Below the pieces are notes generated by a model. That model saw only the letters and a list, made by a program, of their open reading frames with translations, was not told where the DNA came from and made no database searches. From the NCBI RefSeq assembly GCF_037975245.1, contig NC_092562.1:6859501-6923500 (forward strand): DNA of 64,000 nt, given 5' to 3'. Source of the stretch: Apostichopus japonicus. Its lineage: Eukaryota; Echinodermata; Holothuroidea; Aspidochirotida; Stichopodidae. The position numbers were made by a program, and so were the translations under genes. This document shows, piece after piece, positions 1 to 64,000 of the stretch. Each line of letters starts with the position of its first letter. The stretch's first letter is position 1.

Positions 1-991
1 ACAGCCATGGGTGTTGACGGGTACTACGACAAACTCCCAAACGTTCGTACCTTTCTTCCAAAACTCATATGTACCTCAGTCTATGTCAAATAATACTAAA
101 TTGCAAGTTTATCATTTTCTCTCATTGCACATTCTCAAACCTATTCATGCCACACTTTTAAAATTCATGCACAGGTGAACAATTGTAACTTTATAGTACT
201 GGTCACTCGTGTTTACAAATATATTGCAGAAGATATCGACAATGGTTAAGAGTTAATTATGACTTCAGTGATGAGGTAAAGCATTGTACTCTTGTTAGAA
301 ACTTTCTATATGAGAGAGTGAGAAAGAGAACGGGAGAAAGAGAGGTGGGGTTGTACCCTCCCCACCTTTCAAATCTTATGCACCCCATTGGAGTTACGAG
401 TTGTCCATATAATGTAATGTGTTATAACAATGATATTAATAACATATTTGTTTCTAGATTGAAGCCAAACACACCTTTATCATCCGAAACCCTCACCGAG
501 TGGTGTTTTCGGCTCGGCGGTTACTGATGCATCTATATGAACACAAAGGAGACCCGGATGACTTCAACTTGAGCGGCGACCATCCGTTCATGGCCTGGGA
601 GAAGTTATCACCAGACCCGCTCTTCAAACTCTGGAACTACGTCCGTGAAAATATCGATCCAAATCCCATAGTGATCGATGCAGATGACCTTCAAAATTAT
701 CCAGAAGAAACCCTGAGAAAATATTGTGAAGCGGTCGGGATTCCCTTTAAGAAGAAGTACACTAACTGGCCAAAGAGTGACGAATCTTTAAAATACTTCC
801 ACGGGGCACTGGAGCAGATGGTATGGGGTAAGAATGAGGGCGTCTACGATGCGGCCTTCTTATCGTCCTGTATCTTACCACTAACGAAACCACTGCCGGA
901 TAAAGTACCAGAGAAGTGTGAGGGCTACGCAGCAGAGTTCCGTGAGGGATACAAGATAATGTACGAAACGAGGCTAAAACCCACTGAATGA
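1..991 (+). CDS. Sulfotransferase-like P-loop protein, 3' end (partial, two exons 1..42 and 458..991)
   Basis: The 3' end of a gene whose start lies outside the window. The last exon follows a polypyrimidine-AG acceptor (tttgtttctag) and starts at 458 with IEAKHTFIIRNPHRVVFSAR. The HTFIIRNPxRVV core is typical of sulfotransferase-fold proteins annotated as sulfotransferase family or branched-chain aminotransferase-like. It continues through VIDADDLQNYPEETLRKYC, the usual DL..P...L...C segment, and ends at TGA 989-991. Bases 1-42 read TAMGVDGYYDKLPN in phase 0, which fits just upstream of the HTFIIR exon in this family. The donor AAC|GTTCGT is weak, so that joint is less sure. The PAPS-binding P-loop would lie upstream and is not seen, so catalytic competence cannot be judged. 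Family assignment is from recognised motifs; substrate is unknown. Confidence 0.68.
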
Positions 992-1071
992 GGCGACCCT
1001 GTGACGAAAACAATAGCGAACTACGGACCAGAGATGCATCCTTGTCATCATGATCACAATATCGATGAAAT

Positions 1072-1077
1072 ATTAAA
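1072..1077 (+). terminator. Possible poly(A) signal (ATTAAA) of the sulfotransferase-like gene
   Basis: ATTAAA lies about 80 nt after the stop codon at 991 and is the first reasonable cleavage signal downstream. No downstream GU-rich element is obvious, and this hexamer is common by chance in AT-rich DNA. Confidence 0.25.
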
Positions 1078-1796
1078 CAATTGTTTTACCCAATCACTTT
1101 GTTGTATATAATATACGCATAAAGCGTACTTAGTGAGATGTCGATTTAATTCGACATACACCGATTTCTTCAGCCAGAACCCAAGAATCTGAATTAGCCA
1201 ATGAGAACACCAGAAACTGTCATTTATCGGGAAAAGCGTCTGATGTCGATTTATCTTACACATATGAACTTTTTGTCCAATGACAGCACGAAAAACTGAC
1301 ATTTGCCAAATTAATTAAAACATACGTCGATTTTAGAACCTATGGCAACAATCTCGTCTAATTTCATATTATGTTAGTGTTTAATTCGTCCTTTGTTGAA
1401 AAATGTTGGATTGTGACAGGGACAGGTGGCAGAGTGGCTCACCCTATCGACAAGATAGGTGGTTTGAAATCCTTCATCAGAAGGTAATAATGTATGCATT
1501 TTCTTTCTTTCTATTTTCTTTGCTGCAATGATTTCCCCTAAGAAAAAAAATATTCACAGATATGCTTAAGTGCTCATAAATATATCATTCGTTGAATTGG
1601 ACTTCTTTTAGTAATGTAACGAATGTATTTTCACTGAAACAGACGACGAAAACTATCTCAAAGTTTATATATTAAGAGACATGCTGTTATTTCTGTATTC
1701 TGCATGGGCGACGGGAAAGAGTAACATTGAAAGGTAAAATACAGCTATTTACGTAAAGCAACAACTTATTCAAATAATTATCTTAAAGAATTAAAT
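1078..1796. other. Intergenic DNA with a tRNA-like A/B box remnant
   Basis: No gene is visible. At 1427-1437 TGGCAGAGTGG matches a pol III A box, and at 1463-1474 GGTTTGAAATCC is a B box with one C to T change. Spacing is tRNA-like, but no full acceptor stem folds, so this is a SINE head or tRNA pseudogene rather than a tRNA. Confidence 0.4.
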
Positions 1797-1801
1797 ATAC
1801 T

Positions 1802-2008
1802 ACATATACTGGAGGGATACCGCGGTAGATAAAACAAACTATATATACTGGAGGGATACCGCGGTAGATAAAACAAACTATATATACTGGAGGGATACCG
1901 CGGTAGATAAAAAAAACTATATATACTGGAGAGATACCGCGGTAGATAAAACAAACTATATATACTGGAGGGATACCGCCGTAGATAAAAAAAAACTATA
2001 TATACTGT
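1802..2008. repeat. 39-bp minisatellite, five copies plus a partial
   Basis: The phrase ACTGGAGGGATACCGCGG recurs with a constant 39-base step (GG at 1811, 1850, 1889, 1928, 1967). Each copy except the last holds the perfect 10-bp palindrome TACCGCGGTA. In the last copy it becomes TACCGCCGTA. Copies differ by only one or two bases, so the expansion is recent. A partial copy ends near 2008. Confidence 0.92.
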
Positions 2009-2208
2009 TATTGAAAGTATAGAAAATAAAGATATAAAATATGAACGACTTGCGATGGTTCCTATTTATGTTTGTTTATATGTTAACGGTCAGTGGCGTA
2101 GCCGGGGGGGGGGCAATTATGTGGTCAGAAGTTATCGGGCACGGCGCAAAAAGTTACATGCACGTCAAGTCGTTTACCTTGGTAAGATTTAAATTTGTAC
2201 TACACACA

Positions 2209-2577
2209 CAGGGGCGTCGGAAGCTATTTGGGATTGGTACGGCAGAACAGTGTGGCCATCTATCATAACTATCGGGGGACGTTTGGTAGGTCAAACTACG
2301 CTACGCGCCACCATGGTCGGCGCGTAGCGTAATGGAGAAAATTTGGAAAAAATGCCTCCCAGATTGCAGGAAATTGCACTTCCCGAGCTTGAAAACAAGA
2401 CCCCTGCCATGCCAGAGTAGTCACATTAAGCCTACTTGCCGTCATTATTATTGAAAATTATTGAAAAATATAGGCTACCTACCAGATTATTTTTTGCCAT
2501 TTTTTTTTCTTAGTCCTACTTTTTTTTCTTCTTTTTTTGCGCCGTGAATATTGGTTCGGCGAACTCCGACGCCCCTG
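2209..2577. mobile_element. hAT-like MITE (13-bp TIRs), copy 1
   Basis: The terminal inverted repeats are perfect: CAGGGGCGTCGGA at 2209-2221 and its reverse complement at 2565-2577. The interior (CGCGCCACCATGGTCGGCGCG, then AGATTGCAGGAAATTGCACT) matches the interiors of the elements at 44866, 45188 and 46900. There is no coding capacity. The flanks are acacaca-rich and give no clean 8-bp target duplication. An orphan CAGTGGCGTAGCC at 2091 may be an end of another, broken element. Confidence 0.65.
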
Positions 2578-2828
2578 ACACAGGTAGTTAAAATGATGGA
2601 AATGATAGTACCATGTTGCATTTAACGCCCCTTATAGAGACACAAATTTCTCAAAAGAGCGGGGAAGCCACTCCCCTTAGACCCTGCCTAGAACGAATAC
2701 GAGCAGAATAATTTCTAATTCCCCCCCCCCCCACCCGAAAAAATCCAAATAGAGACAGAAGGAAGAGCAAGGGCGCAACCGCTGATACTTTTATGTGGCT
2801 TTAACCGACAGAAAAACCATAGTGCAAA

Positions 2829-3425
2829 AATGCATTGTGGTTTCGATGATGTAACATGGGCAGTTTTCTTCATGAATCTGACGTAATGTATAGTGAGGGT
2901 GTACATATTTACAAGGGTTTCATGATTTGACCTCTGATGACCCCAAATGACTTTTGATCTCCACCAAAAACAATAGGCTTCTCAATGTGGTACTTCTAAC
3001 ACACTAAATACGAGGTCGGCCCAAGCTTCCAGTATTGAGATATCGTGATTACAAGGTTTTCACAATTTGACCCCTGGTGACCCCAAATGACTTTTGCCCT
3101 CCACCAAAAACAATAGACTTTTTTATACTCAGTGTGGTACTTTTACACACTCAATATGAAGTCTGCCCATGCTTCCCATCTTGAAATATCATGTTCACAA
3201 GGTTTTCACAATTTCACCCCTGGTGACTCCAAATGACCTCCACCAAAACCAATAGGCTTCTTATACTCAATGTGATACTTCTACACACCAAATAATAAAT
3301 TGGTCTGACCTTCCCTTCTTGAGATATCTTGTTTACAAGTTGCGTATCACAAACGCGCTCACACACTAACACACACCTACGCCATCTTGAGTGCAAAGGT
3401 TACAATTATCATCGAAACCAAAAAG
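2829..3425. repeat. Dispersed repeat with ~140-bp internal units and TGGTTTCGATGAT ends
   Basis: The phrase TGACCCCAAATGAC, followed by CACCAAAAACAATAG and a GAGATATC/TTACAAGG box, recurs near 2930, 3066 and 3215. The block is bounded by TGGTTTCGATGAT (about 2838) and its inverse ATCATCGAAACCA (about 3410), so it behaves as a terminal-inverted-repeat unit. Related blocks lie at 36003 (inverted), 48520 and 57021. Confidence 0.7.
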
Positions 3426-3559
3426 GAGTGCTGAGCCCCTCCTCAAACTGTCAGATAGAATATTACAACCAGAAAGCCAGTGGGCTTATTGTGATTCCCT
3501 GCCAATTGAGATTATAATCCCAAGCTCTCATCATTGTTGATTAAAATGATCAGCAAGGT

Positions 3560-4850
3560 TCTTTCACCGGATGTGGACCTACCTACTAAATATGTTAACT
3601 TACCAAGTTTAAAGTTATATTTAGCAAAAATCAACTCAAGCCCTGTCCCCTAATAAATGTGCATAATATCACATTGAACATACATTATCATCACCTGCTA
3701 TCAACCAACCTTCACACAAAGTATGTTTCAATTCTGAAAATGTTTACATTTGACCCTGTGACCTCATTTATATTCTTGAGATGAGCACCAAAATCAATAG
3801 GGCTCTTCTACTCACTATGACGCATGTATGTACCAAGTATGACTTCAATCCAACTTGTCGTTGTTCAGCTACCATGTTTACAAGCTATTTTAGTGAAAAT
3901 AAACTTAAGCCCCGCCCCCTCATAAATATGCATATATCAACTTGAACATATATTACCATGTACCCGCTATCTACCAACACACTAATACCAAGTATGAATA
4001 AATTCTGAATTCGGTTGCAGAGTTATAAGCATTTAGAGATTTTCACGTTTGACCCTGTGACCTCATTAGTATTCATGAGATGAGCTCCAAAATCAATAGG
4101 GTTCATCTACTCACTATGGCACATATATGTATCAAGTATGACTTCAATCCAAGTTCTGGTTGTTCAGTTACCGTGTTTACAAGCTATTTTAGTGAAAATC
4201 AACTTAAGCCCTGCCCCCTAATGAATATGCATCATATCAACTTGAACATATGTTACCATGTACCCACTATCTACCAACACATTAATACCAAGTATGGATA
4301 AATTCTGACTTTGGTTGCAGAGTTATTAGCAATTGGAGATTTTCACGTTTGATCCCGTGGCCTCATTACTATTCATGAGATGAGCACCAAAATCAATATG
4401 GTTCATCTACTCACAATGACGCATCTATGTACCCAATATGACTTCAATCCAACTTGCCGTTGTTCAGTTATCGTGTTTACAAGCTATTTAAGTGAAAATC
4501 AACTTAAGCCCCGCCCCTAATAAATATGCATAATATCAACTTGAACATATATCACCATGTGCCTGCTATCTATAAACATATTAATACCAAGTATAAATAC
4601 ATTCTGACCTTGGTTGCGAAGTTATTAGCATTTTAAATTTTTTACGTTTGACCCCGTGACCTCATTATTATTCATGTGATGAGCACCAAAATCAATAGGG
4701 TTCTTCTACTCCGTATGGCGCATCTATGTACCAAGGATGACTTCAATGCTACTCTCCATTGCTGAGTTATCGTGTTTACGAGCCAATGGCGTCACATACA
4801 CACACACACACACACACACACGCAATCACCATCGCATAGATTCCTTTTGT
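3560..4850. repeat. Four-fold ~300-bp tandem repeat ending in a CA tract
   Basis: The phrase GAGATGAGCACCAAAATCAATA recurs near 3778, 4077, 4377 and 4677, giving a 300-base period. Each unit carries ACCAAGTATGACTTCAATCCA, ACTTAAGCCCCGCCCC and TTTGACCCTGTGACCTCATT. The array ends in (CA)n at 4796-4821 and a tail (CACCATCGCATAGATTCC) like the one after 49634, so it belongs to the same dispersed family. Confidence 0.8.
4796..4821. repeat. (CA)n microsatellite
   Basis: An almost pure CA dinucleotide tract at the downstream edge of the 300-bp tandem block. Confidence 0.9.
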
Positions 4851-5436
4851 CCTCTTGAATGCCTCCTGTTGCCTCACTGAAGCACCCTTGCCATCTTCTT
4901 GAAAAACTTCACTGCCTCTTTGAATACCTCTGGGAAGGGAAGGAGGTGAAGTGTAGAAAGCACAGGGGTGGGACAGTATAAAAAGAGGGATATGGAAGTG
5001 ACCTACCCCCCCTCACAACCCACACTTCCAGTATTGTACATGTGCATTGAAACTGTTATTTTGCCACTTTTGTTGACTTCCCTTCATCGAACAGGCCACT
5101 GCTCAACAATGGTCAATGGAGCTGCAGCTGTGTGGAATATAATACAACTGTGCTCCTATCTTCTCAGTAGTTATCAAAACTGAATGGTATTCCTGTCTTT
5201 CACCATCAGCATTGCAGCCATGTGTTATTATCACATCACAGTATCCAGAATGAAGGTGAAGCATCATAGGACTAGGAAAGGGGGTAGGGGATAGTGGGTA
5301 GGGGATAGTGGGTAGGGGATAGTGGGTAGTGGATGGGGGTTGGACGTATGGAGGAAAGAGGGGCATTTACTTGAATATTCACTACATAGACATGAAAGAA
5401 GTAAAAACATATTATTTAAATGCTTGATCTGTAATA
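4850..5436. other. Intergenic stretch with a G-rich 14-bp tandem repeat
   Basis: No gene is seen. At 5277-5338 the strand repeats GGGGATAGTGGGTA about four times, giving many closely spaced G3/G4 runs with potential to form a G-quadruplex. This lies just beyond the predicted 3' end of the lipid-transfer-protein gene. Confidence 0.6.
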
Positions 5437-5438
5437 CT

Positions 5439-5444
5439 TTTATT
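5439..5444 (-). terminator. Probable poly(A) signal (AATAAA) of the lipid transfer protein gene
   Basis: Reads AATAAA on the minus strand, 393 bases beyond the stop codon at 5837-5839. It is the first canonical hexamer I see downstream of the stop, implying a 3' UTR of roughly 400 nt. Confidence 0.55.
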
Positions 5445-5836
5445 GGTATTGTTTACAAGAATGTTGTAAAAGAAAATTATTTTTGCTAATATTATTCAAA
5501 AGATTGCATATGGTGAGATGTATTTTTAAGTACATATGTGTGGGCAAACTCTAACATAAGATAAACTAAGTTATGAATGGAATGATTTGTTGTTGCTTTT
5601 TTATGAGCTTTACATTAAAGCTTTGTTAAGTCCTCATCATCTACCGCAGGTAGGGCTAATCAGCCTTTTCAGGACTCCATACATTTGCTTCCTTCTCACA
5701 AAGTCTATAAATTACAATTTACTTCACTGGATTTTACTTCAGAGTAAAAATTTGTACATTTTGTTTTTCCTTCAAATAAAAATATAGTTTGTAGTCCTTG
5801 TCATCTGGGGTTGTAAAGTGGTGTTGGTGTAGCATT

Positions 5837-7543
5837 TTATATCTGTGCACATAGTGAGCTGGGGCGGCCGTAGTAGTCCCTCACACTCTTGCATACAACA
5901 GTTTTCTCTGCATAAGACACAAGCTGTGTTCTAAAAAGTTTCTTCATGATCAGCTTAAGATCTGTAGTTGTTGTCTCCTCCTTTACATATGCAATATGCA
6001 TCATGGCTCCTAATGAAAAGAGAGAAAAGAGCTAACAGTTACCATGCTGTAAATAACTTCGGTTGCATCTATAACTCTTCCAAGGCCACAATTGTGCCAA
6101 GATAAATTGCAGCTAAAATGCTAAAATCACGATTTTGAAGAAAAAGTTAAGTTAAAACATCAGACAGTAGTACAATTGGATCACAAGAATAAAGTGCACA
6201 AACTATGACTGATAAATATAAGCTAAAACCTTTGTCACAAACCTGGAATGCCAAGTGATTCATTGTGAAAAAAAAAAGATCCAATAATTTACTCTTACAA
6301 GTAAAAGTGCAACACAGTCTGAAATAGTTTGTATTGACAATATCATGTGATGTTAGACATTTTATTCGAAATGGCCACTAATATTACCACTTTATTACCT
6401 GAAATGCAATAGATGCTTGTTTTTCTTCCTTTGGCAAGGGTGTGAAAATGAATTTGGATGGTTTAAGAAAAGCTGACAACTTGATTGTTTTTTTTGCATT
6501 TCTTGTTTTTAACTTGTAACAGTTTTGAGTTCAAGTAACTGTACACTGTTTTCAATACATCGGTTGGCCACAGAAGTTCACATGCAGACCCTGAATTAAA
6601 AGAGTATAAAATTAAAATCTTTAGTACTAACCATCTGTTGCTGTTGCAAGTTTAGCATAAGTTCCCTTTGGTGTGTCAAGAACCTCTGTGATACTTTCAG
6701 CACTGCTTCGCTTGTTGAACAATACACTGCCATCATAGTTGACACCGATGATGGGAACTTTGCCGATGGTCTTCTCAAGTCGGTTGTAGTTTGAGATGAC
6801 ATTAAAGGTGATTCCATTGTTTGACAAGGTGTTTACAGCTTCATCACGTTCTGTTTCCAAGTACTGGAGAAAGACAAAACATATTTGAACCATTGTTATG
6901 CTTGCTTGATGTGGCATAGGTATACAGAAACACCACCACAAAGGAAACAAAAATATATTTCCATTGATGAAAATGAGACTAAACAATCAGTAGAGAGTAC
7001 CTTCTAATTGGAATTTTTCCACCAATAATCTCTCAAACAGGATAAGACACTGCTACAGAATTTCATTTTGACATTGAGGAATTGTCCCAAATTGTAAGCA
7101 AGTACCAACCTCTTTGTTGTTATCAGCATCAATCAGAATGAAGATCTTTCCAGCTGATGGTCGCAGGGCCAGCTGTGAAGCATACTTAATGGCCTTGAGG
7201 GCATCACCCTTCCTTGGAGAGCATGGACACGACTCTTCATTCCCACAGAATTCGAGACTCTCTACAGCGTTGCCAAAGTTATCATTGGTGAAGGATTCCA
7301 TCTCGTGGCTGTGGAGGTGAGGAGCGCAGTGATCATAGTCCCGACCGCCAAAGGCAACCATGGCAAAGTTAGAATCAGGATAGTTGCTGCGGATGCTGAT
7401 GTAAAGGTTCTTGAGGTTCATTTTGAGGTCTTCTTCTGAAATACCATTGGTCATGCTTGCGCTCTCAGAGATGACAAAGACAATATCAGCTGTTGTGACT
7501 GGTGGCCTGGAATATGTGCATGGCTCTGTTCTGACTGGGTCAG
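5837..7543 (-). CDS. Exons 28-30: C-terminal von Willebrand factor A domain
   Basis: Residues about 4643-4921. Exon 28 gives a short Cys/Pro linker (VRTEPCTYSRPP), then the vWA core strand ADIVFVISESASM, followed by FAMVAFGGRDYDHC, GDALKAIKYASQLALRPSAG and KIFILIDADNN. Exon 29 adds ERDEAVNTLSNNGITFNVIS and the last strands. Exon 30 is a 57-residue tail ending SSLCAQI. The Rossmann-type alternation fits vWA, but the MIDAS is degenerate: the first Asp of DxSxS is Ser (SESAS) and the Thr loop reads PRKGDAL. Metal-dependent ligand binding is therefore doubtful, and a scaffold or protein-contact role is more likely. Confidence 0.85.
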
Positions 7544-10500
7544 CTGTAAATCAAAGAGGAATTCAAATAAGAACATCAACTGAAATAAAGATCATATATG
7601 CAACTTGATGCAAACACAGTCTTTTGACTTAGTTTAAAGGTGATTGACTAGCTAAAAAGAATTCAATTAACTTCACTGAGCAACAGTTAATCTCACCTGA
7701 AACAATCTCCAATGTTCAAACAAAAACTATCAGTCGAAACATTTCTTTGCATTTAACAACCTAATTGACACTAAGGTTTTAGATAAGCAATGAAGCATCC
7801 AAATGTCACATTCAATTAACCAGGCAAAGAGTCCAAGCATAACTTGTGAATACAATCCTTCCAATATCATATATAAACTTATTGGCATTGCTAGATTGCA
7901 ATACAAGGGGAAAAGTAATCAGCTCCCACATGCCATCACCATCTACACTTCCAGATTCTATCCTGCTGCTTGATAGTTTATATATCTTAAGTAATGTAAT
8001 CTTTACCCTGAATCATACAGTTGAAAAATCAACAAAGTTAGCATCAATTCACATGAACTGACCCAGCTCTGAATGACTACATGGTTATTTTATGACAGTT
8101 TCAGACGAGCTGAACACTCACCACATCCTGGAATGTCAACGAAAACTCCCTCAACACGGGCAAGGTTGATGTATGGGTTGACCATTTCAACAGTGGGTCT
8201 GCACTTCTCAGCATTGTTTCTGCAGGCTTCAAGGAAAGGCTCTGGGTTGATGATGTCAAAGATAGGGGTGAGGTAGGACAACTCCTGGTTAAATGCAGCT
8301 TCACACTCAGCCTTGAGACTGTTCTGGTCAGCAGTGTAACAGGATAGATCTGGAACTGCAGCATCTTCTGGCAGAGCAATCTGGCATTCTGCCAATCCAG
8401 AGACCTCATAGCTGTTAGCAAAGTCTACCAAACTTGGAGTGACAGTGCCATCTGGCTTGATGAATTCGTTGAAATGTTCTGTGTCCAGGTTACCAAGGAG
8501 ACCCTGTGTCTTACTGTAGTACCATCCACTGAGCCTGTATATGCACATGAAATTATCTTCATTGCATTTCAGTTCAATGCCGTAGGTAGTAGTGACATTG
8601 ATCCATGGACCATCACGTGTGACAATGACATCTCTGCTTGGTGTCACAAATGGTGGTGACTGAGGCTCTGGGTTACCATTGATGAAGAAAAGTCCCTTGT
8701 CGTCTACTGTAACTGTGCATGTCTTCAGAACCAGGGTAGTGCTCAACTCCTTGACGAGGAGAGTGAAGTTTCCATCAACAAAGTCACGTGCCAGTACATA
8801 GGTGCAAGCACTGTCTTCATAGGATGGAAATTCATAAACATGACCATCGAAGGTCATTACATGGCCAGTTCCAAAGATCATTCCAGTGTCTGAGAAGAAA
8901 GGCAACATAAAGATTAGTGATCTTTCTGTTATTCTGTTTGCAGTGTCTTCACAGTAGTATCATGATAGGTTTGTATCGGAACAAGAAAACTTTGATTTTC
9001 TAGAAACAGCTGCTAAACAATACATTTTATGGCATATTTTGCTTATGAATATTCATTGTGATGATGTCATTCATGATACGGTTACAAGCCTTCTGTTAAT
9101 AAGAATTACTTTTCTTCATTGATACCCAAGTTGTCACAATGATTACAGTTACTGCAAGCTTTATGTTTGTATTTTTCCATTAATATTCACCCCGACGATG
9201 TCATTTAGAACAATTATTAAGGATGCTTTGTTCATGTATATTCATCATGATGATGCCATTTAGAACAATTATTAAGGATGCTTTGTTCATGTATATTCAT
9301 CATGATGATGCCATTTAGAACAATTATTAAGGATGCTTTGTTCATGTATATTCATCATAATGATGTCATTTTTTAGTATGGTTACAGCAAGCCATTTAGC
9401 ATGGTTTTGAGTACTTACAGGTCCATGGTTTGACAAGAGGTGGCAGATCAGTTGGCAAATACAAGTCCCGGGTCAAATCTGCAACCTTCGCAAGTAATTG
9501 AGATACAGTCTCTGGAAATTCTTCCTGGTACTTCTTCAGTTGCTCTGTGATGTTGCCAGCAATCTCCTTAACTCTGGTGATGTATGTAGGGTAGTTAACC
9601 TTGATGTCTTCAATGGCACGAGTGACATTTGCTTTGAGTTCGGCCATGATGACGGGGTAATTTTCTTCAACATATTCCCTGGCTTCTTGGTAGGTCATAG
9701 TGACATTCTCCTTGAACTCTGTCCAGTTGAATTCAGCTCGCATCTCCTCAATTTGTTGCCTAGTCTCCTTGATCTTCTGTCTCAGTTCGGAGAGCTTTTC
9801 CTCAATCTTGGGACGATTCTCTTCAATTTGGCTGGTGATGTAGGTCATCAATTCCTCATAACGGTCTTTGATCAGCTCGGCCAGACGTTCAATCTGGTAT
9901 TTGCTGGGTAGGATAAGACGGGTTACAATTTCATCTTTGGTGATTACCAAAGCCTCAATCTGAGCATCAGTCAAGGTTGGCAGAGAACGGAAGCTGGTCC
10001 AGTTGAATGGATGGGAAAAGTTGACGGTCAAACTATTGCTATCAATGCTGAAGTGGACAAAACGGCTAACAAACTCTTGCACAAACACTTTGGTGGTGTT
10101 GCTGAGCTCAATGATGGTTTCTGCTCCTTTGACAGAGGTGTAGTTCCACAGTTGGAATGGTAGTGCCTCCACTTTGTAGTACCTGTACATCCAACCTGGA
10201 AAGGAAACACCAATCATGTTAGACATGAAGACTTGGTACAGCATCAAGAGTGAAGTCCCCCACCCACTCCTTCCTCTTCTTCTTAACTATTTTACCATGA
10301 TGGATGGATCAAATATGGTTTCAAATGAGCCAATGATGGCTTCTCAATCATTGGGTACACTGCACTATCAACCAATTAAGCAATTCCCTATTAAAGTGAA
10401 CAGAAAGAAGCACTCTAAGAATAAAGAGTATGTATGAGGAAGAAGATTAATAGGTAAGGTCAATATCTATGATAATCTTTCCTTCTGAAGAGGGGAACAT

Positions 10501-13500
10501 TCTAACCACAATGAGTGCCAGCCTCCCTCCCTTCACAACCTCCCCTATCCCCATCCACCTTACACTGAAGTATGGCTTGACATACCTGGCAGGGTGTTGT
10601 TGAGATACTCTACGTATCCTGTTGATCTGAAGACAACAGTATCCTTGGTCATCAGAAGAACCTCAATGGTGGAGTCCTTAGTTTGCTCCAAAAATTTGGT
10701 GATGTTAAGTCTAAGTTCTTCAACCTTTTCTTTGTATTCTTCCAGCTTCTCGACAAGCCCAGTTTCTTCCCTCAGGTACTCGATGGCTTTCTTGGTAAAT
10801 ACAATGGTATCCTGGATGGTTTCATTAACTTGGATGAAGGTTTTATTAAGGAATGTTACCACATTCTCTACATAGATGGGGATCTTGTCAAGGTTTTCTT
10901 GGCTGGTTAGGTTATTCCACAGCTCAATGGAGATGATCAGAGTTTTGTTAGCAACTTCTACAGTCTTGATGAGAGTTTGATTTCCCAAATCCAAGGCTTG
11001 AAGAGCAGTTTTGTTAGCAAACTCAATGATCTGCGATAAAGCAAGAAAGAACAATCCAAATCATTTTACGAAATTAAATGTTACTATAAACCTTGCAAAG
11101 TCTTCAACTGCATGCTATTTTTTGATATATGCAGACAGATCTGTGTTCAAATTCTCCAGCTACTTCACATTTTTAGCTACACAGGCTTTACATATTGGAT
11201 GAAAAGATTTTAAAAAGTTCAAAAAATGAAGATAAGAAGATGTTTTCTAACCTGCTCAATGGTAAGATTTAATGGTTGATCCTTAGCCACCTCAATCCAG
11301 TTCTTCAGGTCTATCAAAGTTTCGTTCATGAGTGTCACAACTTGCAAAACGGTATCGTTAAGGCGCTCAAGGGTAATGTTGTACTCGATGAGGGTCTCGT
11401 TGATGGTAATAACAGATTCGTTGAAGAAAACCTTTACAACTTCAATGTATTCCTTGCCTTGATCTACCAGAATAGTGACATTCTGCTTGACATCTTCGTA
11501 AATCTGGTGAAGAAATACAATGGTATCGTCAATATTGTATAGAATATAGTTGAAAAAATGACTACACATTTCTTATATTTATAAGGCAAACTTGTAGAAC
11601 ACTCTCAAAAGGAGTGCACATAATTGTCCAGTTGAGTACTAACTTATCATCCTCCCAATGTCCATTCATGAATGTGCTGAATTATAATGGCACACAATAC
11701 AACCCCCCCCCCCAAACCCATCCACTCACTAATATGAGAAGACTAAAAAACATTTTTTTAAACAGACAATGGAGACTGTTTATAAATTGTGCATCCTGAT
11801 ATAATGCACATCATTAATTTACTTTGTGATTGATAAATAAATGATGTATTAGCTCACATTAATTAAGAATGTCTTAAAGAAACTCACCTCAAACACAGAC
11901 ATTCCAAGCAACTCGATGGGGTATTTGTTGATGGAGTGGGTCTTGTCTGCTAAGATCTCTTCAAGCAAGGCAAGTTTTTCTTTGGTTGTTAACTTGAGTT
12001 GTTCCAGCTGCTGCTCCATGGTTACTTTGACTGTTTCCCAGGTCTCCTGGCTTAGGGTGTTCACAGTCTTTCCTGTCCATTCAACTGGGTAGTAGTTCAG
12101 ACAGTTTCCTTCATTCTTTGTTATCTCAATGAGCATATCCATGGTTTCAATGCGCCATTCATTAAGAAGTTTGAGTTTCTCTGCAGTGTCGTTGAGGGTT
12201 TTGTTTGCAAAGATGGTCACATTCCTTATGAGGTCTTTGCTTAGCTCAGTGTATTGTTCTGTCAAGTTCAGCATGAGTTGCTGGTATTCAGGTAACCTCT
12301 CAATTGTGTCGTCGATGAAGGTGGTAATGTTGATGCACACATCACTGGATTGTAGGAGGATATCATTCTTGTACCTTGTCAAAAGACCAATTGCTTGAAC
12401 AGCATAAGGCTTGCTCTTCTCAACCAACAGGGAAGTGATGTTTCGGACAATGATCATACCTTTCTCTGTGTTGTTGCTGACAAATTCGGAAACAATTGGA
12501 TAGTATTCCTCATACTTCTCTTGGAGAGTCTGGTTAGCCTTCTCAACATAGTCAATGATCACAATCTGCCATTCTCCAGTTTTGTTGACAGCAATTTCCG
12601 AGACATTCTGAACTAAGTCAATGAGCTTCACACTGTAGATTTCATACAAGATGGTTGCATTGGTGTACAATTCCATGCTCTTCTCAATCGTGATATTGCT
12701 GTACTGCTTGTACAGTACCAAAGCCCTGACACGGTAAATCTCGTAGAGCTCGACAGCTTTCTGGCCATACTCTTTGGTCAGTTCAAAAGCCTTCTCACCG
12801 TAGACATCTGACGCATTGACAGCCTTCACCCAAGTGACGTTGAGGAAGTCTAGCACAGTGACGTCCACGAAATCAAAGATGGTGGTGTCAAAATACATGA
12901 CTGGAAGAATGTTGATTGGGTGTGTTTCGTTCTTGGTAGCATTGATGATGACTTGGAGGGTGGTATTCAGTTTCTCAATTGCAAGGTCAACTTTGGTCAT
13001 GTTGATTCTGCTGGTAACATTTTGCTTAAGCTGCTGGAGAATCTCCTGTATTTTAGTTGTGTTAACGTTCTCATAAACTGTCTGGTTGAACTGCAGAGCG
13101 ATGGCAGAAACCTTGTCCTTGAGTTCAGGCCAGTTCATGCCAGAAACCTCCATCAGAGTATCATTGAGACCTTGAACAGCATCTTGGACCATGACCTTGA
13201 ATTCTTCATACCTGATTTTCATTTTCTCCACTTCTTCATTGGCTTTGTTCTTGAGATCTTCAAGGGTGGCATTTAGTTCCTCTTTGATGTAGTCAGCAAG
13301 TTCCACCATTGTGGCATTCAGCAGAGGGATATCCACATAGGAACGGATGGTCTCGTTCCAGGCCTCTAGATCAAGGTTCGCCTTCAGTGTCTGGTTAGCC
13401 TGCATGGCGAGCTTCTCAACCTGAGAAATGTTGATAAACTGCTTAAGGTTGTCAAGCATCAACAGCTCCTTGATTTTGATGTATGTGCTGTTAATGGTTT

Positions 13501-16500
13501 CCATGTCGATATCAGCAAGGTCCTTGAAGGTAACACAGCCAACATTTATTTCGACTGCCCTCATTTCATCTATGGCTTCGGTAAATTTGGTTGTATTGAT
13601 CAGCAGTTTCATCTCTTCTACGAACATCATGAGGTTTTCTCTGTTCAACTCTTTAAGCTGCTTCCTGATGGTGAGATTGAGCTTTGGAACATCAACAATC
13701 TCATTGAACTTAGCACTGATGAGGTCGTACTTGATGGATTCCTTCACTGTTGCCAGCATCTCCTCAAGTTTTGGCTTCAAAAGTTCCCAGGTCTCTTTGG
13801 GGTAGGTGATGTAGAAGATGATATCTAACATGGTCTTATTCACTTTGTCAATCTTCTCTTGAAGCATGTATCTTTCATCTAACTTTCCATAGGTCACAAG
13901 AGTGATATTGACAGCCTGTTCTGTGGTTGCTTTCACAACATCATACACATTCTTCAGGGCTTCCTTGGGGTTTTCTTGAGTGAACTCAACAATTTCCATA
14001 AGTTTGTCATTGATTTCATCATATAGTGTAACATTGACATACTTTTCCAGGAAGTCCCTTGGGTTTTTGATGATGTCGTTCACAGTGATGTTGAGCTCTG
14101 CTAATTTCTGGTAAGAAAGTGACATAACCTTCTCATAGCTGTCCCTGGTCTGGTTTACCAAAGTCATGGTGAAGTTGATGGTGCGGTTCAGCGCATCAGT
14201 AGAAATGTCCATAAGTTCTGCAATGACCTCTGGATTCCAGCTGAAGTTTGTGTATATAACATCACTCTGGTTCAGTTTCACAAAGAGACTGAAATCTTGA
14301 ACCAGGTCTGTTGTCTTGCCCTGTAACAACAGAAAATATGAATTTTATACTTGTTAAGTAATGATATTCATCAGGCATAACCCAAATCTTTCATATCAAA
14401 GAACCTTATCAAATGTAAATTAGGTGTAGTTGTTAATGCAATTTAGACTCAAGATGAAAAATCATCATTCCTATTCCATATCTAGGATATTAAAAAAAGA
14501 TCATTTTACAAAAGAAAATCATCAGTTTGAAGTCCATAGCAGAGGAAGGTGGCTTCCAAATTTTGAAATTTAGTAGTTATTTATTAGTATTTATTCATTT
14601 CAAACTCACCTCAAGCATGTGCTTCATCTTGATTGTCATCTCATCTCCAACCTCATTAAGGTGTCCATGAAGGTGGATGTAGCCATATGATGGAATAGTG
14701 ATGGATACTTTGGCATTTTCATAGTCGATGAGTTGAGCAATCTCTACACTTCCCTTACTGGTGATCAGTGTAGTGGCCAGGGTCTCAACAACATTGCCCC
14801 AGCTTGATTCTCCAGCCATGGAAAGAACCACCTGACTGTCTGTGAGTGGAGTCCTCATCTTGATTTCACTATGAAGATTAATATCATCAAAGGAGTTGAT
14901 GCCATCCATCCCACTGAGCTGAAGGCTTGATGTCACGTTGGTGCTAGTGTAGGGGGTGGAGATGTTGTGGACCATGTTGCCCTCAAGCAATGCTACATCG
15001 AAAATGTTCCTAGAGGCTTCAACGTGGAAGAAACCATTTGAGGTGACATTCAATGGTTTGCTGAAAACCTTCATGTCATACTGACTAGTCAAGATCTTGA
15101 AGCTGGTCACATTTAAAACATTTCTCCATAGTGCCTCACCGCTTACTTGCATCAATCCCAAGGGTCCTGATACAGTGGTCAAGGTATTCATGTTCATCTG
15201 ACCCAGTTTTACGAGGCCGTCCATGGCAGTGATGCTCATACCATTAACACTATCCATGTTGCCAATTAGAGTTTCAGCAGTAGCATTTCCATTCAGTTCC
15301 ACTTCATCAAATTTCAAGAAGCCGGTGACACCCTTGAGAGCATAAAGAAGACCAGTTGTTACATTAGCTGGCTTGCTGAAGAGGTCAGTCTTAGACACGA
15401 GGCTTATCAGGTCAAAATCAAAGATGCTCCTTACATTACTGATGAGCAGAGTGGAGCCACTAGTTGTGTTCATAACTGAAGTCTTAACATCCCAGGCAAT
15501 GGTAGCATTGGCCTTTGTAAAGTTAGTTAGACTTTCGACATCATTAGCTTCTAGGTGGACGAATGAAGTACCATTGGCAACCAAAGACTTAACTTCATAG
15601 CTGTTTGTCAGGAAAGCTCTGGAAAATTTGGTCAGGCTTTCAACGTCATTGGCTTCTAGGTGCACAAGGGTTGTTTCATTTACAAGAGCAGTTGTGATAT
15701 TATAACTGGTAGTAAAAAGAGCTTTGGAAATGTTGAAAAGACCTTTGCCATTCAAAGCCTCCACAACCATGTCACCGGTGTAGTTGACTAAGAAGTTGAT
15801 GGTTTCAAGAGACGAGGAAACATTCATCCTTTCAAAAACAAATGGTCCTTCAAAGTTGACAAACTCAGCTCCGGCCATTCCTGTCAAAAGCTTTCCAGCT
15901 TCAACCTTACCACTCATAGCCATGTTAGTGAAGTTCATGAAACCTTTGAAGTCATCCATGTTAACAGAGCCAATAACTTCCAGTTCTCCAAATGGTGTGT
16001 TAACCACTGTTCCAGTGGTTCCTACACCCTTTGTAAATGTAAGTAGACCATTAGCAAGCATGATGCTGAAGACATTGGTTGATGTAGCATTCACATATCT
16101 GGTGTTCAGATCCATGACATTGTTTAGATGAAGTTCATCATAGATAAACAAGCCAGCATTGCCAGAAACTGCATACCTGAATTTATTGGTAGAGTTGATA
16201 AGTCCAGTGTTATATCCATTGACGCTGACTTCAAACAATTCACTTCTGAAGAGGCCTGTAGATTTCATCATGGTAGCTTGGTATCTCTGTTCCATAGTTT
16301 CAGGTTCGCTGACAAAGCTCAATGTTGCATTGTGTGAAAAAAGGTCGAAGTGCATGAATTTGTCATGTCCAAGTACTGCAACTTCTGTTCCCAAAGTCAT
16401 GTTGGCTAATTTGCTGGTGACAGCCATCATACCTCCTAGATGTGCCTTGGTTAATCTGAGAAGACTAGTCTGGTTTAACATTTCAACGCCTGCTTCTGCC

Positions 16501-19500
16501 TTCATAGAAACGATGGTAGCATTGACAGAGCCACTTCCTCCCACCTTGAAGGTGGTGTAGTTGAAAAGAGCCTTGGAGTCAGTCATTTCACTGCCGACTG
16601 CTGTTGACATGTTAACCACTGGAGTTGAAAGACTCATGTTAGCACCCATGCTTGCCCTCTCAAACTTGAAGAGAGCATTCTGTCCCAGGAGTTCATAGCC
16701 AGCAGCAGTTTCAACAGACAACAACTTACTCTTCAAGCTTGATTTCATTGCAGCAGCAATCTTTTCTGATTCTACCAACTTCCTCATGCCAAGAATCTCA
16801 TATTCAACACTGTTGTTCAAAACCAGAATTGGCAAGGAGAAATTTGTGCTGGCACCAAATCTGAGGCTGTCAAAGTCAAGGAACTTCCTGCTGTCAAGCA
16901 TTTCAGTAATCATTCCATTGGTGAAGTTGATGTAGCGATTTTTGATGTTCATAGCACCCATGGTAGAGGCAACATCAAAGTCAAAGATTCCTCTTAAGTT
17001 GTTTATGTTGGTCTCCTGCATGGCTTTTGCAGCAAAACTTGAACTTGTTGAGGTTGCATTCTGTGTCATGTAAAATTTGTCAAAGGACAGGCCATTCATG
17101 TTGATCATGGAGGTAGTCATGCCCACAGAGCTGTTCATATACTTCAACAACATCAGTAGACCTTCAGAGGTGATTGTAAGTTCGCTGAAGGTGTTCCAGC
17201 TTTCAAATCGCTTTGCAAGCATTGAGCCAGCAGACGACATGTTCAAAAACCTGCTTATTAATGCATTTTCTGCCTTCAGGCTGGTGAGATCAAACTGGAA
17301 AGGTCCTTCAGAGTTCTCTGATATGTGTGAAATGTTTGATCCAATGCTGCCAATAGGTGTGGTGATGTTGAAGGCAAGTGTGTTGGTTGCAAGTTCATGC
17401 ATCATAAACCCAGATGCACTGACCCATTTAGTGGAAATGTCCATGGTCATGTTAGAGACTGGAGTAGAAGATTCATGGGAAAGGCTGTTGATGATGTTCT
17501 TAAATTTGAATAGGCCATCCATACCCTTAGTGCTGGAGAACATGTTTCCACTCATGTTAAAAAGACGTGAAGTGGTCTCATAGTTCAATCTACCAAGCAC
17601 AGTATTGGAATGAAGAAGTCCTTTCATCTTTTTTACCTTGCCAAACGATGTCAAAGAAGAGTTGATCCAACTACTTGTAACACTTCCTTCAATAGTAGAG
17701 TTTGCCTCACCGAAAGTCAAGAGTCCTTCACTTTCATAGATACCATACGTTTCAACAAGTCTAGCTGCACCCAAATATTTGCTGCTCATGGCATAATTCA
17801 TCTCAGCAATAGCGCTATCATAAAAGGTCAGGTTTTGAAAGTTGTTAAGTTCAAACCTCTGGCTCATAAGACCATTACCTAACATGGATGTGACATTCCA
17901 GCTCATGCTGCCATTGACTTTGTCAAAACTGAAGATGTTACGGACACCTGTGAAATCCAGCCCATTGGTGGTTGTAACATTCACCATTCTAGAGGTGATG
18001 TTGAAACCAGAGGAGCCATTTATTTTCTGGAAGTCCAGTGGAGATGAAATGTCACTGATGTCATAGCCAAAGCTGTAATCAGCATTTCCGATGACTGAAT
18101 CCAAGTGGTAGCTGTTGATGGACCTGATTTTACTTGCAACCAAGATGCCCTCGACATTGTTGATCTCAGATGAAGAGTTGATGTTGAAGCTCATGAATGG
18201 GCTGGTGACATTTACCGCAGAAGATGTGTTCAATCTGTCAAACTCCATGTAGTCATTGAAACCACTTGCTTCAATGCCGGACTCGGATGTGTAGTTCAAG
18301 AATCGAGATTGGAAGATTCCCTTGATTCCAGCTTCTGACTTGGAGAACTTGAAGAGGCGCTTGAATGTATCAAACTTGGCAGTACCAATAAGGTAGGAAT
18401 AACCAAGGATGGATTCAACTTCTTGTTCCAGGCCGAATTCCATTACATCAAACTTGGTGTAATCTTTCATTCCCTTGATGATGAAGCTACCACCCATTGT
18501 GACGTTGGCAATTTTTGGGGTCTTCATGGTGCTGCTCAGAACCAGGTTAGAATTGAGGGATTTGCCGTACTTAGCCTTACCAGTAACTGTGGTAGTAAGT
18601 TCAGAAAATGTGCCAAGATTGCCACTCACCAGAGTGCTGACTGTAAATACACCAGAGTCTTCTGGTCCTTGAAGTAGGTGCTCGACATTAAAGTTGACTG
18701 ATGGCCTCTTCATCATAACGATCAAGGAATGGTTCACCCTGTTCATGTCCAAGACTAAGTCATGGTCCATGCTGACGTTCATGATATATGGTGTACTTAC
18801 ATACAGATCATTACCAACAGTTAGACTTGAGTTAGTGATGTTGTAGGAAACTTCGAGGACGGTAGTTTTGATAGCTTCAAATTCGGAATGGTAGGTTTTG
18901 TTCAAGAGGTCACGCATAAAGAATGGCACCATACTGAGAGAAAAGTTGGTGACTGGCCCATCCAATTGTATCAGGTGGTCAGTGGAGATATTGATAAGTT
19001 TGTGGGTCAAGTGGAAGCCGAGACTGCTGTTCTGCCACATCTTCATGGTGAAATAGTCTGCAGAGAATAAATAAGACAATGACATCAATTAGCTAAAGGA
19101 ACTTGCCGTGTCTCATCATCTGCTTCATTCTACTTTCAATGATATCTCCCCTTTTTATTTTTTAGTGAGTGGATTGTTTCATTTAAGTAGCAACAGATAT
19201 TCCCAGAGTTTCAGTTATAGAGACCATATGAAGGATGGCAGAAAGAAATTCCAGATCAACCAGTGATAGTTGAGTAAGTGCCTTGCATGGTTGTCAAACT
19301 TTCATTTCATGTGTGCAACTTTCCATGGTGAAACTAGGGAACATAAGTGCTAAAAAAAACTAGAATATTCCATCAATTGATTGGAACTTTACTAGAGGGT
19401 GATATAAATGACATAAATATGAAAAAGCACTCTTATACATGCAGTCATGCTTATCCTAGTATGCACGTGATCAGCAATGACAACGAAGCCATACACTGAC

Positions 19501-22500
19501 ACATTTTAAACACTATTTGTTTGATGAATATTAAGAAAACAAGGCAGGTGACTTAATCTTTAAAGTGTCAGTAATTTACTCACAGTCAGTGAGGAAGTCA
19601 GTGATGTTGGGAAGGAGTACTCCCTTCTGGCCAATCTGGCTTTTGATGACCAAGCCATAGATGTCATCCATCGCAGCGACAAATTCGTCACTGTAGTTGT
19701 AGTAAGGAGAGGTGAAGTTGAAGCCATTCTTCAGTGACATGTTGTAAATGTCAATGAGGTTAAACATGTCAATGTTCATGTGTTTGCCATATTTGCGTTC
19801 CAGAGTCTGATGACTGAAAGACACATTGAAACCCTCTGCAGAGCTGTTGCTCATTCTTACTTCATTGCTGAAGTCAAGCTGGAAAACAAATACAAGGACT
19901 ATAAATAAGATTATTTACAAACAAAGGTTACATACTACTTCAGCCACCTGCCCAATGGTTTCTAAAGGTGTGATGAATCACTTTACTAAGCCTGGTCTAC
20001 CAATAAAATAAAATGAGCAAATATGATCACTGTCCCAGAACCAACTTTTTTAGAAAGTAATTATTTGATCTGAGGATCTGTTCGGAATAAATTCAGTATC
20101 TGTTATCATGAGTTTGATATAAGGCTGATATTTTGAATTCATACAACCTTTTGTTCAACTGTACCTGAAATTGCAAAATGCATTAAGCAAAAATCCCAAC
20201 CTAATCATGATTAACGTTTGATGCATTACTGAAATTTAAATGTACAATGAAAATGATGTCAATCAGTCAGTTGTCTTACCAAGAGGAATGGAATGGTATT
20301 GTTCAGCTGCAAGACATATCCAAAGTTCTTCTCTGGAGTACTCAACTCCTTCATGAGACGAGCAGTAAATCCAAGTCCCAACCTAGTTTGGTTTGTAAGG
20401 TCAAGTGATGTGGGAACGGAAGAAGTGACATTCAGGGAAGTAAAGTAACTGGGTTCCGAGATGGTTTCATTGTTGAAATAGAAGTGGAGAGTTGTGTTGA
20501 AGTTGACTGGTTTAATGTCGTAAGCTTCATCACCGAATTTTTCTAAGAGTATCAAAAAGGTGAAACAAAATATTAACAGAAGAAAGAATCACATGTTTAT
20601 CACCCAATGCCTCAACTTACTAATATCATTTGATGAACATTTCTGAGTCCCAACTTTTAATTGATGACTTGGAGACTGCATCCACTGCTTTGAATTAAAC
20701 TCTCAATAGGGTTTTTCTAGCATAACCAAGATGAAAAGAAATGGCCGCACGGTACTTGAAATTAGCATTACAGAGCATTTGACATTCTAATCTATTTTGA
20801 TGTGTTATGGTTTCGAATAGGCTTAGGATCTACTTTATTCATAAACAAATTTCACTGATGGGCTTTGCCTTCACAGAATGCATCATACTTTGGGTAGTGT
20901 GGAGCACTTACCACCAAATTGAGCAATGTGCATATCTTCCAACAATGCTTAAAGTACTTACCCAAAACTTTTTCCCCAAATTCAGAAAATTCCTTCTTCA
21001 GGACTTTGTTGGTAGCCTTCACACCAAAAGTGTAGTTTCGGCTCATGGTGTTAGACTCCAAGACCTTCTCGCCATCCTCTTGGTAGAAGAGAGCATAGTC
21101 ACCACGGTGGACATCCAGATATCTGTAGGTTTCTTTCACACCCATACGCACAGCTTTATCATATTGGTAGGAGAAGTCAACAAGTGGCAAGTCCTGTAAA
21201 GCAAAGAATGAAAGCAAAGAATAAAACTGATGAATAACCCTCAGTAAGTAAGTTTCAATAATTGTGCCTTATTTATGAGTTAACAAAAGTTTGCCTGATG
21301 GTTCAGATGGGGATAACCGCCAGTGAATTGTGTTATATTCATTGGATGATGGTAATAAAAAACACAAATTTTATGAACATTTACCAGAGTGCACATTGAC
21401 GGACATTTTTTAAAGCAAACATTCATGTGAAACTTTATGGAGACGAACAGAGAGATAGTGATGTTATTGTAAATCCTTTATCACAAATGACATCACACAC
21501 TACTTTCCTGGTGTATTAATGAGTTAACCTTGCAAAACTAGGTATCCTTCCAACAATAATATCAGAATTGGCAAGGTAAGGGTCAAGGAGAAAATATCCG
21601 ATTCATTATTTAGTACAAACACGAAAAGTAAATGTTGACATACAGTGTAGGTATTTTCAAATTTGCTGGTGATCTCATTTGTGTATGACTCTGGAAGACT
21701 CAGGGCCACACTCTCGACAGTGAAGTTTTGTCCCAATGAGCTGATGAATAGGGTAGTATCAGTTCTTGGTCCTTCATTCAGAGACTTCAGGAGGCCTACA
21801 GAGGTGCAGTACTTCTCAGGTTTGATGGCATATCCAGAAACTGGCCAAGACAGCTGTTCATAGATTGGTGTCTCATCATCCCTGCAGGAAAAACCGGAAA
21901 AACTGTCACCACCTTGTAGACCCTTTCAAACATATGTTTATAATTGGATGCCAGCTTCTAGCTTTACTTAACCTAACCATAACCATAATAACCAAATGAA
22001 AGTTCACAAAATTTGCTCCATACTTGGTTTCATACTTACATACCAATAAAGAAAACTGATTGTGAATACTTAGCTCAATTAGAAACCACTCTGGAGAAAC
22101 TACATCCACCATATCGTGCAGTTTGTTGTTCTTTTGAATGGAATCAAAATACTACGTTACATTAATTATTAATGTCGCCTTAATATCATTTTAACGCTAA
22201 CTTACCAGTAGTAAGTTTCATTCATGCTTGTGATCATAAATGAACCAGTGTTGATGTGCTGCATGACAGTTGCATAGTGCAGCTTCTCTACTGAGGCATT
22301 GAAGACAGCAGTGTAGTTGGTCTTGCCAACCATGGTCGAGTTTTTCACGGTGAATGATACAGATGACTTCATCTCATTGTAGGTAGCATTCCACACAAGG
22401 TGCATGCCTGTCTCACCAGTAGTCTTATCACTAATGTTCAAGAGACCAGCAAAGATCTGGAGTCCATTCAACTCAGGGATATCAAAGGACCATTTAGCTT

Positions 22501-25500
22501 CTGTCTTGTTACGATGGAAGGATAGAACAGTCATCACATCCCGTCTGATAGAATCACCTGAAAATAATAAATCAATCATTTGAAAATTGATTTATTTCTC
22601 AATACTGATAGGATAATTAGAATATTATTTGTTGATCAATTGCTTATCACCTCTCACCAAACCACTGCTTTCAAACATGATTCTAAGTACTTATTGTGGG
22701 GGACTGATCAGAAATAATGCTTGACATTAACAATACTGAGTCAACAAGCAATTCTCATTCAAATTAAAGAGAAATGAATTGTAAACAAGAATCATCTTAA
22801 CACAAGTCATCTTAAACATCTGGATGTGTGGATTCAATTAGCCTTCAAACATCGGACTGCAAATACTGATCAAAACATGTTGCAAAATTGTCAACCAACC
22901 TGGTGCAGTGAAGTTAACAGTAATCATGTCAATAACCTCCTCTGGTGGCACATAGGTGCTGCTCTTGCCAATGCTGCCAAAGTTCTTCTTGCGGGGAACC
23001 TTGCTGGGCTTAGCTCCTCCCTTCACAACCTGGCGGTATTCTGCTACAAATGTGTAAGCTCCAAGAGTCCTGGAATCAATGAAAGATGATGCCAATTAAT
23101 TAACTACAATGTTAGAGGATGAATGACTTATACTCTAATTCCCATACAAGGCCGAACAATGTGATGTTTGCAACTTCAACAATGGCAACTATAGATCAGG
23201 AAATATGTTATCATCACAAAAGCTGTACATGATTATACCATTTCTTGGCAGGAAGGAAAATTACGTTTCACATCCCAACAAAATTGTTAATTTTTTCACA
23301 TGATAAATGATAACTTACTGATCGGTGTTGTTCAGGGTGATGTTGAAGCTAAGAGGTCCAGTCAATGGGAACCTTGGGGCAATCTCAACATAGCTGGCAT
23401 TGGGGTATGCAAAGGACATACATAGTGATGCACCAAGGATCTTGCCGGGGTTGGCACATTGCTGATACTGAAAACAAAGCAAAATTACAAGCATTCAAAT
23501 AACAATAAGGCATTTTGAACAGCAACTTTTGAAGCCACATAGACTGCAACATTCCACTTAATTTTTGTTTTGGTCTAACAATAAGAAAACTTTCAGTCGG
23601 TCAGATAAATTCTTTAGCCCAATGCAAGATTGGATAGCTTACTTTGGAGAACACTAATATTCACAACCTAGTCTACTCAAACTTTCACTATGCAATTGAC
23701 GTATCTTTATATTGAACGCACACAGGACCATCTTCAATGTACAGTACATCTTGAGTGCATTAACATAATATCCACTAACAGATCTGTATAAAGGTTTGTA
23801 ATCGGAGGGCTTAGGAAACCTTCAGGACCACCCAAACATTTCATAGGAAACAAAAGTATATCAGACTTAAAACTAACATACGAATAGTTCTTCTAGTAAG
23901 AAAAAAACAATCATCTTAATGATCAAACTTGATGATTGAGAGTTGAACTTGTTTGTATTGTCTTGTATTGTCTCACCTTGACAGCATCCTCCATAATTCC
24001 TGGGATAAAGCTCATCTCACCGTTGGGTTTCAGCAGAAAATAGTTGACAGAGAAGTTGAGAAGGTTCATTGGTTTATCAAGAGCCTTAACTTGGACCTTC
24101 AGTTTGGGTCCATCAATGGTAACATTACCCTCAATGTTAGAGCTGTGGTACATTGATGCATTGGCCATAACACCAGCATGCATTTTGGTTGTTGGGATGT
24201 GGACTCCCATGGTGCCAAGAATTTCAATGCCAGCGCTATTGGGAGAAAACACAAAGATAACTGTGTGAATGAAAATCCAACTGCTATGAATGAAAAACTT
24301 CTACTGAAAGCTTATAACTAAAGATTCCAGTGCCTACAGATATGCCCGCTTAGCTTTCTTTATAGCTATTGCCTCAAACTTTTATAGGTCATTTCTGTCG
24401 TTGCTTGTATTATGCCATCTTAGCTTTCATTTATTTTCACCATATTTTTTTTTCAGGAGATTTGTAACTGAAATTGGAGGAACAAAATCTGACAGTAGAA
24501 ACTGACCTTGGGGCAAGACGTCCTGAAACAGTTGCAGAAGGTAGCTGAATGGAGAGCTGTCCACGAGTACGTACAGACATAACCAGTGATCCGTTGGCAG
24601 AGCAGTTAAGTGGCATACCAAGACCAGTTGGAAGAACAAGTTCACGCTCCAAGAAAATAATGGATCTGGTGGTGTTAAGATCTACACCTTCAGTCAACTT
24701 TTGACCCAACTGCAAAGAGACAGATTATTCATTAGGTTTTCCCTCTTGGAAGAATGATGTTACCTTCATCTATTACATTCTTCCCGATGTAAGCATGTAT
24801 TTTTTGTCAAATTTTAATATGGTCTGGTGCAGGCTATGAAAAATATCTGATGGAGGATTGAAAGGAAATTGGATAGGATAGGATAGGATAGGATAGGATT
24901 CCAAACAAAATAGTATTGCCCTTTCACAGTTTGGGAGGCATTTCTTAAGTTAGTCGGCAAACTTAGGTCAAAGTTGTCCACCATCTGTGTATGTTTTACA
25001 TTACCTTATATCTACAAGCATGGTTAAAGGGTTACTTGAATCAAGGGTGAAATACCTACCTCCTGGACCATGCCTTCAAGCATCTGTTTATCAATAACTG
25101 GAATTAAACTCTTGATGTCATCAAGGGTCACATAACCAAGTTCATTGCCCAAGATCCTGAGGTAGATGGAAGCAATGCGCTCCTTTTGTTCCTTGTTAAT
25201 AACATCATGCATGTTAGCCAAGTTCTCCTGAATATCATTGTCCAATCCATTCTCAGGCTGCAGAACAAACAAAAGGAAATATACCTGTTATTGCTACCAT
25301 GCCCTATACAAAATATGTCAATACCAAACACACACACAGCTATCACTCATGCTTACTGGAGTTTCCCTTAGTTATACATAAAGTTACTTAGCACTATATC
25401 ATTCATCAAAATACATTTTTACATACAGTAGAAGAGATCCTGAAAACACTGTTACATTTTTTTCACTCACCAGTGGTTCTGGTTGTGGTACTGGCACTTT

Positions 25501-28500
25501 CTGTGTTAGGCTCTTAGGGAGGTTTGAGGCACTGTTCTTGGTATCAGCAATTGCCTGTGATCCTGCTGCTTGGAGATCCTTGAGTGGTGTGTTGGACATG
25601 ATGATGTCCATTACACTAGCAAGCCAGTTCAATGGGAGGCTAGCATTGCGGACTCTGGACATGATCATCTCATCGGCTCCACGGAACATTGACTGCATCA
25701 TGTTGTTAGGGAAGAAACCAGCTGGACCAAAGACACTTTCGAGAATAACCTCAAAGCCCTGAACATCCAAGCCAGTCTGAAATGACAATATGATTAACAT
25801 TTAGCACAAAAACTTAAATGGATTGTGGCATTAACATTATCAGTAGGCATTCTGAGTGGTAGGTGAGATTGCATTTGTGTGGTAGGTAGGTCTGAGATAT
25901 TTTTTAAGTAAGATGAATTATTTCTAAGGTTTGAAGTATGGAGTTATATTTGTTCCTTACCTCAATGAGTTCCCATTCTTTGCCCATGGCATTGATAGCA
26001 GATTTAAGCATGAGAGATTTAGGCATGAGAGCCTCTGGATTGAAGATGATGTTGCTCTCGATGGATCCACCGAAGGTCTTGTTGAAGTATGGGATGGTCA
26101 GTATCTTAGAGATCTCGATGTTACTTGAATACTTGAGGATGTTCTTAGGGTACTCTGGGAACTCTGTTTCACCAATAGCCAAAGCAAGTTCTTTCCTCAG
26201 GCTTGTAGGGAAGAGACAATATATTTATGATTAACTTCTTCATTCAATCCAAGTGTTTTCATAGTTTTAACATTTTAGCTGAACATAAAAAAAATTAAAA
26301 CATATCTTCTTGGAGGTTTGCTTGTATTAGTTCTGTAAATCAATGATTCTTATATAATACATACCTCTGCACAGAGGGATCTTCAGATTCCAGGATATTG
26401 CTCATGTGGGAATAGGTAAAAGCCTTGAACTGCTTAACAGGTTCATTCTTAAGAGCCTCATACACACTAATGAGATGAGGGGCCTTGATATCAGATTTCA
26501 TGTAGATGAGGTAGGCAGCAATACGGACTTCAACGTCGAAAGAAACATTCAGGAAAGCCACCTTGAGGTTGTTGATGACAAAGTTGCTGACAATGGACAT
26601 GTTGAAACGTCTGAGAGCTTGGACAGCATTCAGTGAAATGTTGTAGCTGACCTTCTCGTTGATGGCACACTTCAACAATTCACGCTCAAAGTGGAGCCTC
26701 TTGCGGAATTCTGATGCATCATACTTCTGTGCAACAGGTCCAAGGTTTCCAAGAGCCTAGGATTCAAGGAAATTAGTTGTTATTTTGGGAGAACTAAACC
26801 CTCCTTTCATCAGAGAGTCCATTTTGATTTAATAAGTTTTGTACTACATGATATGAAACTAGTTTTAAAGTACAAAATGTCATTCATAGAAAAGCTGGTT
26901 GTATTTTGAGAGATAGAGTTGAATGGATAAGGTCATCTAAAAGTGAATGTTATCCTCCGATATTCACTAGAAAGATCCCAACATGACTGATAATGGTTAA
27001 GTTATGATCTCACTTCTACATTAGTTTTTCATTTCCAGAGCAATATATCTTCTCTAATTGTATCATCTTCATTGCTAAGGAGTAACTTGCATGATTCAAG
27101 AAACCACAACTGTTGAAATATTTAAATGTTTAAAAAAACTTAAACACACCTTGATGGCCAGCAAAATTTGGCGTTCTTCCTCAACAGCATCCACAGATTT
27201 GGGGTCTGAATTCAAAGTGCAGTCATTGTTGATGATGTTGTTCAACAATTCAATAAAATCCTGGATGGCAACAGGGAGCTATGGAAAGAAACACTTGGTC
27301 AGGTATATCACAATATATATCACACAGGTATATCACATACATACAACTACATATATCTGTTTGATCTTCTGTTCCTAAGCAGATCTACAATAGCTGTGAT
27401 AAAAATAACAAAAGGCTTAGCAGAATGATTCAATACTTGATTCATTTAGACTGAGTTTGAATGTACTACTGAAGGTGTGAATGCTTCTTCACGGAACATT
27501 TATTAATGGGAAAACTGTGTGGTAGGGACAAAACATACAAAGAATTCAACATACCAACAACGTTCAGTATCAAACTTCCAATAAATTCTCTGAGCTAAAT
27601 ATTTAGGCTTACTCCAATATCATTAATTTGCCAGAGCTATAAAATACATACCTCACGTTCATTGTGGATCTCTGGATGGTCAAGCCAGTATTTGTAGATC
27701 ATGGTACTGACTGGCAAGAAGATGGACCTGGTGCGGTTAAACTGAGCAACTCTCACCGCCTCGGAGATGATGTCCAAAGTTGGGTAGTCCCTGAAGGCCA
27801 TTGTGTACATCATGACATGAGCAAGAGGCTTGGGGATAATGTTCTTAATGATGGCAGTGTTGACAACAGAGAAGCAGGGAAGAGTTCCACACTGGATCAG
27901 GCCATCCCAGAGGTACTCACTGGAAGAAAATGCAGTTTAGGAGGTAAATAATTGTATCAATTTATTAGCAAAAGGACCCATTTTCCACCTTCAAAAAGGC
28001 ACTTTTGTTCAGTTCACAAAGGTTTGCAATACATCATAAAAACAAGAATGAAGTTTTTAAAAAAAAGTATTAAAAGAAAACTTTCCAACCAATTCCTGTG
28101 CCATGTGTGAGGTGTTTCTATAAGATCAAACTAAAACATTCTAAATTCATCAGATTTTACATTGATGGACCATGAACTCACCGTGCAAGTTCTGGTTTGC
28201 CTACAGTGTTGGCACACTTATCAGAGTACTTCTCACAGTAGAAGGTCTTTTCAAAGACTTCATGGATGGTGTCATTGTTCAAGCTCCTGAGAGCCTTGAC
28301 CCAGTAACCGAACTTCCTTGGAGAATCCATCTTGACCTCATCAATAGTAGACTTGACCAAGTCTTTAATGTATGCCATAGCTTCATCAACAGACAATTCC
28401 TCCGTGGACTCAACCTTTGGGATTTCCTGAACAATGTTGGTAGAACGCTTATCATCTGTTAATAAAGTTAAGATAAACTTAAGTAGGCTAAAATACAGCA

Positions 28501-31500
28501 GATACATTAAAACAGAAATTAATTAGTTATCCTCATGGAGCAAAGTAAGGTAGATATTTTAATTTCAATGACTCACCTTAACCCTAATCACTTCTAGAGA
28601 GTAATGAAGTATACATTGGCCAGCACTTAACAAGAGATAGGGACAGACATGATATGTTCAGTCATTCAACTTACATCTCAGAGCCTTGAAGTCAAGAGAG
28701 TTCAACTTCTGCAAGTCCTGTTGCTCGAGTACTTGAGTCACGGTAGTCATGATACCACGGTCATTGGAGATGCTCATAGGCCAGAAAGAGTGGACTTCTT
28801 TACATTCTGCTCTTTGCATGTGTTGACCCTTGATGTCATAAGTCTCATAGCGACACTGTTGTGAGGAGTTGAGCAGGTTGCTTCCAATGCTCTACAAATA
28901 AAAGAGAAACATTTGTCATAGCTGCAAAACAATTGAATACTTATGTCATATATCAATCTTCAAAAATATCATTAGCTTTTAAATACACTCCCTTAACAAT
29001 ATGCAGACTTTCCATAACCCAGAATAAATATTAGGAAATAACACAGTTGGAATCAAATACGCCATTGCTTATCCTAGTATGCATATATGAACATTTTTCA
29101 AATAAATACTTGTATCCATGATTAATTTGATAGCAATATCTATTTATACTCTGTTTGGTATATCATTGTTTCCTTACCATGTTCTGCAAGTAGGCAAGTC
29201 CAGACCACAACAGAGGTGTCTTGAAGGGCTTCTGGGTACAGCTGCTAAGGTCTCTTGTCACCAAAAATTCTTCTGTGAATTCGTCAGAATTTGGAACATG
29301 AGTAGTAGTAGCAGAGCAGTTACCATGGATGGACAGTTGATCTGAGACAAGTTCCTCCTGAACAGAGCCAGTCCACTCCATCTGTAGAGCACTGAGAATA
29401 CCCTTCTTCACATTGAGGACCTCCATAGTCTCATCAACATTAGGGAGCACTTCAATCATCAAACCATTGCTGACATGTGCCATAAGTTCATATCGCTCCA
29501 GATTCTGGGCAAATGCCCTTGTCTGTAAAAGAAATGAATACAGACATTCTTACAGTCTGTAAAGTCTATTGCAATGTTTTAAGGGAGGGACACACCTTTT
29601 GTCATCATAACAGGGAAGAGTACACTCAGTACAGAATATTTCTAGAAGTTAACTTACATTTGTAAATATAACATATACAATTTCCTCTTGTTATTGCATT
29701 CAGTTTCAACCTGCAAGATCTCTAGTGCATAGAATTATAGCAATAATGGATATACCATTTCCATACTTAGGCAAACAAACTGTGTTTTACTGAACAAAAA
29801 TAATGACACTGTTCGTGATATTATGGACTGGTCTTGAAGTTATGGAGAAAAGGAAATTTGATAAATTGAACATGAAACAGCAATTGTAGCAGTTTACAAT
29901 AAGAGAAAGATGAGTGAAGATATATGGAGGTGAGCTGTTCCTTACCTGGTCTGTTGCCGGTGTAATTTCACATTGTCCTATGTTCAGTACAACTACGCAT
30001 TTCTGAGGTACTCTGATGACTACATGATCACAGGCGATCCTGGTGTTTGAGGTAACATCGTGAGTTCCTACGATTCCTGTTTCTGTGGTACCGATGTAAT
30101 TGAATACATATTCCTTTTTGTACTGGAAAAGACCTATGGAAAAAGATTATTAATTGAAGAGATTATTAACCAATGAGAAGACAGAACAATGCGAGGAGCA
30201 TATGATGGTTTGTATCACATAGAACAATTAAAAGACTTCCAACTAATCTCATTCACAAAACACGTACAGTGAAATCAGGTAATGACTCTATATGAAAACT
30301 ATGAGGAAACAGGATTTAAGATTTATCAAGATGAAAAATCTTATCACAAACCTGACCCTTTGGGTCATGCATGAAGTTGATAATAAGCACCATTGTTTCA
30401 TCAAGTAAATACTTGAGAGTTAATTGTTAATTGATAAGAGACTAATTAATCATAGTCTATCAGAATTAATCAGATAAATGAGATACAGTGATAAGCAACT
30501 ATGACAGAATATTTTCCCAAAACAGAAATCCACCACACCAAGATTTAAATTTCAACTTAACTTTGTTGGCAAACTTATGCTGTGTGATACTGAATTTATT
30601 TTACTTGTCATTTTGATACTACTTTTGACAGCATATGATATAAGTTAGCAACATTGTCACCTACAATAAAACTACCATCTACTTTTAACTTCACATGGAT
30701 GATCAAATACAGTCAACAAAACAGACATACAACGGGAGATCAACATAATTGTACTTACTGTTACATTGCACATCTTCAGCATCTTGGATGATTGGCACTG
30801 AGGAATTAAAAGAAAAGTGGGACATGGAGTAAATTTTTTAATTCACCGACTAATCGTATTACAATATACAAGAGTTAATCTAACTTTTGTTTGTGTTATT
30901 AAAAGTACTTGTGAAAATTCTTTGAAAATCACCTATTAAGTTAATAGAAATTGAGACCTACTAGAAGCAACTTAACAACAGTGACATAGTACAAAAAATT
31001 GTTATTTCATATGTTTCTCAAGTCTCACTTCCATGAAACGATCAACCTTTTCTGCAAAGAATACACCTGATATAACTATTAAGGATAGTAAAGTCTTGCA
31101 GTGGGAGGAGTGCCTCATAGAGTGGAATTATATGGAATGTTTTGAAAATGCTCTTAAACGGACCAGCCAATTATTAACTAGACTTGCAGTGATAGGAGCG
31201 CCTCACATGTAATACTCGTAGAATGGTATGGAAGACTTAAACTACGCCAGCCAACTTTACTGGGGAAGTGGGGGAATACTATCATAAACTAGCCCAGCAA
31301 ACGATTACAGGAGGTTTAAAATTTGAAACCTCTTTTTGCTGACACACAAACACTGTACCATTGGGAAAATGTTTAAACTGAAAGGTTTTTTATTTCATTC
31401 AAATCTGAGGTCGTCTCTTGCACTTGTCACAATAAATTCAAGTGCCTGTTGATTTAGGAGGGACACTGAAATAAATTTGTATCACTTAAAGTATTGGAAC

Positions 31501-33461
31501 TATGATGTTTTAGCGTTTACAAAGTTGCAACATACAAATTGTGTAGCAATCTGCTAAGTGACTATGCATCGTATGTTGCAATGGGATAAATTACTAAAAA
31601 TATAAGCTGTGATCCTTCAGTAATAACATCAATACAACTGTTTGTTCTTAGTGTCAGATTTAAAATAACCTTATACAAAGAAAGGAACATGGATGTTAGA
31701 AACATAAAATTGTTGTACTGCAGTTCAACACACCAAATCAAAATAAGAACAGAGTTTGTTCCAAGACGTACCAAACAAAATACTTGGGTAAGAACACAAA
31801 GCATTATACTACCAGTTAGGTCCAAACCTCAAACCAACAGTTGGTTGGTAAAATATGTTTTGGTGGATCAAAATTAAATAAACTTTGATTCATCTTGGAA
31901 TTCAATGCTTTTCCATAGGAAATTTGTTAGATGGTTAACTATCTAATCACTATTTCATTCTCCTATAAAATGTCTAAGTTACAGGTAAGAAATGTTAAGC
32001 AATGAAAAGTATCAGGGCCATTGTGTGTTTCACGAACACCCAAAATATTGACATTTTCGACAGTGGTAAGTAACCTCTCGTTCAAACCTGTCACTCTTAA
32101 GGTTGAAACTAACATCTATTATTATTAAGACACATATGAAAATAGGCCTACGCTACAATTTACTTGTGGAAGAACTAGTTTATTTTGATTCGCCACTTTC
32201 ATGAAGTAGCCCACACGTAAAACATTTTATTACGTAGTCTTGTGTGTGTTAATTCTATTGCTAAGTTACACTACGTTCCTAACAGTAACAGTAACAGTTC
32301 ACTGTATAGAACTTTGACTTTGTCTCGAAGGGTAGTCCAAATTGTAACTTCTTTAAGTTTATTCCACTGATTGTTCCTTATGCTCCCCCTAAATCCCTAT
32401 CAATTTACCTCCATACAATCAGAAGAAACCATTTCCCCAACAATCTGTCGCTCTTGACTAACGCTGGAATATGTTGCCATATTTTGTTACTACGCAATTC
32501 ACGGAGGTGCTTTGTTCAATTGAAGATTCCCAGTACACTAGTCACATGACAAACAGCTGGCTCAGAGACCGCAAATTTGCATACAATCTCTCCCAGAAAA
32601 GTTTAACTTCTCTACGCATGCGTAGTAACAAAACGAGCAAAACATATGAAATTTCAGTATCACATGGAAACTGTATGAAGGTCAACCTTTCATTCAACAA
32701 TTTGGCAATGATTCAGAGAAACAGGGCAAAAATAAAAGAGTCAGAACACCATAACAACCTTTGCAAGTCTGGTATGTAATATGTGTGGCACATTAAAACG
32801 CAGCATCGACAACGATCACTGACATGAGTAGCCCAACCAATTAATTGGTAGAAAGGGGCATAAGGTTGGACTGCAAAGGAGCACTTCGGTTAGAAAGCCT
32901 GTTGTTTCTGTTCGCATTTAATTGAACTTTGAATGCCCGCTCCCAGCAATACACTTGGTTTTGATCTGTATTCTACCCCCTCCCCTTCACCACCACTACC
33001 CGATATCACCCCACTTCTTACGTCATTTGCCTTCTCTTTGCTCAATTGTCCTTACTAATAGCGACTATCAACAAAATATCACTGGAAAATCATTTATGGA
33101 TGTGTCAAGCAAGTAAAATAAATATAGCACAAGGAGCATGAAGTGAGACATTTATACCGAATGTATGAAACATATATAACATCATTTCTTAATTTACTTT
33201 CATCCAATAGATCACAATAAATTTAACACATCGAAAACCAAAGAAAACATAATTGAGAACGTAATTGAGAGATTCGTCCAAGCCGATTATTTGATACAAA
33301 AAAATGTTAGAGGCCTGGGTTATATACGCCTTTAATTGCAGAGAATTAGTGTTTAAAAACTTAAAAAGTTTTTTTTTTTTTAAAACATTAGAAAAGAGAA
33401 CTAAAATGTACATACCACCAAGAGCTGTAGCCACAACGAGGAGAAGTATACAGTACTTCAT
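5837..33461 (-). CDS. Large lipid transfer protein (apolipophorin/apoB-like), 30 coding exons, 4,921 aa
   Basis: Exons in transcript order: 33461-33416, 30797-30759, 30133-29946, 29522-29178, 28891-28675, 28455-28182, 27919-27652, 27278-27150, 26756-26365, 26201-25961, 25776-25471, 25257-25060, 24709-24507, 24235-23977, 23467-23319, 23069-22900, 22557-22206, 21881-21644, 21193-20962, 20542-20280, 19878-19584, 19057-14610, 14320-11888, 11503-11252, 11030-10586, 10195-9419, 8889-8122, 7543-7110, 6863-6632, 6009-5837. Every junction is GT/AG, phases match, and the sum is an exact multiple of three ending in TAA. Start MKYCILLLVVATALG is a signal peptide with G at -3. The order signal, LPD_N, DUF1943-like, repeat sheet, helices, vWD, vWA identifies a secreted lipoprotein scaffold. 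Length is near apoB-100 (about 4,560) and well above insect apolipophorin (about 3,300). ApoLp versus vitellogenin needs a phylogeny; lack of a polyserine phosvitin tract favours apoLp/apoB. Confidence 0.93.
8122..8889 (-). CDS. Exon 27: von Willebrand factor D domain plus C8-like cysteine module
   Basis: Residues about 4387-4642. The vWD start is IFGTGHVMTFDGHVYEFPSY, followed by YGIELKCNEDNFMCIYRLSG and SKTQGLLGNLDTEHFNEF. GLLGN replaces the usual GLCGN, as in apolipophorins and vitellogenins. After the domain come C-x..-C spacings (LSCYTADQ, LKAECEAAF, PEPFLEACRNNAEKC, VDIPGC) resembling the C8 module that follows vWD in mucins and vWF. Apolipophorins normally end soon after vWD, so the C8-like part is unusual. 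Exon borders: acceptor ttcttctcag, donor G|GTGAGT, both phase 1. Confidence 0.88.
9202..9372. repeat. 55-bp tandem repeat inside intron 26
   Basis: CATTTAGAACAATTATTAAG recurs at 9202, 9257 and 9312, a 55-base step, with a partial fourth copy after 9366. Copies are nearly identical. It lies wholly in the intron between the last helical exon and the vWD exon. Confidence 0.92.
9419..11503 (-). CDS. Exons 24-26: helical region continued (about residues 3896-4386)
   Basis: Exons 11503-11252, 11030-10586 and 10195-9419. They encode charged amphipathic helices, for example EKLEEYKEKVEELRLNITK and QKIKETRQQIEEMRAEFNWT, with regular N-x-T sites. Junctions 23/24 and 24/25 are phase 0, and 25/26 is phase 1 (split GGT). 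The region ends at LPPLVKPWTY just before the vWD domain. The same register of charged helices links it to exon 23, so introns here seem to split one structural region. Confidence 0.82.
11888..14320 (-). CDS. Exon 23: amphipathic helical region (about residues 3085-3895)
   Basis: A 2,433-bp exon, rich in Glu, Lys, Leu, Asn and Ile with very few Pro or Gly. It reads as long amphipathic or coiled-coil-prone helices (LNVTIRK-type and EEVEKMKIRYEEFKVM-type stretches), with about 40 N-glycosylation sequons. At 12605-12803 there are six successive 10-12-residue units starting with Tyr (YGEKAFELTKE, YGQKAVELYEI, YRVRALVLYKQ), like the 11-mer code of exchangeable apolipoproteins. The likely role is surface lipid binding, corresponding to apoB alpha regions. 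No specific domain family is recognised. Confidence 0.8.
14610..19057 (-). CDS. Exon 22: giant repeat exon, about 35 copies of a 35-residue repeat
   Basis: A single 4,448-bp exon (residues about 1602-3084). From about 18431 to 14750 it is built of consecutive 35-residue units, a few of 33-37. Examples: FNITSRMVNVTTTNGLDFTG..., WNVTSMLGNGLMSQRFELNN..., YETTSRLFNMSGNMFSSTKG..., MAVTSKLANMTLGTEVAVLG... A unit starts with an aromatic or small residue and h-T-S/T, has N-x-S/T near position 9, a G-h-h-x-F core near positions 23-27, and a polar end. Alternating polar/hydrophobic residues suggest beta-hairpins. About 56 sequons occur in 1,483 residues and there are almost no cysteines. By analogy with the apoB beta-belt, this is the probable lipid-binding surface. 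Units are strongly diverged, so the array is old. Confidence 0.88.
19584..22557 (-). CDS. Exons 17-21: beta-rich linker region (about residues 1142-1601)
   Basis: Starts with DSIRRDVMTVLSFHRNKTEA and continues with alternating polar/hydrophobic strands and several N-glycosylation sequons (NIS, NAT, NST, NYT, NET). The position, between the DUF1943-like region and the lipid-binding repeat exon, is where apolipophorin/apoB proteins carry the DUF1081-type segment. Similarity here is by position and general character only; I cannot confirm DUF1081 by eye. Confidence 0.65.
22900..24709 (-). CDS. Exons 13-16: DUF1943-like sheet region (about residues 882-1141)
   Basis: Reads LERELVLPTGLGMPLNCSAN (the family's P...G.P hallmark), VHIPTTKMHAGVMANASMYH, then a cysteine pair in QQCANPGKILGASLCMSF and FPLTGPLSFNITLNNTDQ. 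These match the open beta-sheet found after LPD_N in vitellogenins, apolipophorins and apoB. Exon 16 contains a basic stretch, KPSKVPRKKN, which could be a protease-sensitive linker but does not fit the furin consensus. Confidence 0.8.
24871..24899. repeat. (GGATA)n microsatellite in intron 12
   Basis: Six perfect GGATA units within the intron between exons 12 and 13. Short and probably length-polymorphic. Confidence 0.9.
25060..30133 (-). CDS. Exons 3-12: LPD_N / lipovitellin N-terminal module (about residues 28-881)
   Basis: Exon 3 opens the family's N-sheet (KKEYVFNYIGTTETGIVG). Exons 4-6 continue it with paired cysteines. Exons 7-10 give the alpha-helical arch, including LLAIKALGNLGPVAQKYD across the exon 8/9 border, the familiar LKALGNAG-type motif of vitellogenin_N proteins. 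They continue with VEVRIAAYLIYMKSDIKAPH and the STHM-like FTYSHMSNILES. Exon 10 carries GGSIESNIIFNPEALMPKSL, matching the conserved C-terminal end of the module, and exon 11 the following G.D.QGFE segment. In this superfamily the module nucleates lipid loading and binds MTP. I saw no R-x-[KR]-R site near residues 650-950, unlike insect apolipophorin. Confidence 0.9.
30759..33461 (-). CDS. Exons 1-2: signal peptide and mature N-terminus, with 2.6-kb intron 1
   Basis: Exon 1 (33461-33416) encodes residues 1-15, MKYCILLLVVATALG, a short hydrophobic secretion signal. Exon 2 (30797-30759) adds only 13 codons (VPIIQDAEDVQCN). Both junctions are phase 1: a split GTG joins them, and a split AGT joins exon 2 to exon 3. 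Intron 1 (33415-30798) is the longest intron and is AT-rich; I see no gene in it. A tiny second exon right after the signal is easily missed by gene predictors. Confidence 0.85.
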
Positions 33462-33565
33462 GGCGACGGTTTTTCCTTGCAACTTAAAAATTCCTTTTTC
33501 TAGTGCGGTGTCTTTTCCTGTGAACCGCCGACTTTCGTTGTGACTTGTAATCTGCCAATTTCTGA

Positions 33566-33571
33566 CTTATA
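33566..33571 (-). promoter_or_regulatory. TATA box of the lipid transfer protein gene
   Basis: TATAAG within GGAATATAAGTC on the minus strand lies 105 bases upstream of the start codon. A start site about 30 bases on, near 33536-33540, would give a 5' UTR of about 75-80 nt. No other TATA-like element sits at a suitable distance. Confidence 0.6.
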
Positions 33572-33599
33572 TTCCAGCTCTTATCTCTTTCCGAGATTC

Positions 33600-36000
33600 T
33601 CTGCTTAACACCTTTATCAACAACGCAAGGCCTACAAACATTCAAAGATCAAAAGTCACGCAGCCTTGCATAATGTGTAGAAAGAATTGACAGAGAGAGA
33701 GCCAAGTTTAGACGTGAATATTCATATCGTAATACGTTGCCCAATGGAGACGTTGTATCTACGGAAAGTTGTAAGGTCACGCTTGCGCAGAGTTCCTTTT
33801 GTTACTTTTCAATAACAAAGTGATTTTCGCTTGGGATAAGTTATTGCGAAATAGATTTGCCCGCTCATTGTCACCAAGCCTGAATGTTTGGTCAACTAAA
33901 AGCACCTCGTGAAAGGCATATTCAGAAAGCAAGATTGGAAGCGTGCACTTTTGATCAGACACCCAAAGCAAGATTTCAATCGATAGTTTCAACTAAATTC
34001 ATTACTTAATTTATCAAGCTGACAGTTTTCTATGATTGTAATAATCATGTTACCTTGCTATGAGTCGAAACAAGAAACAATTATTGGAAATTGTGTGTAT
34101 GTGTTTTATGAGTAGTATCATGCAGGTTTTCAGATAGAAAAACATGAATTTTCTTAATCTGTTTGCGATGATATCCACCCCCCCCCCTCCCATTCTCCTA
34201 GTATCTCTCTCCAGCACCAACTTTATAGTGAAGTTAATTCGATTATTGAATCTCATGTACATACGGATTACTTTCTGGGTCATCCATTATGATGGATGAA
34301 TCAGAAACAATACCACCATGATATGTTAACAAGCCTCCCCTACATTAAATAGGCTCATGCAGTCAGCGAAAATATGATGCTACATCATTGGTCCGAAATA
34401 ATGTACAAGTACCCAGTTCACCCCCCCCCCCCCCCGGCCCAACCCTGTCCCTTCCTAGTAAAACCTGTACCTATATACTTTCCAACATTCCCTGCAATGC
34501 ACGTTTGCGCAAATTAACAATTAACGAAATACTTCTCGATATTAACGTTGACACTACTACTACCATGAATGAGACTTATATCACAATAAACCCCTGGAAA
34601 CCATCCTGCAATTAACACTAAGGTCCAAACTCAGTAGCTAAATCTTGTCCTTTTTGTCTTCTTCTTCGTAATGATTTTTTGAAACTGGGGAAGGGGATGG
34701 GTTAGGAAGGGGTGGGATTGGGAAGGGGTGGGATTGGGAAGGGGTTGGAAGAGGGTTGCATATTTCTCCCATGCACAAAACTGATGTATTTGGTTAGCAC
34801 ATTTACACTTTTAACGTAAGGCCTTTGGGAATTCCCTGTTACTAACGGCTTTCATAGCCTAAAATCCTGTAATGCGATTGAGTACGACGCAGATAGGTTG
34901 CCCATGCTAATAGTTACTAAGCTAACAAACTAATTTTCATACAATAGTTCACAGTGATTTATTCACACTGCGTACCTCAACTGGTTTACTTAATTACAGT
35001 AGGTTATCCGTGAAAGGCAACAGAAGGTCGTAGAGAGTACAGTGTTAGTTTCAACGAGAAGCTTATAGTAACAACGTGAGCAATAGATGGAACAAGAAAA
35101 GATATGTCAATGTATTGCTATGGCCAAGCGTATCCTATCTCCTTGACATCCGTGAGTGCACAAATTTACAGGATTCAAGATGACTTTGAGTCAGTCAACT
35201 TTACAAACCATTATTTCATCATTGAGAGTTCGAAGGTGATTTGATTGTTTTATACCGCAAATTTGTGGCAGCTCGAAGGTTGCAGTAACAAAGGCTACCT
35301 TTGGCCAATGCAGGTTTGCCGCTAAGAAAATGAAACTCTGGTTATAGTACGAAAAGTAAGAAAAAGAAATCCTGCTACAGAGAGAAACAGCTAGAGGAAA
35401 GGGGAATCCCCTCCCCCACCAGAATTTTCAGGACGAAAAGGGGTCGGCAAAACTTGGCAAACAGAAAATAAATAGCTATGGTGTATATGATATGCTTTTG
35501 GATAACTAGCACTATGTAATCTATTCTCAGAGCTAGGTTTCCTTAACCATAAGCACAGAACTAGATATTTTAGAACAAACTAAATTTGATATAGTGATTG
35601 ACGCTTTTAAACACCTCCCTAGGCCAAATTTTGTCCCCCCCCCCCCCAAGAAAAAATATCAAACTCTCGATGTGAGCCTTATTATCCCTACATATACCGT
35701 TCTTTCGATACAACCAACAATTAAGTGATTACAATATTTTTGGTATTCTAACAGAATCAACAGTTTTGTACGCGCGGGGTCTAGGGGGTGTTGAGATGTA
35801 ATCACTTCCGCGAGGGGTACAAGCGTAGTCCCTTCCCAGTGAGAAATTTTGATAAAATGTGGGGGGGGGGGATTCCTTAGGTACAAACAAAGTGGTTCTA
35901 TATTTTGCAACTTATGAGACAATGTTGAACAATGTTTAGCTTGTACCATGCGTGCATTTTGCATATTTTTATATTTACGCTATCGGATTTTTGTTTTCTT
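33600..36000. other. Intergenic DNA upstream of the lipid transfer protein gene
   Basis: No coding region is convincing. At 34678-34760 a G-rich tandem (AAGGGGTGGGATTGGG, about three copies) is G-quadruplex-prone. Homopolymer C or G runs occur at 34178, 34423, 35635 and 35862. Confidence 0.5.
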
Positions 36001-36002
36001 TT

Positions 36003-36515
36003 TGGTTTCGATGATAATCGTAACCTACGCATTCGTACAGGCAGAGAGTGAGTATGTGTGTGTGTGTGTGTGTGACGCCTCGCTTGTAAACACGATATCT
36101 CAAGAACGGAAGCTTGGACCAATCTAATATTTGGTGTATATGAGTACCACATTTAGGTGCAAAAGCCTATACTTTTTTAGTGGAGATCAAAGGTCATTTG
36201 GGGTCACCCGGGTCAAATTGTGTAAACATTGTAAAAACGATATCTAAAGAAGGAAAGCTTGGATCAATCTCGCATTTCGTGTGATAAATACCACATTGAG
36301 TTCAAGATCCCTATTGTTTTTTGGTGGAGGTCCAAGTCCATTTGGGGTCACTAGAGGTCAAATTATGAAAACCTTGTTAACACGATAATTCAAGAAGGTT
36401 GGACGAATCTAATATTTAGTATGTAGTTGGTACACGTTCATTACAAGATTTTACTGAGGTCAAAGGGCAGTTGGGTTCACCAGACGCCAAATTGTGGAAA
36501 CCTTGTTTTATAAGC
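36003..36515 (-). repeat. Inverted copy of the dispersed ~140-bp-unit repeat
   Basis: Starts with GGTTTCGATGATAATCGTAA, then a (TG)n run at 36053-36074. About three units follow, carrying GTCATTTGGGG-type and CTATTGTTTTTTGGTGGAGG-type phrases, the reverse complement of the repeat at 2829-3425. No matching far end is clear; the last unit fades near 36515. Confidence 0.65.
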
Positions 36516-36775
36516 TACCGTATCTCCCACAGACCAGCCTATCAGATAACATGTCATTACGCCTCATACGAATAGGAGGCTATTGGCAATTGGAAATGAG
36601 CTCATGGGCATCCATAGAATCTAAACTTCAAAACTTAAAACTCGAACATATTTGCATTGGCTACAACGTGCCGGTGTACTTTGTAGTACGGCGGTTCTAT
36701 TGGACGTTTTTCGTCGTAGTTATTTCAGGTTGGATGTAGTTTCGTTGTGACCAGGCAGCGTTTATAAAACTTAAT

Positions 36776-37720
36776 GGGTGTGAAGACTCGCGCACATATG
36801 GAAAGCCGTTTTAACATTTAATAAGGAATTTCAGATATCTCAAATTAAATTACAGATATCTCCAATTTATTTAAGATATCTACAAATAATTGCAGATATC
36901 TTAAAATCAATTTCAGATATCTCGAAATACCAGAGAATTTCAGATATCTGAAATTGAATTCGAGATATCTGAAATTGAATTCGAGATATCTGAAATTGAA
37001 TTCGAGATATCTGAAATTGAATTCAAGATATCTCGGATTCAATTTCAGATATCTCGAATTAGAATCGCAGATATCTTGAATTCAATTTCAGATATCTCGA
37101 ATTCAATTTCAGATATCTCGAATTCAATTTCAGATATCTGAAATAGAATTTCAGATATCTCGAATTCAATTTCGGATATCTCGAATTCAATTTCAGATAT
37201 CTCGAATTCAAATATCTGAATTAGAATTTCAGATATCTCGAAATCCATTTTAGATATCTCGAATTCAATTTCAGATATCTGAAATAAAATTTCAGATATC
37301 TCGAATTAAATTTAAGATATCTCGAAATTAATTTTAGATATCTGAAATAGAATTTTTTGATATCTAAAATAGGAAACAATTTAAGATATCTAACATTCCC
37401 GATTAAATGTTAAAATGGCTTTCCATACGCACAAAGAAACGTCTCATGCCGGTAATCTGACCAATAACGAAACGTGATACCTTGTTATCTTTTATCTAGA
37501 CCTGAGATGTCCATCGCTGTATCGTTTGTACACTGTGTTGTGGGTATTGACCGTAGCTGTATGTATTGGCTGTACACTAGTGTCTAATTACCGACGGTAG
37601 CAAGCCGTGTGTGTATTTTCTGGGATCGATGGTGGTGTCTAACACTTCTGTTACACCTCATTCGAAACTAGGTCAGATTACCGGCATTAGACGTTTCTTT
37701 TTGCGCGAGTCTTCGCACCC
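36776..37720. mobile_element. TIR element (GGGTGYGAAGACTCGCGC ends) hosting a foldback insertion
   Basis: GGGTGTGAAGACTCGCGC at 36776-36793 is inverted at 37703-37720 with one mismatch. A subterminal AAAGAAACGTCTCATGCCGG (37433 on) is also inverted at about 37683-37703. The left end is split by the foldback element at 36797-37427; removing that restores a symmetric pair of ends. No coding capacity is visible. Confidence 0.7.
36797..37427. mobile_element. Foldback element made of an EcoRV-palindrome array
   Basis: The ends TATGGAAAGCCGTTTTAAC and their inverse match over about 26 of 27 bases, and CGCACA is duplicated on both sides (36791-36796 and 37428-37433). Between them lie about 24 units of about 21 bp, each with AGATATCT or GATATC and often GAATTC, in both orientations and with almost no other sequence. 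The open frames through it (repeated RYLEFNF or EISEIEF) are artefacts of the array. Confidence 0.82.
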
Positions 37721-38721
37721 TGGCAAAACATCTCCTTAATTATTTCTTAAGGCATTTTCCTACTGGCTATCAGTCATAATTCGCAAAGCACAATACAATT
37801 TAAGGAGTTTTGAGACAAGTTTGCTCTTGTTGCTGCTAGGTATTTTGGAAGATAGATGCCCTTACCTCAGATTTTCATTGCGTAATAGATCTCTTTGATT
37901 TAGGCAGTGTAATGGAGTAATACTAGCGATATATTTCGCGCATCAATCTGCAGCTAAAAGACAAAATGAATTAAGGGGCAAATGTACGAGGTCGCGCTAA
38001 TCGAGTAGCGGTTCAAAGTAGCAGTATAAGGTACTATAGGCTTAGGACTCGCACACACCTTGCTACTGTATATAGTATATACCTAGTAACATATGAGCCA
38101 TACTGTAACAGAAGCCAAGCTATCTTCGTATAGGTGTTTTTACAGACAATTTACTTTTAATTGTTTACGACAGTACAGGAGGCCTACCTGCTTATTTATG
38201 ATTCTGCGACATGTTTTACTTTGTTCAACACTTACTTTTGGTGGGAAAAGGTTAACTTTCATACTGCAAAGAAACATGACTTTCCAATGCGCGATTACGC
38301 ACCACCATGTATCTGGCTAACTGCCTAACCTTTGTTCATAGAAAGTATTGATGTTGCAGATCTGTACTTTGAAAACGTTAACCTCAATCATAGGTCTACT
38401 GGCGAGTGAAATTTGGCGAGTAGATTTTTAGTCACGGTCGCCAAATAGCGAGTACTTTAAAAAATATTTGTCGAGGCCTGAAAACCTTCAAAACATGATT
38501 TCTCATGGTAGAAATCATGGATACTTTTCAAACATGATATATCGATTTGCCATATCGAGTACAAGAATCCTATTGCTTGTGAGGTCAAATCTATAGGTCA
38601 CCAGATGTTAAACTCTGAAAAACCGTTTATATGATATCTAACGATGGAAATCGTGGATATACCTCTAATACTAGGTGTGTAGATTCATAACATTGAGTGC
38701 AAGATCCCTATTGTTTTTGGG

Positions 38722-39042
38722 GTTACATCCGACAATACGAAATTATTTTTGGACTCATAAATTTTTTTGACCAACATTTTTTCGGACCTAACTTTTTTTA
38801 ACCAAAATTTGTTTGGACAAAAAATGTTTCGGACCAAATTTTATTGGGACCAAAATTTTGGTGCCAAAATAAAATTCGTCCGAAAATGTGGGTCCAAAAA
38901 AATGGGTCCAAAAAATTTGAGTCCAAAAAAATGTTGGTTGAAAAAAGTTGGGTCCGAAAAATGTTGGTCAAAAAAATTATGAGTCCAAAAATGATTTCGT
39001 ATTGTCGGAACATAGAGACGTCGGAACATAGGGATGTCACCG
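38722..39042. mobile_element. Foldback (hairpin) insertion inside copy A
   Basis: CCGACAATACGAAATTATTT near 38730 is inverted as AAATGATTTCGTATTGTCGG near 38990-39007, and the arms continue inward as GGACTCATAA / TTATGAGTCC and so on. The outermost GGTTACATCC pairs with GGATGTCACC. The middle is a low-complexity series of GGACCAAA / TTTGGTCC-type words. TTTTTGG flanks both sides and is single in the sister copy (CTATTGTTTTGGTGG), which marks it as an insertion. Confidence 0.75.
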
Positions 39043-39092
39043 TTTTTGGTGGAGGTGTGTGTAGCCACGTACAGTAGACTGACCTGTGTTTA

Positions 39093-39970
39093 TCATATTA
39101 ATTCAGTATGCAACAAAACGGCAAAAATTATAGGAGTCCTTTATAAAACAAGTCATTTTGTACCAAAGAATGTTCTCATTACGCTTTACCATTCTCTTAT
39201 CTACTCGCACCTATCTTATTGTAACATTGTATGGGGTAATACTCATCCCACTTACCTTAATCGCTTGTTTATTCTTCAGACAAAAGCTATTCGTATAATC
39301 ACACTGTCAGACTATAGAGCTCACACTTTACACCTCTTTAAAGATTCTCACCTTGTCTGACATTCATAGATTTCAACTAGGTATTTTCATATATAAAGTT
39401 AACAATAACCTTCTGCCCTCCCTGCTATGCAGACACTTTAGCTTAAACTCAGACATCCATGACCATTTTACAAGACACTCGAATAATTTACATTTGTATA
39501 GTATCCGCTCTAACATTAAAAAAAATATTTCAGTTTCTCAGGTACCCAATTATGGAATTATCTTGATAACACGATTAAAATGCCCCATCACTTGCTTCTT
39601 TTTCTAAAAATCTGAAGCATTTACTTTTATCCAATTACTGAACAGTTTAAGATGTCTAAGATAATACATATTTTTTGATTTTCTCTTTTTCATTTTTGTC
39701 ATTACGTATATGATAATTCTTTAAATTGTATAATGTTATCTTCTGTAACGTAAGTACAGTTACATGGTTTATTTGTGTGTGTAACCTTTGTTTTATTGCA
39801 TGCATTGTTCATTTTTTTCTTTTCTTATTGTCTTTGTACGGGGGGGGGGGGGTCTGCCTCGTAAGAGCCTCGGCTTTCTCAGACCTCCTCCACTTGTCAC
39901 ATACATTTTCTTCTATTATTGTGTAATATATTTTGAATGTGGAAACAAATAAATTAAATTAAATGAAATG
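39093..39970 (+). pseudogene. 5'-truncated non-LTR retrotransposon (RT C-terminal part)
   Basis: Frame 39108-39360 reads KTAKIIGVLYKTSHFVPKNV, LYHSLIYSHLSYCNIVWGNT and LQTKAIRIITLSDYRAHT. These are the post-catalytic segment of CR1/jockey-like LINE reverse transcriptases (SLI..HL.YCN..WG). A frameshift near 39355 continues it as SDIHRFQLGIFIYKVNNNLL and LPSLLCRHFSLNSDIHDHFT. It ends in AATAAATTAAATTAAATG, a simple-repeat 3' tail. A 5-bp TCATA flanks both ends, and the sister element lacks the insert. It is non-functional: no endonuclease and no RT active site. Confidence 0.82.
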
Positions 39971-40274
39971 TCATAGTGGTATTGTAACAGCTAGTTCTGG
40001 TTAAACTAACAAGCAGAAGTCTAGTGCATTGAAGTCATCGAAACCTCAACGCATTTTGCATTTGGTTGTTCTTGTAATATTATGTTTTCCAGTGGGGTTT
40101 TGGGATCCCAACCCCAAACCTCTGTACGTGGTTGCGCACCTGCTAACGCTTTAGTTACGTACTTACGTTTTAGACCGAAAGTTATCTCCAATGATGTATG
40201 GGGTGCAGGACGTACATGATTGTGCACTTCAGGCTTTTTTCTTTAACTTATGCAGTGTAAGAAAGGGTTTAACC

Positions 40275-40300
40275 TATATATATATATATGTGTGTGTGTT
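40275..40300. repeat. (TA)n-(TG)n microsatellite
   Basis: A TA run passing directly into a TG run. Confidence 0.85.
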
Positions 40301-40460
40301 TATTTGTGTGTACCATCTGGAAGGTTTCAGAAAACACCGCATTATTTAATGGAACCTACCAATACCCTTCTCCAGGCCTTCTAGATCACGTCTGCTTGGA
40401 TGCGACCATAACGAATATGCAAAGTTTAACTGCAGAGTGCATATTACTTGAAAGGTTGGG

Positions 40461-40612
40461 CTTGTATGGTCCTGTAGGGTCCTGTGGGGTCCTGTATGGT
40501 CCTGTTGGGCTTGTAGGGTCCTGTAGGGTCCTGTAGGGTCATGTAGGGTCATGTAGGGTCCTGTAGGGTCCTGTAGGATCCTGTAGAGTCCCGTAGGGCT
40601 TGTAGGGTCCTG
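40461..40612. repeat. 10-bp tandem array, unit GGTCCTGTAG
   Basis: About 15 units of GGTCCTGTAG with point variants (GGTCATGTAG, GGTCCTGTGG) and two GGGCTTGTAG units. No spacers occur between units. Confidence 0.9.
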
Positions 40613-42115
40613 AGGAATGACGGACCAATGGCCACACTGATCATCCCTTACCCATTATCAGCGTCTTCCTAGGACTATATGCGAACGGTCGTCACTTTGT
40701 ATCAGAGTCAAGTCACAATTTCAATTAAAACAGTAGAAAGTTACAATGAAATGCCGAAATTTAGACTTGGTTAAACTTGTTGGAAGTTATAGCCAATAAG
40801 AACAAAGAATTTGAATTAAAAAATGCAAGTCTGATAACGAAAATGTTCGAAAAATGCATGGAAAAAAGTTGACAGTTTCCCATAGTTGGTGATTTATCAA
40901 TGAATATGACAGAGCCCGGCCTATACTGGATATGCAGGGCCGTGGCTTGCACCAGGATTTCAACAATGGAGGACGAGGGAGCCTATAGAAACTCACAATT
41001 TTAGCCTACTTGCTAAATAAATTAATTGTATAGAGATTTGTTGGCTAAAATCAAATTCCCCTTTGCATTTTCCTTTAATTAGTACAATAGCGATAGAAAT
41101 ATACTAGGGCCCTTTGGGGGGGGGGGGGCTACTGGCATTCGGCGAAATCCACTGGCATTTAGCCAGTAAATAGCCTGCACTTCGCGGCCTGGGGGAAAAA
41201 CTCTGAATTTACCCCACTGATTAGGAAATGGCAGGAACCTTTATGGGAGGACCAGAGGTGGATCCAGAAATTTGTAAAGGAGTGGGCGTAGTGGTGGGAT
41301 CTTTGATAACCACTCTTATGTAGGGGCTCTGGGCTTCTCCCCAGAAAAAAAAACAAATAGAAAATGTATACGTCAAATGGAGCTTTTGAGCCAATTTGGA
41401 CTATAATTGGTCTACAATTAGGTCTTAACTCAAGGATGTGCTGATAATTACTTTTGAAATTTTGTGTGAGTCTAAAATGGGTGTACCGCGCACGACCCGG
41501 GATCCAACTGAGGGCGTCCTGCGCCCGGCGGAGTGGTTTAATGTTTCCCCGATTGCATAATTGCTAACATCCCCGACTAAATGCAAACATATCTCGATTG
41601 AACATTTCATCCGACCCGAGTCGATGTAGATGGGGACCAATGCCTTCACCCCTTCGTGCAAGCCTGTTGAGATGACCGTTCAACTGTGTGTCCTTTCTAT
41701 TTTAGCTTGTTCGTACCACGAATCTTATTTTTCTTGAATGACGATTACAATTGTCCATATCAGAATTGTAAACCTTGTTGTTGAACAATACTTTCTGCTC
41801 GAGGAAGTGAGTACACGCAGTATAAGCAATCCAAGCTTCCTGTTATTCTCCCACTCTGCAGTACCACATATGCATGTAAATGCGTGTTAGTATTCGCTGA
41901 TCCGGTTCAAAGCGGTTTATTACCGGGATATTGTTAACAGCTTTCACCTCCGTCATAAGCGCCACGTGACAACAGAAGATGCATCATCGAGAACCATTTC
42001 CCCCTTTATTTTCACAGTATTTCTGGGAATTTGAATAAGTGTTTTAAAAGGTAAATGGACACACATGGACAGTCGCACACACACGCAAAAGTCAAATAAT
42101 TTGTCAAAAACTAGA
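40613..42115. other. Intergenic DNA with decayed repeat fragments
   Basis: No gene is seen. A G run at 41117-41131 followed by two GGCATT(C/T) phrases, and a CG-rich patch at 41480-41540 (GGCGGAGTGGTTTAATG), look like broken mobile-element or SINE pieces, but ends are not identifiable. Confidence 0.4.
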
Positions 42116-42117
42116 AA

Positions 42118-43105
42118 GCAAAATGCATTGAGGTTTCGATGACTTCATTGCACTAGACTTTTCTGCTTGTTAACCAGAAATAGCTGTTACAGTATAAATG
42201 GCCCAAACCACTATTTTTATGTACAGTTACACTATGGCATGATATAACCAGGCCCGATTACTGTGCGTGGCAATACACGCCTCCACCAAAAACAATAGGG
42301 GTATTTTACTCAATATGATGTAGCCATGCACACACCAAGTATGAGAAGTATCCACGAATCCAATCGTTAGAAATTATGTATTAAGGCTTCATAGGTTGAC
42401 CTCTAGTTACCCCAAATGATATTTGACGTCACAAGCAACATGTTTCCTGTATTCAATATGGCAAATATACCATGTATGGAAAGTATCCATGATTTCTACC
42501 ATGATAAACCATGTTTTAGTGGTTGTTAGGCCTCGAAACATTTTAAACGTACTCACTATTTGGCGACCGTGACTATAACTCTACTCGCCAAAACGCAAAA
42601 TTCACTCGCCACTTTGATCGCTGTTCAAGTCTCCATAGTACAGATCTACAACATCAATAGTTTTTATGAACGAAGGTTAGGCACTTAGGCCTATACATTG
42701 TGCTACGTTGGAAAATTATGTTTCTGTGCAGTATGAAATTTAAACATTTTCCACCAAAAGTAAGTGATGAACAAAGTAAAACATGCCGCAGAATCAAAAA
42801 TAAGCAGCTATGCCTACTGTAGTATCTCAAACAATTACACATAAATCATCTGCAAAAATAAACTCTGAAAACTCTTTAACATGATATCTAACGATGGGAA
42901 TCGTGGATACTTCTCATACTTAGTGTGTGGATACATCATATTGATTACAAGACCCCTATTGTTTTGGTGGAGGTGTGTATTGCCACGTACAGTAGATGGC
43001 CCTGTGTTTAACATGCCATATAGTGTAATTTGAACAGCTTGTTCTGGTTGCTAACAAGCAGAAGTCTAGTGCAATGAAGTCAACGAAACATCAATGCATT
43101 TTGCA
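42118..43105. mobile_element. Long-TIR element copy B (uninterrupted sister of copy A)
   Basis: The left end AAATGCATTGAGGTTTCGAT (continuing into CTTCATTGCACTAGAC and TTCTGCTTGTTA) is inverted at 43045-43105. The inverted similarity continues inward for roughly 300 bases as ACGCCTCCACCAAAAACAAT and ATTGTTTTGGTGGAGGTGTG and the GATACATCATATTG-type phrases. The 42400-42870 core is flanked by these arms and is inverted relative to copy A. No transposase is present. Confidence 0.72.
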
Positions 43106-43724
43106 TTCTGGTTACCCATAGTACCAGTTCGTGTTATTCTACACGATGAACTTAGATATGTGACATTTCGGGATTACTTTGACAAGAAGCCGATTTTATC
43201 AGTTGTTTTCATTGTCTTCTTGTACTAATTAATCGATTGTTTGTGACAATTCAAGTATTTACTCAAACGATATCGATAGTATAAGATCAAAGTTTCACCG
43301 GGAGTGCTCCTTGAACTTGTTATTAATTACCAGTACGTTATTCATCTACTACTTATTTAAACCAATCGTGTTGAAAACAAGATAATGCAATGAAAATGTA
43401 CTTTGCTTCAACTTTTAAGTTATTTTGTAATTCACAATTGTATATTGTTTGGAAGATAGGATAAGTGTGATTTCCAATAATCACACCGTATACAGTTTCC
43501 TTCATATTTATCAGTTTCTAACGAGTTCAATTGTTCTTACTTGATCATTCAGAGGTTATCTTCTTACACAGTATGTGTAAGATGAAAAACCTAAAGGAAA
43601 CAAAGAGATTCATGGAAGGTTGTACGACAAAAAAACCTATAAAAATGACAAGTTTTATCTTGGGAAGTACAATAAGGAATAAATTAAAAATAATTCAACT
43701 AATTAAAAGATATGTGTAAAAGTA

Positions 43725-44345
43725 AGAGGGCCTGACGTTTCGATCCTAGCAGGATCTTTTTCAAAGGCTAAATGACAAGTAACAGTAACAGAAGGGACAA
43801 ATACAAGCAGGTAATACAGACAGGTAAATGAGCATGATGAACACAAAGAGATAGATGTAAGGGGATTAGTAGACAAGGGATGGAGAGAAGAAAGAAAGAT
43901 AAAAACCAACAGGGGAAGAGGATAGGTAGGAGATAAACAGTGGAGGGACAAGGAGAGGATTAAGGGAAGAGGGTAGGGAGCAAACTAAAGAAGGACAAAG
44001 ACAGAAAAGTGTGGGTAAAAAGATGGAAGAGAGCTACGAGAAGAGAGGTGACTAACATAGGGGGAAACAAGGTGAGATGGAAGGCGGGGGGGGGGGGCTA
44101 AAGAAAGGTTAGTCATGTCCTGAATGTTGAGCCCATGAGGTTGAATGGTGCGAAGGCGTTACATCCATAGTCTCGCTCTGCTGACTGGTACTATGTCAGG
44201 ACTGTTACCTCAAGATTCAATCCCATGTAGGGACATGTCATTAACGGTATGGTTGGGAAGGTTAAAGTGTTCATGGTGTTGAATGTGGATCTGTGACCCT
44301 AGAACCGCTTCTCGAGGGTGGTTTTGGTTTCACCAACGTACTTGG
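43725..44345 (-). pseudogene. Penelope-like element remnant (GIY-YIG endonuclease end)
   Basis: On the minus strand 44343 to 44250 reads KYVGETKTTLEKRF, stop, GHRSTFNT, matching the GIY-YIG segment of Penelope-like elements (YVGET...L..R..GHRS.I). 44158 to 44113 reads RLRTIQPHGLNIQDM, like the C-terminal W...RL.T..P.GLN of the same proteins. Internal stops and frameshifts kill the frame, and the reverse transcriptase is missing. The element ends with a hammerhead-like motif near 43731-43769. Confidence 0.75.
43731..43769 (-). ncRNA. Hammerhead-ribozyme-like terminal motif of the Penelope-like element
   Basis: On the minus strand, GCCT and AGGC pair at the ends. GATCC-TGCTA-GGATC forms a stem-loop, followed directly by GAAAC and GTC, the conserved 3' half of a hammerhead core. 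The other half, CUGANGA, is replaced by TTGAAAA, so this copy is probably inactive. Penelope-like elements are known to carry hammerheads in their terminal repeats. Confidence 0.55.
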
Positions 44346-44865
44346 ATGCCGCAAACTCTAAAAAAGATCAGATAGATGACATTAGAGGTTGTGCAAGTGA
44401 TGTGACCTTTAGCCTTGTGTGTGAGTTGGGTGCTGTGGCTGGTGATGAAATTGGGTTCAACAGTGTGGTGGCTGCAAACGATGCATCTCGAAGTACGATC
44501 ACATTTGAAAGTACCATGCTGAATGGGTGTAGGGTTAGAAGTTAGAGGTGGAACAGCAGCATATAACTTAAAAGTTATAACCGTAAATGTTAATTTTCAT
44601 TGAAATGTTATTCAAAGTTGGTTCAAAATGTTCCTTAATTGGCTGTAGATAATCAACGTCACCAGGCTGCAATACCAATAACAAAGAACAGGATCGACCA
44701 ACTGTATAATTTTCATCTACATTCATAGGATTTCCATAATTAATATGTGCGTACACTGCATGTGCGCAAGAGCGTGTCGGAAGCATTTCATTGATATAGC
44801 TTCAGAAACATCAGGCAGTTATGTTTACGTTGCTTAAGCGACCCCGAATGTGTTGGATTACAACT

Positions 44866-45989
44866 CAGTCGCGGCGGAACGGAAAAATTATTGGGGGGGG
44901 GGGGCTAATGTGTGGAGACTATCTAAGCGGAGCGCCACCATCGGTTGGCGTGGAGCGTACAAGAAAATTTTGAGTTTTTTCAAACCCCCAGATGGCCGGA
45001 AACGGCACTTCCCGAGTGTTTTATGCTGCGAATACCTAGCCCTAAAATATGGGTCTCAAGCCTGCAATTTCTCAGATTGCACGTAAAAGTCTGTAAAAAC
45101 ATTGTACTTTGTATATTCGATGGTGTTTTAAGAGAGTAGCTATTACTCGTAGTGTACTCGCAAAGACGTTTTTGAGTGTAGTAAGGGCAGTGGCGGAGCT
45201 AGGGGTATTGGTCAGGGGGGGGGGGGCAAGAATGGTCTGTAGGTAGCTTTCGACACTATCTAAGCGGAGCGCCACCACAGGTTGGCGCGGAGCGTACAGA
45301 AAATTTTTGAGTAAAGTTACTCCCTAGATTGCAGGAAATGACCCTTTCCGGGCCTTGCTAATTTGCAGATAAACGGAGAATAAATAGGTGTCGTCGCCAT
45401 TTTGTCGGAAAATTACACCAACAGAATATGACAAATGTCAATAGGTATATGAGAGCGCAATAAAATAGTCAATAATCGCGAATAAGTTAAAAGTAGTGAA
45501 AAGCTGAAAAGGGCGCCAGCAGTCCATTTGAGTACGTCAGGAGGGGGGGGGGGGATCCGCCCCCTGACTGTATATATGGACGCTCCGCCACTAAGTAAGG
45601 GGATGTTGGAGAACTGGCTGAAATGAGGCAAGTCATTGGCCTAAGACGAAGTTGTGTTACCCTTACCGGTACTCACACTCACTGCTTCCACTTTTCACGG
45701 GGCGTGAAGACGCGGTTGGGGTGACAATGTGGTTTATAGCCAGGGGACGGGCCGAGGGACCAGGGTCCCCCAGCAATTGCTAAAATTATTACACCTATGT
45801 AGTATACGTGTGCATCGGGCAGATCGACAAGTATGCATTGAAAAATGGGCAGATGCACGTTTCGGAGCCTTGGTAAATATTGGGGGGGGGGGGGGCTTAT
45901 CATGCATTTGCCCCCTCAACTTTTTCATTGGGGGCTGAGCCCCCCCCCCCCCCCCCCAAGCCCCCCCCCCCCCGGTTCCGCCGTCACTG
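44866..45989. mobile_element. hAT-like non-autonomous element, outer member of a nested pair
   Basis: The left end CAGTCGCGGCGGAACGG and the right end CCGGTTCCGCCGTCACTG are imperfect inverted repeats. The perfect 8-bp target duplication TTACAACT stands at 44858-44865 and 45990-45997; 8 bp is the hAT hallmark. The interior has the family phrase ACTATCTAAGCGGAGCGCCA and long G and C runs (45882, 45940-45973). A second element (45188-45593) is inserted in it. No transposase frame. Confidence 0.85.
45188..45593. mobile_element. hAT-like MITE nested within the 44866 element
   Basis: CAGTGGCGGAGC (45188-45199) is inverted as GCTCCGCCACTA (45582-45593), 11 of 12 bases matching. The 8-bp duplication AGTAAGGG lies at 45180-45187 and 45594-45601. 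The interior carries ACTATCTAAGCGGAGCGCCA, GGTTGGCGCGGAGCGTAC and AGATTGCAGGAAATGAC, shared with the outer element, so a relative inserted into its own family member. Confidence 0.9.
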
Positions 45990-46049
45990 TTACAACTTTC
46001 ATGTCTGGTGGCTTCCAATCCAATATTTTTTTCTCAAATTTGGAATCTT

Positions 46050-46446
46050 TTCAATAAAGACAATAATTTCAGATGGGAAAACGGTAGATTGCTCTTGGAA
46101 GAAAACCCACGATACTATGAACCGGCCGGGTATCCAACCCCGAACCTTCCGATTGCCAAGTCTCATTGCTTCAAATGCCACCGCATTTCAACTTTATAAG
46201 AACTCTTTCATCTACCGTGCTGCAATTTACATTCAATTTGGTAATTTGGAACCTTTCATTTAATTTTACTAATTGTTTCACCTAGTTCTAGTAATGAACA
46301 TAGTTTTAACGCTTTCTTGATGTGCAATCTTTTGAATATCTTATCTATCACGGTTTTCATATTTATTTATCTTTAGTTTGACATGTGTACTCCTTTTTAT
46401 AAATATGCTATATTTATACTGGTTTCAATAAATGAAATGAAAAAAA
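46050..46446. repeat. Decayed tRNA-derived SINE-like fragment
   Basis: On the minus strand, about 46185 to 46110 reads TGGCATTTGAAGCAATGAG, then GGAAGGTTCGGGGTTGGATA and CCCGGCC. This resembles the A-box to B-box interval and following CCCGGCC of invertebrate tRNA-derived SINEs, with a degraded B box. Farther on, TTTCAATAAATGAAATG at 46422-46439 looks like a plus-strand retroelement tail. Confidence 0.4.
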
Positions 46447-46899
46447 TGCACTCGGCAACACCACCGATTTATAAATCATTTCTATCTTCCGCTAACAGGA
46501 AAGTAGTATGAACTCGTTCATATAAATATATTCGGGGAACTTTTCTAACAACTCATTTTCCCTCTTTGTTTACTTATTTATAGTCTCCCAACAGTCCAAT
46601 TTTGGGGGGTCTCAAAGGTCAGGGATCATGGGCCCATTTGATGGGCTTAATAGCAAACCCGGCCCTGGATTAGTATCACCCAAAATAAGGGTCGGTTGTC
46701 AATATAGCATTGTCATGTTAGATCATGCAGAGATGTTTTTGTTTCGAGTCCCTAATCCCAACCGATGGGTTTTGACGATCATTGGCAGGTCATTAAGAAT
46801 CTGAAACTTACAAAATATGTCTTAATCCGCAGTTAATCCTCAGTAGGGAGACCCCTCGATTCTTGGAGAAGCTTCTCTTCTCCCTGTGGACACTACATC

Positions 46900-47691
46900 C
46901 ATGGGCGCAGATCGGTCTTGGATAATGGTATGTATGCGTGTATGTATGTATGTATGTATATTAGATCCTCCTGCAAGCAGGAACTCGCGAAGAAGCCTCA
47001 TTGGCCTATCAAAGCCGCAAGCTGACCGAAGTCAGTCTCTCACATTCATATTTAACGTCCATGATTATGAATTGTTAATTGTCAACAACTCTGTAACTGG
47101 ACGACATATACATTAATCTGGAAGTGACTCGAACCGGGGACCTCATGATTGAAAGGCACCGGCGTTAACCACTGAGCTAATGGTGGCGACCCATGTCTGT
47201 TCCCTGATACTATCTAAGCGGAGCACGATCATGGGTTCGCGCGTTTGGCAAATATACCTCCCAGATCGCCGGAAATAACACTTCCCAGACCCAATGATGC
47301 TCCCAAACCTGCTTAAGTTTTAGATCTCATGGCTTAGAAATTTAGTTTGGGAAAATACACGGGCGTTTGCAGAAAAAAAGGGGACAAATAATCCAAGTAG
47401 ACTTTTGAATACTATGGGTCTGGGGTCCTCTCCCAGAAAACAATTATAGACTGCCGCAAATGCGATTTCCGTCCTATATTTAACAACTGTGGATAAATAT
47501 AATGAAATGAGAACTGCTGCATGTCATTTGCACAATGGTGGATCAAACTGCGCCAAAGTTCAATACAGGGGAATTTGAAATACGGTGTTTGGTCAAGACA
47601 AATTGGTGGGGACACGGTATATCATGTCCCCACTACTGTAAAAGGTTGGCTGGGATGAGTCCCGCTGTCCCCGTCAGGATCTGCGCCCATG
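46900..47691. mobile_element. hAT-like element with a SINE inside
   Basis: The 14-bp perfect terminal inverted repeats are CATGGGCGCAGATC (46900-46913) and its complement (47678-47691). The 8-bp target duplication ACTACATC lies at 46892-46899 and 47692-47699. The interior has ACTATCTAAGCGGAGCACGA and AGATCGCCGGAAATAACACT, the shared family core. Its extra length over the 370-400 bp members is largely due to the SINE at 46927-47193. Confidence 0.87.
46927..47193 (-). mobile_element. tRNA-derived SINE
   Basis: The minus strand begins GTCGCCACCATTAGCTCAGT with A box TAGCTCAGTGG. B box GGTTCGAGTCA follows at tRNA-like spacing. An unrelated body of about 170 bases (AGACTGACTTCGGTCAGC, GGCCAATGAGGCTTC) ends in a (CATA)n tail. 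This A box, B box, body and simple-repeat tail is standard SINE structure. Pol III transcription is plausible. Confidence 0.72.
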
Positions 47692-47699
47692 ACTACATC

Positions 47700-48515
47700 C
47701 ATTAGTAAGCTTTTACAAAGCAGCTGCAGCAGCCAAAAGAATTATTGTTCTACCAATCAACCTATGAATTAGTTTTGCATGTTTTCGTTGATTTCCCAGC
47801 TGACAATAATTGAAGACAATTAACATTTTGGTTTGATGACGATTTATCTTATGAATGTATGGAGAGGTGGAACAATGGCACACCTTTGCTTGGAAGATAA
47901 AGAAATTAAACAAACAAGTTGAGTTGAAATTATTGTTAATTTTTATCAGTTTATCGCCAGTTGTTTGATAATAAACATCTGTGGTCTGTGCAATCAAAAG
48001 CAGGGTAGTGGATGGAGGGGACGGTGTAGGGGGGGAAGGGCACATGTTCTCCCAGTTTGGGAAGCTAAAGTGCCCCTTTGCATAAATTACAAGTCTCCTT
48101 TGGTAATTATATGTACCTCTTTTCCCCTTTCGTTCATACATGATAAAAATTGCCCTATTGCTCGAAATTGTTGTAGTTGCAAGAGTAAAATTAACAGTAG
48201 AAGTAATAAAAGTGTAAACTTTTTGGTGAAAAACTTCCAAATACTGGAATTTGTGGCACAGAATACACAGAGGATTAATTTTGTTGTAAACTTGAAGGAA
48301 AAAAGAGGGATTAACCCTTATAGGAGGTTTAAGTGCTTGTTTAAAGCAAGAGTGTGAACTCTGAAGCAGATTTCCTTACCTGGATGCCAGGTTTGTTCCA
48401 TTGAAGACGAGCCCCTTCACAGCAATAAACTGAACTGAATTTGACCAAACTATGTTCACTAAAAGAAACTCATAGCATTGGAGAATTCACAGATTAATTG
48501 TAGCTTTAATTTTGG
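47700..48515. other. Intergenic DNA, no gene seen
   Basis: A T-rich to A-rich stretch; no supported coding frame. TTCACAGCAATAAACTGAAC at 48416-48435 contains an AATAAA hexamer that could mark the end of an old retroelement. Confidence 0.35.
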
Positions 48516-48519
48516 AGTT

Positions 48520-49660
48520 ATCATGTGTAAAAGGTTTTCAGACTTTGATGCCTGTTAACCTCATGTGACCTTTGACCTCTACCAATTTCAATAGGATTCT
48601 TGCACTCACCAAGCTGGATCTACATACTAAGTATTTAGTTCAAGATAGATGTAATTCTTGTGTTATCGTGGTTAATTGATTTTCAGACTATCATTTAAAA
48701 TATCGATAAAAATGACCTGTGACCTCCACCAATATCAATAGGGTCCTTGTACTCAACAAGCTGCATCTACATACCATTTGTGAACTTCAAAAAAGATGCG
48801 CTTTTGAGTTATCTTGTTCGCAAAGTTTGCAGACTTTGACCTCTGTTGATTCCAAATGACCATTGAACTGCACATAAAATGATAGCCTTCTTGTACTCTA
48901 TAAGACCAATCCACATACCAAGTATGAAGTTAATCCACCATTAATGTTTTGTGTTATCGTGTTTACAAGCAAGTGTCACATGTGCACACACACACATTCA
49001 CACACATACATCACTAGTGGTGGACTGGCCACACGGCCAATGCCCGGTGGGCCGGCGAGCCTGGAAAAACTTACAGCCCATTTTCACAGTAGTTAATAGA
49101 ATTCAGACGGGTTGTGTAGAAATATATTTTTAACTGTGGGAATCAGCTCATGACATCACCATGTTAGTTAGTCTGTTAGTTCGTAACAAAAGAACATGCT
49201 ATTGGCAACCCGTACGTGCTAATGGATTTAACAGTTTTCCATGTTTTTCAAGCATGTTGTCACAAAATGCTTGAAAAAACTAAATAAATCCAGTCTAAGA
49301 CATATATTGTCTATATTTTTAAGACATATAATGTCTAGTTTTGTTTACGTTTTAAACTTTCCTCAATTTAATCAAGTGTTGCTTCTGGAAATTATTTTTG
49401 GATCATATTTAAAGGATTATTGTAACCTACAAAATTGAGAAATATAGCACCATTTTGCATCCAGGCATTCCTTAACTTCAAAAAAATCTCTATGGGGAGG
49501 CGGACCCCCCTCCCCTTAGACCCCTCCCCCAGGACGGCGATCACTTTGTAAGTAGCATATATATGAATAATGGGCCGGTCTAGGTGGAAAATGCCCGGGC
49601 CGGTTTTAAGACCCAGTCAGCCCCTGTACATCACCATTGCACAGATTCCACCATTATTTC
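48520..49660. repeat. Dispersed ~140-bp-unit repeat, interrupted by a hAT-like element
   Basis: Units with TGACCTCTACCAATTTCAAT (48575), TGACCTCCACCAATATCAAT (48720) and TGACCTCTGTTGATTCCAAA (48838) carry the family's CAATAGG, CATACCAAGTATGAAGTT and GTTATCGTGTTTACAAGC phrases. They end in a CA-rich tract, and the family tail CACCATTGCACAGATTCC resumes at 49632 after the insertion at 49015-49626. Confidence 0.68.
49015..49626. mobile_element. hAT-like non-autonomous element
   Basis: TAGTGGTGGACTGGCC at the left and GACCCAGTCAGCCCCTG at the right are imperfect inverted ends (about 10 of 15). The 8-bp duplication TACATCAC lies at 49007-49014 and 49627-49634, exactly splitting the host repeat. 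The interior has GGTGGGCCGG and its counterpart CCCGGGCCGG. No coding frame. Confidence 0.78.
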
Positions 49661-52600
49661 CGATTCATGACATCATTGGTCTCTTCACTGTCTCAGAAAC
49701 AAGAAATACCTTTGTTTGTGTCTTTAGTACTTGATTAAGAAAATGCACCAGTTTTAGAAATTATGGTGGTGGGTGAGGTTTAATTTTTATTGCAAAGATA
49801 TATCTATTTGAGCAAGCTACTCAGGCATAACAGTAATAGGAGACATAGTATTTCAACTTTAGTATGACTGCCAAACAGTACAACTGTGTAAATGTCACAT
49901 ACTAGTTTCCTGTGTCAGGTACAATGACCCATGGATTGGTCTAAATGAGGTCACCGGTCCATTTCCATCAAATTCCCTGTGATATGTAATAATTATTGTA
50001 ATGTTACCTGAACTGGTTTGATAATATCATTGAGCCCTCTTTACAGCCTACACCTCTGCATACTACCATGCATGAGTGTACAATGTAAACCAAGTTGGTA
50101 TCCCTGTTTGATCCATCAACTGTGGATCACATAATACAACCTTCATTTGAAATATTAAACACAATTAAAGGAGAGCACAAAGATTGTCATGGAGAAATTT
50201 TGCCTGATTACAAAATTGTTGATTTTATTATTCACAAGATACATGATATACAAAACATTAAACCAATGGTTAAGTCTGGCAACAAACCCTGTACTAAACA
50301 ATGCAAAACTATTACAAGACATGAAAACATTGCCACTAGCTCTGAAGGCATTCTATAACCCCAGAAATCTAAGCCCAGACCAGTCAAACAAGTACATCAA
50401 ATTAATACAAACAAGGCCACTTATATTTTTTTACTGGGAGACTCTCTTATTGCAAACTGCAGTTACAGTAGGATAAAGACAATGATGATATTGAATAGTG
50501 AGCATTCATGAAGACTGTATTAAACCCAATGATATAATTCCAGATATATTAATAATTTGATGCCAAGTTAATGGTATGAACATATTTAATGGTAGTTATC
50601 GGTATATCTTACTTGACATTACAAGGTTTCTGTGAACGATAAAAATTCAATAAGGTTTAATAATAAAGTTAACATGAGTGACAAACAATTAAGTTATGAA
50701 TACAAACAACATGTTTATTTGCTATGTTTGCCTTACTTGCTGCCTAATTAGTAATTAGGCTTCTTTTCATCTTTTGAGATAATTTACAGTTGAAGCATTG
50801 ATATATCTACTGTATTCCTTCACAGCTGAGTTCTTTTCATAATTGCAAAATGGTGTGTCACCTTTTTAAGTATTATAAGCCCCCCTGACCCTCCTCCTGG
50901 TTAGTGTGGTACTACTGTTATGCAGCAACCTGCTGAATTGTCCTAAATAATACAAAACAATGAATACATACAATAATCCAAAGTATGTCACATAATGTTG
51001 TATTAACCAACATCAACCAGGAGAGCAGTTCTAAGGATTAAACAAATCTAACATTTGCCTGGAAAAGGTCTGGAAAGATGTTGGAACAGGTGAAATACTG
51101 AATCCCAATAGCAGCTGTATCTTTTCTTGTTTGAATGACATAGTTACATCTAACTTGATTATATACCTGTGTAATATTGTACCTTACAGCTGGTCATACA
51201 GGGCTCTCATGATTTCCTACTACAAGCAACCACTTGCATATAAATCATGTTAGCATGCATAAATAGGTGATAGGTTATTGGTTGTCAAACCTTTTTCCAG
51301 AAGTACAAAATGCAAGGAACCCCTAGAGAAGGTGACAGATAGTGGTACAATAATGATTGGTAGCAGCAGATAATAAAATGCGGATGGCCTACACCTTTAT
51401 TAAAGGATAAATTGAATCATACTGTTGGTAAAAATGAAATTGATCTTTGTAGTAATACAGTTTGGCTGAAACTGAACAAGACATGCCCTTAGATTTACTT
51501 CTGTGACACACTTTAAAGCAGGTTTCTTTTCCCTTTTTGTCAAATATTATCAGCTTTCTAACCAAACCTACTAACATAAAATAAGAATGCATTTGATAAC
51601 AAAACAAGTCATCAAACAGATACCTTCACCAATTAAGAAGCAATACATTGCTTAATGTCAGGTGACATTAAGAAGCAATAACTAATTTGATCCATTTAAT
51701 TATTTTAATTTCTTCATCCAGAACTTTTCAATAAATTCATTTTTTATAAGTTTTCAGCAATCATAATTTGTCAGAAATGTTTGGCTTTTTCATAAAAACT
51801 TCAAATAAAACTTACCAAATCAAGCTTAGTGATCTGCATTCTATGGAATTTGAAATCTTGAACAGAATTTAAAATTTGCCCTTAATTGCTGTCAAAAGCT
51901 GCCTTAATGTGTAGTCTTTGATCCATATGTATTGTCTACTACAACATACTGAATAGCTTGCTTTGGTACACACACTGCATTCTTTTATCAATAACATAAG
52001 GAACAAAATTAATCTTGAGATGCTACAGACAAGTAATATCAGTTTCCATCAGTTTAAGGACACATTCAACACTTGTAATACCAGATGCTCATCAATCAAA
52101 TAACTGGACTCCTAATTTAACACAGAGCCTATAAAGTCAGCACTTCACAAGCAAATAGTCCCAAATAGCACAAAGTACAAGGGCACACATTGTTGAACTC
52201 ATCCTAAGGTGCCATTTGGTTTAAAATGAAGCTAAAGATTACTGTTAAAATTAAGTCATACTGGGAAATATAGTCATATAGTCCTGACAGATGTAAAAAG
52301 GGCATCAATCCTCAAATGACTTCTTACAACAAGCAGAAGTCCTTGATACTGTAACCTTATGTGGAATATTCCCATTTCATAACATGATCTGTTCATAACA
52401 TATAATTACTAGATTTATTGCTCTTTGTGAAATAAAATTCATAATATGTAAGCAACTGTTTAATTGAGATAAGTAGAGAAGAATGCTGAATGTACATAAT
52501 AAATATATTTACAAGTGTCTACCCTTACCACTGATATTGTACGGAATGAAACAACATTAAAGGTATCAAACCTTCTCTCACGGCAAGGATGTGACCATAT

Positions 52601-54766
52601 TATACATGTATGTAATGTAAATATTACCCACAGATACATAAAAGTGCCTTATTTAACGGCATGTGTAAAAAGACAGTGTAAAGTTATACTAAGGCTAAGT
52701 TGGGGATTAATTGGACCATGACAAGGATGAGTTTGATGAAAAATGCTATGATTAACTTTGCTTTAATTTATATTATGATGGGACCACTCTTCTTAGAAGG
52801 GATTCAAGATGCATATTGCATTGGTCAGTAACTGTGCAGCAGTTTAAGCAACCCATGTAATATAATTGGATGCACCTTAACCCTAACTAGCAGATTTATG
52901 TGAATTCAGCAAATGGGACGCTTGATCCACACTCAAATCAATAGAGGGAGCTGTCATAGCTTGACAAGCAGAACATAACGTTATCATGAGTTGATCACTA
53001 GCAGTTCATACAATTTCTTTCAAAATTATTGAAGAAGAAGAGATCTGTTTCCGTCAAACTCAATGTGTTAGGCAACCTTATAGAAACCTAGTTTTGTATC
53101 TGGTTAGTAACTGTCCGTTAGTTGAAAGTAAGGTAACCCTTGTCAGGTGACTGCCTACAATTTTACTCCAATACCAAGCACTGTTTAGATGACCTTGTAC
53201 TGTTGTCACTAGAGATCTCTTTTGCACTGTTAAGACACAATTCATGCCTGGATTTAAGGAATGACCTGAAATGAATAATCAGCTGTGGTGAGTTTTGATA
53301 CAAACAAATTCAAGTTTGCTCAAGTCTGCTTATCAATAGCATTTGACCATACAAAATGGATTGTGGGTATTCACAATGGCCTACTTTTCAATATCTATGA
53401 AAATACAGTTTCTTTCTTAATAAATTTACATAAAATCAGCAGAGTAAACATACACCAAGGTTTAGGGTGAATTAGGACTATCACTGAAACCCTCTGTGGC
53501 AGATGGCAGTGAAGGTGAGTTCTACTGCTAGGTCAGCTAAGTCTTAGCCTGCCAAAGTTTAGCTAGGTCTAAGGGCATGTTGTCATAGGCTATATACAGA
53601 CTCTCAGAGTATGACATATGCAGTGACTATACAACTAAGTTTTATTGTTATTAATTACAAATGCAGATTACATTTTATTCTTCTTTGCAGTCCATCCAAG
53701 TTTCAAGATATGAGAAAATGGAGAAAGCAGTAACTATACAAACAGAAATGGTGTTAGTGATGCTCTGTAATGTAAACTCAATTAATTTGTGTGCTTTGTT
53801 TATTAACATGTCATATATAACAATGTACCTTTGAGTTTAAATAGATAAAGGAGCTATGAAGATGAAATAACCAGCACCAGTAACAGCATAAATGTATGTT
53901 TTATGCTACAAAACTCTCTTAAAGACATCATAAACCTAACTATGTATGAAAAACTCATCTCTTCATGCACTTAGCAACTTCTTCTACCTGTGGTACCCAA
54001 CAACAGTTAGGTTTAGGTATTCCTGTAAAATAATTAGAACAGGTGGTTTTGCTATTTTGCAATCACATTAGGCTACAGTCAAATATATTCAGGATCCAAC
54101 TATTGAAATGTTTCAAATGATAATTAATCAACTAATCAATTATGGTTGCATTATAATCACTTGTGAGTATCTTTGTGTCACTGAGAAACTGCCATAAATT
54201 ATTTGGACACCTCACAATAGCAGACCACTGAGTGTCCTTTGTCTGTAAGAGGCTGACCATATTCCATGTACGGTGGAGACTGTGAGACATCATAGCAGAT
54301 TATTGGGCATATTCCATACCATGGAGACCCCGACACATCAAACTAAACTCCTTCACTGAATCCTGAACTTGTCGCTTGTTGACTTTGTTCCTGTTGTGAT
54401 AAAAAAGATACATAGTGTTAAAAACAACTCTGAAATACTTTAACACACAAAATTTGGATCATTTAATAAAGACAACTTTTTATTGATCTTTCAATGCACT
54501 TTTTACTGTTGGAAAATGAAGTTTTAAATGTGGCAAGTCATTGGGTAAACATGATATAATCCATTAAAGGATGACTGAATGCACACGATTAACTTTGTTG
54601 TATTTAAATACTGTCAATAAACAGCATTGTCAGTCTAGGTTATATTTCTGCAACTCCCTGTATGCTTCAGAGCTCCCCAGAACCCCCCCCCCCCCCTCCC
54701 TTCAATGATGGCATCATACAATTAGTACACTCTAACTAGTCTTTTATATGTACACAAATACATTCC
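49661..54766. other. AT-rich intergenic DNA, no gene recognised
   Basis: Only short frames are present, none with family similarity or splice-consistent partners. The frame at 50095-50358 is not convincing. No mobile-element termini were seen. Neighbour-gene UTR cannot be excluded. Confidence 0.45.
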
Positions 54767-55095
54767 AAGTCTTTCATAACCCTCATACCTTAGCTAGATC
54801 CAATACATTCTGTTCTACATCACTGGCCCAAGTCTTTCATAACCCACATATCCTAGCTAGATCCAATACATTCTGTTCTACATCACTGGCCCTTGGAAGT
54901 CTTTCATAACCCTCATATCCTAGCTAGATCCAATACATTCTGTTCTACATCACTGGCCCAAGTCTTTCATAACCCTCATACCTTAGCTAGATCCAATACA
55001 TTCTGTTCTAACCCTCATATCCTAGCTAGATCCAATTCATTCTGTTCTACATCACTGGCCCAAGTCTTTCATAACCCTCATACCATAGCTAGATC
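54767..55095. repeat. 63-bp tandem repeat, about five copies
   Basis: AAGTCTTTCATAACCCTCAT recurs at 54767, 54830, 54897, 54960 and about 55062, with CTAGCTAGATCCAATACATT and ACATCACTGGCCC in each. One junction has a 4-base insertion (CCTTGG) and one unit is partial. Confidence 0.93.
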
Positions 55096-57015
55096 TATCA
55101 TTAAATATTTCAATCCTTCCAATGATAATCAAGATGTCTTAGTTTGGAATTAACTTAGGCGTGACTAGTTAATGAAATAATAACATTTAAAAACCAAAGA
55201 GCTCAGATCAATCTGATCAAGGCTCTAGAGAAAAAAACATGTCAAATTATTGACATAGCTTACAAGCTGCTCACTTGATATCAAGTTTACAGAACAAATG
55301 TGTTTATCAACAGCGGCCAAAATCCATCACTGATAAGATAGCCCTCCATTTAATTTCTAGGATTGTCTACTAAGTTACGCCATTTAATGCAGTCAAGTCA
55401 ACGTGAGAATGCACATGTAACCAATGAATCCCTGTAACAATTATAAAATGTCAAGTCATACAGTACTTTAGATCTCTGGTCTAATACACTTCAATTGCCT
55501 AATATTATCTGCCTCATGCACTGTAAATTGATTACAATAAAATAATAATATACAAAAGAAAAGAGCACCTGAATAACTGAAATCTCAAAAAATTTGGTTA
55601 GTTTGATACTGTGGACTACAAAACTCCATTATGTTTACTACTTAATGGCCAGGGAGGGGAATGGAGTGCGTCAATGCTGATGCATCAAGCAGCTGGATGA
55701 AACCACTCCTTTCCGTAACAAACAGAAGGATTCACATATGAAATGTTGTGTTTACAGGATAAATCGTGCATCAAACTGGCAATGTTTCAATCTCACAAGA
55801 AAAACAAAGAAAACAGGAACCATATCTGACAAACTGACTGGCTGAAAGATTTACTGACAAAGTGACAACCCTCCAACCTCCCCCCCCCCCCGTCCACCTC
55901 AAACTACCCTTGCCTGATTTTCTTTCATGGTTGTCCAAAGTGTCCAGTACAAGTATGGATTAATGTTGCTTTCACTCAGTTAACATGGCCAAGTCATATT
56001 AGAAGCCTTCATTTCCTATTACCAACAAACATCAATCAAACTCAGCCTGCTGTACAAAGCAAGTAAAGTGTTGTCATTGCCAGGACAGTACACTGTGTTC
56101 TCAATGAAGGAAGGATTCAACACCCTGTACTACCCAGGTCAGCTCTTGTTGTTACTGCTGCTCAGTGCAAGGAGAGCATGGGGTCATTCTTGGTTTTATT
56201 AGGCATGTGTGTATCTTTGAGTATTGCTGGATATTTGGAAGGTTAGGCCTATGGGAGTACTACCTGTTTACACATTTTGGTACAATTTCTAAGAAAGCTT
56301 CTGTGGTGCAATACAGAAGAGGCAAAAGAGACTTTTTAACTGACAGCTATCAGAACATTGTTTAGTTAAACCCTCCAGAGAAATCTGACGAAAGCCAGGT
56401 GCATTCTTTACAGCAGGTTTGGATCATATTTACTTGCTTAAATGAAAGGAAGGACTAACTTAAATGTAGAGAATCAAAGACATTGATCAAAATGATTTTT
56501 TTTGGTCATGATTGACAGAAAGACTGAGGTTGTTCATTGATCAATAAATTATTATTCACACTATTATGTGGCAAAGTTACACCGTAATACAATATTACTA
56601 GCCTAGTACTGTTTATTATTATATATCAATATATACAATTTAGCCTAACTGTTTATTTTTATAAATCAATATATAACTATTTCATGTCTGTTAAAGAACT
56701 AAAAGTGATTCAAGTATAGGTCCCTCTACTAGAAGCAGCACAAGAGAGATTAAAAAGATTAAACAACTCAAGGTAAACTGTTTTTCACTGTTATATGCAA
56801 ATGATGGGTTTACTTAATCTTAAACTTAGTTCCAATTAGTAAGAAGCTTATAAATGTGTTTGATCTTGTGATTGGATTGGACGAATGTAAACACAGTTCC
56901 TGATTTTGACACAAGAGCCATGAAATCCTTTCCACACTTCTACCACTAGCCCTCCTCATGTAATTCATCATATATAACAATTGCTGAAAAAATAAGCAGA
57001 AGTGATACCAGAATG
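55096..57015. other. AT-rich intergenic DNA, no gene recognised
   Basis: No supported frame. Two near copies of TTATATATCAATATATA at about 56610-56680 are simple AT-rich duplications. A C run lies at 55880-55890. Confidence 0.4.
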
Positions 57016-57020
57016 CAAAA

Positions 57021-58003
57021 ATGCATTGTGGTTTTGATGATGTTAACATTCAGAGCAGATTTCTACATGAGGCTGATGTAATGTATAGTGAGGGTGTACA
57101 ACATACTTGATCTTAGTAATACAGTGAAAAACAGTGTGATGTGACAAACCATATATACACAATAACACAGGCTGTCCTGAAATGACCCATGGCTTCAACA
57201 ACAGGCTTCATGTACTAAATGTGATACATCAACATACTAAATATGACATCTGTCCTTGTTGAAAATATTGTGTAAAAAATGTTACACAATTTGACCCCTG
57301 GTGAACTCATACAACCATTTACCTCTGCCCACAACATTAGGCTTCCTGTACTCAATGTGGTACAATAACATTCCAACTATGCGATCTGTCCAAGCTTCCA
57401 TTGCAAGATTATGCTTAGGAAGGTGCATTAGTGTAGAGACACAGGTAAGAGGGGAGTGAAGTAAATGTTTGGCATTTGTTGACTTCAAATGACCTTTGCC
57501 CGCCACCAAAATGAATAGGCTTCATTTACTCAATGTTATACAAGGGAGTTGTTCCATAACAACTCCCTTGTTATACATCTTCATACCAAGTATGAGATCT
57601 GCCCAAGCTTCCAATATTGAGATATTATATTTACAAGGTTTTCACAATTTGACCTCTGATGACCCCAAATGACCTTTAACCTCCACCAAAAACGATAGGC
57701 TCCTTGTGCTCAATGTGGTACTTCTACACATCAAATATGAGGTCTGCCCAAGCTGCCGTTCTTGAAATATCATGTTTACAAGGTTTTCACAATCTGACTC
57801 CTGGTGACCCCAAATGACCTTTTACCTCTACAATAAACAAAACAATTCTTTTACTTAACGTGGTACTTGTCAACACTTAATATCAAAATGGTGCGACCTT
57901 CCCTTCTTCAGATATCATGTTAACAAGCTGGGCATCACAAAAGCACCCCCCCCCCGCCGCCCACACAGCATCATGACAGGTAACGATTATCATCGAAACC
58001 AAG
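57021..58003. repeat. Dispersed repeat copy with complete TGGTTTYGATGAT ends
   Basis: Starts TGGTTTTGATGATGTTAACA and ends ACGATTATCATCGAAACCA, the same inverted ends as 2838-3421. Units with TGACCTCTGATGACCCCAAA, CACCAAAAACGATAGG and GAGATATTATATTTACAAGG recur near 57290, 57480, 57645 and 57795. A small palindrome is inserted at 57541. Confidence 0.75.
57541..57570. mobile_element. 30-bp perfect palindromic insertion flanked by TTATA
   Basis: CAAGGGAGTTGTT, loop CCAT, then its exact inverse AACAACTCCCTTG. TTATA stands on each side (57536-57540 and 57571-57575). It interrupts the family phrase ACTCAATG...CATACCAAGTATGAG that is continuous in other copies, so it is an insertion: two abutting transposon ends with nothing between. 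Confidence 0.72.
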
Positions 58004-58880
58004 CAACAAACTGAGTGACATGCAGACTATAGTACAAAGTCTGGGTCCTGATTTTTCCTGAGAAGGTTTAAACGCTATCTTATCATGTTCATGAAGCTGT
58101 ATCATGTGCAGGCACACATGTAATGCACAGGTGTCCATGATAGCTAAATTACATTATTACTTCTTTTGTGACAGGTTCTAAGGCAACACTGAACAATAAA
58201 TAATGTTTGGGGAAAGGTTGGATGCAATTAACTTGCTGAATTTGTTTATGGACAATCATATTATTAATTTCAAGCAGAGCATGGATTTAAATTAGATACT
58301 AAACATATCTTTCAACAGATTAGCAAAAGGTCATAGGCATAACGAAACCAGGGAGGCTGACACAAAAATACTGACTCAGACATGAATTGTACCAATTCAA
58401 CAGTGCTTTCTTCAGTAATTGCTCCCAACTATGCCACATTTAGGGTTCACATCAGGGGTAAACACAAACTCAGGAAACATCTACCAAGATACTGTGGAGA
58501 AAGTGATTTACAGCAATGAAGTTGTATGTGTGTGTGTTATAATTATAGGTAAATACTTTGCCCTTTATTCCCCAGGTCAATCTGTTCTTGGCAACATCAA
58601 TTCCAAACAATAAACTATTACTTGGACCTTTGCCAGGCGATTGAATTATCAGTATTAGAGTGATACAGGGGAGATGTGGATTGTGATACTAACTTTGTGT
58701 ACTTATTGTGACACTACTCAATAAGCTGAAACAACCAAACTGTATCTCTACTGAATGGAACAAGATTTAAAGGAATTGAGCTAAGTCAATGCAACCTATT
58801 TTGTCTCAAATATTTGGAAAACTTACCAAATGCAGACCTGCCAACTTTACCAGCAAACTCCTTTTTTTTTACAATGGAAA
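58004..58880. other. Intergenic DNA, no gene seen
   Basis: No supported frame, splice pattern or repeat boundary in this interval. Confidence 0.4.
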
Positions 58881-60210
58881 TCTCCTGCTCTCCTGATTAA
58901 TGTGCTAATCTCCTGCTATCACCTGATTAATGTGCTAATCTCCTGCTCTCCTGATTAATGTGCTAATCTCCTGCTCTCCTGATTAATGTGCTAATCTCCT
59001 ACTCTCCTGATTAATGTTCTAATCTCCTACTCTCCTGATTAATGTGCTAATCTCCTACTCTCCTGATTAATATGCTAATCTCCTACTCTCCTGATTATTG
59101 TGCTAATCTCCTACTCTACTGATTAATATGCTAATCTCCTACTCTCCTGATTAATGTGCTAATCTCCTACTCTCCTGATTTATGTGCTAAACTCCTACTC
59201 TCCTGATTAATGTGCTAATCTCCTACTCTCCTGATTTATGTGCTAAACTCCTACTCTCCTGATTTATGTGCTAAACTCCTACTCTCCTGATTAATGTGCT
59301 AATCTCCTACGCTACTGATTAATGTGCTAATCTCCTACTCTCCTGATTTATGTGCTAAACTCCTACTCTCCTGATTAATGTGCTAATCTCCTACTCTCCT
59401 GATTTATGTGCTAAACTCCTACTCTCCTGATTTATGTGCTAAACTCCTACTCTCCTGATTAATGTGCTAATCTCCTACTCTACTGATTAATGTGCTAATC
59501 TCCTACTCTCCTGATTAATGTGCTAATCTCCTACTCTCCTGATTAATGTGCTAATCTCCTACTCTCCTGATTAATGTGCTAATCTCCTACTCTCCTGATT
59601 AATGTGCTAATCTCCTACTCTCCTGATTTATGTGCTAAACTCCTACTCTCCTGATTAATGTGCTAAACTCCTACTCTCCTGATTAATGTGCTAATCTCCT
59701 ACTCTCCTGATTAATGTGCTAATCTCCTACTCTCCTGATTTATATGCTAAACTCCTACTCTCCTGATTAATGTGCTAATCTCCTACTCTCCTGATTAATG
59801 TGCTAATCTCCTACTCTCCTGATTTATGTGCTAAACTCCTACTCTCCTGATTAATGTGCTAATCGCCTACTCTCCTGATTAATGTGCTAATCTCCTACTC
59901 TCCTGATTAATATGCTAATCTCCTACTCTCCTGATTAATGTGCTAATCTCCTACTCTCCTGATTAATGTGCTAATCTCCTACTCTCCTGATTTATGTGCT
60001 AAACTCCTACTCTCCTGATTAATGTGCTAATCTCCTACTCTCCTGATTAATGTGCTAATCTCCTACTCTCCTGATTAATATGCTAATCTCCTACTCTCCT
60101 GATTAATGTGCTAATCTCCTACTCTCCTGATTAATGTGCTAATCTCCTGCTATCTCCTTATTAATGTGCTAATCTCCTACTCTCCTGATTAATGTGCTAA
60201 TCTCCTGATT
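58881..60210. repeat. 28-bp minisatellite, about 47 copies in two variants
   Basis: The unit is CTCCTGATTAATGTGCTAAT + CTCCTACT, repeated head to tail with hardly any indels. About 10 units carry two linked changes (TTAATG to TTTATG and CTAATC to CTAAAC). Edge units read TGCT in place of TACT and are more diverged, as in an array growing from its centre. Confidence 0.96.
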
Positions 60211-62155
60211 TGTATTTGCTCTATACATTGCAATGTTTGAAATTGCAAGTCTTGTTAATGATGTAATGCTCCTCGTAAGTGAATTCATAATGACCATTTC
60301 ATTCAACACAAACTTCTTTGTATCCTATCAATTTCATGTCTTGCCTTGTTTGATTTGCAAACCTTAAAATTGCTATAAACTTGAATCATTTGTGGTGCAA
60401 TTTTAGTGGACTAATATGACAGATTGTGCTTCAGAATGTAAATTTCAATGGAATGTATTAAGCAAAGATCAATAGATATTCAAATTTGTGGGAAATCATG
60501 ATAAACATTAAGTTAACTAACACAAGTAACAGATAAATTTACACTGGGAATCCATGATAAACATTAAGTTAACTACCACTTATCCAAGCTGGAATAACAA
60601 CAACATTACTAGAAAAGAAAAGATCAGCAAACCTTGAAAGGAGAAATTCCAAAACTAACTGGTTTGGATAGTTACAAGTAACAAGCTTACCTGTCTCCCC
60701 AAAACCTTAGCACTCTTGTTCTACTGTGCCTAGAATGAACTGGTAACTTTTAACACTGTGCGCCCTCTATCTTCAGACGTCTCTGGTCAATGCCCTTCCT
60801 TCTCATGATAACACCTCCCCTTCTCAAAGTGACTTCCCTAACCTACATTATTTGAAGTAGCCTCCTCTATACATATAGAGGTACCAACCCTCTTCAATTC
60901 AGTAAGTGAACATGTAAGATGCAAAACATTTGACTACGCAGTTCTATGACATCATATGTCAAAGAAGAGAACTCACTACCAGCGGGCCCCTCGTAACCTA
61001 TACTCTTTCTAAACCGTGCAATATGGCCTCTTACAAGAGTAATTAGCATTTGATAACATATAAACTATTTCAGTTCAAAACATTGAACTCGATCACTAAA
61101 ACTGTAGATAGACACAGAAGTCGCTGTAGGGGACCTTCTTAACCCTTGGTATGGACCCAACTCCTGAGACAGCAATCTATCTATATAGCCTGTCATAACT
61201 GCTCCACCATCCGGCCGTGTTCTACCCCTCCCCCCTCCCCTCCACCATCCAGCCGTGTTCTACCCCTCCCCCCTCACCCAGGGAGAGAGGTGGGAATGAA
61301 GACAGGTAAGTTTGTCACTCCTAAACAACCAAACCAGTAAGTTTTGGAATCTTTTTTCTTGCTCCTTGCTAACCTGTCTCCCAACATCTTAGTACCTAAT
61401 GGCACTGGCCGATGGTGGACACACAATTCAACAACTTAAAATCATTCATTGGGCCAAAATTGTTACAAACATTACATCATCATGATTGTGTGGTTATTTT
61501 CTACAATTTGGTAACAAAACAGTTTGTTCAGAAAATGGAGAACAAAAGAATAATGTTGGTTACAGAAGTATCTCTCTAATGAGAAAGTTGTAAATATACA
61601 GCAAGTCCTACCCACAAAGTAGAAATACCAATGTCTTTCTAGGTACACATATATATTGCTGAATTTGTCATTACCTTGAACAACCTACTTTTAAATATTT
61701 CATTGTTACCTTTCATCACTTATTATGATGACTTTGATAATATGGTAATACCATTACCATTCTGGCATTACACTATTCATCTCTAAAAATACTTGGACTG
61801 ATGTTTATGTCTATAGCCATTTGCTGTTTCAGTTAAAGTTTCTACAATTTATTCAACCATCCCTATACCAGATAAGGCTCCTTTCTCATTTAAGGTGGCA
61901 GACGAGCCTGACAGATTTATGATGGGATGCTCCTACACATCTGGAAAGATTCAAGTCAACATAATGAACAAAACTTTTCAGGTGAAAGATTTTCTCACAC
62001 ATAAAGGAAAATAGTTCAGTTGCTTTAGCGCTCTGCAGTCTGACCTGAAACATTCATGGCTTGGTCTGCCACAGAGGTCATGACTGCTGCATACAACAAA
62101 ACTTTTTTACGCTAAAGGAAGCCGCCAACATTGCTAAAGAAGTAGTGGGAGGAAA
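60211..62155. other. Intergenic DNA, no gene seen
   Basis: A short duplication CCACCATCCGGCCGTGTTCT at 61202 and 61242 is followed each time by CTACCCCTCCCCCCTC. GACCTGTCTCCC-type phrases near 60690 and 61373 may be a diverged repeat. No coding frame is convincing. Confidence 0.45.
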
Positions 62156-64000
62156 ACATCTATCTTTAACAGGTCACTGTATCACACACAACAGGTAAAT
62201 ATCTATTGTCTGTATTATACAATCTGAGTAAAACCAGGCAAATAATGCTTCAGTATTCATATAAATCTATCTTTAACAGACACTGTATCACACACAACAG
62301 GTTAATCTATTTTGTCTGTATTATACAAGAGTAAAACCTGGCAAATAATGCTTCAGTATTCATATAAATCTCTCTTTAACAGACACTGTATCACACACAA
62401 CAGGTTAATATATTTTGTCTGTATTATACAATCTGAGTAAAACCTGGCAAATAATGCTTCAGTATTCATATAAATCTCTCTTTAACAGACACTGTATCAC
62501 ACACAACAGGTTAATCTATTTTGTCTGTATTATACAAGAGTAAAACCTGGCAAATAATGCTTCAGTATTCATATAAATCTCTCTTTAACAGACACTGTAT
62601 CACACACAACAGGTTAATATATTTTGTCTGTATTATACAAGAGTAAAACCAGGCAAATAATGCTTCAGTATTCATATAAATCTCTCTTTAACAGACACTG
62701 TATCACACACAACAGGTTAATATATTTTGTCTTTATTATACAAGAGTAAAACCAGGCAAATAATGCTTCAGTATTCATATAAATCTATCTTTAACAGACA
62801 CTGTATCACACACAACAGGTTAATATATTTTGTCTTTATTATACAAGAGTAAAACCAGGCAAATAATGCTTCAGTATTCATATAAATCTATCTTTAACAG
62901 ACACTGTATCACACACAACAGGTTAATATATTTTGTCTGTATTATACAAGAGTAAAACCAGGCAAATAATGCTTCAGTATTCATATAAATCTCTCTTTAA
63001 CAGACACTGTATCACAAACAACAGGTTAATATATTTTGTCTTTATTATACAAGAGTAAAACCTGGCAAATAATGCTTCAGTATTCACATAAATCTATCTT
63101 TAACAGACACTGTATCACACACAACAGGTTAATATATTTTGTCTTTATTATACAAGAGTAAAACCTGGCAAATAATGCTTCAGTATTCACATAAATCTAT
63201 CTTTAACAGGTCACTGTATCACACACAACAGGTTAATATATTTTGTCTGTATTATACAAGAGTAAAACCAGGCAAATAATGCTTCAGTATTCATATAAAT
63301 CTATCTTTAACAGACACTGTATCACACACAACAGGTTAATATATTTTGTCTGTATTATACAAGAGTAAAACCAGGCAAATAATGCTTCAGTATTCATATA
63401 AATCTATATTTAACAGACACTGTATCACACACAACAGGTTAATATATTTTGTCTGTATTATACAATCTGAGTAAAACCAGGCAAATAATGCTTCAGTATT
63501 CATATAAATCTATCTTTAACAGACACTGTATCACACACAACAGGTTAATATATTTTGTCTTTATTATACAAGAGTAAAACCTGGCAAATAATGCTTCAGT
63601 ATTCACATAAATCTATCTTTAACAGACACTGTATCACACACAACAGGTTAATATATTTTGTCTTTATTATACAAGAGTAAAACCTGGCAAATAATGCTTC
63701 AGTATTCACATAAATCTATCTTTAACAGACACTGTATCACACACAACAGGTTAATATATTTTGTCTTTATTATACAAGAGTAAAACCTGGCAAATAATGC
63801 TTCAGTATTCATATAAATCTACCTTTAACAGACACTGTATCACACACAACAGGTTAATATATTTTGTCTGTATTATACAATCTGAGTAAAACCAGGCAAA
63901 TAATGCTTCAGTATTCATATAAATCTATCTTTAACAGACACTGTATCACACACAACAGGTTAATATATTTTGTCTGTATTATACAAGAGTAAAACCTGGC
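62156..64000. repeat. ~104-bp satellite array running off the window end
   Basis: About 18 units. Each contains CTTTAACAGACACTGTATCA, CACACAACAGGTTAATATAT, TTTTGTCTGTATTATACAA, GAGTAAAACC(A/T)GGCAAATA and ATGCTTCAGTATTCATATAA. Unit length alternates by 4 bases (CAATCTGAGTA versus CAAGAGTA). Other variable sites are GTCTGTATT/GTCTTTATT, TCATAT/TCACAT and CTATC/CTCTC. The array continues past 64000, so its full length is unknown. Confidence 0.96.

Follow-up and report, generated by a model that had tools for sequence, protein, structure and literature searches.

The stretch of Apostichopus japonicus DNA analysed here (the window, 64,000 nucleotides) contains a giant exon which encodes 35 successive units of about 35 residues each, within a gene that neighbouring domains identify as an apolipophorin/apoB-type large lipid transfer protein (LLTP). 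We consider it probable, at roughly 80%, that this array is a lipid-binding, apoB-like belt of beta hairpins which grew by duplication of single units and of blocks.

Table 1. Features in the window, from the N-terminal to the C-terminal side of the gene; residues are numbered in the 1,497-codon frame.
Feature	Position	Strand	Basis or remark
Vitellogenin_N (lipoprotein N-terminal domain), one open frame	29166..29549	minus	PF01347 E 2.9e-10
Weaker Vitellogenin_N pieces	27640-27936 and 28181-28522		below cut-off
Vitellogenin_N, domain end	26343..26756	minus	PF01347 E 5.3e-12
Vit_open_b-sht (DUF1943, PF09172), five open frames	23926..26224	minus	
PF09172 frame	25907-26224	minus	E 1.6e-6
PF09172 frame	25402-25800	minus	below cut-off
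PF09172 frame	25027-25287	minus	E 2.6e-5
PF09172 frame	24440-24724	minus	E 6.1e-11
PF09172 frame	23926-24300	minus	E 2.4e-6
DUF1081, apolipophorin/apoB marker domain	23321..23464	minus	PF06448 32.7 bits, cut-off 25
Giant LLTP-gene exon, holds repeat	14610..19057	minus	4,448 nt; splice signals
35-unit array, residues 210-1431	14796..18461	minus	offset spectrum and cyclic-profile alignment
Unit starts, first 18	residues 210, 245, 280, 316, 350, 385, 420, 456, 491, 526, 561, 596, 631, 667, 701, 736, 771, 806		
Unit starts, last 17	residues 841, 876, 911, 946, 980, 1015, 1050, 1082, 1117, 1152, 1187, 1222, 1257, 1292, 1327, 1362, 1397		
Four modelled units	16569..17000	minus	AlphaFold2 on alignment A3: eight antiparallel strands predicted
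Irregular join, residues 1045-1083 (unit at 1050)	15840..15956	minus	sole spacing outside 34-36 (32)
Five units modelled separately	15324..15857	minus	AlphaFold2 on A7, first 178 of 354 residues: ten strands predicted
Units at residues 1117, 1152, 1187	15426..15740	minus	first two near-copies, third resembles them
Next exon, 831-aa open frame	11852..14344	minus	in frame with repeat exon
VWD domain near C terminus	8093..8959	minus	PF00094 E 5.5e-14

The repeat exon lies in an open frame of 1,497 codons (14598-19088) and has canonical splice signals at both ends, 19057 and 14610, read by eye (CTCTGCAG acceptor, GAG|GTGAGT donor). At the one splice junction read, also by eye, the reading frame continues into the next exon, the product of which is helical in appearance. 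Tandem Repeats Finder detected no array of about 105 bases, so the pattern is one of protein rather than DNA, and a Pfam search of the repeat exon returned nothing relevant (top row DUF5470, E 0.68).

The periodicity itself is confirmed. When the 1,497-residue frame was scored against itself without gaps (BLOSUM62), offset 35 ranked first of 297 (z 8.0), followed by 70 (z 5.8) and 105 (z 5.1), with scores declining from 35 to 140 and those at 34 and 36 falling under the mean of all offsets. The score at 35 was 0.127, compared with -0.739 ± 0.053 in 400 shuffles; the top score of 100 shuffles across offsets 3-59 was -0.516. A profile made from 14 units before residue 800 scored residues 841-1497 at 280.5 half-bits (maximum of 100 shuffles 37.4), and the reciprocal profile, from 16 units from 841 on, scored residues 1-800 at 437.5 half-bits (maximum of 100 shuffles 43.3), unit 806 being left out of both halves. 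The cyclic profile and alignment A2 were built on 31 of the 35 units (210, 631, 667 and 1050 excluded), and the cyclic-profile controls comprised shuffles (20 in the self-trained run and 100 in each of the remaining three) and reversed sequences in all four runs. A compositional artefact is ruled out by the shuffles, the reversed sequences and the held-out halves. These results confirm a preliminary description of a tandem repeat of about 35 units of 35 residues, many of them exactly so, with self-alignment expected at 35 and its multiples; the array bounds it gave (14750-18431) are shifted by the cyclic profile, which runs from 18461 to 14796. Spacing between units is exactly 35 residues in 27 of 34 steps and 34-36 in 33, the remaining step being 32. 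A single-unit HMMER model, its training being circular, matched 29 stretches in the window exon. A scan of 857 further open frames (50 aa or longer) from the window and eight additional loci, the other LLTP loci being represented by parts only, found the unit neither elsewhere in this gene nor in any other LLTP (top score 37.4 vs 40.1 for the best reversed frame). About 47 units are present in a paralogous frame at a distance of 15 Mb (full-length match E 9.8e-130), which apparently lacks the C-terminal tail. It is recovered by full-length and cyclic-profile alignments, unlike with the single-unit HMMER model built on the window, from whose matches it is absent at E <= 0.1 and even at E 10.

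The units share a pattern of two faces, which were picked after the position table had been seen. Charged residues make up 3.1% of one face and 21.3% of the opposite one in the 35 window units (3.6% vs 23.6% in 45 paralog units), and the corresponding hydrophobic fractions are 63% vs 25% (62% vs 23%). The glycosylation sequon N-x-S/T recurs at unit position 21, such that, of the 34 units that have N21 in the window and paralog together, 28 carry serine or threonine at position 23, vs 5 of the 46 that lack N21, a test that overstates independence because the units share descent. Asparagine pairs with S/T chiefly at +2 (0.43 vs 0.20), and sequons are in excess both in the array (47 vs 22.4 ± 3.9 shuffled) and in the next exon (40 vs 8.2 ± 2.5). 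For the face and sequon tests, 35 window units and 45 of 47 paralog units were used, irregular units 1515 and 1546 being dropped. The motifs of the preliminary description can be recognised in this numbering: its sequon near position 9 is N21-x-S/T23 and its G-h-h-x-F is G35-L1-F2-x-F4.

Growth by duplication, which the same description had proposed, is supported by a near-copy pair, by a repeated block in the paralog and by colinear paralog units. Units 1117 and 1152 (BLOSUM score 91) are 64% identical in nucleotides, where all unit pairs average 33.0%, and appear on sequence grounds to be the youngest visible tandem duplication; the third unit of this trio, 1187, reaches 47% (BLOSUM score 52), as do other neighbours. 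The paralog contains a block repeat of 478 residues (z 10.2). Unit-to-unit similarity between the two paralogs is colinear, seen for 22 of the 35 window units (280-1015), whose counterparts lie at +20/21, or at that plus about 478 or 956. A different origin would be convergence, in which monolayer geometry fixes strand length and unrelated strand pairs drift to a spacing of 35 without unit duplication. Several observations fit such an account: mean identity between unit pairs is low (10.0-17.4%, by unit distance); conserved G32, G35 and D5 may be mere turn or bulge residues; and apoB, with no detectable sequence match, nevertheless has hairpins of like length where aligned. Similarity also fails to fade along the array, mean unit scores being 5.4, -3.1, 6.5 and -3.4 at distances 1-4 and 7.2 at 18; such fading was dropped as a proof of tandem growth. 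Neighbouring units score slightly above random order (5.4 vs -0.1 ± 2.4, reached in 1.2% of 5,000 permutations), and only 2.8 once the pair 1117/1152 is removed, so that age has hidden how the greater part of the array arose. Convergence is nonetheless rather improbable in view of the near-copy pair, the paralog's block repeat, the exact spacing of most units and a recurrent sequon which geometry does not demand.

AlphaFold2, given input alignments of other units only, predicts two strands per unit and periodic hairpins in both stretches modelled, as the preliminary description had anticipated. The four-unit model has a mean pLDDT of 91.1 and pTM of 0.75. In the five-unit model (pLDDT about 88, mean of residue blocks) the predicted strands start at 7, 42, 77, 112 and 147 and at 24, 59, 94, 129 and 164, an exact period of 35. 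The last 160 residues of this second model, with almost no alignment rows, were unfolded (pLDDT about 24-43), and the confident models therefore rest on unit-to-unit alignments. In structural comparison by VIA, the four-unit model matched apoB structures 9coo (Z 10.9, rmsd 3.8, 133 aligned) and 9bde (Z 10.0, rmsd 4.5, 137 aligned), with bacterial barrels of like Z. For the five-unit model 9coo was the first row, tied (Z 14.8, rmsd 3.9, 174 aligned), with 9bde at Z 14.2 (rmsd 4.3, 189 aligned), where apoB 3431-3625 superposes on model range 1-196, and the barrels BauA and BtuB at Z 14.2 and 13.9. Given this tie with outer-membrane barrels, and VIA's warning that for repeats a Z below about 13 may reflect merely a common arrangement, the fold match by itself does not point specifically to apoB. 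Foldseek gave no match at E <= 0.001 (best 0.028; apoB 9bde 0.11, probability 0.97). No solved chain matched the 31/35-unit profile at E <= 10, though apoB is in the library searched, and phmmer of solved chains with the repeat found nothing relevant. An amphipathic antiparallel sheet of long hairpins is described by the prediction and the residue pattern only.

The equal Z of the bacterial barrels could also be taken to indicate closed beta barrels, and beta-helix and beta-propeller models of apoB from 2022, described in passages of PMC9569473 and predating the December 2024 apoB structures, would favour solenoid or propeller domains over one open belt. Both forms are unlikely, since an apoB-type LLTP is expected to bear an extended beta-sheet belt, according to the relevant part of PMC12419007, and apoB is the (tied) first row for the five-unit model. 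The outer-membrane barrels are closed and come from another kingdom, and their likeness to the array, at a VIA Z tied with that of apoB, is an analogy only. TamA, BAM, BtuB and BauA are built of long amphipathic antiparallel hairpins facing lipid.

Assignment of the gene to its family, with all domains allotted to one gene by order and strand, points to the apolipophorin/apoB type. Compared with solved chains, frame 26343-26756 best matched human apoB-100 (9bd1, E 3.4e-7), followed by lipovitellin (1lsh, 0.0078), while frame 24440-24724, one of two frames tried, matched no LLTP at E <= 10. The PF06448 match is the sole one found in the genome. In the passages of PMC10799875 on classification, DUF1081 beside LPD_N marks the apolipophorin/apoB subfamily, and vitellogenin would by our reading have LPD_N, DUF1943 and VWD without DUF1081. 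Here DUF1943 indicates the LLTP superfamily and DUF1081 accompanies LPD_N; vitellogenin is rejected because DUF1081 is present at 23321-23464. A VWA-like frame is also present, subthreshold. That the array belongs instead to a mainly structural or immune/clotting glycoprotein, as the sequon excess and the VWD and VWA-like frames might suggest, is very improbable given LPD_N, DUF1943 and DUF1081 adjoining it on the same strand and its strongly amphipathic pattern.

Among known systems, the closest is the human apoB-100 belt (PDB 9coo, 9bde, 9e9r, 9ea7), which shares the superfamily, through the N-terminal frame, and on which the predicted hairpin ladder superposes at 2831-3009 (179 residues) and 3431-3625 (195). 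Passages of PMC9569473 describe three block repeats of 547 residues in A2610-E4059 of apoB, where the sea cucumber paralog has one of 478, and a short repeat of about 28 residues in 15 units (Q1528-H1944, by HHrepID), compared with 35 here. The belt here differs further in that a single exon encodes it as 35 units of nearly equal length, in which a sequon recurs, and in that these show no sequence match to apoB detectable by the 31/35-unit profile; in human apoB's belt no such 35-residue unit was seen by eye or profile match. Invertebrate LLTPs of the apolipophorin II/I type also have LPD_N, DUF1943, DUF1081 and VWD, although the searches turned up no apolipophorin sequence of any other species. 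A figure legend in PMC10799875 marks 'RPT: Internal Repeats' in Biomphalaria glabrata Apo/Vtg. The preliminary description's suggestion that no periodic unit had been described in this family holds for 35 residues, no such LLTP repeat appearing among the literature matches listed (subscription papers and preprints lay outside this scope), but not for LLTP repeats as such, which are already published in apoB and the snail; what appears to be new is the 35-residue variant.

We suggest that one 35-residue unit would form one beta hairpin: strand A at about positions 3-16, a turn at 17-19 (T/S-S-P/R/K), strand B at about 20-34 and a second turn at 35-2 (G-L-F). Some 70 strands side by side could then make a single long antiparallel sheet, its nearly charge-free face on lipid and its polar face toward water; this putative lipid-binding surface is read from the amphipathicity and the apoB match, and the sheet would probably lie as a belt on a lipoprotein particle. 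N21-x-S/T would stand just past one of the two turns, so sugars, if the sites are used, may line the belt along one of its edges. The belt would have grown longer as hairpins, one at a time and in blocks, were duplicated in tandem, and the constant 35 residues would keep strand length and register.

More tentatively, the array may act as a modular ruler, in which the number of equal 35-residue hairpins sets particle circumference, glycans fringe one rim, and the lineage tunes particle size by adding hairpins one at a time and in blocks of about 14 units, with 35 units here and about 47 in the paralog. Strands in a beta sheet are spaced by about 0.48 nm. Were the ruler real, the span would come to about 34 nm for 70 strands and about 45 nm for 94, by arithmetic at 0.48 nm per strand rather than by measurement. 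The elementary unit, its two turns, two faces and sequon are directly readable here, unlike in the human apoB belt, and the two paralogs display a single-unit and a block duplication, which makes them a concrete model for the growth of a lipoprotein belt and poses the question of whether particle size is predicted by unit number.

Self-comparison of the open frame that holds the repeat exon of the LLTP (large lipid transfer protein) gene bears out the 35-residue tandem repeat of about 35 units proposed in the preliminary description. In the gapless comparison, offset 35 is a sharp maximum (z 8.0), followed by 70 (z 5.8) and 105 (z 5.1), so the self-alignment at 35 and its multiples that had been suggested as a check is present; offsets 34 and 36 score under the mean, and the observed self-score is 0.127 against -0.739 ± 0.053 in 400 shuffles. 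A cyclic 35-position profile, with indels permitted, placed 35 units in a row over residues 210-1431 (window 18461-14796), spaced by exactly 35 in 27 of 34 cases and by 34-36 in 33 of 34. As a guard against circularity, the profile was trained on one half and scored on the other: residues 841-1497 reached 280.5 half-bits (shuffle maximum 37.4; reversed 24.3) and residues 1-800 reached 437.5 (43.3; 59.1). No tandem array is detectable at the DNA level and mean identity between units is only 10.0-17.4%, by unit distance, which makes this an old, protein-level repeat.

Features assigned to the LLTP gene in the window
Feature	Coordinates	Strand	Remarks
Open frame, 1,497 aa	14598-19088	minus	holds repeat exon
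Repeat exon	19057 to 14610	minus	canonical splice signals, read by eye from sequence without transcript
Vitellogenin_N		same as array	domain match
DUF1943		same as array	five frames, one below cut-off
DUF1081		same as array	sole match found in genome
VWD		same as array	domain match

The majority string of the window units is LFKFDKANLSSSGNVTSPLGNMTSNGSLEALGVKG; that of the units of a paralog, a second array-bearing frame in the same genome, is LFTFDNFNITSDVSFSSSLLNMSSNYTLEVDGSSG. Hydrophobic residues alternate, making up 63% of one face of the window units versus 25% of the other, with charged residues at 3.1% on the hydrophobic face versus 21.3%; the values for 45 paralog units are 62% versus 23% and 3.6% versus 23.6%, the face positions having been picked after the position table had been seen. 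The array carries 47 N-x-S/T sequons (22.4 ± 3.9 in shuffles), 16 of which start at unit position 21. Of 34 units that have N21, 28 carry S/T at position 23, compared with 5 of the 46 lacking N21; the Fisher value of 5.9e-11 is no true probability, since the units are related by descent. Taken over all positions, N is paired with S/T mainly at +2 (0.43 versus 0.20) and far less at +1, +3 and +4 (0.18, 0.28 and 0.27 versus 0.22, 0.21 and 0.21). The N21/S/T23 coupling is the trace expected of selection for N-glycosylation; polar composition alone would leave none.

The two strands per unit that had also been proposed were recovered in both stretches modelled with AlphaFold2. For the four units at residues 697-840, whose alignment (A3, 7 rows) drew solely on the rest of the repeat exon, the mean pLDDT is 91.1 and the pTM 0.75, with strands at 8-20, 25-37, 42-56, 59-72, 77-91, 95-107, 112-125 and 130-143. 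In a separate stretch (A7, 5 rows, residues 1078-1431), the first five units have a pLDDT of about 88 (blocks of ten at 72-95) and strands starting at 7, 42, 77, 112 and 147 and at 24, 59, 94, 129 and 164, an exact period of 35. The last 160 residues of this model, which hardly any alignment row covers, stay at pLDDT <50 and form no regular strands, so the single sequence is not enough. From the strand positions in the two models, each unit would have strand A at about positions 3-16, a turn at 17-19, strand B at about 20-34 and a second turn at 35-2; N21 lies directly after the first turn of the predicted hairpin.

Foldseek returned no significant match among solved structures (best E 0.028; apoB 9bde E 0.11, probability 0.97). 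With VIA-align, the four-unit model matches apoB 9coo (Z 10.9; rmsd 3.8, 133 aligned) on a par with TamA (11.1) and a BAM chain (10.9), while apoB 9bde stands at Z 10.0; the tool cautions that for repeats a Z below about 13 may reflect no more than a shared overall arrangement. For the five-unit model apoB 9coo ranks first (Z 14.8, rmsd 3.9, 174 aligned), and less than one Z unit behind it come BauA (14.2), apoB 9bde (14.2; rmsd 4.3, 189 aligned) and BtuB (13.9). Because 195 residues of 9bde (3431-3625) align with model range 1-196, hairpin length in that part of human apoB seems to be about the same as in the array.

Given a repeat and an LLTP family membership that are evident from sequence, the best-supported reading is that the array is an apoB-like amphipathic belt of one-hairpin units. 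Each unit would supply one hairpin to the predicted ladder, and we infer that the charge-free face contacts lipid, with the polar face toward water, and that the sequons bear glycans, sequon 21 standing next to one rim of the belt. A belt of amphipathic beta sheet has been described in apoB (PMC12419007). Repeats of two sizes are reported for human apoB, short ones of ~28 residues and three of 547 residues (PMC9569473), and internal repeats are marked in a figure legend on a snail LLTP (PMC10799875). The 35-residue unit appears to lack a published LLTP precedent among the open-access literature matches listed, and one may exist elsewhere.

The paralog frame (C2:22040773-22046904, 2,084 aa) matches the window frame at E 9.8e-130 and scores 448.2 half-bits under the window profile (maximum 46.3 in 100 shuffles); a HMMER single-unit model failed to find it. 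It holds 47 placed units, with spacings of exactly 35 in 35 of 46 and 34-36 in 41 of 46, and within it a block of 478 residues is repeated (z 10.2). Colinearity was scored for the 22 window units between 280 and 1015 (named by starting residue). In 18 of them the best-matching paralog unit is either the colinear counterpart or a copy of that counterpart one or two blocks further along; among these 18, unit 631 scores equally with a paralog unit that is out of line. Units 316, 385, 736 and 1015 do not follow the pattern. By this colinearity, the array is most likely older than the split of the two genes. Later events differ, with block multiplication in the paralog and a single-unit duplication in the window array. 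Units 1117 and 1152 share 64% nucleotide identity, versus a mean of 33.0% over all pairs; unit 1187 shares 47% with its neighbour, a level also reached by other neighbours. Mean unit scores show no fall with distance (5.4, -3.1, 6.5 and -3.4 at distances 1-4; 7.2 at 18), and neighbouring units are weakly more alike than in random order (1.2% of 5,000 permutations); the flat profile and weak neighbour excess count against a simple tandem history.

At the fetched paralog locus (frame L001:2687-8938) the frame stops at a TAA inside the array, with AATAAA signals downstream, and the helical and VWD exons have no match there. By analogy, the paralog looks like a tail-less, apoB-48-like form. Further LLTP matches in the genome lie at C2:16268888, C2:1571021 and C6:5564019, with no 35-residue units in the frames of the fetched parts of these loci. 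The locus at C2:16.27 Mb, where one frame has a Ser-rich start, may, at a guess, be a vitellogenin.

By the rule given in a passage of PMC10799875, the domain set around the array is that of an apolipophorin/apoB protein. ApoB is closest to one N-terminal frame among solved chains (E 3.4e-7); a second has no LLTP match among them. We infer the one-gene chain of domains from order and strand, except at the junction between the repeat exon and the next, which was read by eye and is in frame. Beyond the array, an 831-aa minus-strand frame (11852-14344) reads as long amphipathic helices, with 40 N-x-S/T sequons versus 8.2 ± 2.5 in shuffles; it has no other genome match at E <= 0.01, and every Pfam hit to it lies at E 0.1 or above. 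A helical-looking minus-strand frame at 9399-10286 resembles ApoLp-III (E 4.5e-8; 33.8 bits, below the cut-off of 36.3) and apolipoprotein A1/A4/E (E 1.6e-7; 31.7 bits, below the cut-off of 90), and perhaps represents exchangeable-apolipoprotein-like helices inside an LLTP. GC skew is markedly negative at 54001-64000, more strongly than in the rest of the window (-0.197 at 54001-56000; the three final blocks of 2 kb stand at -0.252, -0.216 and -0.201). Downstream of VWD, a minus-strand frame at 7056-7550 is VWA-like (VWA_2 E 0.016, VWA E 0.017, both below cut-off); if it belongs to the LLTP gene, this would be an LLTP ending in VWD and VWA.
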